From the NCBI RefSeq assembly GCF_000421765.1, contig NZ_ATXQ01000002.1, forward strand, positions 186,001 to 250,000: 64,000 nucleotides of DNA, given 5' to 3'. Numbering within the stretch: position 1 is the stretch's first letter; every line of letters starts with the position of its first letter. The translations under genes were made by a program, and so were the position numbers. Origin of the DNA: Denitrificimonas caeni DSM 24390. Lineage in GTDB: Bacteria; Pseudomonadota; Gammaproteobacteria; Pseudomonadales; Pseudomonadaceae. Shown here piece after piece: positions 1 to 64,000 of the stretch. The notes under the pieces were generated by a model. That model worked only from the letters and a program-made list of their open reading frames with translations, was not told the origin of the DNA and searched no databases.

Positions 1-542
1 GGAAAATAACCGCCCTTCACCCGTGGGCGATGGCCGCTATTTTTGCCTTCGGCTAAGGTTTTGGTTGCCCAAGCGCCTTCACCGGAGTGGATTTCAAAAC
101 CCACTTTGTTCATCGACTCTTCCCAGGTCACCGCATCAAACACAAAGAACTCTGGCTCTGGACCAAAATATGCGGTGTCAGCAATACCGGTGGAGCGCAG
201 ATACACTTCGGCACGCTGCGCAATCGAGCGTGGATCACGGTCATAGTTAGACAAGGTGGTCGGGTCTGCCACATCACAACGCACAATCACCGTCGGCACC
301 GTTGCAAACGGATCCATCACTGCAGTGGAGTCATCCGGCAACAACGTCATATCGGATGCTTCGATGCCTTTCCAGCCATGAATAGACGAGCCATCAAACA
401 TTCTGCCTTCTTCCAAGGCTTCTTCATCGAAGGTTTCTGATGGGAAAGTAATGTGATGCTCTTTACCTAAAGTATCGGTAAAACGTAGATCTACCCACTG
501 GGCATTGTGCTCTTTAATCAGTGATAGGGTCTTGGTAGACAT
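1..542 (-). CDS. glnA: Glutamine synthetase type I, N-terminal part (cut by window edge)
   Basis: Makes glutamine from glutamate and ammonia with ATP; it is the main ammonia-assimilating enzyme in the cytoplasm. Reading leftwards from the ATG at 542 gives about 180 residues beginning [20 protein letters not shown], with the GS beta-grasp motif [10 protein letters not shown] and the start of the catalytic domain at [11 protein letters not shown], which carries metal-ligand glutamates. The frame runs off the left edge, so roughly the first 40% of a normal 468-residue enzyme is visible. Upstream are a sigma-54 promoter and two NtrC-type sites, so nitrogen control is expected. Family assignment is very secure. 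Confidence 0.97.
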
Positions 543-604
543 GGCAAATGACTCCTCTAAGTCAAATTGATAACTGCAGTTCAATACTGCTCTATAGAGG
601 ATTT

Positions 605-620
605 AGCAAATTCCATGCCA
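605..620 (-). promoter_or_regulatory. Sigma-54 (RpoN) promoter of glnA
   Basis: On the minus strand the sequence reads TGGCATGGAATTTGCT. It has the -24 GG and -12 GC dinucleotides at the required 10-bp spacing and is close to the consensus TGGCAC-N5-TTGC. It lies about 63 bp before the glnA start codon. Seen directly; use by RpoN is inferred from the consensus and from the known control of glnA in enterics and pseudomonads. Confidence 0.85.
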
Positions 621-673
621 TAAGAAAAAGTCAGTGAATACAAGGGGAAACGTCAGTTAAGAGGGGTAGGAGC

Positions 674-688
674 GCACTAAAATAGTGC
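674..688. promoter_or_regulatory. NtrC-type enhancer site 1
   Basis: GCACTAAAATAGTGC is a perfect 15-bp palindrome (GCACTA-3-TAGTGC) matching the NtrC operator layout GCACCA-N3-TGGTGC. Its centre is about 70 bp upstream of the sigma-54 promoter and 31 bp (about three helical turns) from the centre of a second site. Confidence 0.75.
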
Positions 689-704
689 GAAAGCTTTATG
701 TTTG

Positions 705-719
705 GCACCAATCTGATGC
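705..719. promoter_or_regulatory. NtrC-type enhancer site 2
   Basis: GCACCAATCTGATGC matches the left half of the NtrC operator fully (GCACCA) and the right half (TGGTGC) with one mismatch. Together with the site at 674-688 it forms a paired enhancer with a 31-bp centre spacing, as expected for cooperative NtrC binding at glnA. Confidence 0.65.
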
Positions 720-921
720 GAACGCTTAGTTTTGAGTAAAGCAAAGCAGCTGATGCTCTACTAGGAGACAGCTTTACCCACAGACAGGGAGTCCGGCGAA
801 AAGATGAGCGCTTGATTGAAGCGGCATGCCAGCGATTTATTTAAATACATCACTGAAAACAGGACGTGCCGAGCAAGAGATTATGCGCAGAAGTAATGGC
901 GACAGAAGAGGCAGAAACAAA

Positions 922-953
922 AAAGCCTCAAACAAATTAATGTCTGAGGCTTT
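922..953 (-). terminator. Rho-independent terminator beside the tRNA-fMet fragment
   Basis: A 9-bp perfect stem (AAAGCCTCA / TGAGGCTTT) with a 14-nt loop. Read on the minus strand it is followed by a T-run (TTTTTT). It lies 11 bp beyond the tRNA 3' fragment, the same layout as the terminator beside the intact tRNA-fMet gene at 26914-26990. It was probably the original terminator of that tRNA gene before the island inserted (inference). Confidence 0.75.
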
Positions 954-964
954 AATGATGAATC

Positions 965-1004
965 TGGTTGCGGGAGCAGGATTTGAACCTACGACGGTTA
1001 TGAG
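965..1004 (-). other. Displaced 3' fragment of tRNA-fMet (left attachment site of the island)
   Basis: Positions 965-995 match the 3' end of the intact tRNA-fMet gene (26914-26944), including the terminal CCA, with one mismatch in 31. A 5-nt gap follows, and then GGTTATGAG from the anticodon region. The copy is in direct orientation to the intact gene, as expected for the far attachment site of an element that integrates at a tRNA 3' end. The gap and mismatch show that it is old or was altered after insertion. Confidence 0.75.
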
Positions 1005-1113
1005 ACGGATCATTTAGCGACACATTAAAAGTCTCTAAATGCTGTTAAACTGCTGTAATGTCTATTATAAGGCGTTTTTCAGCATATTGCTGTTATGGAA
1101 ATAGAGACAGTTA

Positions 1114-1184
1114 ATGACTAAAGATGCCACACAAAATTGGCACAGAACTTTTTCTTAAGTTGCGAATAAGTTGACCGTAAGGCT
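1114..1184 (+). pseudogene. 5' remnant of a second giant double tyrosine recombinase gene
   Basis: The first 70 or so bases after the ATG at 1114 align with the start of the 1826-codon recombinase gene at 4631. Both begin GTTA-ATGACTAAAGA, then share AATTGGCACAGAA and TTGACCGTAAGGCT. Similarity stops abruptly at about 1184, where unrelated sequence and then an IS66 remnant follow. The reading frame is already broken inside the match. The piece lies 110 bp from the left tRNA fragment, just as the intact gene lies 230 bp from the internal tRNA-like segment. Confidence 0.8.
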
Positions 1185-1238
1185 CATCTTTTTATACCTG
1201 TTTTTCACGGCTTATTTTATTCAGTAAGTGCTACTGAA

Positions 1239-1395
1239 TTACAGCGGTTGATGCCCTTTCATTCGCTCAATATCCAGCCCCTCAAGCAGCCAACTCCATT
1301 GTCGTTGAGACAATGTCAGTACTTCACCGCGCATCTGTTTAGGCCATTTAAACGTGTCTTTTTCAAACCGCTTAATCCGGATACCAAAAACTCAT
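1239..1395 (-). pseudogene. tnpB: IS66-family TnpB (Orf2) C-terminal remnant
   Basis: Read on the minus strand, this encodes about 45 residues ending at the TAA at 1239-1241. They include RFEKDTFKWPKQM and WLLEGLDIERMKGH, which resemble the C-terminus of the IS66 accessory protein TnpB (usually about 115 residues). An in-frame stop interrupts the frame just upstream, and no IS66 transposase (Orf3) is nearby. It is a decayed IS66 fragment next to the recombinase remnant. Confidence 0.75.
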
Positions 1396-1557
1396 GAACT
1401 AAAAGGCACAGTGCGTGACGTTTAACTCATGCGCAATGCCTTTATCCATAAGCTCAAGCCTGATGCCTTGGGCCAGAATGTATAAGAAATATTTTCAATA
1501 AGTCGCTGAGAATATGGTATTGATGCCCGCAACACGCATATCGAAGGTAATAGTTAC

Positions 1558-2238
1558 ATGCAAGATATTGGGGGATCCGTCAGTGGGCTGCTGGGGCTAA
1601 TTATTACCAGCTCGATACTCATTGCTGTACCTGGCCCAAGCATCATGCTTTTTATCGGGCAAGTTATAATGAAGGGCAGAAGTCATGCGTTGCGTGGCGT
1701 GATCGGCAATGCAATTGGCATGTTAAGCGTTGCGATACTTCTTTCTTTTGGACTTGGCCCTCTTATACTGAAATCCGATTTTGCTTTGCCTGCTATCCGA
1801 ATGCTCGGTGCGGTCGCCTTGCTGCTTATCGGCATAGGATATCTTGTAGCCTCAAAAGCGGCGAGTCCGGCTGCAACTGACCAGCCAGCAAAGAGAAAGT
1901 CACCGCTCACTGCGGGAGTGATAGTCGGTATAACCAACCCCAAGGCATTGATCATGTTCGGAACCATAGTTCCAAGCTTCCTCAGCGGCAATCTTGCGAG
2001 CCCCACGAACGTCCTGATCATGTACTCGATGATACCTATCCTATTGGGTATTGCGATCGATAGCGTGTGGGTTGTAGTTGCTCACAGCTTAAGCTCCCGC
2101 CTTTTTTCCAACGTAGACAGTGTCAGAATAGTAAACCGTATCGGAGGAGGCTTAATTATTCTGATGGCCCTTATATTGGCACGCGAAGCTGTTTCTGGGT
2201 TTTTGTCAATCAACCGGTGGCCGGCACCGTGGGCGTGA
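1558..2238 (+). CDS. LysE/RhtB-family amino-acid exporter
   Basis: Predicted inner-membrane translocator of the LysE/RhtB type, which exports amino acids or related small molecules. The 226 residues contain five to six hydrophobic segments and the family signature AVPGPSIMLFIGQVIMKGR near residue 25, with GITNPKALIMFG near residue 120. The ATG has a possible ribosome site (GAAGG) about 10 nt upstream. It stands alone between the IS66 remnant and an Lrp/LysE pair. Substrate unknown. Length and motifs fit an intact gene. Confidence 0.85.
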   Translation: MQDIGGSVSGLLGLIITSSILIAVPGPSIMLFIGQVIMKGRSHALRGVIGNAIGMLSVAILLSFGLGPLILKSDFALPAIRMLGAVALLLIGIGYLVASKAASPAATDQPAKRKSPLTAGVIVGITNPKALIMFGTIVPSFLSGNLASPTNVLIMYSMIPILLGIAIDSVWVVVAHSLSSRLFSNVDSVRIVNRIGGGLIILMALILAREAVSGFLSINRWPAPWA

Positions 2239-2372
2239 CCGAACTGAGGGAAGCTTTCGCTATTTTTTGAAAAACTGAGTGTATCGTGGCATAGAACCGG
2301 GCCGCTGTTGTTCCCTCCGGTAATGATCACGGGTATTCCGTATCTGAAGTTAATCGATTTCTGGTGGCCGGT

Positions 2373-2855
2373 TTACCCTGGCAAATGAATCAGTGGAAGT
2401 GGCGATTGGGGTTTGACAGTCTGGATCGCAAAGTTGCTTCGAATGTCCCGAACCCCTGGTAACTTGAGCAGCGTATTGGTCAAAAACTCCTTGTAGGCGC
2501 GAAGATCGGGCACCACAACCTGCAGCAAGAAATCCGACTCCCCGGACACCAGGTGAGCCATCACCACTTCCGGCATAACACTTACCGCCTCGCAAAAAGC
2601 CTCGGCTTCCTTTTCCTGATGACGCTCCATTTTGATGCCAACGAATACGGTTAGCCCCAAACCCACTTTTTCCTGATCCAGGATGGCACTGTAGCCCTTG
2701 ATCACTCCGGATTCTTCAAGCAGCCGCACCCTGCGTGAGCAAGGCGACGGGGACAGGTCTATTCCCTCGGCCAGATCCGTGTTGGGCGCGCGGCCATCCG
2801 TTTGCAGTGCCTCCAGAAGCTTTCGATCAAATCGGTCTAACTTATGAGTTGGCAT
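2373..2855 (-). CDS. Lrp/AsnC-family transcriptional regulator
   Basis: About 160 residues: an N-terminal helix-turn-helix (LDRFDRKLLEALQTDGR onward, with SPSPCSRRVRLLEESGVI as the recognition region) and a C-terminal AsnC ligand-binding domain. I start it at the ATG at 2855 (MPTHKLDRF) rather than at the ATG four codons earlier, because a GGAGG lies inside the longer start and is well placed for the second ATG. It is divergent from the LysE exporter at 2987, and an inverted repeat lies between them, so it probably controls that exporter in response to an amino acid. Confidence 0.9.
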   Translation of the reverse strand: MPTHKLDRFDRKLLEALQTDGRAPNTDLAEGIDLSPSPCSRRVRLLEESGVIKGYSAILDQEKVGLGLTVFVGIKMERHQEKEAEAFCEAVSVMPEVVMAHLVSGESDFLLQVVVPDLRAYKEFLTNTLLKLPGVRDIRSNFAIQTVKPQSPLPLIHLPG

Positions 2856-2869
2856 AAGAACCTCCATAT

Positions 2870-2908
2870 AAGAATAAAATTAGCGAATAGCACCAATTTT
2901 ATATTCTT
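2870..2908. promoter_or_regulatory. Inverted repeat between the Lrp regulator and the LysE exporter
   Basis: AAGAATAAAATT (2870-2881) and AATTTTATATTCTT (2895-2908) form an imperfect AT-rich inverted repeat close upstream of the regulator start. The position and AT-rich symmetry suit an Lrp/AsnC operator; binding is inferred. Confidence 0.5.
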
Positions 2909-2986
2909 TTGTGGCTGACAACGCAACCATACGCTAAACAACCAACGGTATAATCAAGGCTTTAATACCGACAAGAGACATGACCC

Positions 2987-3613
2987 ATGGCTGACCTTCT
3001 ACTGTTCTTGGCTGCGCTCGTTGCGATTTACCTTACGCCAGGACCGGACATGTTCCTGGTGCTCGGTACCTCCGTGAGCAGTGGCCCCAGAAACGCCATG
3101 GCCGTCGCTGTGGGCCTTGCCATTGCACGGGGCTGCCATGTCCTGCTGGCGGCGGTGGGGCTTGCAACTCTGTTTGCGACTCATCCCTGGACCTACCACA
3201 CAGTACGATTACTGGGCGCGGCCTATCTGCTCTACCTGGGTTGGCAATTCTTCCGGACAGGTCTTTCTCTCCCTGATGAACCCCAGTCAGCGGCAGGTAC
3301 TCTGCCATCCGTGGGATATCTGGTTGATTTCCAAAGAGGGCTGGCAACCAACCTGCTCAACCCCAAATCCCTGATCTTCTGCTCTGTACTGCTTCCGCAG
3401 TTCATCCACCCGGAACTCTCAGGCATTGCCGGGCAGTTCGCCATACTGGCACTGATTCTGGTGCTGACCGGGCTGGTCTTTGATTTTACTTACGCAGTTC
3501 TGGGGCGGGCACTCTCGGCAGCTACCAGCGGCAACGCCCGATACCACAGAGTCCAGAACAACCTCTTTGGCTGTCTGCTGACAGGCATCGGGCTGAAGGT
3601 TGCGTTGGGTTGA
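2987..3613 (+). CDS. LysE-family translocator
   Basis: A 208-residue inner-membrane exporter. The N-terminus has the LysE signature LTPGPDMFLVLGTSVSSG, and LNPKSLIFCSVLLPQFI near residue 125 is typical of the family. Five to six membrane segments are visible. It is transcribed divergently from the Lrp-type regulator, the common arrangement in which an Lrp protein senses the amino acid that the exporter removes. It looks intact. The substrate cannot be told from sequence alone. Confidence 0.9.
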   Translation: MADLLLFLAALVAIYLTPGPDMFLVLGTSVSSGPRNAMAVAVGLAIARGCHVLLAAVGLATLFATHPWTYHTVRLLGAAYLLYLGWQFFRTGLSLPDEPQSAAGTLPSVGYLVDFQRGLATNLLNPKSLIFCSVLLPQFIHPELSGIAGQFAILALILVLTGLVFDFTYAVLGRALSAATSGNARYHRVQNNLFGCLLTGIGLKVALG

Positions 3614-3800
3614 TTCAGCGTAAGCGCCTGGCTATCACACCCTGCATGGGGAAGTGTATACTTGTGCCAGCTTAAGGCATCTGTACTGGTCCGCTCTAAC
3701 GTTAGAGAAGAAATTGGTAGCGACACCGGGCCTTTTTGCGGCCTCCGCATACTCTAACCACTTTGTAATTCCAACAAATGGTTAGAAACATGCAAAAACC

Positions 3801-4031
3801 TCACGTAAAGTACTTAGCCAGTATCTTGCCGAGTGTCTGAATTGTCTCCTCGAAATTAGGGATCAGCCTACCTTCTTCTTTTGCTAGTCGAGCTAGCTGT
3901 TTCTGAATGGTCTTCTTCTGGGTCTCATCAAGCTCGGTGCGATCCGCATGCTTGCGGGGCAGAACACCAAATGCATCATAAGCCAGTTTAATCAGCTCTC
4001 CTTGGGTAGCAAAACGATAATCATCACTCAT
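3801..4031 (-). CDS. Small conserved-type hypothetical protein
   Basis: A 76-residue protein starting MSDDYRFATQGELIKLAYDAFG. It is charged and probably helical, with a lysine- and glutamine-rich middle (ETQKKTIQKQLARLAKEEGR). The ATG at 4031 is chosen over one two codons earlier because GGAG lies 8 nt before it. It follows the small basic protein gene at 4076-4231 in the same direction, 44 bp away, with a GC-rich hairpin between. I do not recognise a function. Confidence 0.6.
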   Translation of the reverse strand: MSDDYRFATQGELIKLAYDAFGVLPRKHADRTELDETQKKTIQKQLARLAKEEGRLIPNFEETIQTLGKILAKYFT

Positions 4032-4049
4032 CCTCATTGCTCCTTTAAT

Positions 4050-4068
4050 CCCCGGCCAGTGGCCGGGG
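4050..4068. repeat. Perfect GC-rich hairpin between two small genes
   Basis: CCCCGGCC-AGT-GGCCGGGG is an 8-bp perfect stem with a 3-nt loop. No T-run follows on the minus strand; a ribosome site for the next gene follows instead. It may be an attenuator or an mRNA-stability element between the two genes. Function inferred from position only. Confidence 0.5.
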
Positions 4069-4075
4069 TATAGTC

Positions 4076-4231
4076 TTAGCGCTGATTAGGGTTCAATTGC
4101 TTGCCGCGATTACCATGAACATGCGCATTGGTCGGGTTAGTACCTGAAGTTCCGCGATTGTTATTCAATGCGTTAGCTCTGTCATTATGCTGTTGACGGC
4201 TGCGCTTGCTAGAGGTGTTTTTCTTGGACAT
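4076..4231 (-). CDS. Small basic Asn/Arg-rich protein (51 aa)
   Basis: An ATG at 4231 with AGGAG 7 nt upstream opens a 51-codon frame encoding MSKKNTSSKRSRQQHND, continuing rich in Asn, Arg, Gly and Gln and ending QLNPNQR. It has no membrane segment and is probably unstructured. The good ribosome site and the tandem gene at 3801-4031 support a real gene. Short Asn-rich proteins of this style occur in pseudomonads, sometimes mislabelled as alpha-amylase; I know no proven function. Confidence 0.65.
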   Translation of the reverse strand: MSKKNTSSKRSRQQHNDRANALNNNRGTSGTNPTNAHVHGNRGKQLNPNQR

Positions 4232-4374
4232 TGTGTACTCCTAAGTGAGCAGATAAAAGAGATCACACCTTATCCATTGAGCGCTGCATTGTATCCAGCC
4301 TTTTTGGCGACGAACTTTTAGGCGCGAGGTAACTCAGTCCAACCATTGGTAGTACTCAGCAAGCTGAACAAGAA

Positions 4375-4401
4375 TTGAACCGACGAACTTCGGGTTATAA
4401 G
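4375..4401 (-). other. Internal tRNA-fMet-like segment (degenerate attachment site)
   Basis: 24 of 27 positions match 26932-26958 of the intact tRNA-fMet gene, covering the T-loop, variable region and anticodon arm: TTGAACC, ACGA, CTTCGGGTTAT and AG are shared. The acceptor end is not preserved. It is in the same orientation as the two outer copies and 230 bp upstream of the giant recombinase start. It is best read as an old attachment site that separates two tandem elements (inference). Confidence 0.6.
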
Positions 4402-4630
4402 GGCAGTTCGTGTGAGGTGACTCTTGTTCGCCTTTAATCAACATCCTCTATAATTCAAATAGACATGATTATATAGTTGAGTAACCCGATAATGCCCGAC
4501 TTGGCTGGCAAGAATGATGGTTGTTTTCAAGCTTTTAGTTAACCAGAACATCTCACTGCTATAAAGAGTAGTTAATGCCTACTACAATACCGTTTTTATC
4601 TTTCTTTAAGCTGGTCAACAAGGGTCGTTA

Positions 4631-7600
4631 ATGACTAAAGACGTCGCGCAGAATTGGCACAGAAATATTTCTGCAGAAGCTAATGAGTTGACCGTAAGGC
4701 TGGGACAGCCATTCGCTGAACTTTCTTCGTGGGTTATCGAGCGAGAACTTGAGCTGCCGCTTGAAGTGTCATATCGCATTCTTGGTTTAGATCCATTCAC
4801 GGTCGCTATTGGAAACTTAGTCAAAGAACTCAGTCATCCTGAATCACAGTTAATAATTAGCGAGTGGGAAACAAATCCAATTGTAAATGAGCTAAAAAAA
4901 CTCACCCAAGCCGTAACTGCTGACACCAATATTTCTAGAAAATACGCTAGCATTGGTCATCGCGGTGGAGTTAATAAAAACCGTGATCAGTTCAGAAATT
5001 ACGCAAATAAAACTTTTCTGCTCACACTTATTACTAACCCGCTTTCAGATGTTACCGACGAGACTACTTATACAAACAGGCGACGATTACGGATCTGGTT
5101 ACTTGTTCAAGCAGCAAGTCGACTTTTGGATTTCGGCTATTCTGCAGATAGAGGTATTAGTATTGCCGCCCGATTTTTAGTCATTGATGCGGCTGATGCT
5201 AACTGGATATTAATTGACGACTTACTAAAAAAAGCAAAAAATCAGCTTGGCAGCACACCTAACACTTATGAGCGGTTCACCTCGGCCTTAGCTAACGCTT
5301 CACATATCATTAAGAATGACTCCTTCAAACCAGGCAAAACAGCGACGCAATTTCTCAACGCCATAAATAGTATTGCACATGGTGAGTGCAGAGAAATTGA
5401 AGCGAGTACTAATGATATTAAAGCGTTGCCACGCCTTACAGCTTTGCTACCAGCTGTCGTTAATCCTCTCCGTGGTAAGACCGACCCAGACGATGATGAT
5501 TTCACCATCATTGCACCCGGCGAACAGGATGAAGAGCCTTTATTTTATGTTACAGACATTGATCCGACTGATAGCGCTGCGCAGCAAGCAATCAGCTCCG
5601 GCAGTGTTTATATTCAAAATATGGAGTTATCTCACTATTTGCCGTGGTCTTGGGATCGCGTACTACCGTCCGAATCGCAAGCATTAGAAGAGTGGCTCAA
5701 CAAACAATTACGCTCAAGAGATATGGTAGATCGCACAGGCGCTGCTTTAGTGTGGCTGGCGATGCATCTATCTAGGTCATTGGTAATGGTTGAGCGACTG
5801 ACTATTGAGAGTAAGCTGAAAGACGAATGGAGTTTTAGTACTGATTTTGATGTTCTTAAACGTACATCTCCGCGGCGACGCAGCGCATGGAAACCTAATG
5901 AAACTACACGACAACAGGTTCATGCATTTCGAGATGATTTAATAGTCCTAGTACCGCAGCCTATTCAAGATATTTTACGAACTGCCGCGAGCAATGCAGT
6001 CGAGGCTCCTCAAATTATAAGAACGCTTTGGCAAGCGGTATCACAACAAAAACTAGACACATGGTTTAACGAGCAAGCCAGAGAGCACTTTCCTCGATTA
6101 ACGAGCGCCAAGCTTGCGAACTACCAGCCGCAACGATTGTTTGATGCAACGGGCGAGTTTAATTTTGCACGCCTATTAACATCTCACAGCAATAGCGCTC
6201 TGCCGGGCGCTTGCAGTTATGCAACTTGGGATATTAAGGCGATTGAAAAAGGGTTTCCGCTACCTGTTGTAGAATCATCACCAGGCGAGCCCGCCAGCAC
6301 TTACATTATAGGTAGCATGCTGATACCGCTTGAATCAGTGCTGCATGAAGAAGTCACGCGTTGTAATACAATCCTCAAACAGACCTCAGATAAAGGACTG
6401 ATTCAGTATCATAATGTACTAACACAGTATGTTGTAATGGCGTTGTATGCCGGGACTGGCGCACGCCCATTACGCGATCCATTTGAATCACTTCAGCACT
6501 TTTCTTTCCAGCATCGCTGCGTGTTTATCAACGATAAAAACGATGGAACCTTGCACACTGGCAGGGTGGTACCTTTACCTGCAGATCTAATCGCACTGCT
6601 AACTTACTATTTAGAGTTCTTAAAAAAGCTAAGTCTGCAGGTGGCCACCCACCGAGAAGAGTTGGCATTGCAGATATCTGCTCTGATTAATGGTCGCGAA
6701 GCGTCTATGCCGTTCTTTTTTCTATTAGATGGCAACCTACGCTGGCATTCAATGTCTGATGCAGTACAGCTTGAGTGCGCGCTATTTGAATGGACGCTAC
6801 CTGCCAACCTCTTTCGCCATCGTTATGCACAGCGCCTCCTTAAAGAAGGCATTGACCCCGAAGTTGTTGATGGTTTTATGGGGCACGGAGAGCGCGGCGC
6901 TGCAACGTACAGTGATTACTCTGTACGTTGCTGGGAAGATGATGCCAGACGTTATCAAAGCGCTATGGATAATATTTACAGTGAGCTGCCATTTGCGACT
7001 CCACTAGACCTTCAGGAGTTACCGCCGCTGCTTTGTTTGCCTGCAGAAAAAGTCAGCTATGTAGAGCCAAAATTGTTTGGCCAAAAAGACCGTGTACGCT
7101 ATAGATCGTTAAGACTTAAAAAAGCAATACGAGAAGCCCATGCTGATATTAGGCTATTTCTGAATTCTCGTGAAATTCAAAGTATCAGCGATGATGAGCT
7201 ACTGCTTCTAAGTAATCGTATGTTATTGCGAGAAAACCGTTTGCCGCACCCACAGGCAGCTATACGCTTTAACATCCTTGTAAAAACGTTGAAGCGTTCT
7301 GAGGCAAACAGTACTGCCGTAAAAGAAAACGAACAGCAGCCTGATATTACTGCGAGTAACGATATTGCTTCAAATGAAGCATCTTCAGGATTATCAAAAC
7401 GTCAGTTACTGAGCAAACGTTTTGTTGAGCTCCGTGACGAGCGTACACACATAACACCGCGCATTACAAATGCGCTTGAGCTTTATACGCAGCTTGAATC
7501 ATGGGCTGATGTAACTCGAAAAAACACATTAAAAACAGGTTTATCTATGCCTCGTGCCTTATGTATTGGCACAGTACTCGTGGCGATTGAGAAACGTCTT

Positions 7601-10111
7601 GGATATAAGCAACTATTGCTGGATGTAATGGCCGGACAGAATTTTCGTCTACTGCAAAATAAGCGCCACTACTTTTTGGAATATAGTGAAATTTTAGATC
7701 CTGAGGACTTTTCTGTAGCGGTGCAGCGTCATGAGTTGAGTTATAAAACCATAAGCCTGCTCGCTCATGGTATGCATAAAAGAAAAACCGTCGAGAAACT
7801 ACAGCCACATCAGATCAACGAATTTAAAGCGCTACTGGAAATTTATTCTAAAGATAATTCAGTAAGCTGTGCGCCAACAATGGAGGAATTGCTGAGTTGG
7901 CTGTGCGATATCATCAATCAGTCCAACCTGGTTCAGCTGCCAGGTATTGTTGCTGCCGCATTGAGCGAGCGAGCACCACCGACAAGCTCATCTTTACGCG
8001 ATTATGAACGCTTGCTAAACGGCAGAGCATTGGATCTCCCAATTGACACAACTGAAAACACTGAATGGCCAAATAGCACTCTGCCTAACGTGCGCGATAG
8101 AAACACTGACAAGCTTTCATTACAAGGGCAAGCTAAAGATTTATCAAAGAATATCGCTATTGTATTGCAAGGCTACAAAACTGCGAAAGCTAGTGAATGC
8201 GCTAAAAATCTCAGATCCATTTGTAATACATATAAAAATAAAGTTAGCTCAAGCATGATGCTGCTGGGTTACTGGATTGCTGATCTCACCGCCACAGGAA
8301 AATCTAAAAATCGTAAGGAAATAGATCCTTACGCGCTTAAATCTTTAACAACTTACTTCAGCAGTTTGTCACCAGTATTTCGTGAGTTGTTGTACGAAGT
8401 GGATCTTTTCGAGCTAGACAGTGAAGAAATCACTAATCTGTGCGTGCAGATGATTGATTACAAAATCACGTCCTCAAAACATGCAGATTATTTTGGCAAA
8501 CGACTTAAAGATTTTTTTCGCTGGGCTGCACGGTTTGGTGTAGCTTCGCCTGAGTGGGCAGATCTTGATCTGGGCAGTGGCTACCGCACTGTTAGCGCAG
8601 GTCTGATAAGTGAGGCTGAGTATCAGATATGCCAAACAAGAATTCTAACAGACAGTACATTGACTCAAGATGAGCAGTTGATATTGGGTTTCGTGCTACT
8701 TACGACTTACCGTTTTGGATTACGGCTAAATGAAGCTGTTTGTATGCTTCGTCGCGATTGGTGTCAGTACGAACAGCTCAGCTGGGTACTTGTGCAAGGC
8801 AATCAGTACCGCGCCTTAAAAAGCCAGGCGAGTCGTAGAGCAATTCCGCTGTTGTTCAAGCTTTCAGAAAACGAGCAGAATATTGTCGATCGAACGCTTG
8901 CTAGATACACAAGTATTGCTGGTGAAAAAGGTAATAGACCTATTCTGTGCGAAGCATCGAATCAAGAAAGCGGGCAGCCAGTATTAACACGCCTAGCGCC
9001 ACGAATTTCTCAAGCATTGATCCTATTAATGCGAAGCGTCACAGGAAACCCACAATCGGTACTGCATCATTGCCGACATAGTTTTTACAATCGTGTTGCT
9101 ACCGCATTATTTGGACTCAACAATCCGCTCGCAGATAGGTTAACAAGTACAGCAGAGCACGATCAAATTAGGCGCATTGTTTTAGGGCCAGTCAGTCATG
9201 TGTCTAGACGTGGCTCCATGGCATTGGCGCGGCTAATGGGCCATCGTTTTCCAAGCACTGGACTAAAAAACTATTTTCACCTTACCACTGAGTGGTCAAA
9301 TGAGCTGACACCTGTTACTCATTTACGAGCCCATAAGATTAAAAATGTTTTGCAGGTGTCTGAGCAATCAGTAGTGACTATAGAGCCTGCACAAAACATG
9401 GCCGAGGCGCTTACCTATTCCAAACCGACACTTTCAAGACTTCTGCAAGCGCTGCGTTTAGTATCTCTTGGCATGAGCTATGAAAGAGTTGGGGAGCTTA
9501 TTCAAATAGAGACGCAGCATATTTCTAGACTGCAAAGTATTTTTGATCTGACAAATACCCGCATGAGGTTTAGCTCAGCAGTCGACAAAAACCTCAAACT
9601 AAAGGGCAAGGATTGTCCAAATGCATTACTCGAGTCATTGACTGATAGTGCATGGCAAAGGCTGTTGCATCGTGCGGATGAGCTAGGTGACAATGTCACA
9701 GTTCCTATGAACGCTAATCTAGCAAACCTGCTTAAAGACCTACCTTATATAGTCAGTCCAAATCGGCATATTTTGATGGAGCAGCCAGAGCATTTTGAGC
9801 TAGTTCAGCATGTTGTAGCGCTATTTGACGTTCCGCTAAAGCAATATAAAATCATTGTAAAGGAGGGGCGGCATAGTGTCCTAGAACGTTGGGCCTCAGT
9901 GGACTTAAATGTCGTAACTGAGGTTGAGGCTGGTATAAAGCTCGACGGTTTTACGATATTTTTACCTGAGCGTAACAGCCACTACCAGATCAAAGACTAC
10001 GCTGGGGTTGTGCTTTCACGCTCAGCAACAGGTTTTATTCGCAATTCATTCGATCTAGTTATTGCGGTTCTAACTATTGGTTTTTTGATTCATCTTGAAA
10101 CTGGCTTTTGA
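4631..10111 (+). CDS. Giant protein with two tyrosine-recombinase domains
   Basis: An 1826-residue protein with two catalytic domains of the phage-integrase type. Domain 1 (about 590-770) has the box-I arginine in TGARP (R612), FRH (R729) and GHGERG (H752) with a tyrosine at 760 or 763; Asn726 sits where the box-II histidine normally is. Domain 2 (about 1350-1555) is complete: R1365 in FGLRLNEA, H1479-x-x-R1482, H1538 in MGHRF and Y1548. The N-terminal 500 residues match no family I recognise. Tyrosine recombinases usually have 300-450 residues and one domain. The nearby tRNA-like segment and the 5' remnant of a paralogue at 1114 suggest that it moves an element at tRNA-fMet. Confidence 0.85.
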   Translation: MTKDVAQNWHRNISAEANELTVRLGQPFAELSSWVIERELELPLEVSYRILGLDPFTVAIGNLVKELSHPESQLIISEWETNPIVNELKKLTQAVTADTNISRKYASIGHRGGVNKNRDQFRNYANKTFLLTLITNPLSDVTDETTYTNRRRLRIWLLVQAASRLLDFGYSADRGISIAARFLVIDAADANWILIDDLLKKAKNQLGSTPNTYERFTSALANASHIIKNDSFKPGKTATQFLNAINSIAHGECREIEASTNDIKALPRLTALLPAVVNPLRGKTDPDDDDFTIIAPGEQDEEPLFYVTDIDPTDSAAQQAISSGSVYIQNMELSHYLPWSWDRVLPSESQALEEWLNKQLRSRDMVDRTGAALVWLAMHLSRSLVMVERLTIESKLKDEWSFSTDFDVLKRTSPRRRSAWKPNETTRQQVHAFRDDLIVLVPQPIQDILRTAASNAVEAPQIIRTLWQAVSQQKLDTWFNEQAREHFPRLTSAKLANYQPQRLFDATGEFNFARLLTSHSNSALPGACSYATWDIKAIEKGFPLPVVESSPGEPASTYIIGSMLIPLESVLHEEVTRCNTILKQTSDKGLIQYHNVLTQYVVMALYAGTGARPLRDPFESLQHFSFQHRCVFINDKNDGTLHTGRVVPLPADLIALLTYYLEFLKKLSLQVATHREELALQISALINGREASMPFFFLLDGNLRWHSMSDAVQLECALFEWTLPANLFRHRYAQRLLKEGIDPEVVDGFMGHGERGAATYSDYSVRCWEDDARRYQSAMDNIYSELPFATPLDLQELPPLLCLPAEKVSYVEPKLFGQKDRVRYRSLRLKKAIREAHADIRLFLNSREIQSISDDELLLLSNRMLLRENRLPHPQAAIRFNILVKTLKRSEANSTAVKENEQQPDITASNDIASNEASSGLSKRQLLSKRFVELRDERTHITPRITNALELYTQLESWADVTRKNTLKTGLSMPRALCIGTVLVAIEKRLGYKQLLLDVMAGQNFRLLQNKRHYFLEYSEILDPEDFSVAVQRHELSYKTISLLAHGMHKRKTVEKLQPHQINEFKALLEIYSKDNSVSCAPTMEELLSWLCDIINQSNLVQLPGIVAAALSERAPPTSSSLRDYERLLNGRALDLPIDTTENTEWPNSTLPNVRDRNTDKLSLQGQAKDLSKNIAIVLQGYKTAKASECAKNLRSICNTYKNKVSSSMMLLGYWIADLTATGKSKNRKEIDPYALKSLTTYFSSLSPVFRELLYEVDLFELDSEEITNLCVQMIDYKITSSKHADYFGKRLKDFFRWAARFGVASPEWADLDLGSGYRTVSAGLISEAEYQICQTRILTDSTLTQDEQLILGFVLLTTYRFGLRLNEAVCMLRRDWCQYEQLSWVLVQGNQYRALKSQASRRAIPLLFKLSENEQNIVDRTLARYTSIAGEKGNRPILCEASNQESGQPVLTRLAPRISQALILLMRSVTGNPQSVLHHCRHSFYNRVATALFGLNNPLADRLTSTAEHDQIRRIVLGPVSHVSRRGSMALARLMGHRFPSTGLKNYFHLTTEWSNELTPVTHLRAHKIKNVLQVSEQSVVTIEPAQNMAEALTYSKPTLSRLLQALRLVSLGMSYERVGELIQIETQHISRLQSIFDLTNTRMRFSSAVDKNLKLKGKDCPNALLESLTDSAWQRLLHRADELGDNVTVPMNANLANLLKDLPYIVSPNRHILMEQPEHFELVQHVVALFDVPLKQYKIIVKEGRHSVLERWASVDLNVVTEVEAGIKLDGFTIFLPERNSHYQIKDYAGVVLSRSATGFIRNSFDLVIAVLTIGFLIHLETGF

Positions 10112-10120
10112 GTTTAATTG

Positions 10121-10999
10121 CTAATCAGCTAGTTCCAACTTAAACATATCAAAGTCTTCCAGGCTGCTTTGAAGAATATGTTTGATATAAGAACATATTT
10201 TACCCTTATCATTCCTTTCTTCACGTATTACAACCCTAACCAGCGGATTATCGCTACTATAAGCAGCTGCAGCAATTTTAAGATAACTCTCTTTATCAGC
10301 TATAAAAGTTTTCGCCGTACCATTTACTATGTTGTCAGTGGCTCCGACTATTTTCAGAAAAATCAGTTTTTCTGAACCTTTGACACCGTCAGAATGTGCG
10401 AAAAAAATCACATCATCCGCAAGTTTACTATTTTGGGGTACAGGATTTTTGAACGTCCCCTGGATTGGAATCGTAGTTTTTTCCTCTCCGGGGATTACGC
10501 ATACAAACGGTTTGCAAATGGACTTACCTGGAAATTTATTAATAAATTTCGAGGTGTGATCGTCGATAAAATCACTCTTTTCAGACGTGAAAAAGTCTTT
10601 TCTATCTTTTCTATCAGAGCTTTTTGTAACGAAAATATCACCGTGATCTGTTAGCATATCTTCAATAAATTTTTTCACAACTGCGTACAGCTCGGTTTTA
10701 ATATTTTCATTGATATCTTTAGATGACTCAAACTCAGCTAGAATTAAATGAATTAGGGGGACATCTGCACAGTTTTCGGTACTAACAATACTGTCAAAAC
10801 GAATAGTTATATTATTGTTAGGATAATACTCATCAATATAACTCGTAATGAGATTGATAGCTTGCGTTGAAACTGCCTCAAGATCAGAGTTTTGAGTTAG
10901 TTTGCTATTTATTCGGAAAGTAGTATCTGCTATGTGCGTTAGCACATTGTCTGTAACACGAAATTTAGCTAGAACTATTGTATTTTTAGAAGATATCAT
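10121..10999 (-). CDS. Hypothetical protein, convergent with the giant recombinase
   Basis: A 292-residue, AT-rich, acidic soluble protein beginning MISSKNTIVLAKFRV. It has no signal peptide, membrane segment or motif I can name. Its stop is 9 bp from the stop of the giant recombinase, and this tight convergent packing suggests they travel together as cargo and mover. The AT-rich codon use differs from the restriction-like operon next door. Function unknown. Confidence 0.7.
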   Translation of the reverse strand: MISSKNTIVLAKFRVTDNVLTHIADTTFRINSKLTQNSDLEAVSTQAINLITSYIDEYYPNNNITIRFDSIVSTENCADVPLIHLILAEFESSKDINENIKTELYAVVKKFIEDMLTDHGDIFVTKSSDRKDRKDFFTSEKSDFIDDHTSKFINKFPGKSICKPFVCVIPGEEKTTIPIQGTFKNPVPQNSKLADDVIFFAHSDGVKGSEKLIFLKIVGATDNIVNGTAKTFIADKESYLKIAAAAYSSDNPLVRVVIREERNDKGKICSYIKHILQSSLEDFDMFKLELAD

Positions 11000-11436
11000 G
11001 AAAAACCGCTTTCAAATAAAAATGAAGCAGTAGGATTGTCAATCAATCAAATTAAGTCAATATTTTAATTGTAAGCAAATATGTATGTAAGGGCTGTTTT
11101 ATTGTATATGTCGTGCGCACGATTCAGATAGTACATCCCTATCTTTTACAGTGTCAAGCAGGTTTGTAAGTACTCTAACTTTAATATTTTTCTATGTTTT
11201 ATTTATAAGGTTAATTATTTCTTGTCATGGCTGCTCAACTCATCTTGAGGCAGAGCAGTTAGCTGCCCATCGGTATTTCTCAGCTGCTTGCCATGCAACG
11301 TTTCACCCCAATGAAACTTTCCACAGTTCAGGATCCGGTTACGGTGCTCGTAAGTTCTAACTCAGAGTTGCTACGATACGCCAGTTAAGCTGAAGATTAT
11401 TTGGGTTGCTGGCAGCAGTAATTCCGGATCACGCCC
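11000..11436. other. Gene-poor spacer before the restriction-like operon
   Basis: 437 bp without a convincing gene. The first 200 bp are very AT-rich and probably hold the promoter of the hypothetical gene ending at 10121. A plus-strand 69-codon frame at 11151-11360 has no ribosome site and no recognisable protein. I see no hairpin terminator or repeat. Confidence 0.5.
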
Positions 11437-12741
11437 CTATGCCAAACCAACCTTTCGTACCAGCCTTCCCGTGGTGTTATCCATCCGGTACTTGACGATA
11501 CTACCGTCAATAATGCGCCTAGCAGCCTCCATGGCATCTTCTAAAGAAACAGAGAACCATTCATTCGGATGGTAGCTTTTACCGTCCCGACCAACCAGCG
11601 TCATTCTCAAGCGTTGCGCATATAAGAAGCCATGGATGAGTGATTCAAACTTATTTGGATTCAAGTTGTAACACTCCATTGAAGCAAGAATTTTCACTGG
11701 GGCTTCAAGAAACGCCGTATCACGCTCAGCGTTTTTGGTGCGCTCTTCAACTGTCTGCTCGGTATAGCCGATTTTGATTAGATTCGGTATTGCGCGTAGA
11801 GCTGGGTTATCGCTCATCGTGGTGACAAAGTAGATTTGGCCAGCTCGCTTGTCTTTGTGGCTAACATTATTAAAAGCATCTACTACCGAGTCTGCGTCTT
11901 GGATAATGCGTCTGCTGGTTTTGTCTTTATACATACGGCGGCCAAAAGAGCGCAGCAAGTGGTTTGACTCAGTACCGTTTTCAAAAATGATTCGCAACCT
12001 TGGATTAGGGCGGCCAAAACTGTCTTCTTTATACTCGCCGACCTCATCAACCAAGCAAAGGACACCCTCCATGATAAACGCATCACCCTCACGTATCTGT
12101 AGCTCTTTTTGAAAGTGAACGTGCTGTAACTCACCTGATTTTAGCTTGGCCTGAATGTCTTTAAAGATACTTTCAAACTTGTAAAAATCAGCGCAGTGGG
12201 TTTGCTGCGCGATTTCATCAGGCATATCTCTATCAGATGTTAATGGCACATGCGTCATATCAAACAGGCTTTGATCACCCTGATCCAGCTGCGCAAATAT
12301 ATCGCTACTAAAAATATCATCGAGACTGGTCACTTCTTCAGCGTGGGCTGATTGTTCTGCTTCGCAAGACTCAACCGTACCGTTATCACCTGACTCAATC
12401 GCGTCTAGGGCAAAAGACTCACTGATGCTGTGTGTTGCTGGTACGTTATTGGTTAGTAGGCTATGCCGGTCGTATGAACTCAATACTGGGTACATGTCCG
12501 TATTATCGATATAGCTTTGCAGTCTGCGAGCGAGTAGTTTCTCTGCCAGCTCACCTTCAGCACTTGGTTGACGCCCCTCTTTGTCGATAAAGGCATTCAC
12601 CTCTTCGAACTTAGACACCTCAAGCGAGGCACTGCCACTGACATGCTTGGCTTTAACATTTAAAAGCCCAAACTCATCTGGGCCATTAAAAATATCATCT
12701 AGCGATAACTTCTTACGCTCACCATGCTTAATCGACAGCAT
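11437..12741 (-). CDS. GIY-YIG nuclease-family protein (T5orf172/MUG113 type)
   Basis: A 434-residue protein. The C-terminal third is a GIY-YIG-like nuclease domain of the T5orf172/MUG113 kind: IYFVTT (about 303-308), LIKIGYT (about 321-327), an arginine in ERTKNAERD and the glutamate in FESLIHGFL as likely metal ligand. The first 200 residues are unlike any family I know and contain LSLDDIF and TSLDDIF repeats. The ATG at 12741 is chosen because GGGAGG lies 5 nt before it. It is the third gene of an operon with a helicase and a methyltransferase, and may supply the cutting activity (inference). Confidence 0.85.
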   Translation of the reverse strand: MLSIKHGERKKLSLDDIFNGPDEFGLLNVKAKHVSGSASLEVSKFEEVNAFIDKEGRQPSAEGELAEKLLARRLQSYIDNTDMYPVLSSYDRHSLLTNNVPATHSISESFALDAIESGDNGTVESCEAEQSAHAEEVTSLDDIFSSDIFAQLDQGDQSLFDMTHVPLTSDRDMPDEIAQQTHCADFYKFESIFKDIQAKLKSGELQHVHFQKELQIREGDAFIMEGVLCLVDEVGEYKEDSFGRPNPRLRIIFENGTESNHLLRSFGRRMYKDKTSRRIIQDADSVVDAFNNVSHKDKRAGQIYFVTTMSDNPALRAIPNLIKIGYTEQTVEERTKNAERDTAFLEAPVKILASMECYNLNPNKFESLIHGFLYAQRLRMTLVGRDGKSYHPNEWFSVSLEDAMEAARRIIDGSIVKYRMDNTTGRLVRKVGLA

Positions 12742-12751
12742 AGACACCTCC

Positions 12752-14794
12752 CTATGATTGCTGAACCTGCGCCTTACGTTCTTGTGCTTTACGTTTGATA
12801 TATGCCAGCGCTTCAGCTAAACGCAGCTCATGGGCGTCGCTGGAGGACGCTGACGGCTCACGTTTCTTTTCCTTGATAAAGTCGTTGATGCGCGGCCAAA
12901 GAATCACCGCCTCTTCCTCAGTCATATTGGTACGCATACCGATAACCGTGTCCTGAATGGTTTTCAAAACAGCGGTTGTCACAGACTTAGAAAGGATTTC
13001 ATAAGCACCCTGAAATGGATTGACCTCACGTATCAAGTCGATATTCAGGTGTTCAATATTCACAAATTTATTGCCAATCAGCACAAACTTGCGGTTTTTC
13101 TTTGGCTCGTCACCAGATGCAGAAGGCCCACCTGTTATTGGCGTTTTATAATCAGCTGGCTCGGCTGCAATCTCAACACCAGCCGGTAAATCAGCCTCAT
13201 CAAATAGGCCACCTGTAGATTGGATGACCATAGACGTATAAACCGCATCGGCAACCGTTTGCACTTCGCTTGCATCCATGTCGGGATATAGCTTTTCTAT
13301 CACCTTGGGGATAGCAACCTCCGCAAGCACTTCAGTGTCATCATTACCTGTAATGGCTGGCGCTATCACTTCAGGTGTTTGCAGAATGGCAGCCTTGATG
13401 TTGTCCATGTTCTCAAGCGCTTTAACAACCTTGTCTGATACCGGCGCAGAGCTGTCTTCAATAATGACTGTACCCGGCGCAACCATTTCACCCAGCTTCA
13501 TCTTGGAGCGCGGCTTAAAGTTAATCGCTGGCGCTAGCACCTGTTCCATCAATAGCGACACAGTAATGGCTTTAAGCATGTTGTTGACTGAAACTTTTAC
13601 ATCGTCATCTTCGGCATCAGGTTGGGCAATTAAGTTAGTAAACTGCGCATGCGTTTTGCCCTCAGAGTCACGGGTAGCTCGACCAATAATCTGCACGATC
13701 TCTGTCAGTGACGACCGGTAACCAATCGTTAGAACATGCTCGCACCAAGGCCAGTCAAAGCCTTCTTTTGCCATGCCTAGCGCAATGATAATGTCCATGT
13801 CTTCGGCTTTGTTGATACCGCGCAGATAGTTTTGTATCTCAACGCGCATTGGGTTGTCATCAACAAGATCCGCGACTTTTAAGAGTCTGCCGTCCTTAGT
13901 GCGCACGGTAATGATGCCGGTTTGCATATCCTTCTCAACCACATCGCCAATCACATCGAGAATATGATCCACTTCGGAATATTTGTCCTTGGTGGACTCG
14001 ACCGAGTTGACGTTAGGGATATGGATGATGGTTTTCTTGCTGGTATCCAGCACTTCATGCAACGCATCAAGGTAACGACCAGTGTAGAAGTGGTAGCCAA
14101 TACCGAGGGACTTTAAGTGCTGGTAGCCATTTAACTGCTCATAGTACGAGTAAGTGACTTGGGTGAACTGTTCTTCATCTTCTGGCAGCAGAATAGGTAC
14201 GGCGTCGCCACGGAAATATGAACCAGTCATGGCCACAATATGTGCATTAGAGCCTTTCATCACGCCGTCAATTAACTCGCCAAGACGGTTGTCACCCTCG
14301 GCAGAGGTGTGGTGAAACTCATCAATAGCCAGTAGTGTATTGTTAAAGTCTGACGGCTGTAATTTCTGGTAGGCAAAGCGCAACGTTGCGTGGGTACAAA
14401 CAATGATACTGGCGTGCGGGTCAGACAGAAAACGAATAAACGCATCCACCTTCTTGCCTTCGCCACCGGGAATACACAGGTTATAGCTCGGCTGAATAAC
14501 CCAGTCGGCAAAGAAGCCGCCATCTGTCAGCTTAGTGTCTTTAAACGAGCCACCAATCGACATTTCAGGTACGGCAACAATGACCTTTTTCAACCCTTGT
14601 TTGTGGAGCTTATCTAGCCCTAAAAACATCAGCGCACGCGACTTACCTGAGGCTGGTGGCGCTTTAAGTAGTAAGTACTGGGCATCACGTGCCTCATAAG
14701 CACGCGCTTGCATTTCACGCATACCCATCGCATTTAGGTTTGAGCTTTTGCCGGTTTGTTTGTAATTAACGGTCAACAATTCATCCATGCTCAC
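12752..14794 (-). CDS. SF2 DEAD/DEAH-type helicase of the methyltransferase operon
   Basis: A 680-residue ATP-dependent helicase or translocase. Visible motifs are Walker A APPASGKS (45-52), motif II DEFH (158-161), motif III MTGS (189-192) and motif VI QIIGRATR (368-375). The C-terminal 250 residues hold no motif I recognise and end in a charged, coiled-coil-like tail. The GTG start overlaps the stop of the methyltransferase (GTGA), and the nuclease gene begins 10 bp after its stop, so the three are translated as one unit. Such a motor between a DNA methylase and a nuclease resembles the restriction subunits of type I and III systems. Confidence 0.9.
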   Translation of the reverse strand: MSMDELLTVNYKQTGKSSNLNAMGMREMQARAYEARDAQYLLLKAPPASGKSRALMFLGLDKLHKQGLKKVIVAVPEMSIGGSFKDTKLTDGGFFADWVIQPSYNLCIPGGEGKKVDAFIRFLSDPHASIIVCTHATLRFAYQKLQPSDFNNTLLAIDEFHHTSAEGDNRLGELIDGVMKGSNAHIVAMTGSYFRGDAVPILLPEDEEQFTQVTYSYYEQLNGYQHLKSLGIGYHFYTGRYLDALHEVLDTSKKTIIHIPNVNSVESTKDKYSEVDHILDVIGDVVEKDMQTGIITVRTKDGRLLKVADLVDDNPMRVEIQNYLRGINKAEDMDIIIALGMAKEGFDWPWCEHVLTIGYRSSLTEIVQIIGRATRDSEGKTHAQFTNLIAQPDAEDDDVKVSVNNMLKAITVSLLMEQVLAPAINFKPRSKMKLGEMVAPGTVIIEDSSAPVSDKVVKALENMDNIKAAILQTPEVIAPAITGNDDTEVLAEVAIPKVIEKLYPDMDASEVQTVADAVYTSMVIQSTGGLFDEADLPAGVEIAAEPADYKTPITGGPSASGDEPKKNRKFVLIGNKFVNIEHLNIDLIREVNPFQGAYEILSKSVTTAVLKTIQDTVIGMRTNMTEEEAVILWPRINDFIKEKKREPSASSSDAHELRLAEALAYIKRKAQERKAQVQQS

Positions 14795-17529
14795 TTACTT
14801 CCTTTGATTGTTTTTTTGGCTGGCGCTTTACTTTGCTCTGCAGCAATCAGTTTTTCATAACGTGCAAATAGATGCTCAAGGCGCTCTGAAGCATCCCTAA
14901 AGGGTCTATCGCGGTAGAGTTTCTCAACAGCTCGGTCTAAGGCTTTGTGGGCGTCTAGCAACGGTTGAGGCATTTTGTCGGGATCATACAAATCAGCAAG
15001 CGTTTTACTAGGGTAGTCTTCTCGAGTTAGTAAAATTTCCTCAGCAAGCGCTTCAATTTTTTTTCGCTGTTGATCTGATGTTTCTGGCCAAGGAAATGAG
15101 TTGTAAACTAATGCGGCTGAGTAACGATAATGCTCTCGCATCCTACCGCAAGTAAGGCGCATCCAATCCATATGCATTGTTGATGACAATATTGAAAACT
15201 CGAACAAGCCTCCACCAGGCACTATTTGTAAAAGGTCTGTGCAAACCGTATCAGAACTGACTATTCCTAAAGGCAAATAGTAGCGGCGCCTTGTTGTCAC
15301 CCTAGGAACTACTATGTAAGAGCCGTTACGAGGATGATTATCTTGCCAGAAAACATGTGGCGTTTTAGACAGAGCTTGAGTTTGTTTGTTGGTACTTTGC
15401 AATCGCATTTCTGATACAAGTTCAAGCCGCTTTCTAATGATAGGAGACATGCTTTCTATATCATCAGATGTTGCCTCTGCAAGCCACAGTACCCAGCGGT
15501 CTTTGCTTTTCAAAAATTCATCAGCACCTATAACTTTTTTAATCCATCGAGCACTTGCTGAATCTTTAGCTAAAAGCTCATCTTTTTGCTCAGTATTAAA
15601 GAATAGATGACCACCATCAGTAGGCTGACTGCCTCTAACCATTTTAACTTGGCTAGAGAGAGGCCTTGTACGGCTCTCAATAGCTAGAGCACTACCTTCA
15701 ATTAGATATGGACTAATATTGCTTACCGTATGACAAACCCAAGATTCTCCATCTGGCTTGAATAGTTTTTTTCCAGTATTTTTATAACCAAGCCCTATAA
15801 TTGCAACATGAACACCTGCATTTTTTTTAGCATTATTTGTCCAATCAAAAGTTTGCCAAGCAAAGCTTATGCTTAAGCCTAAATCAAATATTTTTGGCCA
15901 AATTAAGGATACCTGCTCACCTTGAGTTATAGAGTTGGTCGATACAAAGGCAAGACTGTTTTTCGTATCTTTAATATACAAAGCACCAAGCCAAAACCAT
16001 GAAGACACAAGATCTAAGTCTTTGTATTTTTTGAAGTCAGCGAAGACTAAATCCATGCCTTTATTTTGCGAAGCTGTCCTAGAGTTATAGCCCGCAAACG
16101 GCGGATTACCACACACATAAACCTCATAAACTTCGCCCTGTTTGTTTTCTTTTGGACAAATCTCTTTCCAATCAATGTGTAGGCTGTTATCGCATACGAT
16201 ATGCCCAGAGTCACGCAAGGGTAGCGCCGCATCGGCATATCCAAACTTAGCTTTAAACGCTGTATTCATCTGGTGCTCAGCCAACCATAAAGACAAGATC
16301 GCAACCTCATGGGCAAAGTCGTCGATCTCAATGCCGAAAAACTGCGATAGGCGTATACCTGAGTAATACATGACTGATTGCGCACCTGTTGCGTTCAAGG
16401 CATCAATGATTTCCATTTCCAGCTTGCGCAGCTCTTTATAAGCAATAATCAAAAAATTGCCCGAGCCACACGCTGGATCAAATACTCTTAGGTTCTGTAA
16501 GCGCAGCAGCAACGCCTTGAGCTTGCGCTCGTTACCCTGTGATTTCTCTAGCTCGCCATACAGCTCATCCAAAAACAAAGGCTGTATTACCTTCATGATA
16601 TTAGAAACAGAGGTGTAGTGCTGCCCTAGGTTGCCGCGCTGCTCTTCATCAATGACCGCTTGGAACATCGAGCCGAAAATATCAGGGTTGATTTGTGACC
16701 AATCCAGTGAGCCGCAATCAAGCAGTATTCGCCTAGCTTTAGCACCGAACTCTGGCACCGGCTCATCAACCGCAAACAAACCACCGTTAACAAAGGGAAA
16801 CGCCTGAAAGTGTGATGGCATGGCTTTGCGTGCTGGCGCATTATTATCTAGGTTCAATACCGTAAATAAGTCAGTGAAAAACTGATCAACATCTGAGCCA
16901 TCGGCTTTGGTATATAGCTGAAGAGCTGAAGTCATCTGTGCTTCGGCAAAGATACCGGTATCTTCAGCATAAAAGCAGAACAGTAGGCGCGTTAAAAACA
17001 CATTGAGCGCGTGAATGTCTTCCGCTTTAGTAAGATCATTGCGCTCACGAATCATGTCAAAGAGCTGGCCCATCTTCTCTGAGGCTTTAAGGTCGGCTGG
17101 GTGCTCTGAGTACATCACCGCCTTTTCATAACCAGCCAAAGGTAAGAAGAAGCCATAGTCTTTGTGTAACTCATCAATCGCCACCTCAAGGCGCTCGTCT
17201 GCTTTTAAGTCATAGGCAACAAGCGTTTTAAAGTCGGTAGCAATAACAAAACGAATATCATTACGGGTGACAGCATCCAATGTTTTTAACGCATCAGCAG
17301 CCTCGCCAACATCAGCACCTTGGCTAACGTGCTTAAAGTAGAGCTTCTTTTTAACGCCAATGTCCGAGCCTTCACCCACATTGCGGTCATCATCGCTGTT
17401 ACGCAGCCGTGTGACGGTGCTTTTAGGGAAACCATAGGCATCCATAAACTGATAGATGAACTCATCAGGATTGAGTTTCAAGCAAGCCTGCTCTAATAAA
17501 TTTAAAATTGTGCCCTGATTAACAGCCAT
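14791..17529 (-). CDS. Large DNA adenine methyltransferase of type IIG/MmeI-like build
   Basis: A 912-residue class I SAM-dependent N6-adenine methyltransferase. Motif I is DPACGSGNFL (351-360), followed by FFGIEIDDFAHEVA and the catalytic motif IV NPPF (475-478). GQHYTS (302-307) is typical of type I/IIG methylases, and the region after about 620 is probably the target-recognition domain. The N-terminal segment resembles the nuclease domain of MmeI-like enzymes, but where an E-x-K would be expected I read YFK (64-66), so its own nuclease may be dead. AAGGA precedes the ATG. First gene of a three-gene operon. Confidence 0.9.
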   Translation of the reverse strand: MAVNQGTILNLLEQACLKLNPDEFIYQFMDAYGFPKSTVTRLRNSDDDRNVGEGSDIGVKKKLYFKHVSQGADVGEAADALKTLDAVTRNDIRFVIATDFKTLVAYDLKADERLEVAIDELHKDYGFFLPLAGYEKAVMYSEHPADLKASEKMGQLFDMIRERNDLTKAEDIHALNVFLTRLLFCFYAEDTGIFAEAQMTSALQLYTKADGSDVDQFFTDLFTVLNLDNNAPARKAMPSHFQAFPFVNGGLFAVDEPVPEFGAKARRILLDCGSLDWSQINPDIFGSMFQAVIDEEQRGNLGQHYTSVSNIMKVIQPLFLDELYGELEKSQGNERKLKALLLRLQNLRVFDPACGSGNFLIIAYKELRKLEMEIIDALNATGAQSVMYYSGIRLSQFFGIEIDDFAHEVAILSLWLAEHQMNTAFKAKFGYADAALPLRDSGHIVCDNSLHIDWKEICPKENKQGEVYEVYVCGNPPFAGYNSRTASQNKGMDLVFADFKKYKDLDLVSSWFWLGALYIKDTKNSLAFVSTNSITQGEQVSLIWPKIFDLGLSISFAWQTFDWTNNAKKNAGVHVAIIGLGYKNTGKKLFKPDGESWVCHTVSNISPYLIEGSALAIESRTRPLSSQVKMVRGSQPTDGGHLFFNTEQKDELLAKDSASARWIKKVIGADEFLKSKDRWVLWLAEATSDDIESMSPIIRKRLELVSEMRLQSTNKQTQALSKTPHVFWQDNHPRNGSYIVVPRVTTRRRYYLPLGIVSSDTVCTDLLQIVPGGGLFEFSILSSTMHMDWMRLTCGRMREHYRYSAALVYNSFPWPETSDQQRKKIEALAEEILLTREDYPSKTLADLYDPDKMPQPLLDAHKALDRAVEKLYRDRPFRDASERLEHLFARYEKLIAAEQSKAPAKKTIKGSK

Positions 17530-17885
17530 GCTAAATCCTTTATTGAAGACGTAGAAACTCTAAGTGAAATGACGTTAGTGCCCAGTGATTTCAGCAAGAT
17601 GCTGGCACTCTTGGCAAGCGCGGCATTCAAAGCTTAGGACTATAGCAAATATGCACAGATAAGGATTTGGTTGGTGTGACCATAAATCTAATGCCGTGAC
17701 TCACCTAGATTTTTCCTTGTGCGCGTTTATTGCTTGCTGTTCGTAAAAGGTAGGGTAAGAATTAAAAACTGAGTATCGTCTGAGTATTAACTTACACAAA
17801 AGCAAGCTCATAAAATATATTTAATAACTCACCACAGTGCTTGCCTAGCAACAACAACTATACATAGCGCCGCTCTATACGCTCA
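17530..17885. other. Spacer upstream of the methyltransferase operon
   Basis: About 355 bp with no supported gene. It must contain the promoter of the leftward methyltransferase-helicase-nuclease operon, but I see no clear -35/-10 pair. Its right end merges into a group II intron fragment. Confidence 0.5.
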
Positions 17886-17996
17886 GAACCTGTACGAATT
17901 GCGCGATGGTTGGGTTAACTTAGTGAAACGCCCTGTGCGGAGCAGTATGCAGGGTGTTGTGGGGACTGAGGGCTAGAAACCCTCGGCTACCCGATT
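17886..17996 (+). mobile_element. Group II intron, 3'-end fragment only
   Basis: The last part of a bacterial group II intron: a few codons of the maturase C-terminus (LYELRDGW), then domain V (AACGCCCTGTGCGG ... CAGGGTGTTGT) and domain VI ending CTACCCGATT at 17996. It matches the 3' end of the copy at 20613-21483 closely. No 5' portion or reverse transcriptase is attached. It directly abuts the stop codon of the helicase-nuclease gene. Confidence 0.85.
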
Positions 17997-17999
17997 GTT

Positions 18000-20528
18000 T
18001 TATTTACTAGCCTTAGTATATTTTTCTGTGTAAATATCTTTCAAACTGTTCAAATCAAGCTTATGTGCATCTATATACCGCTGTACTTCTTGATCAGATA
18101 CTTCATGAATATTGAGTTTAGCAAACTCTTTAAACAAACCCTTAACATTAGACTTTAATCTATTCAATCCATTCTTCCTCATAACTTCTACATCATGAGT
18201 AAAATCACCGTGATAAGATAGTTTTTTGGTTGGTATAACTAATACTCGTTTACATGGTTTGTTATCGTATACGCTTTCAAACCATGCACTATGAGAATTC
18301 ATTTGCCCCGCTTCATGCTTTGATATTTCAGCTCTCTCTTCTGAGACTTCATTTTTACATTCAAGTAAAAAGAAATAGTCATCTACGCCACACCATAAAT
18401 TATCTGGGCCTTTTTTAATTTCTTTGTCAGGCCTTTGACTCAAGAAACCTATTACAACACCAAGCTCCTGAAGTGAGGATTCAAACTTCTCAGAAGGCAT
18501 TCCAAAAGATAGGTTTTGCAACATACCGTCGACAGCAAGCATCATATCTTCATAACCAGCATGTTGTTCAATCCAATTTTTAATTCGACTAATACGATTC
18601 TGATTCATATATTCAAGCTTTTTGTAGCTAATACCATCTCTAGGCTTAAGTAGTTGTAAATTCTTCTGAAAGGCAGATTTCTGATATGCATTTGAATCAA
18701 CTTTACTTGTTCGATACTTGTATCTTGCTAACAGTTGAAGATACCACCCTCTTTCTAAATCATCTGAGGAGAACTTATCACACAGTTCTTGAGCGAAGTT
18801 ACAAGCCTTATCATATTCGCCAATAGAAAATTGCTTTTCTGCTTTGTATTCAAGCTCTAAAGCTTGATATATGGTATGACTATATTCGGTTTCCTCTAAT
18901 TGATCCATTTCTTCAGAGTAATATTCTTTCCAGCCTTCATCTCTAGACAAAACCTGTTGAATTAGACCAACTAAAGTCTGAAATGAGTTAACCTCTTTGG
19001 AGTCTTCGACTGCAAATTCAGCAACCTGCATTCCAATTTCAATTTGCTTTCTTGTTTGTGGAGAAAAATATTTTGATGTCAGGGGACTTTTTGCAAACTT
19101 AACTAAATCACCTCCAACTAATATAATAACGCTATAATCCTTCTCACCTCTTACACTTCGCCCTAAACCTTGTTCCACTTTTTGAGCGACTCTTATATTA
19201 ATAATGTCGCTAGTTGATCTGCAATCTTCCTCATAACGATCTAACAACGAATCAAAGTAAGGTTTAGAGTCCAAAATCAAGATTCGACATGCATTATCTG
19301 GCAAATCAATACCGTCATAACGATTTGCGAAAGCTAAAGCATGCTCAAAATTTTCATTCTTAAGTTTTTGAACGTATTCAAATAAGTTATCAGAGGTCGC
19401 TACATGAGCGCCAATTTTTTCATATTGCTGTTTTCGATTAAAACTTGGTATCAAAGAAACTATGCCAAACTGCCTTTCTTTATTTGGCTTTAATAGCCAG
19501 CTTATCACTGAGTCTCTATCTAATCTTTCATCGATCAAAGATGGCAATAAAATCATTTTTTCACCAGACCACTTCAGAACTCCATTACTTAATGGATTTT
19601 CTACAGAAGCAATATCGAATCCTAAACCTTTGATAAAAAATGAATCGTCTTGTGTTGTAGCTGACATTAGTATTCTATGTTCGGCACGGCTAAAGCTACC
19701 GAAAGAATCTATAGGCATAGCGCTAGGTGATATTTCAAGACTATTACCAGATATAAAAGCCTGGCAATTAGATAACTGGTCTTTTATGACAGGCCAAACG
19801 AACGCAACTTCACTGCTATCTTTATGATCAAGAATAGCTGCTATAACATCATCTTTCTTATCTTCCCAACTCCAATAAGGAACAGGAAGCATCGTATTAT
19901 AATCACCACTTTTAATCTCTAGATAACTCCCTTCTCCTTGGTTGCTTATATCCTCTTCGAAAATACTAAGAAGTTGCTTATAAAGACCGTGCTCTTTATT
20001 TACTTTTATAGTTAGAGCATTTTTTATTGAGTCAATACAGGCATGTGAATCATCGAGGACTATTGAATTAACAATAGTTGATTTATTACCAATACCAAAA
20101 ACACTTTTCCCATTGAAAATTTTTTGAACATGGGTAATTAACAACTTTTTCCCCAGCAGAAACTCATCAGGTAAATCTCTTCCTTTTGAGAAGTCACAGT
20201 AAGCTATTCCAAATTTTCTCGCTTCTAATTTAACTTGTTCTGCTAAATATTTATTAGGGCAAACAAATACAGCAGGCCCTTTATCCGCATTGATCTTTGA
20301 TTGCAGTATTAATAAACCTATTAGAGTTTTTCCTTCACCTGTATGCAGTTTTACTATGGTGTTTTTATTCTCTACTCGGGTTGCAAACCAATTAGTTAGA
20401 ATTTTTTCTTGAGAATCTCTAAGTGGCCCAGCTTCGCTTCTCCGATCCAAAGAGTCATAAATTTCTACAGGATTTAGTTTTTTTACAATGTCTTTCTTTT
20501 TTAACCTTTTCTTAAAGTCGACCATCAT
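18000..20528 (-). CDS. Helicase-nuclease fusion (SF2 helicase plus C-terminal PD-(D/E)XK)
   Basis: An 842-residue protein. The helicase part has Walker A TGEGKT (63-68), a motif II variant DDSH (159-162), an MSATTQ motif III and motif VI QGLGRSVRG, an arrangement recalling DinG/XPD-like or DEAD-type helicases. The C-terminal 140 residues hold a PD-(D/E)XK nuclease pattern: PD at 708-709, D716/D717 and E723-C-K725, followed by a basic region. The gene is AT-rich, stands alone between two group II intron fragments, and opens with two ATGs after GGGAG (the second, at 20525, may be used). Likely a single-gene anti-phage or DNA-processing factor; role inferred. Confidence 0.85.
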   Translation of the reverse strand: MMVDFKKRLKKKDIVKKLNPVEIYDSLDRRSEAGPLRDSQEKILTNWFATRVENKNTIVKLHTGEGKTLIGLLILQSKINADKGPAVFVCPNKYLAEQVKLEARKFGIAYCDFSKGRDLPDEFLLGKKLLITHVQKIFNGKSVFGIGNKSTIVNSIVLDDSHACIDSIKNALTIKVNKEHGLYKQLLSIFEEDISNQGEGSYLEIKSGDYNTMLPVPYWSWEDKKDDVIAAILDHKDSSEVAFVWPVIKDQLSNCQAFISGNSLEISPSAMPIDSFGSFSRAEHRILMSATTQDDSFFIKGLGFDIASVENPLSNGVLKWSGEKMILLPSLIDERLDRDSVISWLLKPNKERQFGIVSLIPSFNRKQQYEKIGAHVATSDNLFEYVQKLKNENFEHALAFANRYDGIDLPDNACRILILDSKPYFDSLLDRYEEDCRSTSDIINIRVAQKVEQGLGRSVRGEKDYSVIILVGGDLVKFAKSPLTSKYFSPQTRKQIEIGMQVAEFAVEDSKEVNSFQTLVGLIQQVLSRDEGWKEYYSEEMDQLEETEYSHTIYQALELEYKAEKQFSIGEYDKACNFAQELCDKFSSDDLERGWYLQLLARYKYRTSKVDSNAYQKSAFQKNLQLLKPRDGISYKKLEYMNQNRISRIKNWIEQHAGYEDMMLAVDGMLQNLSFGMPSEKFESSLQELGVVIGFLSQRPDKEIKKGPDNLWCGVDDYFFLLECKNEVSEERAEISKHEAGQMNSHSAWFESVYDNKPCKRVLVIPTKKLSYHGDFTHDVEVMRKNGLNRLKSNVKGLFKEFAKLNIHEVSDQEVQRYIDAHKLDLNSLKDIYTEKYTKASK

Positions 20529-20612
20529 TTGCTCCCTATCGATAGAAATATAACGCCCGCAACACTAGATAATTTGGAGTGAAACGGAAAATTGGACTAA
20601 GTGTTTACGCTT

Positions 20613-21483
20613 GTGTACGCCCAGCATGGGCATGAACTAATGAGGTGAAAGTCCTCTGTAGGAAGGTCACCATCCTTAGCGATTTATGATCGTTATTAGA
20701 TGTTAACTACTAGCGAATGGCAAGGGCAGCTCCGCGAGGCGCTGCCTGAAGGAAGCCGGACGCAAAACTGCGAGCTGATGAACAAAAACATCATATGAGG
20801 CGTAGGCTGAAGGCGAGTTGGCACAAGACAACGAAGCCACGTGATCTAACAGCCACCGTAAATGATGCAGCAGTGCAGTGACAGTACATGCTCTTATCTG
20901 GAGAGATCTGCTTAACAAGCGATCGGTAATACACCAGTTAGGCTCTGGTTAATAAGTGCCTTGGCTCTAAGGAATGTATCAACCTTGCTGCATTCATTGG
21001 CATCCGAAAACGCTGCTGAAGTTTAAGCAGAGTATTCGCAAATTCACGAATCTTAACTGGGGTATGCCTATGAAATACCAGCTGTTTAAGGTCAATCAAT
21101 ATTTACGCGGTTGGATAAATTACTTTGGTATCGCCAGTGGCTATCAGCACGGCATTGAGCTGGATCATTGGATCCGGCGCAGGGTTCGAATGGCCTATTG
21201 GCGACAGTGGCGAAAGCCACGCACGAAAGTAAGAAACTTAATGCGACTAGGCGTTTATATGCAAGCTGCAGTTGCATGCGGTATTACCAGCAAAGGCCCA
21301 TGACGTAGCTCTAAAACTCCGGGAATTAATCAGGCGTTATCAAATGCTTACTTAAAATCTCAAGGTCTATACGAATTACGCGATGGCTGGATTAAGTTTC
21401 ATCACTCTTAGTGAAACGCCCTGTGCGGAGCCGCATGCAGGCTGTTGTGGGGCTGAGGGCTAGAAACCCTCGGCTACCCGATT
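20613..21483 (+). mobile_element. Group II intron with internal deletion
   Basis: The 5' end (GTGTACGCCCAGCATGGGC, domain I) runs to about 20972 and is nearly identical to the copy at 22041. The sequence then jumps straight to the maturase part of the intron protein, omitting the whole reverse-transcriptase region. Domains V and VI end at CTACCCGATT (21483). The domain V stem has a base change (CAGGCTG where the 17886-17996 copy has CAGGGTG), which should weaken pairing. At about 870 nt it is a decayed copy. Confidence 0.85.
20974..21411 (+). pseudogene. Group II intron maturase remnant
   Basis: Encodes the maturase and DNA-binding end of a group II intron protein: FKVNQYLRGWINYFGIASG and LDHWIRRRVRMAYWRQWRKP are typical. 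The reverse-transcriptase half is deleted. The frame is broken by TGA at 21301-21303, where the family has Trp (SKGP-W-RSSKTPG). Reading through it, the frame continues to LRDGWIKFHH and stops at 21409-21411. Non-functional. Confidence 0.85.
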
Positions 21484-21541
21484 ATAACTTGCAGCAAAGT
21501 GATTAAATATATTCAGCGCGCCCGCATGCTTTCGGTAGAGC

Positions 21542-21943
21542 CTATAATGCTTTTATAATATTTATTATTAATTGTGGATTCTTTAGCTCTTCTGAAACTT
21601 CACCATTCTGGCCGTAAAGCCCTTTATTGCATATTGCATTCAATTTTTCTGCAGCTTGATCGTTAAGTAATTTTGGATATATTTGCCTATACGTGTTCGT
21701 AGTAACTCGCAACTCGGTTAGCGCTTGTAGTATTTGTGGCTCTGATATTTCGCGCCCCAAATTAAATGTAGGAATAAAAATACTTAGAAGGGCTTCTCTT
21801 AAATTATTTTTTAATTTTCGTCGGCTGGATATTTTTGAAAGCAACAATCCCAGTAAGAAGGTTAATAAGCCTGGAAGCCAACCATTAAAGAACCCGAGGA
21901 GCGATATTTTCCACCAGAGAATATCATTTATTATGTAGCTCAT
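21542..21943 (-). CDS. Small membrane-anchored hypothetical protein
   Basis: A 133-residue protein with one strong N-terminal membrane region (about residues 8-36, ISLLGFFNGWLPGLLTFLLG), then a basic stretch SSRRKLKNN and a soluble C-terminal part that is probably helical. The AT-rich composition resembles the helicase-nuclease. A ribosome site (GGAGAAA) lies just upstream of the ATG. It sits between two group II intron copies. No family recognised. Confidence 0.65.
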   Translation of the reverse strand: MSYIINDILWWKISLLGFFNGWLPGLLTFLLGLLLSKISSRRKLKNNLREALLSIFIPTFNLGREISEPQILQALTELRVTTNTYRQIYPKLLNDQAAEKLNAICNKGLYGQNGEVSEELKNPQLIINIIKAL

Positions 21944-22040
21944 TTTTCTCCTTCATTATTTCACTTCGATAAGCTGTGGCACGCATAGGTGGTGGCAAGT
22001 TATAACGCCGCATTCAGCGGCTTGTCCGCTGCAATTTCTT

Positions 22041-22937
22041 GTGTACGCCCAGCATGGGCATGAACTAATGAGGTGAAAGTCCTCTGTAGGAAGGTCACCA
22101 TCCTTAGCGATTTATGATCGTTATTAGATGTTAACTACTAGCGAATGGCAAGGGCAGTTCCGCGAGGATCTGTCTGGAGGAAGCCGGACGCAAAGCTGCG
22201 AGCTGATGAACAAAAACATCATATGAGGCGTAGGCTGAAGGCGAGTTGGCACAAGACAACGAAGCCATGTGATCTAACGGCCACCGTAAATGATGCAGCA
22301 GTGCAGTGACAGTACATGCTCTTATCTGGGGAGATCTGCTTAACAAGCGATCGGTAATCCACCAGTGAGGCTCTGGTTAATAAGTGCCTTGGCTCTAAGG
22401 AATGTATCGACCTTGGAGAGCGAATTAGATGCAAACCGATAGCGCGAACAGAGGCAACTCTGTGAGTGATTAAGCAGAAGTCAGCAGACGGCATAGTAGC
22501 CAAACGCCCATCGTAATGGTTGGGACACGGTGAAGGCCTGAACATTAAGAACAAAGGAGGAGCCTTGTCACACTTGAACACACGAACGCCGTCCGGCGAT
22601 GACGTGACTCAGCGTAGCGATATGAAGCCAGCCTTTAGCAACGATCTATTCGAGCACGTGCTGCAGGAAGATAACCTCTCTGCGGCATGGAAACGTGTTC
22701 GAGCCAATAAAGGGGCCGCTGGCATCGATGGCCTTACCGGTAAGGCGTATTGAAATAGCTAAACCAGATGGCGGCACTCGTCAGCTGGGAACTGATTGCG
22801 TCATCCAACAAACCATTGCCCAAGTATTAACGGCTATTTTCGATCCTGATTTTTCTGAACACAGTTTTGGATTCCGTTCAAGTCGTAATGTGCAGCAAAC
22901 AGTTGTTGCAAAAATAAAAGCAGTTGCCTATTTTTGA
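22041..22937 (+). mobile_element. Group II intron, 5'-end fragment with broken reverse transcriptase
   Basis: Starts GTGTACGCCCAGCATGGGC and carries domains I-IV up to the intron protein. The coding part at 22520-22753 (SAAWKRVRANKGAAGIDG) is the reverse-transcriptase N-terminus. A deletion near 22740 shifts the frame, and RT motifs continue as IAKPDGGTRQLG and FDPDFSEHSFGFRSSRN to 22937. Everything after RT motif 2, including domains V and VI, is missing. It is about 95% identical by eye to 20613-20972 over the shared 360 bp. Confidence 0.85.
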
Positions 22938-22983
22938 GATGTGCTTAAATATTCAGGATATAAGTGGCTGAGGGCGATAAGTT

Positions 22984-23391
22984 ATGTTTGTAGCAGATAA
23001 GGCACGGGAGCTTAATGAAAATAAGAGCGTAATCGGTTTGCGTACTGCGATCAATATTCTTGATAAGTGGGGTGCTAGCGTGACGCAAACATCCTCAGTT
23101 CTGCGTATTTCAGCTAGTACTTTTGCTAGCGTTGAAAGCAAAGAAGATACGGATTGGTCAACCAGCTTTGACGCTGATGTAATACAACGCATCAGCCTCG
23201 TCCTGAATATACATAGCGCTTTACGTTCAATCTTCGACAATCCAGATAACGTATACGGCTTCGCGGGCATGAGAAACGATAACCATTTTTTTAATGGCCG
23301 CTCTCCGCTAGAAGTCATGGCTCAAGGTGACCTTGTATCGCTACATGAGACTTTCAGGTGCATTGATTCTTTACGACATACAATTCACTGA
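22984..23391 (+). CDS. Xre/MbcA/ParS-type (DUF2384) antitoxin, orphan
   Basis: A 135-residue protein with an N-terminal Xre-like DNA-binding region (LRTAINILDKWGASVTQTSSVLRIS) and a C-terminal DUF2384 domain (NHFFNGRSPLEVMAQGDL). This family normally neutralises a RES-domain NAD-degrading toxin encoded immediately downstream. No RES toxin frame follows here: the next 60 bp are non-coding and the next gene is on the other strand. It may be a left-over antitoxin, an anti-addiction module or a regulator. The assignment rests on the GRSPLEVMAQGD motif. Confidence 0.75.
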   Translation: MFVADKARELNENKSVIGLRTAINILDKWGASVTQTSSVLRISASTFASVESKEDTDWSTSFDADVIQRISLVLNIHSALRSIFDNPDNVYGFAGMRNDNHFFNGRSPLEVMAQGDLVSLHETFRCIDSLRHTIH

Positions 23392-23449
23392 TAAAGAGTT
23401 AGCGGGTCTATGGCAGTGAAAACGGTTTTATGAGGCACAAACTGAGTCG

Positions 23450-23674
23450 TTAAAAATCAGTTTCAGTGGCAGAAAGTTGCGCAAGCTCATCTGCGTGCGC
23501 TCCATGGGCGTTTAGTCCGTTGAGCAGATCCACCTCTGAAAAAGGCAAGCCGACCTTGTTTTGCTCTTTCGTAGATGCAGTAATAATATTTTGTCCTATG
23601 CGAGCTCGGGCTAAGGTCTTATAACGATGCCGAATAGCTGCATTTGTGACCCGACGTTTAATTTTACTTTGCAT
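23450..23674 (-). CDS. Small hypothetical protein, 74 aa
   Basis: Begins MQSKIKRRVTNAAIRHRYK and ends with an acidic tail (AHGAHADELAQLSATETDF). Short, basic at the N-terminus and acidic at the C-terminus, it has the general look of a small antitoxin or DNA-binding protein, but I cannot name a family. The ribosome site is weak (GGGG). It lies convergent to the Xre antitoxin and downstream of the HD-domain gene. Confidence 0.45.
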   Translation of the reverse strand: MQSKIKRRVTNAAIRHRYKTLARARIGQNIITASTKEQNKVGLPFSEVDLLNGLNAHGAHADELAQLSATETDF

Positions 23675-23851
23675 GTGTGCCCCGCATATTCAAAACAGTG
23701 TTATCGAGCAATACACCAACTACCGAGTTTTCCACGGTAGTTCCGGTAGTCTTATTAATCTGGCCTGAAAAATGGTGCTTCAATGAAGCACGATAAGTTC
23801 AGATGCCTAGAAACGTTGGCTTTTTACTCTACCTATTAGTTTGATAGCAAT

Positions 23852-23881
23852 GATCCGCTTGGATATACTGACAAGCGGATC
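23852..23881. terminator. Perfect 10-bp hairpin after the HD-domain gene
   Basis: GATCCGCTTG and CAAGCGGATC form a perfect stem with a 10-nt loop, 25 bp past the stop of the HD-domain gene. No T-run follows on the minus strand, so it could instead be a protein-binding palindrome. Confidence 0.45.
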
Positions 23882-23906
23882 TAAAATAGAAGTGTACCTA
23901 CCCGTA

Positions 23907-24860
23907 TCAGCCATACGCTTGAGCTGACGGCATCCAGTAAACATTCTTACCTAACCGCCCAAATCCTGCTGCTGGTCTATGTCTATACGCTATGCGCTGG
24001 TTATCAGCCATAGCACTCTGACCATCAGCATCACGCACATAACGCGCTAGTGTCATTGCTGGCGTGGTGCCGTAACGTGCGCCAGGAGAAGCGCAAGTCC
24101 AGATATGACGCAGTGTCAGAGCTACTTCAGGAGCAATCTGATCTAAGTAAGCTAAACCTTGTGCACACGCTTCAAGCGTTAGATCGGCATGGTCACACAG
24201 GCGCGCTGCTGCAGTTTGGTTGCCGTTAATGTCATAGGTATAGGTTTTACCGATATCGTGCAGTAGACCCGCTACGAAGCCTATCTCTTGCAATACTCTT
24301 GGCATTTCCGGCTCATTAACTTGAATCATGCTGAGCACATTCTGCGCGACCTCCAGAGAGTGCTCAAGCAGGCCGCCAGCTTCATTATGGTGATAGCCTT
24401 TACTAGCAGGTGCCTTGAGAAAAACCTCAAGGCTACGCTGCCGCTCCAGTACAAGCTTGATAAAGACTTGTAGGGCTGTGAACTTGAGTGAGCGAACAGC
24501 TACTACCAATCTATCAAGAGCTTCTGGTTTTGGACAAGCAAGCCTTGGCAAAGTCTGTAGGGCTGGCAACAGGGCAATGTCCCGCCGCATTGGACGGTGC
24601 ATTTTATTGAGTAGAATGACATCGCCATCCATGCTTGCATGTTGTTGTCCTTTGACCGTCACCAACTCCATGTGTCCAAGTTTTTCAGGGATCACTAAAG
24701 AGTCAATCACGGCCAGAGCGATATAATCATTCGCACAACTGCTGAGTCGTAGGCGCAGATAAGGAATACCGTCATCGTCAAATGAAGCCACTCTGCCAGT
24801 TAGACGGAAGGTACCGCTAAAGCTTGCATGCTCTATTGGATGCAGATTATTCAGTTTCAT
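23907..24860 (-). CDS. OB-fold plus HD-domain protein (YhaM/TraI-MobH-like)
   Basis: A 317-residue protein. The first 100 residues look like an OB-fold nucleic-acid-binding domain (LTGRVASFDDDGIPYLRL). From about 150 an HD metal-hydrolase domain follows: HH (157-158), LLEHS (H167) and LLHDIGK (H201-D202), with further histidines later. Relatives include YhaM-type 3'-5' exonucleases and the MobH/TraI proteins of integrative elements. It overlaps the integrase stop by 14 bp in the same operon, so it probably belongs to the element's own mobility or maintenance genes. Confidence 0.8.
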   Translation of the reverse strand: MKLNNLHPIEHASFSGTFRLTGRVASFDDDGIPYLRLRLSSCANDYIALAVIDSLVIPEKLGHMELVTVKGQQHASMDGDVILLNKMHRPMRRDIALLPALQTLPRLACPKPEALDRLVVAVRSLKFTALQVFIKLVLERQRSLEVFLKAPASKGYHHNEAGGLLEHSLEVAQNVLSMIQVNEPEMPRVLQEIGFVAGLLHDIGKTYTYDINGNQTAAARLCDHADLTLEACAQGLAYLDQIAPEVALTLRHIWTCASPGARYGTTPAMTLARYVRDADGQSAMADNQRIAYRHRPAAGFGRLGKNVYWMPSAQAYG

Positions 24861-26091
24861 AAGTTAACTCCTCGCTGGCAACGACTTCTTCAATGACACG
24901 ACTCTGGATTAAGCGCTCGAAGGCACTGCCATCCATACGAGTCAGATTTGGAATGTAACGTGAGTACACTTTGAACAGCATTTCAGTTGATGAATGCCCT
25001 AAGGTGCGTGCAACCCACTCAGGGTTTTCGCCAGAAGCAAGTAGTAACGTGGCCGCAGTGTGCCGTGTCTGATAGGGCCGACGTTTTTTCAGATTCAGTG
25101 CTCGCAGCAGTGGATACCAGACGCGCTTAGTCACATTATTATGATCAAGTGGCTTGGCCTCACTGTTGCAAAATACAAACTTACTCAGCTTGCCTGTTGC
25201 TGCATGCTGCGCTTTGAGTGCTTCATAGACAGGACCAAACATCGGTATTTCACGCTGAGAACCATTTGTTTTAGTGTATTCAGTCTCGCCATTGATTAGC
25301 GTTTCACGCACTAGAATCTCTCGTCTTTCAAAATCAACAAACTCCCATTTGAGACCGTCAATTTCACCGGTACGCATGCCTGTATAAAAACGAAGCAAGT
25401 AATAGTTGCGGTAATCCTCGCGGACAGTTTGCAGAATCGATTCCACTTCTGTCAGCGAGAAAGGCTCGATATGCACCTTTTGCAGTTTGAGAGGCTTGAT
25501 GTTGCGGAACGGGTTTTCAAATTCATACCTGTCAGCCGCTTCAGTCAAAATCATCCGCAAAATGGTCATGTGATTGTTAATCGACTTTGAGGACATTAAG
25601 CCGCTAGCACCACGACCTTTACGCCGTGCCATTTGGTTACGAGCTTCAAGAATGTCTGCCTTAGTAACGTCGCCTGTGCGTTTGTTCTTAAAGCTTGGCT
25701 TCAATGAGCTTTCAATAATGGACTCAACATTACGTGTGTGTGAACTGCGCCACTGGATTTTCATTTCGATAAACCATTGGTCTGCAAATTCTGAGAAGAG
25801 CGGCGTATGACTAGCTTGGGTATTATTTGCAGCTAGATTAGCGCACTGCTCACTACTTTGAATTACGCCAGCATCTTCAAGCTTCTTCAGATTTTTGCTG
25901 CCCGGAAAGAAACCTGCGTAATCAAAGTTTCCAACCAGTATCTTTGCCTCCATTCGTTGAATAAGCGTTTCCAACTGCTTACGGTTGCGAGCAGAGTCAA
26001 CAAGCAAGGTTTGCTCCCTGCATCTTACGCCTTGGTAGTTGAAGTCAATAAAGAGCTTTTTCGTGTCTGAACGCGCTCGTACACTAGCCAT
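24847..26091 (-). CDS. int: Tyrosine integrase of the island
   Basis: A 414-residue phage-type integrase. The N-terminus is an arm-site DNA-binding domain of the DUF3596 kind (MASVRARSDTKKLFIDFNYQG), the middle is a core-binding domain, and the C-terminus is catalytic: R240 in YTGMRTGE, R343-H344 in QTRHTAAT, H366 in LGHSS and a tyrosine in KVYSRY (376 or 379). The ATG at 26091 is preferred over the upstream GTG because GGAGG lies 8 nt before it. It reads away from the tRNA-fMet, overlaps the excisionase gene, and should recombine the island at the tRNA 3' end. Confidence 0.93.
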   Translation of the reverse strand: MASVRARSDTKKLFIDFNYQGVRCREQTLLVDSARNRKQLETLIQRMEAKILVGNFDYAGFFPGSKNLKKLEDAGVIQSSEQCANLAANNTQASHTPLFSEFADQWFIEMKIQWRSSHTRNVESIIESSLKPSFKNKRTGDVTKADILEARNQMARRKGRGASGLMSSKSINNHMTILRMILTEAADRYEFENPFRNIKPLKLQKVHIEPFSLTEVESILQTVREDYRNYYLLRFYTGMRTGEIDGLKWEFVDFERREILVRETLINGETEYTKTNGSQREIPMFGPVYEALKAQHAATGKLSKFVFCNSEAKPLDHNNVTKRVWYPLLRALNLKKRRPYQTRHTAATLLLASGENPEWVARTLGHSSTEMLFKVYSRYIPNLTRMDGSAFERLIQSRVIEEVVASEELTYETE

Positions 26092-26317
26092 TACAAACAC
26101 CTCCGTTTGCCATTGGAATAGCTAAGCTGCTGCGAGCCATTGCAAGCATGTCGCGCTCGATAATTTCCCAGATGTAAAGAATCTTCCTTCCGCCAAACGG
26201 ACGAATGTAGTGTTTACCTTCTAACAGGACGCTGTCTTTCAAGCACTGACGAATAGTCCGAGCATCGTATTTGATGCGTTCAGAAAGCTCTTCAGTTGTC
26301 AGGTATGTGTTATTCAT
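26084..26317 (-). CDS. xis: Excisionase-like DNA-binding protein
   Basis: A 77-residue protein starting MNNTYLTTEELSERIKYDARTI, a winged helix-turn-helix of the excisionase/MerR type, followed by a basic wing (RPFGGRKILYIWEIIE). Its end overlaps the integrase start, so both are made from one transcript. The expected role is to direct the integrase towards excision and perhaps repress transcription. Divergent from the regulator gene at 26445. Confidence 0.8.
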   Translation of the reverse strand: MNNTYLTTEELSERIKYDARTIRQCLKDSVLLEGKHYIRPFGGRKILYIWEIIERDMLAMARSSLAIPMANGGVCNG

Positions 26318-26351
26318 GAGAACATCCTCAATCCAGATTTAATAATCAATT

Positions 26352-26367
26352 GATAACTTTTGTTATC
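26352..26367. promoter_or_regulatory. Operator palindrome 1 (GATAAC-4-GTTATC)
   Basis: A perfect 6-bp inverted repeat with a TTTT spacer, in the divergent promoter region between xis-int and the small regulator. It is related to the repeat at 26415-26432 and to a half site TGATGATAA between them. Probably bound by the regulator at 26445. Confidence 0.6.
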
Positions 26368-26414
26368 GCATGAGCATTAATATACCTAGCTTGATGATAA
26401 TAGCAAGCGTCAAA

Positions 26415-26432
26415 TGATAGTTTTTATTATCA
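26415..26432. promoter_or_regulatory. Operator palindrome 2 (TGATAGT-4-ATTATCA)
   Basis: Seven-base arms with one mismatch, 13 bp before the start codon of the regulator gene, sharing the TGATA/TATCA half-site with operator 1. The position suits autorepression. Confidence 0.6.
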
Positions 26433-26444
26433 AAGGATAATTTA

Positions 26445-26708
26445 ATGATTCGCTTTCACCTGAAAGAGCTTATTGCAGATAAAGAATTTGCAGAGAAACG
26501 TAGGATTACGATTGGAGAAATTTCTAAAGAGACAGGAATAAACAGGATGACATTGTCGAAAATAATTAATCACCCAGGACACAGCACGGTGACTGATAAT
26601 CTCGACAAGCTTTGTAATTATTTTGACTGCAGCGTTGAGCAGTTAGTAACTCATATTAAAGATATTGAGGATGATGTTACTGAAGAGCAGAAGGATAAAA
26701 ACGAGTAG
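26445..26708 (+). CDS. Cro/cI-type XRE regulator
   Basis: An 87-residue protein with an XRE helix-turn-helix: ITIGEISKETGINRMTLSKIIN, then the second helix pair around DNLDKLCNYFDCSVEQLV, and an acidic tail. It is divergent from the excisionase-integrase operon, with operator-like palindromes between. It most likely represses int/xis and keeps the island integrated, as phage and ICE regulators do (inference). Confidence 0.85.
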   Translation: MIRFHLKELIADKEFAEKRRITIGEISKETGINRMTLSKIINHPGHSTVTDNLDKLCNYFDCSVEQLVTHIKDIEDDVTEEQKDKNE

Positions 26709-26874
26709 CTTAAGTGTCGTTAGCATGCGCTAAAAATGTGTGTGCCTTAAAAAGACTTACGGTCAGAATCCGATAACGCTAAAAATCAGGTTGTTCAAAA
26801 AAGGCACGCACAGGGCACGGCTAGGGCACGGAGATGATTTATGCCTGTTTTGAGCAAAAGTATACAGGCATAAA

Positions 26875-26908
26875 AAAACCCCTAACTTATTGAAAGTTAG
26901 GGGTTTAG
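26875..26908 (-). terminator. Terminator of tRNA-fMet
   Basis: A stem of about AACCCCTAACTT / AAGTTAGGGGTT with a short ATTG loop, followed on the minus strand by a T-run. It lies 6 bp beyond the 3' end of the tRNA gene. It was probably brought in by the island, because a different terminator flanks the displaced tRNA fragment at 965. Confidence 0.8.
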
Positions 26909-26913
26909 TATCT

Positions 26914-26990
<77 letters not shown>

Positions 26991-27122
26991 CGCAAAGTAT
27001 AGCGTCTTTTCGAACCCTGTCAAACGATTACTGTATTTAAATTCAGTAAAACGCCCGACTTAGAGCCCTCTAGTGCTAAGCTAGCGTCTCTATAGGCACG
27101 GCGCATAGGGGTTACAGAGGTT

Positions 27123-28184
27123 TTGAGTTCGCGAAAAATAATTCACATTGATGCTGATTGTTTTTATGCAGCCATTGAAATGCGCGATGATCCGCGCCTA
27201 CAAGGCCGTGCTGTGGCCGTGGGTGGCTCGGCCGATCGACGCGGTGTGATTGCGACTTGCAACTATGAAGCACGCTCTTGGGGTGTGCATTCCGCCATGC
27301 CGTCTGCGCGCGCACTTAAACTCTGCCCTGACTTGGTCATCATTAAACCGCGTATGGATGCTTATAAAACGGCATCACGGCAGATCCACAGCATCTTGCA
27401 CGACTACACCGACTGCATTGAACCGTTATCTTTAGATGAAGCCTTTTTGGATGTAACTGACTGCACCTTATGCTCAGGTAGCGCCACCTTAATTGCCAAA
27501 GAGATTCGCAGCCGTGTTTGGCAAGAATTGCGCTTGGTGGTGTCGGCTGGTGTTGCACCGAATAAGTTCTTAGCAAAGATTGCTTCAGACTGGCGCAAAC
27601 CCGATGGTTTGTTTGTGATCACGCCAGATCAGGTGGATGACTTCGTATTAAGCCTGCCGGTCAAAAAACTCCATGGCGTCGGCAAAGTCACGGCGGCAAA
27701 ACTGGCCGCGATGGGAATCAATGATTGCGCGCAACTGCGTGAACACAGTCCACTCGGCCTTGCCAAGGCTTTTGGCAGCTTTGGTGAACGCTTATGGTCA
27801 TTGGCTCGCGGTATTGATGATCGCCCAGTGCAGCCCTTCAGCCGCAGGCAAAGCGTCAGTGTCGAACACACCTTTGATAAGGATCTTCCGGATTTAGCCG
27901 CTTGCCTGGAGCAACTCCCTAGCCTGCTCGAAGATTTAACTCGCCGCCAACAGCGTTTGGATGACAGTTACCGCCCAGAGAAGCCCTTTGTGAAAATAAA
28001 ATTTCACGACTTTACCCAGACCACCATTGAGCAATCCGGGGCGCCTCTTGAACTGGACAGTTACCGCTTGCTGTTATCAGCAGCTTTTATGCGCGGTAAC
28101 AAACCGGTGCGTTTACTAGGGGTTGGCGTACGCCTACTGGATCAACAACAAGATGCCGTGCAGTTGGAGCTATTTAGCCAGTGA
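27123..28184 (+). CDS. dinB: DNA polymerase IV (Y-family)
   Basis: A 353-residue error-prone translesion polymerase. Catalytic carboxylates are visible in IHIDADCFYAAIE (about residues 7-19) and SLDEAFLDVT (about 102-111). YEARSWGVHSAMP and the little-finger domain after about 235 are typical. The start is TTG at 27123 with AGAGG upstream; no ATG lies near. First core gene after the island, separated from the tRNA by 130 bp. I see no clear LexA box in the short upstream region. Confidence 0.96.
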   Translation: MSSRKIIHIDADCFYAAIEMRDDPRLQGRAVAVGGSADRRGVIATCNYEARSWGVHSAMPSARALKLCPDLVIIKPRMDAYKTASRQIHSILHDYTDCIEPLSLDEAFLDVTDCTLCSGSATLIAKEIRSRVWQELRLVVSAGVAPNKFLAKIASDWRKPDGLFVITPDQVDDFVLSLPVKKLHGVGKVTAAKLAAMGINDCAQLREHSPLGLAKAFGSFGERLWSLARGIDDRPVQPFSRRQSVSVEHTFDKDLPDLAACLEQLPSLLEDLTRRQQRLDDSYRPEKPFVKIKFHDFTQTTIEQSGAPLELDSYRLLLSAAFMRGNKPVRLLGVGVRLLDQQQDAVQLELFSQ

Positions 28185-28233
28185 GTGCTTTCAAACCTGT
28201 TCTTTTAATCAACCCGAAATCAGACGCTGACCC

Positions 28234-28677
28234 ATGCTGAGCTGGATCAGTTATCTCGGACTGGCCTTATCGGCCTGTATCGCCGCGACTTTACTGCCAA
28301 TGCAATCAGAAGCAGCGCTGGTGGCTCTACTGACCTTTAAACCCAGCGCGGTGTACTCATTGGTGCTGGTGGCCTCGCTAGGCAATATAGCCGGCTCGCA
28401 GATTAACTGGTGGCTGGGTACGCAGTTGCAACGCTGGCAAGCTCGCCGTTGGTTTCCTGTCACGCCAGCGCAGCTTGAACGCGCACAGCACTGGTATCAA
28501 CGCTACGGCCGTTGGAGCTTATTACTGAGTTGGCTGCCGATTGTTGGTGATCCATTGACTTTAATTGCCGGTGTTTTGCGCGAGCCTTTTTGGCGCTTTA
28601 CCTTATTGGTGAGCATCGCCAAAACCAGCCGCTATATTGTCTTAGCCTATGTGACGTTGTATTTGCTAAACCCTTAA
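28234..28677 (+). CDS. yqaA: YqaA-type small membrane protein (VTT/DedA-like)
   Basis: A 147-residue inner-membrane protein with four hydrophobic segments and the family pattern LPMQSEAALVALL near the start and LLSWLPIVGDPLTLIAGVLR near residue 100. YqaA proteins are short relatives of the DedA/SNARE-associated family. Role in the cell is poorly known. It follows dinB closely in the same direction. Confidence 0.85.
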   Translation: MLSWISYLGLALSACIAATLLPMQSEAALVALLTFKPSAVYSLVLVASLGNIAGSQINWWLGTQLQRWQARRWFPVTPAQLERAQHWYQRYGRWSLLLSWLPIVGDPLTLIAGVLREPFWRFTLLVSIAKTSRYIVLAYVTLYLLNP

Positions 28678-28787
28678 CAGATCAGCAGCGCGTGATTAGC
28701 CCATCGCCGTAGCGGTTGTGACTGTAGGATGACAGGCTGCTACTGTATGATGACGCAACGTTTACCTTTCTGAGCCTTATTTTTCTT

Positions 28788-29360
28788 ATGTCCAAGCAAA
28801 CGCCTCCATCTGCAGTCAGTGCAAAAAATGACGCTATTTTATTTAAGCTGGCTGACATTAAACCTGAAGAATATCGTCAGCAAACCCGCAAGGCGACCTG
28901 GATTATCATTGCGATGTTTGTTGCGCTGGCGATGTTAATTTCCAGCTTACTGGTGATGTTTTTTGGCGAAGCCGGCGGTGATAATTTCCGCTTAAATGTA
29001 GCAGGCGTTGCCGCTGGCGTTGTGATTACCGCCGCATTGGTGCGCTTGGTATTTAGCAAACAACCTTGGATGGCGGCTAACGTCTATGGCTGGCAGCTCA
29101 AACGTAGCTTAATGAGCATCACCAACGTCATGCACAATGTCACTGACGGTGTTGCCGCGCGCAATCCTGCCGCGATGAAGCTGTTACGTTTTTATCATTT
29201 AGGTCTGATCCAAATGCATCAACTCGATGGTAATACCAGCGAAATCAGTCAGATCGTCTACGAAGCGGATGCTCATAAACAGAGCATGCAAGAACTCGGA
29301 ATTGACAGCGATCAGCAGGCGCTGGATCCCGTTTGGATTAAGGCGGTTAAAGCCAAGTAG
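28788..29360 (+). CDS. DUF3087 membrane protein
   Basis: A 190-residue protein with two adjacent membrane segments (about 37-60 and 68-88) and a conserved soluble C-terminal half (PWMAANVYGWQLKRSLMSITNVMH). Matches the DUF3087 proteins found in pseudomonads and other marine gammaproteobacteria. Function unknown. An IS605-type insertion follows within 20 bp. Confidence 0.85.
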   Translation: MSKQTPPSAVSAKNDAILFKLADIKPEEYRQQTRKATWIIIAMFVALAMLISSLLVMFFGEAGGDNFRLNVAGVAAGVVITAALVRLVFSKQPWMAANVYGWQLKRSLMSITNVMHNVTDGVAARNPAAMKLLRFYHLGLIQMHQLDGNTSEISQIVYEADAHKQSMQELGIDSDQQALDPVWIKAVKAK

Positions 29361-29374
29361 TTTCGTAGCAAGAG

Positions 29375-29560
29375 AATGAACTACCCACCACTTTAGAAAT
29401 GGGGGTTTCCTAGGTAATGCACAGACTTGATGGGGTGCGCTGCACTCCATCAGAGGTTATGCAAATTGACTGGGCTAACTCCCTCGCACCGAGGGTTTTT
29501 GTAATGGATAGCAAGTAGCGCAAACCTTCATTGAGAATATTGATACTGGCGTTATAGTCA
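29375..29560 (-). ncRNA. Candidate omega RNA (reRNA) at the right end of the tnpB element
   Basis: TnpB proteins of this family use a guide RNA transcribed from the 3' end of tnpB through the right end of the element, with the guide taken from flanking DNA. The interval covers the tnpB 3' end and the right-end hairpin (minus strand), with the guide then reading into sequence left of about 29380. Inference from the family; no direct sequence proof of transcription. Confidence 0.4.
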
Positions 29561-30725
29561 CGATCTAGGACAGCGTTACAACTCGGGCATTGCCACTGCC
29601 GTATGGCGAGGGTGAGTTCACCCCTGCCAAGAACATGACCGCAGCCTGAGCAGGTCTTAGAGGATGGAAACCATCGGTCTATCTTGACCAGCTGCTTGCC
29701 ATACCAATCTGCTTTATAAGTCAGCATCGTGGCGAACTCTGACCATGAGCTATCACTGATCGCTTTAGCTAAACGTCTGTTTTTTACCATGCCTTTGACA
29801 TTCAGGTCCTCAATAACAATCACATCGTGGTTTTTGATGAGATTGAATGAGGTTTTGTGCAGAAAGTTTTTACGGCAGTTGGCTATTTTCTCGTACACCT
29901 TGGCAACTTTTAATCGCTGCTTTTGGTAATTGCGGCTTTCAGACAGCTTACGATTGGCGGCTTTAGCCACCTCCCTGCGCTTGGCTAAAATCTTTTGTTC
30001 ACGCGCCAGTTTCTTTTCGTACTTGGCTAGAAACTTAGGATTAACGACTTCGGTTTTATCTGATAAAACAATAAAGTCTGTTATGCCTAAATCAATGCCG
30101 ACACTGCTGTTGGTTTTAGGCAAAGGCTGCGCAATGGTTTCAACCAGTACACTGACAAAGTATCGACCCGCTGGGGTTTTGGATACCGTGGCGCTTTTGA
30201 TCAGGCCATTAATCTCTCGGTCAATCTTGGCTTTGATGAGACCGATTTTAGGCAGTTTAATTGAGCGACTGGTAACAGCCACCGTGCCTTTTTGGTTGTT
30301 GGTGGTGTAGCTGTCCTTAATGCCTTTTCTCTTGAACTTAGGAAAGCCAAAACTGCTTTTGAAGAAGCTCTGAAAGGCTTTTTGTAGATCAAGCTGGACG
30401 TTGGCCAGCGCCAAGCTGCCCACTTCTTTAAGCCATTCAAACTCTTTTTTATATTGGGCGGGAGTGTTTTTCAGCGTGGTCTTGGTTTTTTCGTAATGCT
30501 CGATTTTATCGTGAAGCATTTTATTCCAAACAAAGCGAGCGCAACCAAACGACTTAGCAAAAAACTCTTGCTGTTCAGTGTTTGGATAGAGCCTGTACTT
30601 ATAGGCTTTTAGTATGCATGCACTCATACTGTATATAATGCCAGTAGCCTGCTGTAATGCAAAGGCTTCATAAGACAACAGGCTAGCGCCTGCACCACAT
30701 TCATCCCACCACCTAAGAGGTGGGG
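29379..30725 (-). mobile_element. IS200/IS605-type element with tnpB only (IS1341-like)
   Basis: A tnpB gene flanked by related hairpin ends: CCCACCACTTTAGAAATGGGGG at 29384-29405 and CCCACC-8-GGTGGG at 30705-30724. No tnpA (Y1 transposase) is present, so it would need a TnpA in trans. It sits between DUF3087 and a lipoprotein gene. Exact cleavage sites cannot be fixed without an empty site. Confidence 0.75.
29410..30627 (-). CDS. tnpB: TnpB RNA-guided endonuclease
   Basis: 405 residues from the ATG at 30627 (MSACILKAYKYRLYP). The RuvC-like active site is complete: D179 in GIDLG, E273 in VIVIEDL and D357 in DRDYNAS. A zinc ribbon C326-C329...C347-C350 (CSGC / CPSC) is intact. So the enzyme is probably active as an RNA-guided nuclease that helps keep its element in place. 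The longer frame to 30678 reads into the left-end region and is not needed. Confidence 0.92.
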   Translation of the reverse strand: MSACILKAYKYRLYPNTEQQEFFAKSFGCARFVWNKMLHDKIEHYEKTKTTLKNTPAQYKKEFEWLKEVGSLALANVQLDLQKAFQSFFKSSFGFPKFKRKGIKDSYTTNNQKGTVAVTSRSIKLPKIGLIKAKIDREINGLIKSATVSKTPAGRYFVSVLVETIAQPLPKTNSSVGIDLGITDFIVLSDKTEVVNPKFLAKYEKKLAREQKILAKRREVAKAANRKLSESRNYQKQRLKVAKVYEKIANCRKNFLHKTSFNLIKNHDVIVIEDLNVKGMVKNRRLAKAISDSSWSEFATMLTYKADWYGKQLVKIDRWFPSSKTCSGCGHVLGRGELTLAIRQWQCPSCNAVLDRDYNASINILNEGLRYLLSITKTLGARELAQSICITSDGVQRTPSSLCIT

Positions 30726-30752
30726 GAACTCTGCGGAATCTTTGTTAAACGA

Positions 30753-30788
30753 GAGCAAGCATGCTGGATATACGCAGCATGCTTGCTC
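30753..30788. terminator. Terminator after the YgdR-type lipoprotein gene
   Basis: A perfect 14-bp stem (GAGCAAGCATGCTG / CAGCATGCTTGCTC) with an 8-nt loop, 8 bp past the stop codon at 30796. The following sequence is T-containing on both strands. Confidence 0.75.
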
Positions 30789-30795
30789 TGTTGTT

Positions 30796-31020
30796 TTACA
30801 TTTTCTTAATGGTATGAACATCATCTTTATTGATGCGAACTGGCTTACCATCAATTTGCTCAAACTCGTAGAAGCCACTGTCCTCATCAAAACCTGGCTT
30901 ATCTGTGGTTTGTATCTGAGTACCATCTTTTAAGGTCATCACTGTTGGTGATGCACAACCCGCTAATGCTAAAAAAGATGCAGCGGCAAATAAAGCTGTC
31001 AGGTACTTTTTACTCATCAT
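30796..31020 (-). CDS. YgdI/YgdR-family lipoprotein
   Basis: A 74-residue lipoprotein. The signal peptide ends in the lipobox LAGC (about residues 18-21), followed by a compact beta-rich domain with the family pattern VMTLKDGTQIQTTDKPGFDEDSG and FEQIDGKPVRINKDDV. Lipidation and a periplasmic location are expected. Members are small stress-linked envelope proteins of unclear role. Confidence 0.88.
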   Translation of the reverse strand: MMSKKYLTALFAAASFLALAGCASPTVMTLKDGTQIQTTDKPGFDEDSGFYEFEQIDGKPVRINKDDVHTIKKM

Positions 31021-31114
31021 AAATTATCTCCATGGTAATTATGTATTCGTCACAAAATATGACTGCATGAGCTCTCTACAAGTTCAAAACAATATTTACA
31101 GACCTCTATATTCC

Positions 31115-31378
31115 TTATTCTGCAGAGTCTTGCGCGCTCAACATCTCTAAATCAGCCAACCATTCTTTGGGCACATCGCGCTTTAAACACAGCTGGCACT
31201 GCTGACTTTCCACATCAAAGACAATTACCGCCTGTTTTTTATCAAGCGCATGACGCACACGCTCAATACGTGTGTGCAGTGGCGTCTCATCGCCATTATC
31301 AGTGCCATCGCGGGTCACAAAATCTTCGATTAAGCGCGTTAATGTATCGGCTTCAATCTGTTCAAAAGGAATTAACAT
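31115..31378 (-). CDS. yheU: UPF0270/YheU-family protein
   Basis: An 87-residue cytoplasmic protein. I start at the ATG at 31378, because MLIPFEQIEADTLTRLIEDF matches the normal start of YheU (MIIPYQQL...); the longer frame adds 52 residues unlike the family. DFVTRDGTDNGDE and KKQAVIVFDVESQ are the conserved parts. Function unknown. Confidence 0.85.
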   Translation of the reverse strand: MLIPFEQIEADTLTRLIEDFVTRDGTDNGDETPLHTRIERVRHALDKKQAVIVFDVESQQCQLCLKRDVPKEWLADLEMLSAQDSAE

Positions 31379-31551
31379 AGAAAACTCATGCCTGACATGG
31401 ACTAGCACTTTAACATGCCCCAGCATGCGGCACGGGTAAAGCGTGTGAGCCAAGCTTAAATTCAAAATGTGTAAGCTGCACCACGATATAATGCCGCATG
31501 GCTGAGTAACGCCAATCGCTATTAACGTGAGCAACTGTGTGCTGAATCGGC

Positions 31552-32919
31552 ATGGTTTGCATCGGCGGCTATTTTACTTTTTTAATGACTAAGCGACTTT
31601 CAATGAATGACTTTTTACAAACACTTTTACACTGGTCGGCTAGCAGCAGCTACTGGCTCGGGGCAGCTATTTTTCTTGTGGCATTATTAGAGTGCCTGGC
31701 CTTAGTCGGTATTCTGTTACCCGGTGTGGTCTTACTCTTTGCTCTTGCAGTGCTAGCGGGCAATGGCGCTCTAGATTTATCCAGCGTCCTGCTGCTAGCT
31801 TGGCTCGGAGGCTTGTCTGGCGATATTTTATCGTATGCCCTCGGCCGTCGTTTACAGCATAAAGTGCCACAGCTACCCATCATTCGTAATCATCCGCAGT
31901 GGCTGATTAACGCTGAACTGCATTTTGCACGTTATGGTGTTTTAAGCTTGTTAGTTGGCCGTTTTATTGGGCCGCTACGTCCTGTATTGCCTCTGGTCGC
32001 AGGCATGCTGGCGATGCCGCTGACTCGCTTCGTGGTCGTGAGTCTATTTGCAGCAGCAGGATGGGCAGTCGCTTATCTGTTGCCTGGCTGGATGGTCGGG
32101 GCCGCTCTTGAGCTGCATCCACCAGAACTTTTTTGGCAGCAAACGGCGTGGGTCGCCAGTGGCATCGCTGGCTGTGTGTTAGTCAGTGTTTTGGCCTGCT
32201 TACGAGGCTGGCGTACAGCCAGTGTCGTAAGCGCGGTAGCATCGGGTTTAACCCTCGTTGTTTTAATGCTGAACTGGTCATCTTTATTAGTATTTGACCT
32301 GTACTTGCATGACCTTAGCCAACTGATCCGCACTGTTTGGCTTGATCAAACCATGGTTTTAATAACCCGCTTAGGCGATTTTTCCACGCAAATCACCGTG
32401 AGTTTTATCCTCTGCGCCCTACTGCTATTGTTTAAACAGTTCCAAGCCCTGTTTTTTACCAGCACCACACTCATCACCACGGCCGTGAGCAATTACCTAC
32501 TCAAGCATTATTTTGAAAGAGCTCGACCCTCAATCCTACTGGAACCACTACAAAGCTTTAGCTTTCCAAGCGGTCACAGCGCCTCTGGGTTTGCTTTTTT
32601 TCTAGTGCTCGGCGTGCTAGCGAGTCGTCAACAGCCGCAGCGCTGGCGAATTATCTGGCTATTAGCAGCCTTCATCCCTGCCGCCAGTATTGCCTTATCT
32701 AGAGTGTACTTAACCGCACACTGGCCTACCGATATCTTGGCCGGCGCGCTGTTAGCCAGTTTGATTTGCTCTGCAAGCCTTGCAATAACACAAATAAAAC
32801 AGCCCATACCAGCATTATCCAAGCGACATTGGCTAATGATCCTACCTGTACTCTTGGTTTCATTTACAGTGCTGGTAAGTTGGAACCTGTATTTAGCCTT
32901 AAAACTGTATGCTTATTAA
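31552..32919 (+). CDS. DedA-PAP2 fusion membrane protein
   Basis: About 455 residues (an ATG 17 codons later, MNDFLQTLLHW, may be the true start). The N-terminal half is a DedA/VTT domain (VGILLPGVVLLFA; GRFIGPLRPVLPLVAG). The C-terminal half is a PAP2 lipid phosphatase with KHYFERARP, the PSGH motif and SRVYLTAHWPTD, so the catalytic histidines are present. Probable role: dephosphorylation and/or flipping of polyprenyl or phosphatidyl lipids in the inner membrane. Followed by a strong terminator. Confidence 0.92.
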   Translation: MVCIGGYFTFLMTKRLSMNDFLQTLLHWSASSSYWLGAAIFLVALLECLALVGILLPGVVLLFALAVLAGNGALDLSSVLLLAWLGGLSGDILSYALGRRLQHKVPQLPIIRNHPQWLINAELHFARYGVLSLLVGRFIGPLRPVLPLVAGMLAMPLTRFVVVSLFAAAGWAVAYLLPGWMVGAALELHPPELFWQQTAWVASGIAGCVLVSVLACLRGWRTASVVSAVASGLTLVVLMLNWSSLLVFDLYLHDLSQLIRTVWLDQTMVLITRLGDFSTQITVSFILCALLLLFKQFQALFFTSTTLITTAVSNYLLKHYFERARPSILLEPLQSFSFPSGHSASGFAFFLVLGVLASRQQPQRWRIIWLLAAFIPAASIALSRVYLTAHWPTDILAGALLASLICSASLAITQIKQPIPALSKRHWLMILPVLLVSFTVLVSWNLYLALKLYAY

Positions 32920-32926
32920 AAATAAC

Positions 32927-32970
32927 GAAGGGATGACACGTCTTCACGTCATGTCATCCCTTCTTCTTTT
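32927..32970 (+). terminator. Rho-independent terminator of the DedA-PAP2 gene
   Basis: A perfect 12-bp stem (GAAGGGATGACA / TGTCATCCCTTC) with a 13-nt loop, followed by TTCTTTT, right after the stop codon. Confidence 0.85.
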
Positions 32971-33166
32971 ATCCATAAATTTGATCATGTGATATTTCAC
33001 ATGGCAACTTCCATGTTAAGCATCCTTGCTTTAAGGCACCACTCCTTGTGATGCAATACGCTAAATCTATTAATTAAATAAATCCTTTTTTTCATCATCC
33101 TGATGATTTTCAATTAATATTTACCACTCCCTATTATTTATCATCCTTAATAAATAAAACTTAATA

Positions 33167-33484
33167 TTATTTAACTGATAGTTTATTGCGGTTCTTTTCA
33201 AGAATAGCCATACCAATACCTTTTACTTCCAGCAACTCATCAATAGAAGCAAAAGCGCCGTTGGCTTCTCGATACTCAACAATGGCGCGTGCCTTAGCAG
33301 AGCCAACACCATTGAGCTCGCGTGCAAGCGTCTCCATGTCAGCAGAGTTTATATTCACTGCTGACTGCTCAATACTTGCAACAAGCTGCGCTGACGGTGC
33401 TGCTTTGCTTTCAGCGGCAATTGCTACAACACTGCTAACACTGAGAACAGCAGCCATCAGAGAATTAATAATATATTTACGCAT
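33167..33484 (-). CDS. comEA: ComEA-family helix-hairpin-helix protein
   Basis: A 105-residue secreted protein: signal peptide (MRKYIINSLMAAVLSVSSVVAIAA) then two helix-hairpin-helix units in VNINSADMETLARELNGVGSAKARAIVEYR and FASIDELLEVKGIGMAILEKNR. ComEA proteins bind DNA in the periplasm and ratchet it inwards during natural transformation. The short single-domain form is usual in gammaproteobacteria. Looks intact. Confidence 0.9.
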   Translation of the reverse strand: MRKYIINSLMAAVLSVSSVVAIAAESKAAPSAQLVASIEQSAVNINSADMETLARELNGVGSAKARAIVEYREANGAFASIDELLEVKGIGMAILEKNRNKLSVK

Positions 33485-33675
33485 AGAACACCTTCCTTGT
33501 GCTTTAATATTTACAGAGGTTTTTATTGGTTACGAATATCAAAATAGACTTTAAATATTGACTGTCAAATATAAACGTGAATTCGTGACTTAGAACACAA
33601 AAAGAAACATGAAAGACTCTATTTCTTACTCACTAAATTTAAAATTTTATTGGGTTTGTAGCCTTTGACTACATC

Positions 33676-33852
33676 TCAATTGATTACCAAAACAGGAACA
33701 CCGTTGCCACCCAGCTTTTTACGTTGCTCCCTGCCCTCTGTTGATTTCCCCACATCATATTCAAAGTACTTAATGCCATTTTTATTGAGCAGCTCTCGGG
33801 TTTTAGCGCAATAACCACACCAAAAAGTGGCATACAGACAATAACAACCCAA
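33676..33852 (-). pseudogene. Glutaredoxin-like gene fragment
   Basis: Encodes a thioredoxin-fold piece: LYATFWCGYCAKTRELL (CxxC active site) and GGNGVPVLVIN (the cis-proline loop). It stops there, whereas glutaredoxins continue about 15-25 residues more. The frame extends upstream to an ATG at 33912, but that stretch overlaps the terminator of the cytochrome gene and does not resemble a protein. The gene has therefore lost its proper start and end. Confidence 0.7.
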
Positions 33853-33869
33853 GCGCACCCTCAAACAAA

Positions 33870-33896
33870 TACGGGCAGGCGCAATGCCTACCCGTA
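33870..33896 (-). terminator. Terminator of the triheme cytochrome gene
   Basis: TACGGGCAGGC and GCCTACCCGTA form an 11-bp stem with one mismatch and a 5-nt loop. On the minus strand a T-rich TTTGTTTG follows. It lies 23 bp beyond the cytochrome stop. Confidence 0.7.
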
Positions 33897-33918
33897 CAGT
33901 ATTGCCAGTCACTCAGTA

Positions 33919-35097
33919 TTAACGCTGATCTTTAACGTTTTGTGCACTGACAGGCGCGCCTTGGTTGCCCCATGACGCACGGATATAGTTAAGCAAATCT
34001 GCCGCTTGCTGATCATTAAATTTCCAATCATAAGCAGGCATGTTATAGCCAATGTGCGCTTTGGTAGTGGCCGTCTGACCACCATGCAAAAGGATATTCA
34101 CTAAGCTCGCGGGATTATCAGCAAGCACAGTGCTGTTGCCAGCTAACGCAGGAATAATATGATCGCGCCCTACACCGTCACTGCCATGGCAGGTGCCACA
34201 ATACATTTTATAATCTGTTTTCGCTGACTCGCTGGCTTGCGCCAGTTGCGTTGGCGCGCTTACAGGCGTGGTCGAGAGGCTTCTCACGTAAGTGACGATG
34301 CTGTTTAAATCATCTTCTCGGAAATGCTGACTGCTGTGGGTAATCACGTCAGCCATTGGGCCAAGCACAGCTTCCTTATCACTACGGCCAGTTTTGAGTA
34401 ACGCCACCATCTCTTCTTGGCTATACAGATCGCCACGAATATCACCAGCGTACCAACCATCAAGCTCAGCGCCTTTTAGATAATTGCCATTTGCACCATC
34501 GAGCGCCAATTCTTGCATGGCAAAACCACGCGGGGTATGGCAAGTACCGCAGTGAGCGGCACCCTGAACTAAGTAAGCACCACGATTCCATTCATCACTT
34601 TGTTTGTTATCAGGCTCAAACTGGCTGTCGTCATGATAGAACCATTTCCACACAGCTAAAGGCCAACGCATGCTCAAAGGCCAGATAATATCCGTAGGAC
34701 GATTCGCCACCGCTTGCGGCTCTACTTCATCCATCAAGTAGCGATACAAGGCTTCCAAATCCTCATCACGCATTTTTGCATAAGAGGTGTAAGGCATCGC
34801 TGGGTATAAATTATGACCTTCTTTGGCAACTCCGTCGCGCATGGCTTTAATAAAATCTTCTAGCGTGTAATTACCGATGCCATGGGTTTTATCCGGGCTG
34901 ATATTGGTTGAATACACGTCACCCACGGGCGTAGGGAACGCCATACCGCCAGCGAGAGGTTGCTCACTATTACTCGTATGGCAAGCAACACAGTCGCCTA
35001 AAGTTGCAATGTATTCGCCTTCTGAAGCTTGCGCATTCACCGCAGGTACTGACAAAGCCAGAAGTAATGAAGTTATAGCTAAGGTTGAGCGGCTCAT
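33919..35097 (-). CDS. Triheme periplasmic cytochrome c (dehydrogenase partner)
   Basis: 392 residues: a signal peptide, then three cytochrome c modules, each with a CxxCH heme site (CVACH at 36-40, a CGTCH near 182 and a CGTCH near 300). This build is that of the cytochrome subunits that take electrons from membrane-linked alcohol, aldehyde or amine dehydrogenases and pass them to the respiratory chain. The start overlaps the stop of the preceding gene (ATGA), so it was the partner of the now broken spermidine dehydrogenase. It is itself intact. Confidence 0.9.
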   Translation of the reverse strand: MSRSTLAITSLLLALSVPAVNAQASEGEYIATLGDCVACHTSNSEQPLAGGMAFPTPVGDVYSTNISPDKTHGIGNYTLEDFIKAMRDGVAKEGHNLYPAMPYTSYAKMRDEDLEALYRYLMDEVEPQAVANRPTDIIWPLSMRWPLAVWKWFYHDDSQFEPDNKQSDEWNRGAYLVQGAAHCGTCHTPRGFAMQELALDGANGNYLKGAELDGWYAGDIRGDLYSQEEMVALLKTGRSDKEAVLGPMADVITHSSQHFREDDLNSIVTYVRSLSTTPVSAPTQLAQASESAKTDYKMYCGTCHGSDGVGRDHIIPALAGNSTVLADNPASLVNILLHGGQTATTKAHIGYNMPAYDWKFNDQQAADLLNYIRASWGNQGAPVSAQNVKDQR

Positions 35098-35945
35098 TGG
35101 GCACCTCCAGCTTGCATGGCAATTAACTCATCAACCGCACGTATACCCTGCTCAATGGCAGAATGCGCATACGGGCTCCAATCTGAATCAGAGTTGGCGA
35201 TGGTGATGTTACCGATCGGCTGGCGTGCCGTTGTAATGATTGCCTCGGCTTCGTCTTCATCATCAAACAGCGTATTGACCGAGTAAGAGTAACCGTGCGA
35301 CCAACGGTTCAAAGTAATCGCAATGATGTCTTCTTCATGATTAAAGCCCACACCCCCCAGCATGTCTTGCAGTTGTTCACGGATGATTTTTTCATGCTCT
35401 GCAAACGACATACCCAGCAACATCGAACGTCCTTTACGCGATTGCTCACGCGAAGGTAAAGCACTGCCAGCTAAGTTAGGTACATACACCATGTGCAGTA
35501 CCACAGGTTTATCTGGCGAGTCTGGATGCTCGTAACCACCCATATTCACCGGAAAATCGAGTTTAACCATGCAATACGGCGCTGTTGGGCAGTAGATATT
35601 GTGCACGCCCAATTTCATAAACGTCTGCCAGTTACGAATCACCACATTGGAATACACCAGCGGCGCTTTAACATTCTGCAGCAGCGCTTCTTTTTGCGCT
35701 TCTGACACTTCAGGCACCATGTACGGGATCATCATGTTGTAACCGGCCATCACTGCTTGCTTAGCGCGGACGCGATGCACTTGCTGCTGGTTAATGTAGG
35801 CCACATCAACCGCAGCACTGCCATCTTCAAGAGTAATATTTTGCGCATGTAAACCGGTACTGCTGAGACGTAAACGCACATTATGCTCAGGCTTATCAAG
35901 CTGGTTGTAATTAAATCTTGCTGATATTCATCATAGTACAGTGCT
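35094..35945 (-). pseudogene. spdH: Spermidine dehydrogenase-like flavoprotein, 5'-truncated
   Basis: The open part (up to 35879) encodes about 261 residues of the C-terminal half of a SpdH-type FAD amine oxidoreductase (YSNVVIRNWQTFMKLGVHNI; ITLNRWSHGYSYSVN; the FAD-end motif near ANSDSDWSPYAHSAIEQGIRAVDEL). The N-terminal Rossmann half with the FAD GxGxxG motif is absent. Just upstream, similar coding sequence (YYDEYQQDLITT) appears in a different frame, which shows a frameshift as well as a deletion. The normal enzyme has about 600 residues. Not functional as a full enzyme. Confidence 0.8.
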
Positions 35946-35982
35946 GAGTCGGCTGAGTCCTAAACTCGACAGCTTTAATCGA

Positions 35983-36579
35983 CTATGGCGTCACGATACG
36001 CAGACTTTTCACCCAAATCAGCTCACAAGCGCCATTGCCCGTGTCATTTCGAGTCAACGAGCTACTCCAACGCCAATCACCATTGTTGGAGATCACATTG
36101 ACTAGACTGCCCGATATTTCGACCAGATCACCTTGTCGTATTTTCTTGATGGTGCTTTTTACTGATTCGTTAGCAGGAATAAGATGCATATTGGCACTGC
36201 TTGTTTCTATTTCATTGCGCGGGATTGGAAACGAATCAACCCGCCAAAAATAGAACCGACCTGACTGGGAAATTTTAATCTGCCCAAGAATACGCTCATC
36301 CGACATATTGCCCCAGCCGAGCGCCAAGTCAGTGGGCGACAGATCCGCCTCTCGACCCAAATGATAGTTTTTCTTTGCGAGCACTTTCGCCTTAATATCG
36401 AACTGCGCAAGCTCGCTAATATTGTAGTCATCTATACGATGACTTATCGGCGCATCTATATTTCGCTGTATAGGTACTGCAGGAGCCATCACCCCAGGCC
36501 CGAGTTCAACCTGGCCGCTGCGGTTATAAAACGTCCAACAGGCAGCAATGATCAACAGCCAAATAATTAGTTTTTTCAT
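35983..36579 (-). CDS. Membrane-anchored hypothetical protein, 198 aa
   Basis: An N-terminal hydrophobic anchor (residues 3-17, LIIWLLIIAACWTFY) followed by a periplasmic or soluble domain with ELGPGVMAPAVPIQ, LGWGNMSDERIL and a C-terminal Cys region (GNGACELIWVKSLRIV). The pattern of an aromatic-rich motif and WRVDSFPIPRNEIETSSANMH is shared by conserved hypotheticals in gammaproteobacteria. Function unknown. Looks intact. Confidence 0.75.
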   Translation of the reverse strand: MKKLIIWLLIIAACWTFYNRSGQVELGPGVMAPAVPIQRNIDAPISHRIDDYNISELAQFDIKAKVLAKKNYHLGREADLSPTDLALGWGNMSDERILGQIKISQSGRFYFWRVDSFPIPRNEIETSSANMHLIPANESVKSTIKKIRQGDLVEISGSLVNVISNNGDWRWSSSLTRNDTGNGACELIWVKSLRIVTP

Positions 36580-36710
36580 GAATAACTCAGCTTTAGATAA
36601 GGCTTAGGACCCAGCGCAATACTAAACATATTTAGCCCTGCACCGCTGCTGCTTGTGGGGTTCGAAAAATCAGTGTTACAAGAATAGTGTAATTTATTCA
36701 GACCAACATT

Positions 36711-36959
36711 TTATAGATAAGCAGAGCTGAATCCACCATTCATATACGCGGCAATCAGCATAATCACAAAACCAATCACCTGTATTTTGAATGGCCCCTT
36801 AGCATCCTGCCAGTGAACAATTAAATACACGATGGCGACTGGAGCAATAAACAAGACAGCAAGGCCCCATAAAATGCTTGTCCTGAAGGCCGCAATAAGG
36901 AAACCAATTCCGCCAATAAAAAACACCGCAAGACCAAGATATAAAATCAATTCATTCAT
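36711..36959 (-). CDS. Small two-to-three-helix membrane protein
   Basis: An 82-residue, very hydrophobic protein with three membrane segments (LILYLGLAVFFIGGIGFLIA; ILWGLAVLFIAPVAIVYLIV; IQVIGFVIMLIAAYM). The ATG at 36959 (MNELIL) is preferred to one four codons upstream. No family named. Confidence 0.65.
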   Translation of the reverse strand: MNELILYLGLAVFFIGGIGFLIAAFRTSILWGLAVLFIAPVAIVYLIVHWQDAKGPFKIQVIGFVIMLIAAYMNGGFSSAYL

Positions 36960-37010
36960 ACTGCATTCCATTTTTAGTTTTTAGCGCTGTTCACAGCACA
37001 ATTTTAAGTT

Positions 37011-37463
37011 TTACTGAAGATCCATTTTCTTACTAGAGCGTTTCCTTATTACTTCACTAAATATTAATAAGCAAAAGATCGGCGCGAGAAATAAAGCAGT
37101 CGAAAATATATCGTCGAACGTATGGTACTTCTGATAAATCATTAGCGCTATATAGAGCACGAATGACAGCACGGATAACGTCAAAGCAAGCGTGCCTCGT
37201 GAAGACAAGAAGATGACAAACACAAGTGCTAAAGCAGTATGAGTGCTGTAATCAAGATCAAATTTTGGCCATATTTCAAATCGATTATCGACCGCCATTA
37301 CCAAATAGACGATAAGCACCGATAGCACAACTGAGCCAAGCTGAAGGCAGTGTTTCTTAAAGCCATTTCTGAAAATATCCACAGCAAATATAAACAATGA
37401 GATAAAAAATAATACTGGTATATAAGAGTCAGCAATAAAATCAAGCCGTTGATAAGTAAACAT
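37011..37463 (-). CDS. Multi-span membrane protein with PAP2-like tail motifs
   Basis: 150 residues from the ATG at 37463 (MFTYQRLDF), which has AGGA just upstream. The longer frame to 37511 runs into the terminator of the next gene. About five membrane helices. DYSTHTALALVF and YHTFDDIFSTALFLAP weakly recall the later PAP2 phosphatase motifs, but the KxxxxxxRP motif is missing, so activity is doubtful. Function unknown. Confidence 0.65.
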   Translation of the reverse strand: MFTYQRLDFIADSYIPVLFFISLFIFAVDIFRNGFKKHCLQLGSVVLSVLIVYLVMAVDNRFEIWPKFDLDYSTHTALALVFVIFLSSRGTLALTLSVLSFVLYIALMIYQKYHTFDDIFSTALFLAPIFCLLIFSEVIRKRSSKKMDLQ

Positions 37464-37485
37464 TCTTTTCCTAATTAAAAACAAA

Positions 37486-37523
37486 AAACCAAACAGCTCG
37501 ATTATGAGCAAACTGTTTGGTTT
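37486..37523 (-). terminator. Terminator of the Bax inhibitor-like gene
   Basis: A perfect 11-bp stem (AAACCAAACAG / CTGTTTGGTTT). On the minus strand it is followed by TTTTTTGTTTTTAA. It lies 10 bp past the stop at 37533. Confidence 0.85.
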
Positions 37524-37532
37524 TCTTTAAGT

Positions 37533-38189
37533 TTATTTACGCCCAAGTATTCTTAAGATACGCAGAAACAAGTTGATTATGTCCATATACAGCGCGGCAG
37601 CACTGTCTATCGCATTATCGAGGGTTTTCGGTATTTGATTGGCACGTCCCCAATCGTAGCCGATATATCCACAAAAAATTAACACTACGATCCAATCAAG
37701 AACCCCATGATGAATTCCAAACACGAATATCTCAACCAACTCCACCACGATGACAAGGAGTAAGGCGATAGTCAGCGCCCCTGATATTTTTCTGAAAAAC
37801 TCAGGAAAAATCGTGCCTAGACACATCATGCCAATCGTCACTAAACCGGTAATTCTAATCGCTTCCGAGACCAGCTCTGCATCATAGCGACTGACCACCA
37901 AATTAATAATGAGGCCAAATGGCACAACAACGAAGTTATAACCAACAAAGCTAACCAGTGGATTATTGGACTTACTGAACAGGTAAATACCAAAAAAACA
38001 GGACGCAAAATAGCCGATAAAAAACACCCATGGGCTTATATTGGCTATCGACTTAGGGTCAATATTGGTCACCATGAACCAGTTGATAGCGAAACCCCAG
38101 GCTAGAGTTAAGCCAATCACCAAGTTATACGCTGCTGCACCAATAATTGGATCGCTAGTGCTGTTTCTATCAAATACTTCGACTTCCAT
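37533..38189 (-). CDS. Bax inhibitor-1 (YccA/TMBIM)-like membrane protein
   Basis: A 218-residue protein with seven hydrophobic helices. The C-terminus (YIGYDWGRANQIPKTLDNAIDS then AALYMDIINLFLRILRILG) matches the end of Bax inhibitor-1/YccA proteins, which typically read AxSLYLDFINLFLxLLRLLG. YccA interacts with the FtsH protease in E. coli; whether this protein does so is unknown. It ends in its own terminator. Confidence 0.8.
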   Translation of the reverse strand: MEVEVFDRNSTSDPIIGAAAYNLVIGLTLAWGFAINWFMVTNIDPKSIANISPWVFFIGYFASCFFGIYLFSKSNNPLVSFVGYNFVVVPFGLIINLVVSRYDAELVSEAIRITGLVTIGMMCLGTIFPEFFRKISGALTIALLLVIVVELVEIFVFGIHHGVLDWIVVLIFCGYIGYDWGRANQIPKTLDNAIDSAAALYMDIINLFLRILRILGRK

Positions 38190-38346
38190 GTTTAGTACTC
38201 ACTGTAGTTCGGAGCAAAGCTCACCAGAAATTATTTTATAGTTTTCGTGACGCTCTATTTTATTAGTACTTTTTACAATGCTAGCGCTGGAATTAAGCCG
38301 CGCGAAACCCACCTAGCGCAACGAAATTTTAAACGATGGCAGTCTA

Positions 38347-38583
38347 TCAAATAAACAAAAAAACTTTAGCGAGCCAAGATTGCTTCAATTGAAACGATGA
38401 CCACAGCGCATCAACACCAAGCAGAGTAAGCAATGCGCCTGCACCGATGCGAATGGGTAAGCCAACCACCCCGTAGAACATAACGCAGATTCCCAGACCT
38501 ACAAAAAGTAGACCCGCCACCGCCCAAACAATCCGGTACACACCGCCAGCAAAGTATGGATTAGGGTTCTGACGATCCTTCAT
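38347..38583 (-). CDS. Small membrane protein, 78 aa
   Basis: MKDRQNPNPYFAGGVYRI followed by two hydrophobic helices (VWAVAGLLFVGLGICVMFYGV; RIGAGALLTLLGVDALW). The ATG at 38583 is used instead of one five codons upstream. Resembles short hypotheticals in integron cassettes and elsewhere; no function known. Confidence 0.6.
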   Translation of the reverse strand: MKDRQNPNPYFAGGVYRIVWAVAGLLFVGLGICVMFYGVVGLPIRIGAGALLTLLGVDALWSSFQLKQSWLAKVFLFI

Positions 38584-38741
38584 AGCATCACCTATCAATA
38601 GGTTAATGAGCTTGGAGCAAACAATGACCGCTGGCCCAAGCTCAAAGTGAACGCCTTACTGTATCTTTTTAATTTCACAAGCAATGACGACCTTATCTAT
38701 TGGCACTATTTTCCCTTGCGGATCAGGAAATATCGCATGCC

Positions 38742-39140
38742 TTATTCGCCTGCGCTAGCATCAGCGGCTTGCCAGACAATAAACGATCCCTGCATAGCTG
38801 AGGAAGCCTCAAGAATCACCTGAAATGTCTCGTCTTTTGCATAACCATCAATGTATTTAGAAAACCCATCAAAGAACAATTCACTTGCGCCAATAGCATC
38901 GTTGGGAATACGCAATAGATTGTCTTTACAGCCAATGTACCAATATGGGAAAGGCAGAAAGTCATCTTCGATAGAGATAGCAATCAAACTGATATCGCGC
39001 CACTGAACACTGCCATGCTCAGCACCATGCTGTTTCATCGTAATACCGCAATCGTCAAAACTCACCGCTACAGCAGAGTTCCCTTGAGTCTTAGTGGATC
39101 GTGTTTTTTTCTTAAAAAACTTATCAAAAAATTTGAACAT
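38742..39140 (-). CDS. Soluble hypothetical protein, 132 aa
   Basis: Begins MFKFFDKFFKKKTRSTK (basic, amphipathic), then a beta-rich domain with VSFDDCGITMKQHGAEHGSVQWRDISLI, PFPYWYIGCKDNLLRIPND and FFDGFSKYIDGY. This layout resembles small proteins predicted to fold like PH/bacterial membrane-associated domains, but I cannot name a family with confidence. Start at the second ATG (39140). Confidence 0.6.
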   Translation of the reverse strand: MFKFFDKFFKKKTRSTKTQGNSAVAVSFDDCGITMKQHGAEHGSVQWRDISLIAISIEDDFLPFPYWYIGCKDNLLRIPNDAIGASELFFDGFSKYIDGYAKDETFQVILEASSAMQGSFIVWQAADASAGE

Positions 39141-39295
39141 GGCTTGGCTCAATATCTACTTTTACGCTGTGCTACGGCACAAGATAGGCTTTAATCTTTT
39201 GTCAGCAAACAGCTTGTGTAGCGAGAAAAATATCGTAAAGATGCAGCCACAGCGTCAAACCTGAAAAAAATGGAAACATCTTAATTATCAAACGG

Positions 39296-39651
39296 TTAGA
39301 AATATGCATCGCAGGGTATTTTGAAGTCAACATGATAATTCTCATCATGTCGTACCCAAGACGGTTTTTTTGAAAATTGCATATTCTGTCGCAAGTATTC
39401 GCCGTGTTTGCTCTTAAACAAATAGGGCTGTAGCTGAGGATCGAATATCACACGCCACAGATCATAACCTCGGCGCTTGGCTTCTTTATGCAAAGACACT
39501 AGGTGCGCACCCATCGCTTCATAATCAATGCTCAACTGGCCGTACTATCCACACTCTGCAAACGACCATTAGTCGCTGTACCAAAGCACGTGCTTTCAGC
39601 CGCAGAGACAAGAGTTGGCAGTAAAATAAGAAAGAGTATTAGGTATTTCAT
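39296..39651 (-). pseudogene. Penicillin-insensitive murein endopeptidase (MepA/M74), internally deleted
   Basis: The ATG at 39651 opens a signal peptide and mature start (MKYLILFLILLPTLVSAAES, then TCFGTATNGRLQ), which stops at 39532-39534. In another frame, from 39535, the true C-terminus follows: SIDYEAMGAHLVSLHKEAKRRG, VIFDPQLQPYLF and SWVRHDENYHVDF, where H-x-E-x-x-H-x-D is the metal-binding end of M74 peptidases. The middle, with the first zinc ligands (about 100 residues), is missing. Not functional. Confidence 0.8.
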
Positions 39652-39702
39652 ATTGCCCTTCAAGATAGCCAAAACTTTTGAGGTGCCAGGTATTGTTAGG
39701 CG

Positions 39703-39960
39703 TCATGGCCATTGGCTGAAACCGCCTTCTAGATAGAGCACAAAGGTGGTCAGCCCAAGTATAAAAAAACCTAAAATAACGCGGACGCAACGTAAACGAT
39801 AGATGCGAGCACCCGGCCAAAACCGGTCAAGCAACTCAGGTTCATCAGGTGCCGGCTTGACCAACAGCAAACCAACACCAGCAACAGCACCGATAAGGGC
39901 AAAAAGTAGAAAATTGAACTGGTCTGAATCGATCACATTTGCACCTTGAGCTTGAGCCAA
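39703..39960 (-). CDS. Small membrane protein, 85 aa
   Basis: Two membrane helices (FNFLLFALIGAVAGVGLLLV; CVRVILGFFILGLTTFVLYL) separated by PAPDEPELLDRFWPGARIYRL. One base after its stop codon lies GCCTAAC, the left core motif of an integron attC site. Function unknown. Confidence 0.6.
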   Translation of the reverse strand: MAQAQGANVIDSDQFNFLLFALIGAVAGVGLLLVKPAPDEPELLDRFWPGARIYRLRCVRVILGFFILGLTTFVLYLEGGFSQWP

Positions 39961-40034
39961 CCGTCAGAAAAAACGCAAGCTTTTGCGTGTTCAGTTAACG
40001 AGTGAGCGTGACCGTGTAAGCAGTTAGACGCCGC

Positions 40035-40313
40035 TCACGCGTGATTGAAAACCCAGTAGTAAGGGGCCGCAAATAGAGCTGTTTGCCCGATAACTTGTAA
40101 AGATATGGTGATTTTATCTTTTGCTGCAGTGTCGCTAGCCCAAACAAAGTTGACCATAAGAAGTACAGGCATGATGGTAATGAACACCCAGCGCGCTTCA
40201 GATAGCCTAGTAATATTTATGCCTTCAAGCGAAACAAACTGATTGGCAAAAATGCCCGATATCACACTTGCCAATACAAACACCAAGGTAGTGTAACGAA
40301 ATAAATTAGCCAA
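40035..40313 (-). CDS. Membrane protein, 92 aa (TTG start)
   Basis: I start it at TTG 40313 (LANLFRYTTLVFVLASVISG) because AGGAG lies 8 nt upstream. The longer frame to 40364 overlaps the preceding gene and lacks a site. Three hydrophobic segments (TLVFVLASVISGIFA; WVFITIMPVLLMVNFV; ISLQVIGQTALFAAPYYWVF). Followed at 40023-40029 by GTCTAAC, an attC-like core. Function unknown. Confidence 0.6.
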   Translation of the reverse strand: MANLFRYTTLVFVLASVISGIFANQFVSLEGINITRLSEARWVFITIMPVLLMVNFVWASDTAAKDKITISLQVIGQTALFAAPYYWVFNHA

Positions 40314-40339
40314 CTGTTCTGCTCCTTTTATATTTATAG

Positions 40340-40747
40340 TTATGTAGGCTCCACAGCACGCCAATTATTTTCTTTGGTTATTATTTTAAATTTAGCTTTA
40401 CCGCTAAGATAACAATCAGCATCTACAGATGAAAAGTCTATATTGTTACGTGGCACTTGAAACTGCTCAATAACGTGCTCATCCTTTATTACCAATAAAA
40501 GCGTTATCCCATCAGATACATAAATATCACTTTTAGATTCGACATCAAACTTAAAACCTATAAGCTCCTCCGCGAGTTGATTATCAAAATAAGGTGTTAT
40601 TAAGCAAACCTTATCCCAATCTCCTTCTATTTCAGCAGAGAGATCAACTACTCCGGAATCATAATCAAAGCTTCGTTCATAGACCGCTTGGTTATTAGTA
40701 CAAGAGCTGCATAAGAAAACCAGAATCAGATAGAAATATTTATTCAT
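40340..40747 (-). CDS. Small lipoprotein of unknown function
   Basis: 135 residues from the ATG at 40747: MNKYFYLILVFLCSSCTNNQ has a lipobox (LCSSC), so a lipid-anchored envelope protein is expected. The mature part is acidic and beta-rich (VVDLSAEIEGDWDKVCLITPYF; IKDEHVIEQFQVPRNNIDF). The pattern of a Cys pair (VCLITPY, ADCYLSG) is typical of short secreted hypotheticals. No family named. Confidence 0.7.
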   Translation of the reverse strand: MNKYFYLILVFLCSSCTNNQAVYERSFDYDSGVVDLSAEIEGDWDKVCLITPYFDNQLAEELIGFKFDVESKSDIYVSDGITLLLVIKDEHVIEQFQVPRNNIDFSSVDADCYLSGKAKFKIITKENNWRAVEPT

Positions 40748-40825
40748 ACACACCACATAACGATGAAGATAATGAGTCGAGCTTCATTGATCCCTGCGAG
40801 CGCAGCAAACCATTTAAGCGCATTG

Positions 40826-41059
40826 TCACAGTTTGAATTGACCTAAGACGGCCATTAACGCAATAGCGAAAATGACAATACCAACGCAGCATACATAGGC
40901 TTCCTTTGTGGATCCGCTCAACCACTCACTGTTTGGGTATTTCCCAAGGGTTGCCACTTTCACAAACGGCCATCCTATAGCGTAGAAAAACGTGCCAAGC
41001 AGAATCTCAGTTATGAAGTAGCCAATAAAGCGAAGTACGAGGCTGAATAGTTCGTCCAT
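40826..41059 (-). CDS. Small membrane protein, 77 aa
   Basis: MDELFSLVLRFIGYFITEIL with two hydrophobic helices (FIGYFITEILLGTFFYAIGW and CVGIVIFAIALMAVLGQF). Similar short proteins occur widely in gammaproteobacterial accessory regions. Between this gene and the next downstream gene, at 40756-40762, is CGTTATG, an attC R'-like motif. Confidence 0.6.
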   Translation of the reverse strand: MDELFSLVLRFIGYFITEILLGTFFYAIGWPFVKVATLGKYPNSEWLSGSTKEAYVCCVGIVIFAIALMAVLGQFKL

Positions 41060-41136
41060 GTGACTCCAGCGTATAGGTTTGGTTAAGGAGGCTCTAGTCT
41101 GCCCCAGAGTACGATGCGAGCGACTTAAGCCGCTTA

Positions 41137-41550
41137 TTAGGGCGCACCTCGCTCAATGCTTAGTTGCGTCACTAAATCATTCTCAAACTTTACTACTAAT
41201 ATTGAATTTAACCAGCCAAAACCTGAGCATTGACCGAGCGCATAAGAGAAATCAGATTTTTCAGAGGCCTTTGGCTTGCCTAGAAGCGCCACCACCTGCT
41301 CGGCATTGTGGTTAATTATTAAATCGGTTTTTATTAAGTCCAAAGCCATTCCGCCGCGAACACAGCCAGGGTCAAAGCTTTCGCTGTATGGATTTTCTTG
41401 TTTGATCCATGCGGCCGAGTTAAATCGCTCCCGTACTGCTGACACTTCAAAATAATAAGCCCATGTCATGCTTGCTATAAACAGCAATATTATAAAAATA
41501 ATAAGCGCCACTAATGATAAAAATATTTTGAAGACACTTTGAAACCACAT
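41137..41550 (-). CDS. Membrane-anchored hypothetical protein, 137 aa
   Basis: One N-terminal membrane helix (FLSLVALIIFIILLFIASMTW), then a soluble domain containing CVRGGMALDLIKTDLI and VVALLGKPKASEK, which recalls the OmlA/SmpA-like pattern of a short motif before LLGKP, and a second Cys near QCSGFGWLNS. First gene of the minus-strand run of small genes. GCGTTAGAAG just before its start codon resembles an attC right core. Confidence 0.6.
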   Translation of the reverse strand: MWFQSVFKIFLSLVALIIFIILLFIASMTWAYYFEVSAVRERFNSAAWIKQENPYSESFDPGCVRGGMALDLIKTDLIINHNAEQVVALLGKPKASEKSDFSYALGQCSGFGWLNSILVVKFENDLVTQLSIERGAP

Positions 41551-41764
41551 AATGGCTTCTAACGCTCAAAGCTGCAGCGTGCATTAGCGCATTGAGCTCG
41601 CGAGGCAACGCTGCCGTTGTTTGTTGACTTTAATTCAGAGCCCATAGAAATAAACCTCATATTAAAAGTCCAAAAAAGAGAGCGCTCGATGTAATCTGCT
41701 CATACGTTGTGTATTTTAATCTGTCTTAACAAGATTGAGGCTCGTTTAAAAACTTACCAAAAAC

Positions 41765-42454
41765 TTAGCCAAGCTCGACCAAAATATCACTCAACGCTTG
41801 TGCCGGGTCTGCAGCTTGGGTGATTGGGCGACCGATGACTAAGTAATCTGATCCCGCTTGCATGGCTTGTGCTGGCGTCAGGATGCGTTTCTGGTCATCC
41901 TGTGCGCTGCCCGCTGGGCGAATACCTGGAGTCACCAACTGCCCTGCTGGCCATTGCTCTTTAAGAATCGAGGCTTCTTGCGCAGAACACACTAAACCAT
42001 CTAAACCTGCTTGCTCGGCTAAACCGGCTAAACGCAAAACCTGTTGCTGCGGGGTGATATCTAAACCGATGCCCGCTAAATCGCTTTGCTCCATGCTGGT
42101 CAGCACTGTCACGCCAATCAATAAAGGCTTATTACCGCTATGTTGTTCCAATACGTCACGGCAGGCTTGCATCATTTTCAAGCCGCCGGAGCAATGGACG
42201 TTGACCATCCACACGCCCAATTCAGCCGCCGCTTTCACCGCCATCGCCGTGGTATTCGGAATATCATGAAACTTAAGGTCTAAAAACACCTCAAAACCCA
42301 ATGCATGCAAGCCTTCAACTACCTTAGGTCCACAGCGCGTAAACAACTCTTTACCGACTTTAAGACGGCATTGTTGAGGGTTTAGACGCTCTGCTAACGC
42401 TAAAGCTTGCGCTTCACTAGGAAAATCGAGGGCTACAACAATTGGGCTGGACAT
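41765..42454 (-). CDS. pyrF: Orotidine 5'-phosphate decarboxylase
   Basis: 229 residues. Converts OMP to UMP, the last step of de novo pyrimidine synthesis. The TIM-barrel signature is clear: VVALDFPS at the start, [11 protein letters not shown], and the catalytic [12 protein letters not shown] with Lys and Asp residues. VTPGIRP and [10 protein letters not shown] bind phosphate. The length is normal. It stands alone, 170 bp from DUF2897. Confidence 0.97.
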
Positions 42455-42641
42455 GACTTGAGTCTCGTATCAATAAAATCCGCAGCATTGTAGCCTTCCT
42501 CTAGGCTCACTGTCGCATCGAGTTTGTTGCTACGGCATTTTAGCGGGCTTTTATCCTGTACTCTGTCTGTGCATAGCCTTTACAGATGCATCAACACTCT
42601 TTATGAGATACATTCTCATTTAACGGATTAAGGAGTTACCC

Positions 42642-42812
42642 ATGCCTTGGTATATTTGGTTATTAATCGCTCTGGTACTCGGCTCAGTTATTGCTGCTTT
42701 GTTGAGACTGCGCAATACAGCTAACACAATGCCAATCGATAAAGACAAGCTGGAATTGATGAAACAACGTAACGCCGAGTTGGAAGCGCAAGAACGCCAA
42801 AAAGACGAATAA
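42642..42812 (+). CDS. DUF2897-family small membrane protein
   Basis: 56 codons from an ATG with AGGAG about 8 nt upstream: MPWYIWLLIALVLGSVIAAL, one membrane helix, then a charged tail (KDKLELMKQRNAELEAQERQ). Matches the DUF2897 short proteins of pseudomonads. It ends 28 bp before fumC, so they may share a transcript. Confidence 0.8.
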   Translation: MPWYIWLLIALVLGSVIAALLRLRNTANTMPIDKDKLELMKQRNAELEAQERQKDE

Positions 42813-42840
42813 TCCCTGACAACCTGCTTGGAGATTGATT

Positions 42841-44229
42841 ATGTCCCGCACAGAAACCGATAGTTTAGGTGCCATCGAAGTACCTGCCACAGCGTATTGG
42901 GGCGCGCAAACACAGCGCTCTAAAGAAAATTTCGCAATTGGTTCACAGCCCATGCCTCTCGCCGTCGTGCATGCTTTAGCGCAGATCAAAAAAGCTGCCG
43001 CACGGGTGAATGCCAGCTTAGGCGAGCTGCCTGAAGACATCGCTAAGCTGATCGAGCAAGCTGCCGATGAAATCATTAACGGATCGCTCAACGAGCACTT
43101 TCCTCTGGTGGTTTGGCAAACGGGCAGCGGCACGCAGAGCAATATGAATGTCAACGAAGTGATTGCTGGTCGCGCCAATGAAATTGCCGGACAAGGTCGC
43201 GGCGGTAAATCACCGGTGCATCCTAATGATCATGTCAACCGCGCACAAAGCTCCAACGATTGCTTCCCTACGGCGATGCACATCGCTGCGCTACAGGCGA
43301 TTGAGCATGACTTATTCCCAGCCATCAAACTGCTGCGTGACGGACTGGATAAACAAGCCAAGCGTTATGCCAATTTGGTAAAAACCGGTCGCACCCACAT
43401 GATGGATGCAACACCTGTCACCTTTGGCCAAGAGCTCTCGGCTTTTGTCGCACAGTTGGATTATGCCCAACATGCCATAGAGCTGAGTCTGCCTGCCGTT
43501 GCCGAGCTTGCACAAGGAGGTACGGCTGTCGGCACCGGTCTCAATAGTAGCCCAAGCTTTGCCGACGATATTGCTAAAGAATTGGCCAGCGCAACAGGTC
43601 TACCTCTGACCTCAGCCGCTAATAAGTTTGCCGCTTTGGCTGGGCATGAACCTTTGGTGAGTTTATCTGGTGGGTTAAAAACTTTAGCCGTGGCCTTGAT
43701 GAAAATCGCCAATGACCTACGTTTGCTAGGCTCTGGGCCTCGCGCCGGTTTTGCTGAAGTGTTGTTACCCGCCAATGAACCTGGCAGCTCGATTATGCCG
43801 GGCAAAGTTAATCCGACGCAGTGTGAGGCGCTATCAATGCTGGCCTGCCAAGTGATGGGCAATGACGTCACCGTTAACATTGCCGCCAGTCACGGCCATC
43901 TGCAGCTCAACGTGTTTAAGCCGGTGATTATCCATAACATTTTGGAATCCATTGAGCTAATGGCGGATGGTTGCCGTAACTTCCAAGAGCATTGCATTGA
44001 AGGCATGCAAGCCAATGAGCAACAAATGGCGGATCACTTGGAAAATGGCTTGATGTTGGTGACGGCGTTAAATCGACACATTGGCTACGATAATGCAGCG
44101 AAAATAGCTAAAAAAGCTTATGCGGAAAACCTTACGTTGCGCGAGGCAGCGATTGCACTTGAGTTAGTTACCGATGAGCAGTTCAGCCAATGGGTGCGTC
44201 CGCAAGATATGCTCAAACCTGAGGCTTAG
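42841..44229 (+). CDS. fumC: Fumarate hydratase class II
   Basis: 462 residues from the ATG at 42841 (GGAG upstream; an ATG two codons earlier is less well placed). Hydrates fumarate to malate in the TCA cycle; the class II enzyme is iron-free and oxidation-resistant. The superfamily signature GSSIMPGKVNPTQ is at about residue 315, and GSGTQSNMNVNEV and the active-site TGRTHMMDATP are present. It is followed by a strong terminator. Confidence 0.97.
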   Translation: MSRTETDSLGAIEVPATAYWGAQTQRSKENFAIGSQPMPLAVVHALAQIKKAAARVNASLGELPEDIAKLIEQAADEIINGSLNEHFPLVVWQTGSGTQSNMNVNEVIAGRANEIAGQGRGGKSPVHPNDHVNRAQSSNDCFPTAMHIAALQAIEHDLFPAIKLLRDGLDKQAKRYANLVKTGRTHMMDATPVTFGQELSAFVAQLDYAQHAIELSLPAVAELAQGGTAVGTGLNSSPSFADDIAKELASATGLPLTSAANKFAALAGHEPLVSLSGGLKTLAVALMKIANDLRLLGSGPRAGFAEVLLPANEPGSSIMPGKVNPTQCEALSMLACQVMGNDVTVNIAASHGHLQLNVFKPVIIHNILESIELMADGCRNFQEHCIEGMQANEQQMADHLENGLMLVTALNRHIGYDNAAKIAKKAYAENLTLREAAIALELVTDEQFSQWVRPQDMLKPEA

Positions 44230-44350
44230 CAATATAACAAGCGAGTTCGATTGCTCAGACGCGAGGTTTGAGATGCAATATGTTCATACAGAATACGGCT
44301 TCAACACGGCCATCTGCATGAGCAAGACACATCTACGACTCAACACCAAA

Positions 44351-44390
44351 AAAAAGCCTCTAACACAACAAAGTGTCTTGAGGCTTTTTT
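44351..44390 (+). terminator. Terminator downstream of fumC
   Basis: AAAAAGCCTC and GAGGCTTTTT form a 10-bp stem with an inner ACAC/GTGT stem, then more T residues. It also serves the minus-strand phosphatase gene, whose stop is at 44419. Confidence 0.85.
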
Positions 44391-44418
44391 GTATCTACAC
44401 GAACTACAACGCCGCGCG

Positions 44419-45081
44419 TTAAGAGCGCGGGGTTAAGGTGTGCAGCCAATCATCGGTATCAATAAATCCTAAAATTTGTTGCTTAGTCTCGCTTTCAACA
44501 TTCAAAAACACTGCTGCGCCATACTTATAGTCAACTTCAGCGTAGGATAAACTTTCATTCACTTCATCCATGCAGCTGCTGTGGGTGACTAAAACCAAAT
44601 TACGTCCGGGGATTTTCCTAGCTAAAGCTTCTTTGACAAAATCATCTTTGCATTGGTACAAAAAATCTTCGTTAGCAGTTGGCTGTGCAAACAATAGTGC
44701 GCTAGTTTGACTGGTACGGGTTAACGGGCTGCTATAAATATCTGATGCTGCCAGCCCCAATTCTGCAAACTGCTCACGCATCGCCAACCCTGTCGCAGTA
44801 GCACGCTGAGTAATACCTGTCGGCCCATCTAAACAGGCGGCATCAACCCGACTGCAACGCTCTAAATGACGAACAAACACAATCACATCGCCATCCTGCC
44901 ATTCAGCCAGCATGTTCGTGGTTAAAGCAAAGGGGCTTTCAGAAAGATCGACCGGCTTAGGGTCGGCCAAGAGTTGGCTGACAGAAAAGGCCAACCCAGT
45001 TAGTGCAAGTGCCGTTCCCAGCAGTAATGATGTTTTAGCTCGACCGAGAGTCAAACCTTTGAAAAACTTAGTCGCGGGCAT
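44419..45081 (-). CDS. Histidine phosphatase-family protein, exported
   Basis: 220 residues with an N-terminal membrane or signal segment (SLLLGTALALTGLAFSVSQLL). The phosphatase domain starts at DVIVFVRHLERCS (RH motif with the catalytic His), then SSPLTRTSQTSALLF and LVLVTHSSCMDEV (second catalytic His). Cys residues suggest a disulphide in the periplasm. The substrate is unknown; relatives act on envelope sugar phosphates. Confidence 0.88.
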   Translation of the reverse strand: MPATKFFKGLTLGRAKTSLLLGTALALTGLAFSVSQLLADPKPVDLSESPFALTTNMLAEWQDGDVIVFVRHLERCSRVDAACLDGPTGITQRATATGLAMREQFAELGLAASDIYSSPLTRTSQTSALLFAQPTANEDFLYQCKDDFVKEALARKIPGRNLVLVTHSSCMDEVNESLSYAEVDYKYGAAVFLNVESETKQQILGFIDTDDWLHTLTPRS

Positions 45082-45274
45082 CGATATGCACTCTAAATAA
45101 CACTGTAGTCATTAGATACAGAAACGTGACCCAGTTCCATACCAACCAATAAATAAGCCCTTTCAGCCTATTATTACGGCCTCAAGGAACCAAAAAAATA
45201 ACTGAGCGACTAATACAATAATTCTTTCTCATACTTTATTTGCTTTGCACCTTTTCCTGACAGGAGTTCCTAGT

Positions 45275-45805
45275 ATGTTGATTCCTAAAAAATCATCACT
45301 TCGCCTCGCAGCACTGACTGTACTGCTAGCACTTTTCACGAGCAATGCATTCGCCGACAGACTGTTTCGAACCGATAGTCACAACCGCCATGCAGAAGAG
45401 CACCGGCCCGAGAAGAAGCACAAACAGCACTATAAACATGATAAGTACCGTGATGACAGACGCTACAAAGATGATCGGCGTCGTCACGCAGTGCAATACC
45501 GTTTTCATCAGAATGATCGGCGTTTGATCAATGACTATTATCGCGATCAGCAGTACAGAGGGAAATGTCCACGCGGCTTAGCTAAGAAAAACAATCGCTG
45601 TCAGCCGCCCCGCTATGCAAAGAAGTGGCACAAAGGTCAGCCGCTTTCTAAACAAGTAAAATACTACGAGTTGCCAAACAGATTGCATGGTCGTTTGCAG
45701 CCAGCACCGCGTGATTACCGTTATGTGCGGGTGGATAACGATGTTTTAATGATTGATACGGTCACCAATGTTGTCGTCGACGTGATCGAGAACATCCTGC
45801 GCTAA
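45275..45805 (+). CDS. RcnB-like secreted basic protein
   Basis: 176 residues from the ATG at 45275 (GGAG 8 nt upstream; the frame extends to 45245 without need). A signal peptide (LRLAALTVLLALFTSNAFA) is followed by a His/Arg/Lys/Asp-rich low-complexity stretch and a C-terminal RcnB-type domain (YYELPNRLHGRLQPAP, then VDNDVLMIDTVTNVVVDVI). RcnB proteins are periplasmic and linked to nickel/cobalt balance; metal binding by the His-rich part is plausible but unproven. Confidence 0.8.
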   Translation: MLIPKKSSLRLAALTVLLALFTSNAFADRLFRTDSHNRHAEEHRPEKKHKQHYKHDKYRDDRRYKDDRRRHAVQYRFHQNDRRLINDYYRDQQYRGKCPRGLAKKNNRCQPPRYAKKWHKGQPLSKQVKYYELPNRLHGRLQPAPRDYRYVRVDNDVLMIDTVTNVVVDVIENILR

Positions 45806-46083
45806 ACCGTTCTGTAACCTTCCCCATAAAACCGCCGACTGCTAGGCTAATCCACAACAGTTGGCGAGTTCATTTCGCGTCTTTCCATGCACAGCAAATG
45901 ATCCGCACACACAATGCACTGGTCTACACTAGCCAAGATAAGATAATCTCTGTAAAAACAGATAAAGCTGGCAACAAATGCTGGCTTTGATTATTGATTG
46001 CGCTGCTTTGACTGTCTCCAGATACACGCTCTCAAACAGCTCTGCTTTAGTGGTACTTCCAAAATTAGTGGGGTTTTAAGACG

Positions 46084-46407
46084 ATGCTGGAATCACGCTT
46101 GCGCGCCATAATCCGCAAAACCAAACGTGGCAATGCTTACACTGATGGTTCGCTTAATAATGCGATCAAAGTCTTTACTGACGACATTTTGCAATTCATC
46201 AGCATTGAAATCTTAGATGACATGCCCGACTCAACGCTGTATTCCACTTACCTAGCGTGGGAAACCATGGCAATCAAGCATCAAGACCCTGATCAACGTA
46301 TTAAACATATTAGAAAAGGCATGAAAATCATTTTAATGCCTTCTTTAGTTGACTCAGAAGATGAGCTGGCTGAAACCACTAACATCGTCAGTTTGTTTAG
46401 CAAATAA
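46084..46407 (+). CDS. Small hypothetical protein, 107 aa
   Basis: A soluble, mostly helical protein: MLESRLRAIIRKTKRGNAYTDGS then ILQFISIEILDDMPDSTLYSTYLAWETMA. No motif is recognised. It stands alone with about 280 bp upstream and is convergent with the antiporter gene. A hairpin follows. Confidence 0.65.
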   Translation: MLESRLRAIIRKTKRGNAYTDGSLNNAIKVFTDDILQFISIEILDDMPDSTLYSTYLAWETMAIKHQDPDQRIKHIRKGMKIILMPSLVDSEDELAETTNIVSLFSK

Positions 46408-46425
46408 CCGCCAATCACATAACAC

Positions 46426-46465
46426 AGCACACAAGGTCGGCTCCCAGCCTGCAGCCTTATGTGCT
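46426..46465. terminator. Hairpin between two convergent genes
   Basis: AGCACACAAGG and CCTTATGTGCT form an 11-bp stem with one mismatch, located between the stops at 46407 and 46482. Probably a bidirectional terminator, though T-runs are weak. Confidence 0.5.
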
Positions 46466-46481
46466 CTACTGATTCAATGCT

Positions 46482-48341
46482 CTAGCCAGTAATCGTTGCC
46501 ACACCATTATTGGCGTCGCTACTTTTACTACCCTTACGTTCTTCCGGCGCTTTAGGCGGCACCAGACTGATCAATGTCGATTCATTGTCAGGTTTGAGCG
46601 TGTCCATGGATTTAACCGGCGTAATATGATCTTTGCTGTCCAGCACAAACAGAACTAAAGCCTGATTTTGATGCTTATCCAGAAAGTTCTGATAATTAAA
46701 GGCATCACTCAACTGCGTCGTTTTCACCGTATAACCTTGGCTGGCCAAGCTGGCTAATTTGGCATAACTGACACCGTCAAACAGGCCACGTGTGCGCTGT
46801 ATTTTCTCAGCGGTCTGGTAGCGCGCCTTCTGATCTTGCTCGCCTTCTGACAGGCTGTACACGCTGTTGTGATCACCAAACCAATCAAGGAAGTGATAAG
46901 TGGCCAGAGAGTTCATGTGTTTATATGGCGAAATAACCAAAAGATTACCAATACCGGTTAAATCCAATTGATTGGCCGCGTGTTCAGAGACTGGATTACC
47001 AAAGTAAACCTGCAAGTTTTCCATACGCGCCAAGCGCACGTTCTCCCAGCTACTGTCGGCCAACACCACTGGCACCTCGTGTTTAGTCAGCTCAACCGCG
47101 ATCATCCGCGCTACCGTGTTAGCACCGATAATCAAAAAGCCAAACTCTGGCGGCTCGGCCACACCGAGCAATTTGGCTAAGGGACGAGCAGTGAGGCTTT
47201 GCACGGTAACGGTGGCAATAATCAGCATAAACACCAGCGGCACCAGCGTCTCGCCGCCAGCAAAACCATTATTTTGCAACTGGAAAGCAAACAGTGCAGA
47301 AACCGCTGCGGCAACAATACCGCGTGGAGCGATCCAGCTTAAAAACAGCTTTTCTCGCCAATTTAAACTGGTGCCTATCGCCGAGATAAAAATACTCAAA
47401 GGCCGTGCCACCAACATTAAGATGGCCAACACCACAGCCAGTCCCCAACCTAAATTCGCAATAGCTGAAAACTCAATGCGCGCAGCCAAAATAATAAACA
47501 ACGCAGAAATTAACAGCACACTCAGAGATTCTTTGAACTCCAAAATGCTATCAACATCGACCTGTTTCATATTGGCCATCCAGATGCCCATGATGGTCAC
47601 CGTCAACAGACCTGACTCGTGAGCGATTTCATTCGACAGTGCATACACGCCCAACATAAACGACAGCGTACCGGCGTTATGTAAGTATTGCGGAATCCAG
47701 TGTTTGCGCAGCACCTGACCGTTCAAATAGCCTGCAGCTGAGCCCAATACCGTGCCCACGGCAATTGTAGTGCTGAAGATATACAGCGAATGGCCAAAGA
47801 CATTACCCTGCCCCCACGAGACAATCCCCTCGTACACCAGCACCGCCAGCAAGGCACCTACTGGATCAATAATGATGCCTTCCCACTGCAAAATATTCGC
47901 CAACTTAGCCTTGGGTCGCACTGCGCGCAGCAATGGCGCAATCACCGTTGGCCCGGTCACCACGGAAATCGCACCGAACAGTAGAGAAATCTCCCAGGAA
48001 ATATCCAAAATCCAATGCGCAGCCAAAGTGCCGATAATACCGGTCACCACAGAGCCAACCGGAATCAAGTTACGCACCATTGCGCCATGGCCACGGATTT
48101 CAGAGAAGCGCAGGGTCAGACTGCCTTCAAACAAAATAATTGCCACCGCCAACGACACCATCGGGAACAGCAGGTCGCCAAACACATCCTCAGGATTCAA
48201 ATAATGCAAAACCGGGCCACAAGCGATACCTGCAGCTAACAAGAAGACAATCGCCGGCATGCGCACACGCCAAGCCAACCACTGACAAAATAACGATAAA
48301 ACACCAATCGAGGCGAGCAATAAAACAGTGCTAACGGGCAT
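46482..48341 (-). CDS. Na+/H+ antiporter (CPA family) with TrkA-N-like domain
   Basis: 619 residues: about twelve membrane helices with CPA signatures (VVTGPTVIAPLLRAVRP; WEGIIIDPVGALLAVLVYEG, where the Asp is the likely ion-binding residue), then a cytoplasmic Rossmann-type regulatory domain from about residue 405 (FGFLIIGANTVARMIAVEL). It should exchange Na+ or K+ for protons across the inner membrane. It matches the NhaP/CPA1 antiporters of about 600 residues in pseudomonads. Confidence 0.92.
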   Translation of the reverse strand: MPVSTVLLLASIGVLSLFCQWLAWRVRMPAIVFLLAAGIACGPVLHYLNPEDVFGDLLFPMVSLAVAIILFEGSLTLRFSEIRGHGAMVRNLIPVGSVVTGIIGTLAAHWILDISWEISLLFGAISVVTGPTVIAPLLRAVRPKAKLANILQWEGIIIDPVGALLAVLVYEGIVSWGQGNVFGHSLYIFSTTIAVGTVLGSAAGYLNGQVLRKHWIPQYLHNAGTLSFMLGVYALSNEIAHESGLLTVTIMGIWMANMKQVDVDSILEFKESLSVLLISALFIILAARIEFSAIANLGWGLAVVLAILMLVARPLSIFISAIGTSLNWREKLFLSWIAPRGIVAAAVSALFAFQLQNNGFAGGETLVPLVFMLIIATVTVQSLTARPLAKLLGVAEPPEFGFLIIGANTVARMIAVELTKHEVPVVLADSSWENVRLARMENLQVYFGNPVSEHAANQLDLTGIGNLLVISPYKHMNSLATYHFLDWFGDHNSVYSLSEGEQDQKARYQTAEKIQRTRGLFDGVSYAKLASLASQGYTVKTTQLSDAFNYQNFLDKHQNQALVLFVLDSKDHITPVKSMDTLKPDNESTLISLVPPKAPEERKGSKSSDANNGVATITG

Positions 48342-48724
48342 AAACCAAGAATCCCTAAATTATTATTGTGGCGCTGGACGCGATTGCTCAGCAGGCATAA
48401 GGCGAAAAACAACCGAAGCTAGAATCATAAAACCCGACATTTCCTGCCAATGCCTCAACGCATACAACAGTGTCTCGGTCTTTATGGATGGTCCAAACTT
48501 GTATGATGATCATAAATAACCTGCCGCAGATTAACCTCTCTGCGACAGATTACCAAGCACCGAAATATCCGACAGAGTCTGCGCAGATATCCTGTGATAG
48601 GTGTTGCTATCTCTGCTGGCAAAACCGACTGAAGCCATCGTTGCAATGCCGGCTCCTCTGGACAAGGCAGACAACCTGTCTAGCGCGGCAGCGCCAATGT
48701 AACTGCTGACTCAGCTTTAAAGTG
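48342..48724. other. 383-bp intergenic stretch
   Basis: Lies between the antiporter start and the stop of the FmdE-like gene. Short plus-strand frames exist but have no ribosome sites and encode no recognisable protein. I see no strong hairpin. It presumably holds the promoter of the antiporter gene. Confidence 0.5.
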
Positions 48725-49342
48725 TCAGCTTAGGTGAACAATGGATAACAACGCCGAATCATCGGCATGTTCTAACAGTATCCGCCGTACGCGTTCCTGC
48801 CAGAGCCTTGCAAACTCTGCCTGTTGCTCAGGTGTTTCGCGATTTTGTATGACCGCCTGCATGCGTTCGCGCTGAGATTCATCGGCGGGGATTTTATGGG
48901 CATCAAACTTCACCATTACTGCAGCGCCAGTATCAAGTCGCTCGAAACGTACCGCGCCATCATGCGCAGCATCTGTTGCGAAACTGAGCAAGCCATTACG
49001 TGCAAAACGCTGACCAATGCCCTTAAAGCCACCCTGCGCTGCAGCGCCGGTAATGAGAGTCAAGACTTGAGCAACCACACCAGTCGTTCCGTCTGTTTCC
49101 GCTGATGGCATGCGTACACAGATAGCTCCACGCTCAGGCAGCGTATCTGGATACAGCGCTTGCAAGGCCGCTCGCGCAGTTAGGAAAGCACCCGCAACCG
49201 TTGGGCAAGAATGCCCCGCCAGCCGTACAGCATCGACATAGTGGTAATCCATAATGCCCTCTGCCGCACTACCAAGCAGCTGCGCTAATGGATCGCGCAA
49301 ACGAATCACTGGGGCTTTATCGAAGAAGTTGGGATAAGTCAT
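48725..49342 (-). CDS. FmdE-like conserved protein
   Basis: 205 residues, cytoplasmic. DAVRLAGHSCPTVAGAFL near residue 40 is the GHxCP motif of the FmdE family (formylmethanofuran dehydrogenase subunit E-like). RLDTGAAVMVKFDAHKIP and the C-terminal helix WQERVRRILLEHAD are conserved in bacterial relatives. Function in bacteria unknown; the Cys/His motif suggests metal binding. Confidence 0.8.
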   Translation of the reverse strand: MTYPNFFDKAPVIRLRDPLAQLLGSAAEGIMDYHYVDAVRLAGHSCPTVAGAFLTARAALQALYPDTLPERGAICVRMPSAETDGTTGVVAQVLTLITGAAAQGGFKGIGQRFARNGLLSFATDAAHDGAVRFERLDTGAAVMVKFDAHKIPADESQRERMQAVIQNRETPEQQAEFARLWQERVRRILLEHADDSALLSIVHLS

Positions 49343-49871
49343 GGCGATCTCCTTAGGGAGTAGAGTTTTGAAAAAGATAGCAACAGACTAGCAGGCTTCG
49401 AGAAGCTGATGACAAGAGAACCTTCATTAGTGTGCTCTGTTGACAGCAATATCTCTACTTAGTGTAATAATGCGCTACCTTCACCGCCATCATTGCATCG
49501 AGTGTCACATCAAGGACAGGACGGCGTGCTCAGCCATGCGGGACCTGACATCTATAGATCAGATTAGATCAGATTATTGTTGCATCCGAAACCGCGTGCA
49601 ATGATGCATTGCACGCACTGCCAAACTGAGCTTGTTGCAACCTCTAGAGACTATCTAGTAATACGAGTTGTGCTTATATCAGAAAGAATAAATGATGATG
49701 CTAAGCAATTTAAAGCGCAGCTGGTCAAACAACTTAACCTTGGAAACAAACATGATCTAGAGCGTTCGTAACAAAGCTAAGTGATTAATAATTGCCAGAA
49801 CAATACGGCAACCAAGGCCCTAACAGTAATTGGTTTTTCTTGAAAAGAAAACACAGGAGCTATTCAAATAA
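49343..49871. other. Gene-poor region of about 530 bp
   Basis: A plus-strand 64-codon frame (49577-49771) starts with CTHCQTELVATS but has no ribosome site and I do not call it a gene. Short repeats of ATCAGATTAG occur near 49557-49575. The left side should hold the promoter of the FmdE-like gene. Confidence 0.5.
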
Positions 49872-49900
49872 AAATGCAAGCCCTGTACAGGCTTGCATTT
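49872..49900 (-). terminator. Terminator of the rhodanese gene
   Basis: A perfect 11-bp stem (AAATGCAAGCC / GGCTTGCATTT) with a 7-nt loop. On the minus strand it is followed by TTTTTATTTG. It lies 13 bp past the stop at 49913. Confidence 0.85.
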
Positions 49901-49912
49901 AGCTACTTTAAC

Positions 49913-50437
49913 TTATGCAGCAGAGTTTTTATTCCATGGCATTTTCATTAGCACGCGCGCTAAACCACAAAAGCCAGTGACACCGGCCATAATTAAGCCT
50001 GCACCGACAAAGCCTGACAGTGCATACCAGCCTGGAGCAACTGTTGCACCTAAAATAACGCCCAATAGAATCATCGTACCTGCGCCAATTTGCACTTGTC
50101 GCTGTAACTCTAAAGGTTGCGATGCATCGCTGATCACTGGAAGCCCGGCTTTTTTCCAGCCGTCTAAGCCACCTTCCAAGATGTATACTTCACAGCTAGC
50201 GCAGTTATCCAGAACACCAGCATTCATCACTGTACGGTTGCCTGAACGGCAGTGAAAAATGACCGCATTCGCATCATTTCTCGGCATACCTTGACTGCTT
50301 AGCTGCTCCATTGGCATGTGTTGTGCAACTGCAATATGCTCACGTGCGTACTCATCTGCCCCGCGAATATCAACCAACACAGCACCCTGTGCTAATAACT
50401 CTTGCGCGGCTTGTGGTGTTAATATCTTGCTAGACAT
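49913..50437 (-). CDS. Membrane-linked rhodanese (YgaP-like)
   Basis: 174 residues from the ATG at 50437. The N-terminal rhodanese domain has the active-site loop HCRSGNRT (Cys as sulfur carrier). The C-terminal half has two to three membrane helices of the DUF2892 type. The same build is seen in YgaP of E. coli, a thiosulfate sulfurtransferase. The longer frame starting at 50461 lacks a better site. Confidence 0.88.
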   Translation of the reverse strand: MSSKILTPQAAQELLAQGAVLVDIRGADEYAREHIAVAQHMPMEQLSSQGMPRNDANAVIFHCRSGNRTVMNAGVLDNCASCEVYILEGGLDGWKKAGLPVISDASQPLELQRQVQIGAGTMILLGVILGATVAPGWYALSGFVGAGLIMAGVTGFCGLARVLMKMPWNKNSAA

Positions 50438-50704
50438 TGGTTCACTCTCATTTAAATGCATATATGTGTCTGGAAGATCAACAACTCTGTGCGTTGTTCT
50501 CTACGCCATGCTATCACGAAAACATAAAATATAATATATATACAAATAAACTAAAGCGCTTATAAAGTTAGTAATCATTGTCTGCAAAAAATGCCTGCAT
50601 CATCCAAGCGAAACCAAGCCAAGCCTTAAACGGTACGTTGAGCAATAAACAGAGCCAGCGAAGAACGTTTATAAGGAAAATCAGGCCAGGTTACTCAAAT
50701 AAAA

Positions 50705-51451
50705 TCAACTGCGCTCAGCAGCTGCAACAATCAGTGCTTTCATTTCAGCAACGGCGGTAGGGAAACCTACAAACAGTGCATGGGCAATAATCGCATGACC
50801 AATATTTAGCTCATTAATGCCGGCAATTGCTGCAATTGGTTCAACGTTATGATAATTCAGACCATGCCCGGCATTCACAACCAAACCTTGCTCGATAGCA
50901 AAGGCCGCAGCTTTGCGAATGAGCTCCAATTGCTCAGTTTGCTCAGCAGGTGTCGTCGCATCTGAATAATGTCCAGTATGCAATTCAATTGTGGTGGCAC
51001 CGACGCGCTTGGCCGCTGCAATTTGCTGTTCATCAGCATCAATAAACAATGACACATCACAACCCACTGCCTGTAAACGCTTTACCGCTACGGCGATACG
51101 CGCTTCTTGTGACAACACATCCAAGCCACCTTCAGTGGTCAACTCAGCGCGAGTTTCCGGCACAAAACAGGCGTGCTCAGGACGAAGTTCTTCAGCTAAA
51201 AGCAGCATTTCTTCAGTCACGCCCATCTCGAAATTCATCGGCGTGTGCATCACTTCGCGCAACACCCGCACATCACGGTCTTGGATATGACGACGGTCTT
51301 CACGCAAATGTACGGTAATACCATCAGCACCGGCTTGCTCAGCATCCAAAGCAGCCTTGACTGGATCAGGGTAACGCGTGCCGCGCGCCTGACGCACAGT
51401 GGCAATATGGTCAATATTCACACCCAACAAAATACGCTTATTCAAATTCAT
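50705..51451 (-). CDS. pdxJ: Pyridoxine 5'-phosphate synthase
   Basis: 248 residues. Condenses 1-deoxyxylulose 5-phosphate with 3-amino-2-oxopropyl phosphate to make pyridoxine phosphate (vitamin B6). [17 protein letters not shown] at the start, [13 protein letters not shown] and [11 protein letters not shown] are family hallmarks. The start overlaps the stop of recO by one base, so it is the last gene of the lepA-to-pdxJ gene string. Confidence 0.97.
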
Positions 51452-52137
51452 TACACAGACCCTTTTTGTGTCAAAAACAATTCACGACTCATTAACGGAC
51501 GTCCGCCCAAATGTGCAGCTAACGCTTGACGCATCACCCGCTTGGCCGTTTGTAAAATACGTTCTTGCTGCCAATCCGCAGTAGCCAAAGCTAAAATATC
51601 CGCGCCCTGAAACACACCAGATTGCACCAACGATACGGCTTCAAAACCACTTTGCGGCACTAGACGATACAACATTTGCTCTTGCAGTGCCTGCCCATGG
51701 ATATCCTCAGTAAAAGAAAAGCCATAACCTAACTGCTCAAGTAAACGCCATTCAAAACTTCGTAGCAAAGGTTGCATGGGTAAGCCATGCGACAAACCTT
51801 GCACAGACAGCGTGTAGTGCTCAAATAACTGCAGCTGCGGATCATCCAGAGGCAATAAACGCACCAGTAATTCATTGAGATACATGGCGCAAAACAGCGC
51901 CTGCCCTTGCAGAAAATTAAACTCACCGGCTGGCTCAATACGACTGATACTTTTTAACTCGCTACGCCCGCGCAACTCAACCTCTAACAAAGAGAAAGGC
52001 CGCGCCACACTGCCATGTTTACCCCGAGCACTGCGTAACACCGCACGCACGCGCCCATTCGGTGTAAACAGATCGACTAAGGCACTGGTTTCTTTGTAGG
52101 GACGGCTGTGCAAAATAAAGGCTAGCGACGACTGCAT
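51451..52137 (-). CDS. recO: DNA repair protein RecO
   Basis: 228 residues. Helps load RecA on SSB-coated single strands in the RecFOR pathway. An N-terminal OB-fold ([20 protein letters not shown] then [12 protein letters not shown]) and a helical C-terminal domain are visible. The zinc-finger cysteines are absent, as usual in gammaproteobacterial RecO. It lies between era and pdxJ in the same direction. Confidence 0.95.
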
Positions 52138-52191
52138 AATTCAGCCTCTAAATAGCATGCGCTCCAGGACAGAGCGCATGCCAAGTTGGTT

Positions 52192-53091
52192 TCAATACTC
52201 TTGATAACCTAATGAACGCAAGGCGCGCTCATCATCAGACCAACCACTTTTTACTTTGACCCACAAATTGAGCATGATTTTTGAGTCAAACAAAATCTCC
52301 ATATCCTTACGGGCTTCTTGGCCAATGCGCTTAATGCGCTCGCCTTTGTCACCAATAATGATTTTCTTCTGCCCATCACGCTCGACTAAAATCAGCGCAT
52401 GAATATGCAGGATGCGGCCTTCTTGCTTAAACTCTTCAATCTCGACAGTAATCTGGTATGGCAATTCCGCGCCCAATTGGCGCATGATTTTTTCCCGCAC
52501 CATCTCAGCAGCCAAGAAACGGCTAGAGCGATCGGTAATCTGATCCTCAGGGAAGAAATGCTCGCTGACCGGCAAGTACTCACTGACCAAACGCTCCAGT
52601 GTTTCAAGGTTGTGGCCATGTAAAGCAGAGACTGGAACGATTTGCGCGTTCGGCAGCTTGGTCGCCAGCCATTCTAAATGCGCTAACAGCTGACTTTTAT
52701 CTTCTAAACGGTCAGCTTTATTGACCGCGATAATCAGCGGGCAAGTCAGGTATTGAATGCGTTCAAAAACCATTTCATCTTCATCGGTCCAACGCATGCG
52801 GTCGACCACAAATATTGCCACATCAATGTCTTTCAGCGCAGTCAGCGCACTGCGATTCATAAAGCGATTAAGCGCTGTCTGACCGCCTTTGTGTAAACCA
52901 GGGGTATCAACATACACCGCTTGCACAGCACCTTCGGTTTTAATTCCGAGCATGTTGTGGCGGGTGGTTTGCGGTTTACGCGAAGTAATGGCTAGCTTTT
53001 GGCCTAAAATGTGGTTGACCAGTGTTGACTTGCCCACATTCGGGCGTCCCACTACAGCCACATAGCCACAACGTGTTTCTTCTTCAGTCAT
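52192..53091 (-). CDS. era: GTPase Era
   Basis: 299 residues. Essential GTPase that binds 16S rRNA and assists small-subunit assembly. The G-domain has GRPNVGKST (G1, about 15-23), VDTPG (G3), NKAD (G4) and SAL (G5). A KH RNA-binding domain follows with [17 protein letters not shown]. The start overlaps the stop of rnc by 8 bp, a conserved coupling. Confidence 0.97.
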
Positions 53092-53779
53092 GCTGATTTT
53101 TACTCTCTATACCCAGCGCTATCAGTGCTTTAGACGCTGCTACTTGCTCAGCAATACGTCGGCTTGCACCCTGCCCGTGGGTTTTTTCATTAAGTAGGCT
53201 CACCTGACACTCGACAGCAAAACTGCGGCAGTGCGGCTCACCTTGGATATCAATCACTTCGTATTGCGGCAGATCGCCACCACGTGATTGTAAAAACTCT
53301 TGTAAACGCGTTTTCGGATCTTTATTGGTATCTACCAGCGTTAATTCGGAGAAATGCTGCTCAAGCCAAGCGAGGACACGCTCACGAGCAACTTCCATGC
53401 CTGCATCTAAGTAAATCCCACCAATAATGGCCTCGGTGGTATCAGCTAGAATTGAATCACGGCGAAAACCACCGCTTTTCAACTCCCCTGAACCTAAACG
53501 CAAGTATTCTCCAAGGCCAAAGCCTCTGGCTAAAACAGCAAGAGTCTCACCTTTGACTAAACGTGAACGCAAGCGTGAAAGCTGGCCTTCTTTAGCCTGT
53601 GGAAAATGGTGAAAAAGAGCTTCGCCAGCGACAAAATTTAAAATAGCATCGCCTAAAAACTCTAAACGCTCATTGTTGCGCCCAGAAAAACTGCGGTGCG
53701 TGAGCGCTAAGGTTAACAGTCCCGCATCGCTGAAGGTGTAGCCAATTTTACGTTGTAAACTCAGTAATGGATCACTCAC
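53084..53779 (-). CDS. rnc: Ribonuclease III
   Basis: 231 residues. Cleaves double-stranded RNA in rRNA precursors and mRNAs. The signature [15 protein letters not shown] (about 36-50) has the metal-binding Glu and Asp, with the later catalytic [16 protein letters not shown] double-stranded RNA-binding domain occupies the last 70 residues. The start overlaps the DUF4845 stop by 4 bp. Confidence 0.97.
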
Positions 53780-54159
53780 TTGGTACGCACGCGATATTCT
53801 TTATCAAAACTGACAACCAAATCGATATTCTTAATGAGCGGCTCGCGCTTTTCATATTTAAGATGGGCGATAAAGTCATTGTTATTTTTTGTCACAGTCA
53901 AAATTTCATCCATTTTCAAATCACGGATGCTATTAATTTGCATGTTTTTGCTAATATGGCCATAAAAGTCAGCAACAGTAATGATTTTATCACCAAGGGC
54001 TTTATCTTCTTCTACTGCCATAATCGCTTTTTCTAAAGCGTTATTATCCATGTAATGCGGTATCAGCTTAAATGCAGCGCTGGCAAAAAAAGCAACCAGA
54101 ACTAAAATCGCCAACCAACCGAAAAAAGACATCCCTTTTTGTTTACGGATATTGTGCAT
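53776..54159 (-). CDS. DUF4845 membrane protein
   Basis: 127 residues from the ATG at 54159 ([16 protein letters not shown]), after GAGGTTGC. The longer frame has no relatives at its start. One membrane helix ([20 protein letters not shown]) followed by a small soluble domain. It occupies the conserved place between lepB and rnc, as in Pseudomonas. Role unknown. Confidence 0.85.
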
Positions 54160-54246
54160 TGCAACCTCGTTTCGTTTATTAATGTCAGCGCACTTTAGCC
54201 GATTCTGACTCACACAGTGTGAGTGCACAGGACACAGTTTGAGTTA

Positions 54247-55098
54247 TTAGTGGATTAAACCTACACGGCTAAGGCTTGGCAGTACACTGAACTTAGGATC
54301 GGCCCAAGTCAGCCAAATTGCAAAGGCTTTACCAACAATATACTCGTCCGGCACCATCCCTTGCAGTTCCAAAGGAATGCTTGAATCATCCCAATAACGA
54401 CTGTCTTTCGAATTGTCACGGTTATCACCCATCATAAAATAATGACCGGCTGGCACATGCCACTCGCGTGTTGGCTCTACACGGCGACGAACCTCTTTAC
54501 GAATGTAGTGCTCATGCTCACCGAGTTTTTCAGTGTACAAACGTGCGCTGCCAAGACTGCCCGGTTCATCACCTAAAAACTTTTCTTCAATCGCTTGGCC
54601 GTTGACCAGAATGCGCTTATCAGATGTATAAGTAATGGTATCGCCGGGTAAACCAACCACACGTTTAATGTAGTTAATCCGCGTGTCTTCAGGGTATTTA
54701 AACACCATGACATCGCCGCGCTTAGGGTCGCTAACTGGAATGACTTTCTTATCAATCACTGGCAAACGAATACCGTAAGAAAACTTATTAACTAAAATAA
54801 AATCGCCCACTTCAAGGGTTGGAATCATTGACCCAGACGGAATTTGGAATGGCTCAACAATAAATGAGCGCAACACCAAAACCACCGCCAGCACTGGGAA
54901 AAATGATTTACCGTACTCAATCAACAGCGGTTCTTTCTCTAAGCGCTCGCGCACTTCGGAGTTAAACGCCACTGCTTCTTTTTCGTACTGTGCGATTGCA
55001 GCACGGCGCCGAGGTGCAAAAAACAGCACATCCAGCAGCGCTAAAAAGCCAGTTACGGCAACTGCAATCACTAAGATTAATGGGAAATTTAAGTTCAT
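54247..55098 (-). CDS. lepB: Signal peptidase I
   Basis: 283 residues. Cuts signal peptides from exported proteins at the inner membrane. Two N-terminal membrane helices, then the catalytic Ser90 in IPSGSMIPTL and Lys145 in YIKRVVGLPGD, and the later GDNRDNSKDSRYWD box. It directly follows lepA (4 bp apart), as in most proteobacteria. Confidence 0.97.
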   Translation of the reverse strand: MNLNFPLILVIAVAVTGFLALLDVLFFAPRRRAAIAQYEKEAVAFNSEVRERLEKEPLLIEYGKSFFPVLAVVLVLRSFIVEPFQIPSGSMIPTLEVGDFILVNKFSYGIRLPVIDKKVIPVSDPKRGDVMVFKYPEDTRINYIKRVVGLPGDTITYTSDKRILVNGQAIEEKFLGDEPGSLGSARLYTEKLGEHEHYIRKEVRRRVEPTREWHVPAGHYFMMGDNRDNSKDSRYWDDSSIPLELQGMVPDEYIVGKAFAIWLTWADPKFSVLPSLSRVGLIH

Positions 55099-55101
55099 CG
55101 G

Positions 55102-56901
55102 TTAGTCATCCACTCTGAGCACTGCGAGGAAGGCTTCTTGTGGAATTTCCACGTTACCCACCTGCTTCATCCTTTTCTTACCGGCTTTCTGTTTTTCTAA
55201 CAGTTTGCGCTTACGGCTGACGTCACCGCCATAACACTTGGCTAAAACGTTTTTGCGCAAGGCTTTAACCGTTGTGCGCGCAACAACTTGACCACCAAGT
55301 GCTGCTTGAATTGCCACGTCGTACATCTGACGAGGAATCAATTCTTTCATTTTCTCAGTCAGTGCACGGCCTTTCGATGCGGCTTTATCACGGTGCACAA
55401 TCAGGGCTAAAGCATCAACACGCTCGCCGTTAATCAGCACATCTAAACGTGACAAGCTAGCAGCCTGGTAGCGGTCAAAGCTGTAATCTAGCGAAGCATA
55501 GCCGCGACTGACTGACTTCAGACGATCAAAGAAATCGAGAACCACTTCGTTCATCGGCAAGTCATAAATCACTTGAACTTGACTGCCTAAGAAGTGCATA
55601 TCGGTTTGTACGCCACGCTTTTCAATGCACAAGGTAATGACGTTACCCAAATGCTCTTGCGGCACAAGAATGGTTGCCTTAACAATCGGCTCACGCATTT
55701 CTTCAATCACTGATGGATCAGGCATCCGTGATGGGTTATCAACGTAAATGATATCGCCATTTTTCTTCACAACTTCAAAAATCACCGTTGGTGCCGTGGT
55801 GATTAAATCAAGATCGTATTCACGTTCCAGACGCTCTTGAATGATCTCCATGTGCAGCATGCCGAGGAAACCAATACGGAAACCAAAACCCAAAGCCTCA
55901 GAGCTTTCCGGCTCGTATTGCAAGGCAGCATCGTTGAGGGTGAGCTTTTCTAGCGCGTCACGAAAGTCTTCAAAATCATCAGAGCTGACAGGAAACAAAC
56001 CTGCGTAGACCTGAGGTTGTACACGCTTAAAACCAGGCAACATATCCACATCAGGGGTATGTGAGAGGGTTAAGGTATCACCCACTGGCGCGCCTTGAAT
56101 ATCTTTGATACCAGCAATAATAAAGCCTACTTCACCGGCTTTTAGATCAACTGTTTGCGTGTGCTTTGGATTAAATACACCAACACTATCAACTTGATGG
56201 ACACGTCCGGTTGACTTCACCAACACTTTATCGCCTTTTTTAATACGGCCATGCTTGACTCGTACTAAAGAAACAATGCCCAAATAATTATCAAACCATG
56301 AGTCAATAATCAGCGCTTGCAGCGGTGCGTCAATTTCTCCAACTGGCGGCGGAATAACTTGCACTAAACGCTCAAGCACTTCATCAACACCAAGACCGGT
56401 CTTCGCACTGCAAGTCACGGCATCGGTCGCATCAATACCAATCACATGCTCAATCTCTTCTTGCACACGAATCGGATCGGCTTGCGGCAAGTCGATTTTA
56501 TTCAGCACCGGCATCACTTCGAGACCTTGCTCGATAGCCGTATAGCAGTTAGCAACCGATTGCGCTTCCACGCCTTGGCCCGCATCAACCACTAATAAAG
56601 CACCTTCACAGGCCGCCAACGAACGACTGACTTCATAACTAAAGTCAACGTGGCCTGGCGTGTCAATAAAGTTTAGTTGGTAGATACGACCATCACGGGC
56701 GGTATAACTTAAGGTCACACTGTGTGCCTTAATGGTAATGCCCCGCTCACGCTCAAGATCCATAGAATCCAAGACCTGAGACGCCATTTCGCGCTCAGTC
56801 AAGCCACCGCACATTTGGATGAAGCGGTCGGCCAAGGTGGATTTACCATGGTCGATGTGGGCAATGATGGAAAAATTACGGATATGACTCAAGTCACTCA
56901 C
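55102..56901 (-). CDS. lepA: Elongation factor 4 (LepA)
   Basis: 599 residues. A ribosome-bound GTPase that resembles EF-G, acting in back-translocation or in ribosome biogenesis. G motifs [14 protein letters not shown] (G1), DTPGHVDF (G3) and NKIDLPQAD (G4) are intact, and the LepA-specific C-terminal domain ends [17 protein letters not shown]. First gene of the lepA-lepB-DUF4845-rnc-era-recO-pdxJ string. Confidence 0.98.
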
Positions 56902-57052
56902 AGAACATCACTCTACAATTAAGTCCGTCGACCGATTGCCAACAGAAAATAGCCCGAGAGTTTACCTGATTTATGCCGTGCAAGTCATCTATCACACAAG
57001 CTGCACTGAAAAAACCGCAGTAACTCATCGTTCCCAACAAATCTAAGACATT

Positions 57053-57079
57053 AAAAAAGCGACTCCATGTCGCTTTTTT
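57053..57079 (-). terminator. Terminator of the algU-mucABCD operon
   Basis: AAAAAAGCGAC and GTCGCTTTTTT form an 11-bp stem with a 5-nt loop and a natural T-run. It lies 25 bp after the mucD stop and separates this operon from lepA. Confidence 0.9.
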
Positions 57080-57104
57080 AATCTAAACCGCTGTTACTTT
57101 AAGA

Positions 57105-58544
57105 TTAATTTGCCAATTTAAAGGTAATGAAACTGGCTCGACCTTGACGCAATACGCGCATTGATAATGAACGATTGTTCGGCAGTGCTTGCGCAGTTTT
57201 GGTAAAAGTCTGTGCAGAATCGATCACTTGATTGTTTAAATGGGTAATCACATCACCAGGGCGCAAACCGATCATGGCAGCTGGGCCATCCTGCACGTCT
57301 TGAATAACCACACCACCTTGCAAATCAATGGCTTTTTTCTGCTCTGCAGTTAAATCCACCACTGTCATACCTAAGCGATTGCTTTGACTGGCCGCACCTT
57401 CTGTACCAGCCAGAGACATTTCTTCGCCATCATTCGGCAATGCACCCACTTTAACTTTTAAAGTTTTGCGCGAGCCTTCACGCATCACCACTAAGTTAGC
57501 AGTCTGTCCAGATTTAAGTATTCCAACCAAATGCGGCAAATCAGCAGACATCACCACGGGGTGATCATTAATACTTAAAATCACATCACCAACTTGCAAG
57601 CCACCCTTATCAGCGGGACCCTTTTCAAGCACCTGCGCAACTAAGGCACCAGCTGGTTTATCAAGACCGAAAGACTCGGCAAGGTCTTTATTCACCTCTT
57701 GGATCACCACCCCTAACCAGCCTCGATCAACTTTACCGCTAGCTTTAAGTTGATCAGAAACGTCTAAAGCAACCTCCATAGGAATGGCAAAAGATAGCCC
57801 CATAAAGCCACCCGAACGGGTAAAGATCTGCGAGTTAATACCGATCACTTCGCCTTTTAGATTAAACAGCGGGCCGCCTGAGTTGCCAGGGTTAATCGCC
57901 ACATCTGTTTGGATAAACGGCACATAGTTATCGTTAGGTAAGCTGCGACCTTTGGCTGAAACAATACCAGCGGTCACAGAGTGATCAAAGCCAAACGGCG
58001 AACCAATTGCTAACACCCACTCACCGACTTTAAGATCATTCGATTTACCAAGTTTAACTGTTGGTAAGTTTTTACCTGGAATTTTTAGTAGTGCCACATC
58101 GGTACGCGGATCTGCGCCAACCAACTTCGCCACTAACTCACTGCGATCAGACAGACGCACAATAATTTCATCGGCATCAGCAATCACATGATTATTGGTC
58201 AACACATAACCATCAGAGGAAATAATAAAGCCCGAACCTAATGACTGCGCTTCACGTTGCTGGCCTTTCTGAGAGCCTTGCGGTGCACGCGGCATCGGCA
58301 AACTGCGTTCAAAAAACTCACGAAAGATAGGCGGCAAACCTTCAAGATCAGGAATAGCATAGCCACCACCAGCAACAGCCTGTCTTTGCGGCATATTTTG
58401 TCGTGTACTAATGTTAACCACCGCGGGTGCCGACTGCTCAACCAAGTCAGTAAAATCGGGCAATTGTGCTTGTGCTGCAGGCGCTAGAAGCACCATCACA
58501 GCCAAGCATGCAGTCATAAATAAGGATGTTTTTCTCTGCGGCAT
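57105..58544 (-). CDS. mucD: Periplasmic serine protease MucD (DegP-like)
   Basis: 479 residues from the ATG at 58544 (MPQRKTSLFM), which gives a proper signal peptide. A trypsin-like domain has the catalytic triad His119 (TNNHV), Asp149 (RTDVALL) and Ser222 (PGNSGGP), followed by two PDZ domains. It removes misfolded envelope proteins and dampens AlgU signalling in P. aeruginosa. Last gene of the operon. Confidence 0.96.
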   Translation of the reverse strand: MPQRKTSLFMTACLAVMVLLAPAAQAQLPDFTDLVEQSAPAVVNISTRQNMPQRQAVAGGGYAIPDLEGLPPIFREFFERSLPMPRAPQGSQKGQQREAQSLGSGFIISSDGYVLTNNHVIADADEIIVRLSDRSELVAKLVGADPRTDVALLKIPGKNLPTVKLGKSNDLKVGEWVLAIGSPFGFDHSVTAGIVSAKGRSLPNDNYVPFIQTDVAINPGNSGGPLFNLKGEVIGINSQIFTRSGGFMGLSFAIPMEVALDVSDQLKASGKVDRGWLGVVIQEVNKDLAESFGLDKPAGALVAQVLEKGPADKGGLQVGDVILSINDHPVVMSADLPHLVGILKSGQTANLVVMREGSRKTLKVKVGALPNDGEEMSLAGTEGAASQSNRLGMTVVDLTAEQKKAIDLQGGVVIQDVQDGPAAMIGLRPGDVITHLNNQVIDSAQTFTKTAQALPNNRSLSMRVLRQGRASFITFKLAN

Positions 58545-58570
58545 AATACTCTCCATTATTTTAATCAAAC

Positions 58571-59023
58571 TTAAAGCGCAGGGCTGACGGCAATTTGTCG
58601 ACACAGCACAACCGGCTGAATCGCTGCAGCATCAATATAACGATCACTGTAATAGCGTACCCACAGCGCGCCTGCAAGAAACCCTAGCACTGCAGCAAAA
58701 ATAATCCATGGTTCCGAAGCATTCAAGGCATTGACCCCGAGCGCACTGATAAACATCGCAAGCAGCGGCAACATATAAACGAGAAAAGCGCTGCGCACCA
58801 GCAACTCTTCCGGCATACCCAAGGTGACTTGATCACCTTCACGCAGCAGCAAATCTGTACTGATTTTAATCAAGTGTGGTTTTTTATCTGACGCGAGACT
58901 GGTCATTAAGCCTTGGCCGCAAGTCATTCGTGCAGAGCAACTGCCGCAGGTGGTTTTACGTTGCGTTGCCACCCAAACAGCGTCGGGCTCAACAGTTACA
59001 ACAACACCTGCCTCCTCAATCAT
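58571..59023 (-). CDS. mucC: MucC/RseC-family protein
   Basis: 150 residues from the ATG at 59023 (MIEEAGVVVTVEPDAVWV); the longer frame overlaps mucB without need. An N-terminal cysteine cluster (CGSCSARMTCGQG) and two membrane helices (FLVYMLPLLAMFISALGVNAL; IIFAAVLGFLAGALWV) define the RseC family. It modulates AlgU/SigmaE signalling and, in some bacteria, SoxR reduction. Its start overlaps the mucB stop. Confidence 0.92.
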   Translation of the reverse strand: MIEEAGVVVTVEPDAVWVATQRKTTCGSCSARMTCGQGLMTSLASDKKPHLIKISTDLLLREGDQVTLGMPEELLVRSAFLVYMLPLLAMFISALGVNALNASEPWIIFAAVLGFLAGALWVRYYSDRYIDAAAIQPVVLCRQIAVSPAL

Positions 59024-59993
59024 CGCTAGGTTCCTGACCTGCTTGCATCGACACAGCAATTCGCTCGGCGGTGCCTAACGGGATTTCACCCACTACAGTC
59101 ACCATCACTTGCTGTTGATCTACAGTGACCTTCCTAGAGACGACTGAGGTCGGCCCCAATAAACGTCGACCACCTTCTGCAATCAGGCTATCAATACGTT
59201 CGTAAAAAATTGAGAAGTGCGCTAAACCGTCAGAGTAAACCTGAGTGAGAACATTAGTTTCACTGTCTTCTGAAGGACGATAGTGACTATTAATCAAGCT
59301 AAAGCCCGGCGGTACCCAGCTCACCGACCAATCAACATCAAGCTCAGCATCTGGCATCACTGCTACTGTTGAAACAGTCTGACAATCTGCACTAGGCGTC
59401 ATCGCAGGGCTTTTTGAAACCAGCAGATTATTATCACTGTCAGCCTGAAACTGAACAAACTGGAACCTCTCCAGCAGCTGTCCTTGCTCGTTAAGTAATA
59501 GGGTTTTTAATGGAATCGCAGTGGTTTCATCAATATGCAATTCAACGGGGTAGCGATGCTGGTCACGTGGCGCAAACAATAAGACAACGGTATCACGCCC
59601 TGCCACTCTAGACTGGCCTAGCTCGCGAACCTCATAACTTGCTTCTAACTCTTTAAGGTTAAAAGCCTGCACTGGCCAGACATCAGCGGATGACAGAGCG
59701 TTAGCAATGACACCACTCATACAGATCACTTGGCCATCAACACGGACGACTTCATGAGCCGGTCCATTAAGTTGTAAAAAACGCTCAACAATCGCTTTAT
59801 CTGCATTCACTCTCCGCCAAATTTGGTGGGTAGAAAATGCACCTTTGCGCTCATACACAAAGGCACCTTGATAGCCTTGCGTATCCTGCGCCACTTGCAA
59901 ACGCTGCAGCCATTGACTAGCCGGTTGTGCAGCGGCAACGCTAGTCAATACTGCAAATAGAGCCATGCCAGAAGATAAAGCTTTTAATCGCAT
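59016..59993 (-). CDS. mucB: Periplasmic regulator MucB (RseB)
   Basis: 325 residues. A signal peptide (MRLKALSSGMALFAVLTSVA) precedes the RseB N-terminal lipid-sensing-like domain (YQGAFVYERKGAFSTHQIWRR) and C-terminal MucB/RseB domain (VSWVPPGFSLINSHYRPS). It binds MucA in the periplasm and shields it from proteolysis until envelope stress. Located 3 bp after mucA. Confidence 0.95.
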   Translation of the reverse strand: MRLKALSSGMALFAVLTSVAAAQPASQWLQRLQVAQDTQGYQGAFVYERKGAFSTHQIWRRVNADKAIVERFLQLNGPAHEVVRVDGQVICMSGVIANALSSADVWPVQAFNLKELEASYEVRELGQSRVAGRDTVVLLFAPRDQHRYPVELHIDETTAIPLKTLLLNEQGQLLERFQFVQFQADSDNNLLVSKSPAMTPSADCQTVSTVAVMPDAELDVDWSVSWVPPGFSLINSHYRPSEDSETNVLTQVYSDGLAHFSIFYERIDSLIAEGGRRLLGPTSVVSRKVTVDQQQVMVTVVGEIPLGTAERIAVSMQAGQEPSDD

Positions 59994-59996
59994 GCG

Positions 59997-60608
59997 TTAT
60001 TGACCTTCCAAACTCGCAGCACGTGCATAAGGCAGGCCACTTTCAGTTTTGTTAACACTGCTTTGCTGTGCATGCTGGCGTAGATAACTTGGTAGGCGAC
60101 GCTCATACCATGATTCTTGGCCCGCTACCGTTTCAGCGACTGGCGCACTCTGGCCTTGAGCATTATAACTGGCCAAAACAACCGAGCCTTGCGCCTGCGC
60201 GGTTGCCGGTAAGCGCTGTTCGCTTTGCGCAACTAAAGCATCTTGCGGGAGCGCATCTTGATTGTAGAAACGCACGCCACCTAAAACAGCTAAAGTCACG
60301 GATGCGGCAACCGCAACCCGGCCAAGCCAAGCCATAGAGCCTGCCTTACGCGGCACAATAATTTCCGTATCTGCTACTGGAGCCGCGAGGGCTGGCTCAG
60401 CATCAATGGCGGCCATAATTTGCCCTGACAAATCTATTGGAGCAAATACTGCCTCGTTGTGCATGGCTGCACGGGCTACCTGATAACGCGTCCATGCAGC
60501 ACGTAACTCTGGCTCATCAGAGGCTTTAAGAACTCGATGCAACTCTAACTCATCGGCCTCATTATCCATGAGCGCAGAGAGTGATTGCTGAAGGACTTGC
60601 TGGTTCAT
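59997..60608 (-). CDS. mucA: Anti-sigma factor MucA (RseA)
   Basis: 203 residues from the ATG at 60608 (MNQQVLQQSLSALMDNEADELE), which has GAGGAA upstream. The cytoplasmic N-terminal domain binds and holds AlgU. A membrane helix (about residues 90-112, WLGRVAVAASVTLAVLGGV) leads to a periplasmic tail that MucB binds. Full length, slightly longer than the P. aeruginosa protein, with no mucoid-type truncation. Confidence 0.94.
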   Translation of the reverse strand: MNQQVLQQSLSALMDNEADELELHRVLKASDEPELRAAWTRYQVARAAMHNEAVFAPIDLSGQIMAAIDAEPALAAPVADTEIIVPRKAGSMAWLGRVAVAASVTLAVLGGVRFYNQDALPQDALVAQSEQRLPATAQAQGSVVLASYNAQGQSAPVAETVAGQESWYERRLPSYLRQHAQQSSVNKTESGLPYARAASLEGQ

Positions 60609-60641
60609 ATCTAGGTTCCTCAATTGGTTTGGCGTTGCGCA

Positions 60642-61220
60642 CTAAGCGTCTTGCAACAAAGGGCGCAAGGCTTTATCAACAGCTTCACGTGCCCGAAAAA
60701 TGCGCGAACGCACTGTACCTACGGGACACTGCATCACAGTCGCAATGTCCTCATAACTAAGACCATCAAATTCTCGTAAAGTTAGCGCTGAACGCAAATC
60801 TTCTGGTAATTGTTTAATGCTTTCTTGCACCGTGGCATCAATTTCATCACGCAACATTAAGCGCTCAGGAGACGCCATATCTTTTAGAGCATGATCGCCA
60901 TCATAAAATTCCGCATCACCGGAATCGACATCACTGCTTGGGGGACGACGATTGCGTGAGACCAAATAATTTTTTGCGGTATTAATCGCAATACGGTACA
61001 GCCACGTATAAAAGGCGCTATCACCACGGAAATTAGCAAGAGCACGGTACGCCTTAATAAAGGCTTCTTGGGTCACATCCTGAGCTTCGTGCGGATCATG
61101 CACAAACCTAACCACCAACCCCATAATGCGATGCTGATACTTTAAAACCAACAAATCGAAAGCACGCTTATCCCCTGCTTGCACGCGCTCTACTAACGTC
61201 TGATCATCATCTGGCGTCAT
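60642..61220 (-). CDS. algU: Extracytoplasmic-function sigma factor AlgU (RpoE)
   Basis: 192 residues. Directs transcription of envelope-stress and, in P. aeruginosa, alginate genes. Region 2 is FDLLVLKYQHRIMGLVVRFV and DVTQEAFIKAYRAL; region 4 is LTLREFDGLSYEDIATVMQCPVGTVRSRIFRAREAV. First gene of algU-mucABCD, divergent from nadB, with an AlgU-like promoter about 200 bp upstream that suggests autoregulation. Confidence 0.97.
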   Translation of the reverse strand: MTPDDDQTLVERVQAGDKRAFDLLVLKYQHRIMGLVVRFVHDPHEAQDVTQEAFIKAYRALANFRGDSAFYTWLYRIAINTAKNYLVSRNRRPPSSDVDSGDAEFYDGDHALKDMASPERLMLRDEIDATVQESIKQLPEDLRSALTLREFDGLSYEDIATVMQCPVGTVRSRIFRAREAVDKALRPLLQDA

Positions 61221-61420
61221 GTGTGACCCTCAGCGCGTAATCAATCCACGCTGTATTTTTAAACCGCTCAGCACAACTCATTTGCGCCATAAAAATTCTC
61301 TCCACATTGAACGGCCACAAAAACATAGCTGGTGTCGAAGATCAGACTCACCACAGCCATGCACGGCCTTTACTGTAACGTTTTCTTGGCTCATACGCGT
61401 TGTTTAATGAAATACGCCAC

Positions 61421-61450
61421 TATTGAGCCACCCTTTCCTATTAAAGTTCC
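61421..61450 (-). promoter_or_regulatory. Candidate AlgU/SigmaE-type promoter of the algU operon
   Basis: On the minus strand GGAACTT (61444-61450) is a perfect -35 box for AlgU/SigmaE. After 16 bp comes CTCAATA (61421-61427), a partial match to the -10 box TCTGA/TCAAA. It would start transcription about 195 bp before algU, consistent with an autoregulated long leader. Confidence 0.5.
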
Positions 61451-61532
61451 CCGCATTTGTAAGTATTTTGCCAAGCAATCCAGCGCTATACTAGCCAGCG
61501 CCTTCATCTCGGACTTAAAGCGGATCCTCATA

Positions 61533-63149
61533 ATGAGCCAATATTACCAGTATGACGTATTAATCATCGGCAGTGGAGCCGCAGGTTTAACCACCGCATT
61601 GACCCTGCCTAGCCATTTGCGTATTGCCGTACTGAGTAAGGGCGACCTCTCCAGCGGCTCCACGTATTGGGCGCAAGGCGGTGTAGCTGGAGTGCTCGAT
61701 GACACTGACACGGTCGAATCGCACGTCCATGACACACTGATTGCCGGCGCCGGCTTATGCCGTGAAGACGCCGTACGTTTTACTGTTGAGAACAGTCGCA
61801 GCGCCATTGACTGGCTGATTGAGCAAGGCGTGCCCTTTACTCGTAACGATGATACGGATGAAGATACATCGCACTTCAATTACCATTTGACCCGTGAAGG
61901 GGGGCACAGTCATCGACGCATTATTCATGCCGCCGATGCAACTGGCGCCGCTATTTTCACGACTTTATTAGAGCGCGCACGCCAACGCAGTAATATTGAT
62001 TTGATTGAACAGCAAGTAGCCGTCGATCTAATTACTGCCAGCAAAATCGGCCGCCAAGGCAATGAGTGCTTGGGGGCTTATGTGCTAGACCGTGAAACTG
62101 ATGAAGTGGATACCTATGCCGCACGCTTTGTCGTCCTCGCCACTGGTGGTGCAGCCAAAGTGTATTTGTATACCAGTAACCCTGACAGCGCCTGTGGTGA
62201 TGGTATTGCCATGGCTTGGCGCGCTGGATGCAGCGTTGGCAATTTAGAATTCAATCAGTTTCACCCCACTTGCTTATACCATCCGCAAGCGAAAAACTTT
62301 TTAATCACCGAGGCCTTGCGTGGTGAAGGCGCACATCTAAAGCTGCCAAACGGTGAGCGCTTTATGACGCGCTTTGATGAACGTCTCGAACTGGCACCGC
62401 GTGATATCGTGGCCCGTGCCATTGACCACGAAATGAAGCGCTTAGGTATTGATTGTGTGTATTTGGACATCAGCCACAAATCCGCTGCTTTCATCCAAGA
62501 ACACTTCCCCACGGTCTATGAGCGTTGCTTGGCCTTTGGTATTGATATTACCCAGCAGCCTATTCCTGTCGTACCGGCAGCCCATTACACTTGTGGCGGC
62601 GTAGTTGTCGATCAACACGGCCACACTGATATTGCTAATTTATATGCCATTGGCGAGACCAGTTTTACTGGCCTGCACGGTGCCAACCGCATGGCCAGCA
62701 ACTCATTACTGGAGTGTTTTGTCTATGCCCGTTCGGCGGCTGCAGATATAAGTTGTCAAGTAGCGCACGTAAACCTCCCTGATCAGCTCCCGCACTGGGA
62801 TGCAAGTCTGGTCACAGACTCTGATGAAGACGTGATTATCGCCCACAATTGGGATGAGCTTAGACGCTTTATGTGGGACTACGTGGGCATTGTGCGTACC
62901 AATAAGCGCTTATTGCGCGCACAGCACCGAGTACGTCTGCTACTGAGCGAAATTGATGAGTTCTATAGTAATTATCGTGTCAGTCGCGATTTAATTGAAC
63001 TGCGTAATCTTGCTCTGGTGGCGGATCTGATTATTCGCTCAGCCATGCTGCGTAAAGAAAGCCGTGGCCTACATTACACGTTGGACTACCCAGAGCTTGC
63101 AGAATTAGCTGAGGATACTATCTTACGGCCCGCCAGCGTTGACGGCTGA
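61533..63149 (+). CDS. nadB: L-aspartate oxidase
   Basis: 538 residues from the ATG at 61533 ([19 protein letters not shown]). The open frame extends to 61332 but those residues are unlike the family. A flavoenzyme that oxidises aspartate to iminoaspartate, the first step of NAD synthesis. The FAD motif GSGAAGL is at the start, and [16 protein letters not shown] and [15 protein letters not shown] are typical. Its 3' end overlaps the convergent ygfX gene by 32 bp. Confidence 0.96.
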
Positions 63150-63570
63150 ATTTTAACCGCACCCGCAAGCGTCGATAGCTGTCTGCAGGCAAACTATCAG
63201 TACCAACCAGTAAGGTGCGATAAAACCATTGATCAGCACTACGGTAACGCAGCAGCACCAGCGCTGGAATAGCCATGCTATCAGCACGCAGCTGCACTGA
63301 CTGCCAACCCCGCTGCGCGTCCCACACTTGCCAGCCATTAGCAGTGCAACGCAGGCCTCGGCGCTGGGTTGGCTGCTGTAATCGAAGCAACTGCGTCAGT
63401 TGCCAGATGATCTGGCCAAGCAACAAGGTCAAAACCCCAAGTTTCCAAGCCCATTCCACAGCCGACAAGACCACAGCCACACACGCCAGCACAGAAAACA
63501 ATACAGCTAACACTGACAACCTCAGCGACGGCTGCCAGTGGCAAGCAAATGTATTACTTCGGCCGTGCAT
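63118..63570 (-). CDS. ygfX: YgfX-family membrane protein
   Basis: 150 residues from the ATG at 63570 ([15 protein letters not shown]). Two close membrane helices ([35 protein letters not shown]) and a soluble tail with [10 protein letters not shown], the usual form of YgfX, encoded after sdhE. The start overlaps sdhE by 17 bp. YgfX has been linked to the SdhE pair (flavin assembly) and to cytoskeletal effects in E. coli. Confidence 0.85.
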
Positions 63571-63808
63571 GATCCAAAACCAATGCAACAATGCGCTTTA
63601 AATCGTCACTGTCCGGCTCGGCGCGACGCATAAACCAGCCAAAAATATCCTGATCTTCACAATCCAGAAGTAAACGATAACGCTCTCGATCGGCTTCATC
63701 GAGCTCTAAATAGCGCTCTTCAACAAAAGGCACCAGCAACTGATCCAGCTCCCACATACCGCGACGACTGTGCCAATAAAGACGTTTAACTTCTGTTTCG
63801 ATAGACAT
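63554..63808 (-). CDS. sdhE: FAD assembly factor SdhE
   Basis: 84 residues from the ATG at 63808 ([20 protein letters not shown]). The RGxxE motif (RRGMWELD) that contacts the flavoprotein is present. SdhE helps attach FAD covalently to succinate dehydrogenase and fumarate reductase. A longer frame adds four residues with a poorer start. It is followed by ygfX and divergent from ygfZ. Confidence 0.95.
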
Positions 63809-63928
63809 GACACACTCCAAAAAAAGAATAAACTAAGTATAAGACAGCTGTTACCGAACAACACACGCTGACAAGATCTCTTTAGCCCTCTATGATAGTC
63901 CCACGCTTTATTTACCAGTGAGACAGTC

Positions 63929-64000
63929 ATGACTGATTGTGCAAGTTTTACCCCGTTAAACCACGAAGGCATTCTTGCCGTACGTGGCCCCGATGCAAAA
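63929..64000 (+). CDS. ygfZ: YgfZ/GcvT-like folate-binding protein, start only
   Basis: 24 codons visible before the window ends: MTDCASFTPLNHEGILAVRG followed by PDAK. This matches the start of YgfZ, a folate-binding protein that supports iron-sulfur enzymes and tRNA modification. It lies divergent from sdhE, as in other pseudomonads. Only the N-terminus can be judged. Confidence 0.85.
   Translation, partial: MTDCASFTPLNHEGILAVRGPDAK

Follow-up and report, generated by a model that had tools for sequence, protein, structure and literature searches.

A giant protein encoded at positions 4,631–10,111 (+) of the window, by which we mean the whole 64,000-nucleotide stretch of DNA analysed here, is on balance probably the fused A–B part of a system of three recombinases that integrates a defence island. 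The protein joins two tyrosine recombinase (YR) regions, A and B, in one chain, and an ordinary tyrosine integrase, C, is encoded near the right end of the island; this layout of A–B plus C suggests a multi-part integration machine of a kind so far undescribed. Among the readings weighed below, that of three recombinases is the best supported, because the catalytic columns of A and B are conserved and both the A catalytic region (A-cat) and B match a profile of C integrases; because A–B architectures are collinear, fused and split forms fall on one side of a tree branch and dN/dS is low; and because C co-occurs with A–B, lies downstream of and facing B, tRNA sequence marks both island ends and an empty site is found in two genomes. 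More tentatively, these elements may form a new class of island with a recombination module at each end: the tRNA end would have a canonical integrase and the opposite one a pseudo-recombinase/recombinase pair, made as a single giant chain in one lineage, with only one half of each site-bound pair exchanging strands.

The gene is one intact open reading frame of 1,826 codons with no internal stop. Its product can be divided, with approximate limits, into an N-terminal part of A (residues 1–500), a catalytic-like region of A (about 501–800) and a B part (about 1001–1826) whose catalytic region spans about 1251–1560. Region A carries R612, K636, N726, R729 and H752, followed by two candidate nucleophiles, Y760 and Y763, 8 and 11 residues after H752; region B carries R1365, K1397, H1479, R1482, H1538 and Y1548. 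The A set with Y760 as its tyrosine and the whole B set are invariant in a seven-row alignment of the window protein and six full-length fused homologues that are 35–71% identical to it, namely those of Denitrificimonas caeni (L034) and, from the order-wide search, G148, G192, G239 and two in G291. One more fused homologue, in G293, is 52% identical to the window protein. The tyrosine of integrase C falls on Y763 of A in a profile alignment. General models detect the regions faintly: Pfam Phage_integrase matches the fused protein at 722–753 alone (E 4.7e-4, under the curated cut-off), and NCBIfam XerD (622–753, E 6e-4) and XerC (1261–1395, E 0.029) match far below theirs. AF2 models of A (440–860) and B (1175–1600), built from two-row alignments, have pLDDT values of 38.2 and 37.6. 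Compared with D. caeni, the window gene has a dN/dS of 0.14 in the A N-terminal part, 0.12 in A-cat, 0.17 in the linker and 0.20 in the C-terminal part of B; dS is saturated in the N-terminal and catalytic parts of B, and also in most segments of two other pairs tried. The sequence-only reading had described an 1,826-residue protein with two YR regions in one chain and an asparagine at the box-II histidine position of the first. The intact frame and the conserved columns uphold the former, and the asparagine, correctly placed at N726, is a family trait found in 41 of 44 loci. By sequence, then, both halves are real, the second with a canonical YR active site and the first with Asn at box II.

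Directly 3′ of the fused gene lies a convergent gene of 292 aa (10,121–10,999, −), for which no Pfam or PADLOC match was found. Other loci of the window's clade (clade I) have frames of 274–299 aa in its place, with similarity detected only in D. caeni, G293, G192 and one of the G291 loci (G291b); in the broken G272 locus the frame at this place is an unrelated IS21 helper.

Profiles of the A half and the B half, run over the open reading frames of the window and the fetched loci, gave 44 loci, the window included, in which an A catalytic region could be paired with B; loci with only a partial A or B (G072, G155 on contig 15, G272, G300b, G559, G705 and G783) were left out, and near-copies such as G813/G821, G817/G855 and G297/G301 are counted. 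A and B are adjacent genes in 29 of these loci (A 726–859 aa, B 732–1,144 aa), fully fused in 11 (1,755–1,916 aa) and split inside A in 4, where A-cat and B share a frame of 1,117–1,350 aa; the order of A and B is the same in all three architectures. In a tree of A-cat plus B, a branch has all fused and split forms on one of its sides; its support of 89/74 is below the tool's star mark and not strong, and several rows are long-branched or of odd composition. Of 200 bootstrap trees, 90% group the separate-gene rows together, and the tree holds three architecture changes versus 13.7 in shuffles. Because fused and split forms share one side of the branch and architecture has changed so few times, the A–B link is old and kept, and no frameshift accident. 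The claim that the protein belongs to a repeated family and is not a chance fusion is thus sustained, by this branch and by the six full-length fused homologues, which align end to end; homologues betraying a frameshift fusion of two ordinary integrase genes, which the earlier reading had named as its refutation, were not what was found, the separate relatives being large proteins themselves. Conservation of the two-domain form holds only in part: 11 of 44 loci are fused, but the relatives are mostly (29 of 44) adjacent genes.

The window's own genome carries two further, unfused A/B pairs, one on contig C7 and one elsewhere on contig C2. In the C7 pair (L035, 15,861–18,179 and 12,444–15,857) the two genes are in the same frame, with just a stop and one codon before the next ATG separating A from the start of B, and the 5′ half of a tRNA-Arg (41 nt) lies at 18,984–19,024, upstream of the small open reading frame of this pair. 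Such a frame, of 130–440 aa and ending beside the start of A, is present in 29 of the 44 loci, 26 of them among the 29 with separate genes. These small frames fall into several groups in which no mutual similarity was detected; that of D. caeni is a fragment of an MBL gene and does not count as a partner.

With the own genome included throughout, A/B were found in 26 of 293 genomes of the order (E 1e-3) and 7 of 12 of the genus (E 1e-8), the fused profile matched 14 of 398 genomes of the family and 4 of 369 of the class (E 1e-20), and the B profile matched 21 of 398 of the phylum. Among plasmid records, 13 of 72,556 match, none covering 80% of the query; no A/B was found in 50,697 phage records, and none of 85 pattern matches in viral contigs is A/B. 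One B-profile match, in a genome that shares only the class (G1252:C1:2669022-2670629), lies within an 1,872-aa open frame and is possibly a further fused form.

The two regions differ in their catalytic residues across the family. Domain B carries the catalytic set of the tyrosine recombinase superfamily: R, K, R, H and Y are present in 44 of 44 loci, with His (41) or Tyr (3) at box II, and PF00589 scores above its cut-off in both unfused B proteins scanned. Region A keeps R, K, R and H in all 44 loci and has Asn at box II in 41, the other three having Trp, Asp and Tyr. Its tyrosine is at the position of Y760 in 11 loci and of Y763 in 17, at either in 19 and at neither in 25. Because 25 of 44 loci have no tyrosine at either candidate position, A is predicted to be often a pseudo-recombinase across the family. 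That one domain is structural and the other catalytic, as the sequence-only reading proposed, agrees with the family-wide pattern (A without Tyr in 25 of 44, B with Tyr in all), but this support does not extend to the window protein itself: Y760 is kept in 8 of 8 clade-I proteins, so a dead A is a poor description there.

Profile comparisons place A and B beside ordinary integrases. Against a profile of 18 C integrases, A-cat matches with probability 89.7 (E 1.9e-6), the box I, NxxRH, GH and YS stretches being in register, and B with probability 96.2 (E 2.7e-9). A and B compared directly gave nothing in a full-length profile–profile alignment and a probability of only 8 between the two catalytic regions. 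A profile search of the PDB with A returned two chains up to E 1, the best at 0.011 with its best stretch out of register, and is not counted as support.

Integrase C, which the sequence-only reading left unmentioned, is an ordinary 417-aa protein with Arm-DNA-bind_2, SAM-like and Phage_integrase domains (24,847–26,100, −), adjoined by an HD/TraI_2-like protein (23,907–24,860, −) that resembles proteins in seven other regions. Relatives of C number 17 in the fetched A/B regions, are 47–64% identical and accompany all three architectures. Among the 293 genomes of the order, own genome included, A/B are present in 26 and C in 27, and both in 21, against an expectation of 2.4 (Fisher p 3e-22; A/B at E 1e-3 and C at E 1e-90, with the same genome handles in both searches); this p value is a guide only, since the genomes are related and the thresholds differ. 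The 5 of 26 A/B genomes without C are mirrored by 6 of 27 C genomes without an A/B match in the order-wide search, one of which, G101, has B by a more sensitive profile; in another genome, G232, C lies beside a tRNA-Arg and that search found no A/B.

C lies inside the fetched flank of 17 of the 44 loci, the two G291 loci sharing one C, and in 12 of these 17 it is on the downstream side of B and oriented towards it (p 1e-4 under an assumed chance of 1 in 4; 10 of 15, p 8e-4, after two near-copy pairs are collapsed); in the other 5 it is on another side or in another orientation. By genome coordinates, 11 of 15 same-contig pairings of A/B with C are downstream and facing and 4 are not; these pairings were picked by hand and include the already counted window and G291a as well as, for G097 and G221, a second C gene. 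The distance between C and A/B is at most 6.1 kb in 15 of 44 loci, 11 of them unfused. No C was found in the fetched flank of 27 of the 44 loci, some flanks being short; in G192 and G239, C is farther off.

The island itself spans from a 3′ fragment of tRNA-fMet (965–1,004, −) to an intact, initiator-like tRNA-Met(CAT) gene (26,913–26,989, −), which lies 813 bp upstream of C and forms the right end; a dinB-like (IMS) gene follows at 27,123. The fragment and three flanking bases (962–1,004) form an attL-like left junction, which lacks 5 nt (CTTCG) relative to the intact tRNA. In G300 and G298, sequence like window 885–1,004 runs straight into an intact tRNA and the right flank, as expected of an empty site; window 1–884 has no match there. 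At 996–1,004 (+) the junction contains GGTTATGAG, the first 9 nt of clade-I elements, which is common to the tRNA anticodon arm. The paralogue remnant claimed at 1,114 is real: positions 1,110–1,184 (+), beginning 106 bp right of the tRNA-fMet fragment, are 83% identical to 4,627–4,701 at the start of the A–B gene and represent the 5′ end of another fused A–B gene. The intact gene at 4,631 has no GGTTATGAG at the usual distance, which counts against the three-recombinase reading; a degenerate tRNA-fMet-like stretch (4,363–4,401, −), ending in GGTTATAAG (4,393–4,401), is a candidate for the decayed left end of its element. Between the remnant and this stretch, at 1,558–3,613, we noted by eye two LysE-type transporter-like genes and an Lrp-like regulator, which may be cargo from an older element.

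In clade I, nine left ends begin with GGTTATGAG, 117–196 bp before the A–B start codon: those of the window remnant, D. caeni, G293, G148, G291a, G291b, G192, G239 and G272. Only G293 keeps a tRNA flank with CTTCG, and the other eight are short of some or all of the flank: CTTCG is missing at the element boundary in three diverged genomes (the window, at 995/996, G272 and G239), four ends have lost more than CTTCG, and at that of D. caeni no tRNA sequence is present. The idea of a cut falling exactly at GGTTATGAG in every left junction was considered and rejected, as a tRNA fragment abuts a truncated A frame in the broken G155 locus. An MBL gene as the target in D. caeni was likewise rejected: relatives have no GGTTATGAG there, and the rest of the gene was not found from contig position 404,001 to the end (37 kb). 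At two further places, L101 18,245 and L103 8,946, an intact tRNA-fMet flank with GGTTATGAG is followed by sequence unlike clade I, with no A/B matches nearby; other elements may use the same core.

Of the 20 C genes examined, 10 have an intact tRNA gene 0.7–2 kb upstream, on the same strand (fMet in the window, G192, G239, G155, G221 and G106; Gly in G129; Arg in G232 and G000:C13; Val in G101), and no tRNA was found in the fetched stretch for the other 10. Four contigs combine a tRNA 3′ fragment at the A–B end with an intact tRNA at the C end: the window, G239 and G192 for tRNA-fMet, the G192 fragment being only 18 nt, and G129, an unfused locus, for tRNA-Gly. The G129 fragment has the expected orientation and scores 42, to be read against a background of at most 29 for the tRNA-Gly query and a score of 44 that the tRNA-Arg query reached against one unrelated locus. 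G155 has a tRNA-fMet fragment at its broken A–B end, on another contig than its C; G106 and G221 have tRNA-fMet at the C end and no fragment at the A–B end; and the tRNA-fMet predicted to the right of C in G291b was not found. The expectation of a tRNA-like sequence is thus borne out at the end of the window's element but fails as a rule for all loci. In the 16 regions with C, the 3 kb preceding A were compared with the 3 kb preceding C for direct repeats; nothing exceeded cross-pair controls save in G221, where the stretches overlap; in this comparison the G855 C flank is 1 base long and the 3 kb of the window stop short of the left junction.

How the parts might work together can be sketched. 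In the circular form, attP would lie between C and A–B, both of them oriented outwards from it. C would recognise the tRNA site through its arm-binding domain, and each att core would be held by one A–B unit, in which B cuts and A occupies the partner half-site; strand exchange would therefore be asymmetric and directional. Fusion would give A and B a fixed 1:1 ratio at a single DNA site, and A–B and C would act together. In the window's clade, where the tyrosine of A is kept, A may also cut.

The main rival to this three-recombinase reading, one we hold to be unlikely yet still of real weight, is that integration and excision of the island at the tRNA need only C, and that A–B serves another purpose on it, such as setting the direction, keeping the island stable, or working on circular or transferring DNA. 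C has the standard build of an integrase, in 10 of 20 cases examined an intact tRNA gene (fMet, Gly, Arg or Val) has its 3′ end 0.7–2 kb away from it, and some genomes carry it with no A/B found; the presence of C in 21 of 26 A/B genomes, the conserved active site of B and the R-K-R-H residues of A point instead to recombination by A–B in the same element. The three-recombinase reading has to accommodate loci and genomes with A/B or C alone, the other placements of C (5 of 17), the failed prediction in G291b, the 10 of 20 C genes without a tRNA and the retention of Y760 in all eight clade-I proteins, all of which count against it.

A stack of two independent elements on one shared tRNA, one moved by A–B and the other by C, appears decidedly improbable: although the window has a remnant A–B start at 1,110 ahead of the intact one and G291 has two A–B genes 35.7 kb apart, C is found within 6.1 kb of A/B in 15 of 44 loci and co-occurs in most A/B genomes (21 of 26). 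That a frameshift or point mutation accidentally fused two ordinary integrase genes in this genome has next to no probability left. The C7 pair of the same genome, where one stop and one further codon intervene, speaks for such a fusion, but the six full-length fused homologues (35–71% identity) together with G293, spread over three genera as labelled by the tool, refute it, and the one-sided branch and low dN/dS also stand against it.

Work on strand-biased circularizing integrative elements (SEs) and on GInt islands has indicated that some islands require several YR-like proteins, one of them with an incomplete catalytic site (PMC10214605, PMC5385486). The comparison that follows draws on those portions of PMC10214605, PMC5385486, PMC5991714, PMC3414803, PMC12629846, PMC12715929 and PMC12039261 that were accessible, and its statements about these systems extend as far as those portions. 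SEs encode IntA, Tfp, IntB and Srap (PMC10214605, PMC5991714), and the likeness is close in kind: an ordinary YR with an arm domain, a large YR with the full motif, a YR-fold protein without catalytic residues and a small protein, in Gammaproteobacteria and at specific sites. Further marks of SEs are a 6-bp footprint, the lack of an empty site and a strand-biased circle. By contrast, the SE genes form one operon at one end, whereas C mostly lies beyond B and at a distance from it; A and B are of greater size and occur fused in some loci; R-K-N-R-H is retained in A; and tRNA-gene sites are not described for SEs in the accessible portions of PMC10214605 and PMC5991714. Membership of A/B among SEs was rejected on sequence, neither A and Tfp nor B and IntB being detectably similar: with both Tfp proteins (SE-6283 and SE-6945) the A profile gives negative bit scores, and the B profile reaches IntA at 2e-6 in a search of 8 sequences, a generic signal, and IntB at best at 0.019. 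SE proteins searched against 702 open reading frames gave a best blastp E of 0.043 and no phmmer row. A/B represent another lineage, without detectable sequence similarity to SEs, that has a similar set of parts and joins dead-type and live-type units in one chain.

GInt islands, which carry varied cargo, have a four-gene ginABCD operon at one (5′) end (PMC5385486) and share with A/B islands three integrase-like proteins, one with an incomplete active site, and a small protein. As far as the source portions describe them, GinC is without the first Arg, which A keeps in 44 of 44 loci, and the targets are an ABC-transporter gene and ssb (PMC5385486). The operon layout also differs, with the small frame, A and B in a row and C elsewhere, mostly beyond B and in opposite orientation; A/B are set apart from GInt by gene layout and description alone. 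Tn554 and its relatives (TnpA, TnpB, TnpC) likewise have adjacent large and ordinary YRs and a small protein, but are described in the accessible portion of PMC10214605 with the catalytic motif in both YRs and no third, dead one, and are set apart by this description only. The RIT archetype comprises, by the same portion, three adjacent YRs of 315–410 aa, all with the catalytic Tyr (PMC10214605). A/B do not conform to it: in the 29 separate loci A has 726–859 aa and B 732–1,144 aa, and A has no Tyr at 760 or 763 in 25 of 44 loci.

The components of the gamma-mobile trio are GmtX, GmtY and GmtZ. Its mobile islands, as presented in the accessible portions of PMC12039261 and PMC12715929, resemble those studied here in being rich in defence genes. 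This candidate was rejected: the NCBIfam GmtY model (441 positions) gave no match at E 1 to the window protein or to the A, B and fused proteins scanned. C itself belongs to the ordinary Arm-DNA-bind_2 integrases and is often beside a tRNA gene. Such integrases act as a single enzyme, and the new part here is the A–B partner. Literature searches, covering titles and abstract openings with subscription journals mostly outside their scope, found no description of a fused two-domain YR of this kind.

If these elements do form a new class of island, the fused chain would be a natural covalent heterodimer, showing why such elements retain a dead recombinase. The lineage would also take genes for defence into tRNA loci, and with the fused form the question of stoichiometry and geometry becomes directly testable. 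Natural comparisons are at hand in the fused, split and separate versions and in clades with and without Tyr in A, and the A/B family can serve as a marker for finding such islands.

The cargo of the window's island includes a T5orf172/MUG113 protein, a DEAD helicase and an MmeI-type IIG restriction-methylase (11,437–17,529, −), and a helicase-like protein of the candidate defence family PDC-S28 (18,000–20,528, −). Direct repeats of 300 bp (97%) and of 46 and 35 bp are present in 20,610–22,337 and 17,919–21,483, and a group II intron maturase-domain fragment lies at 20,974–21,303. A GIY-YIG protein, a DEAD helicase and a DNA methyltransferase are encoded beside SE-6945 on pSEA1 (L180, 41,563–47,540), in an annotated order that is the same, by gene type alone, as that of window 11,437–17,529.
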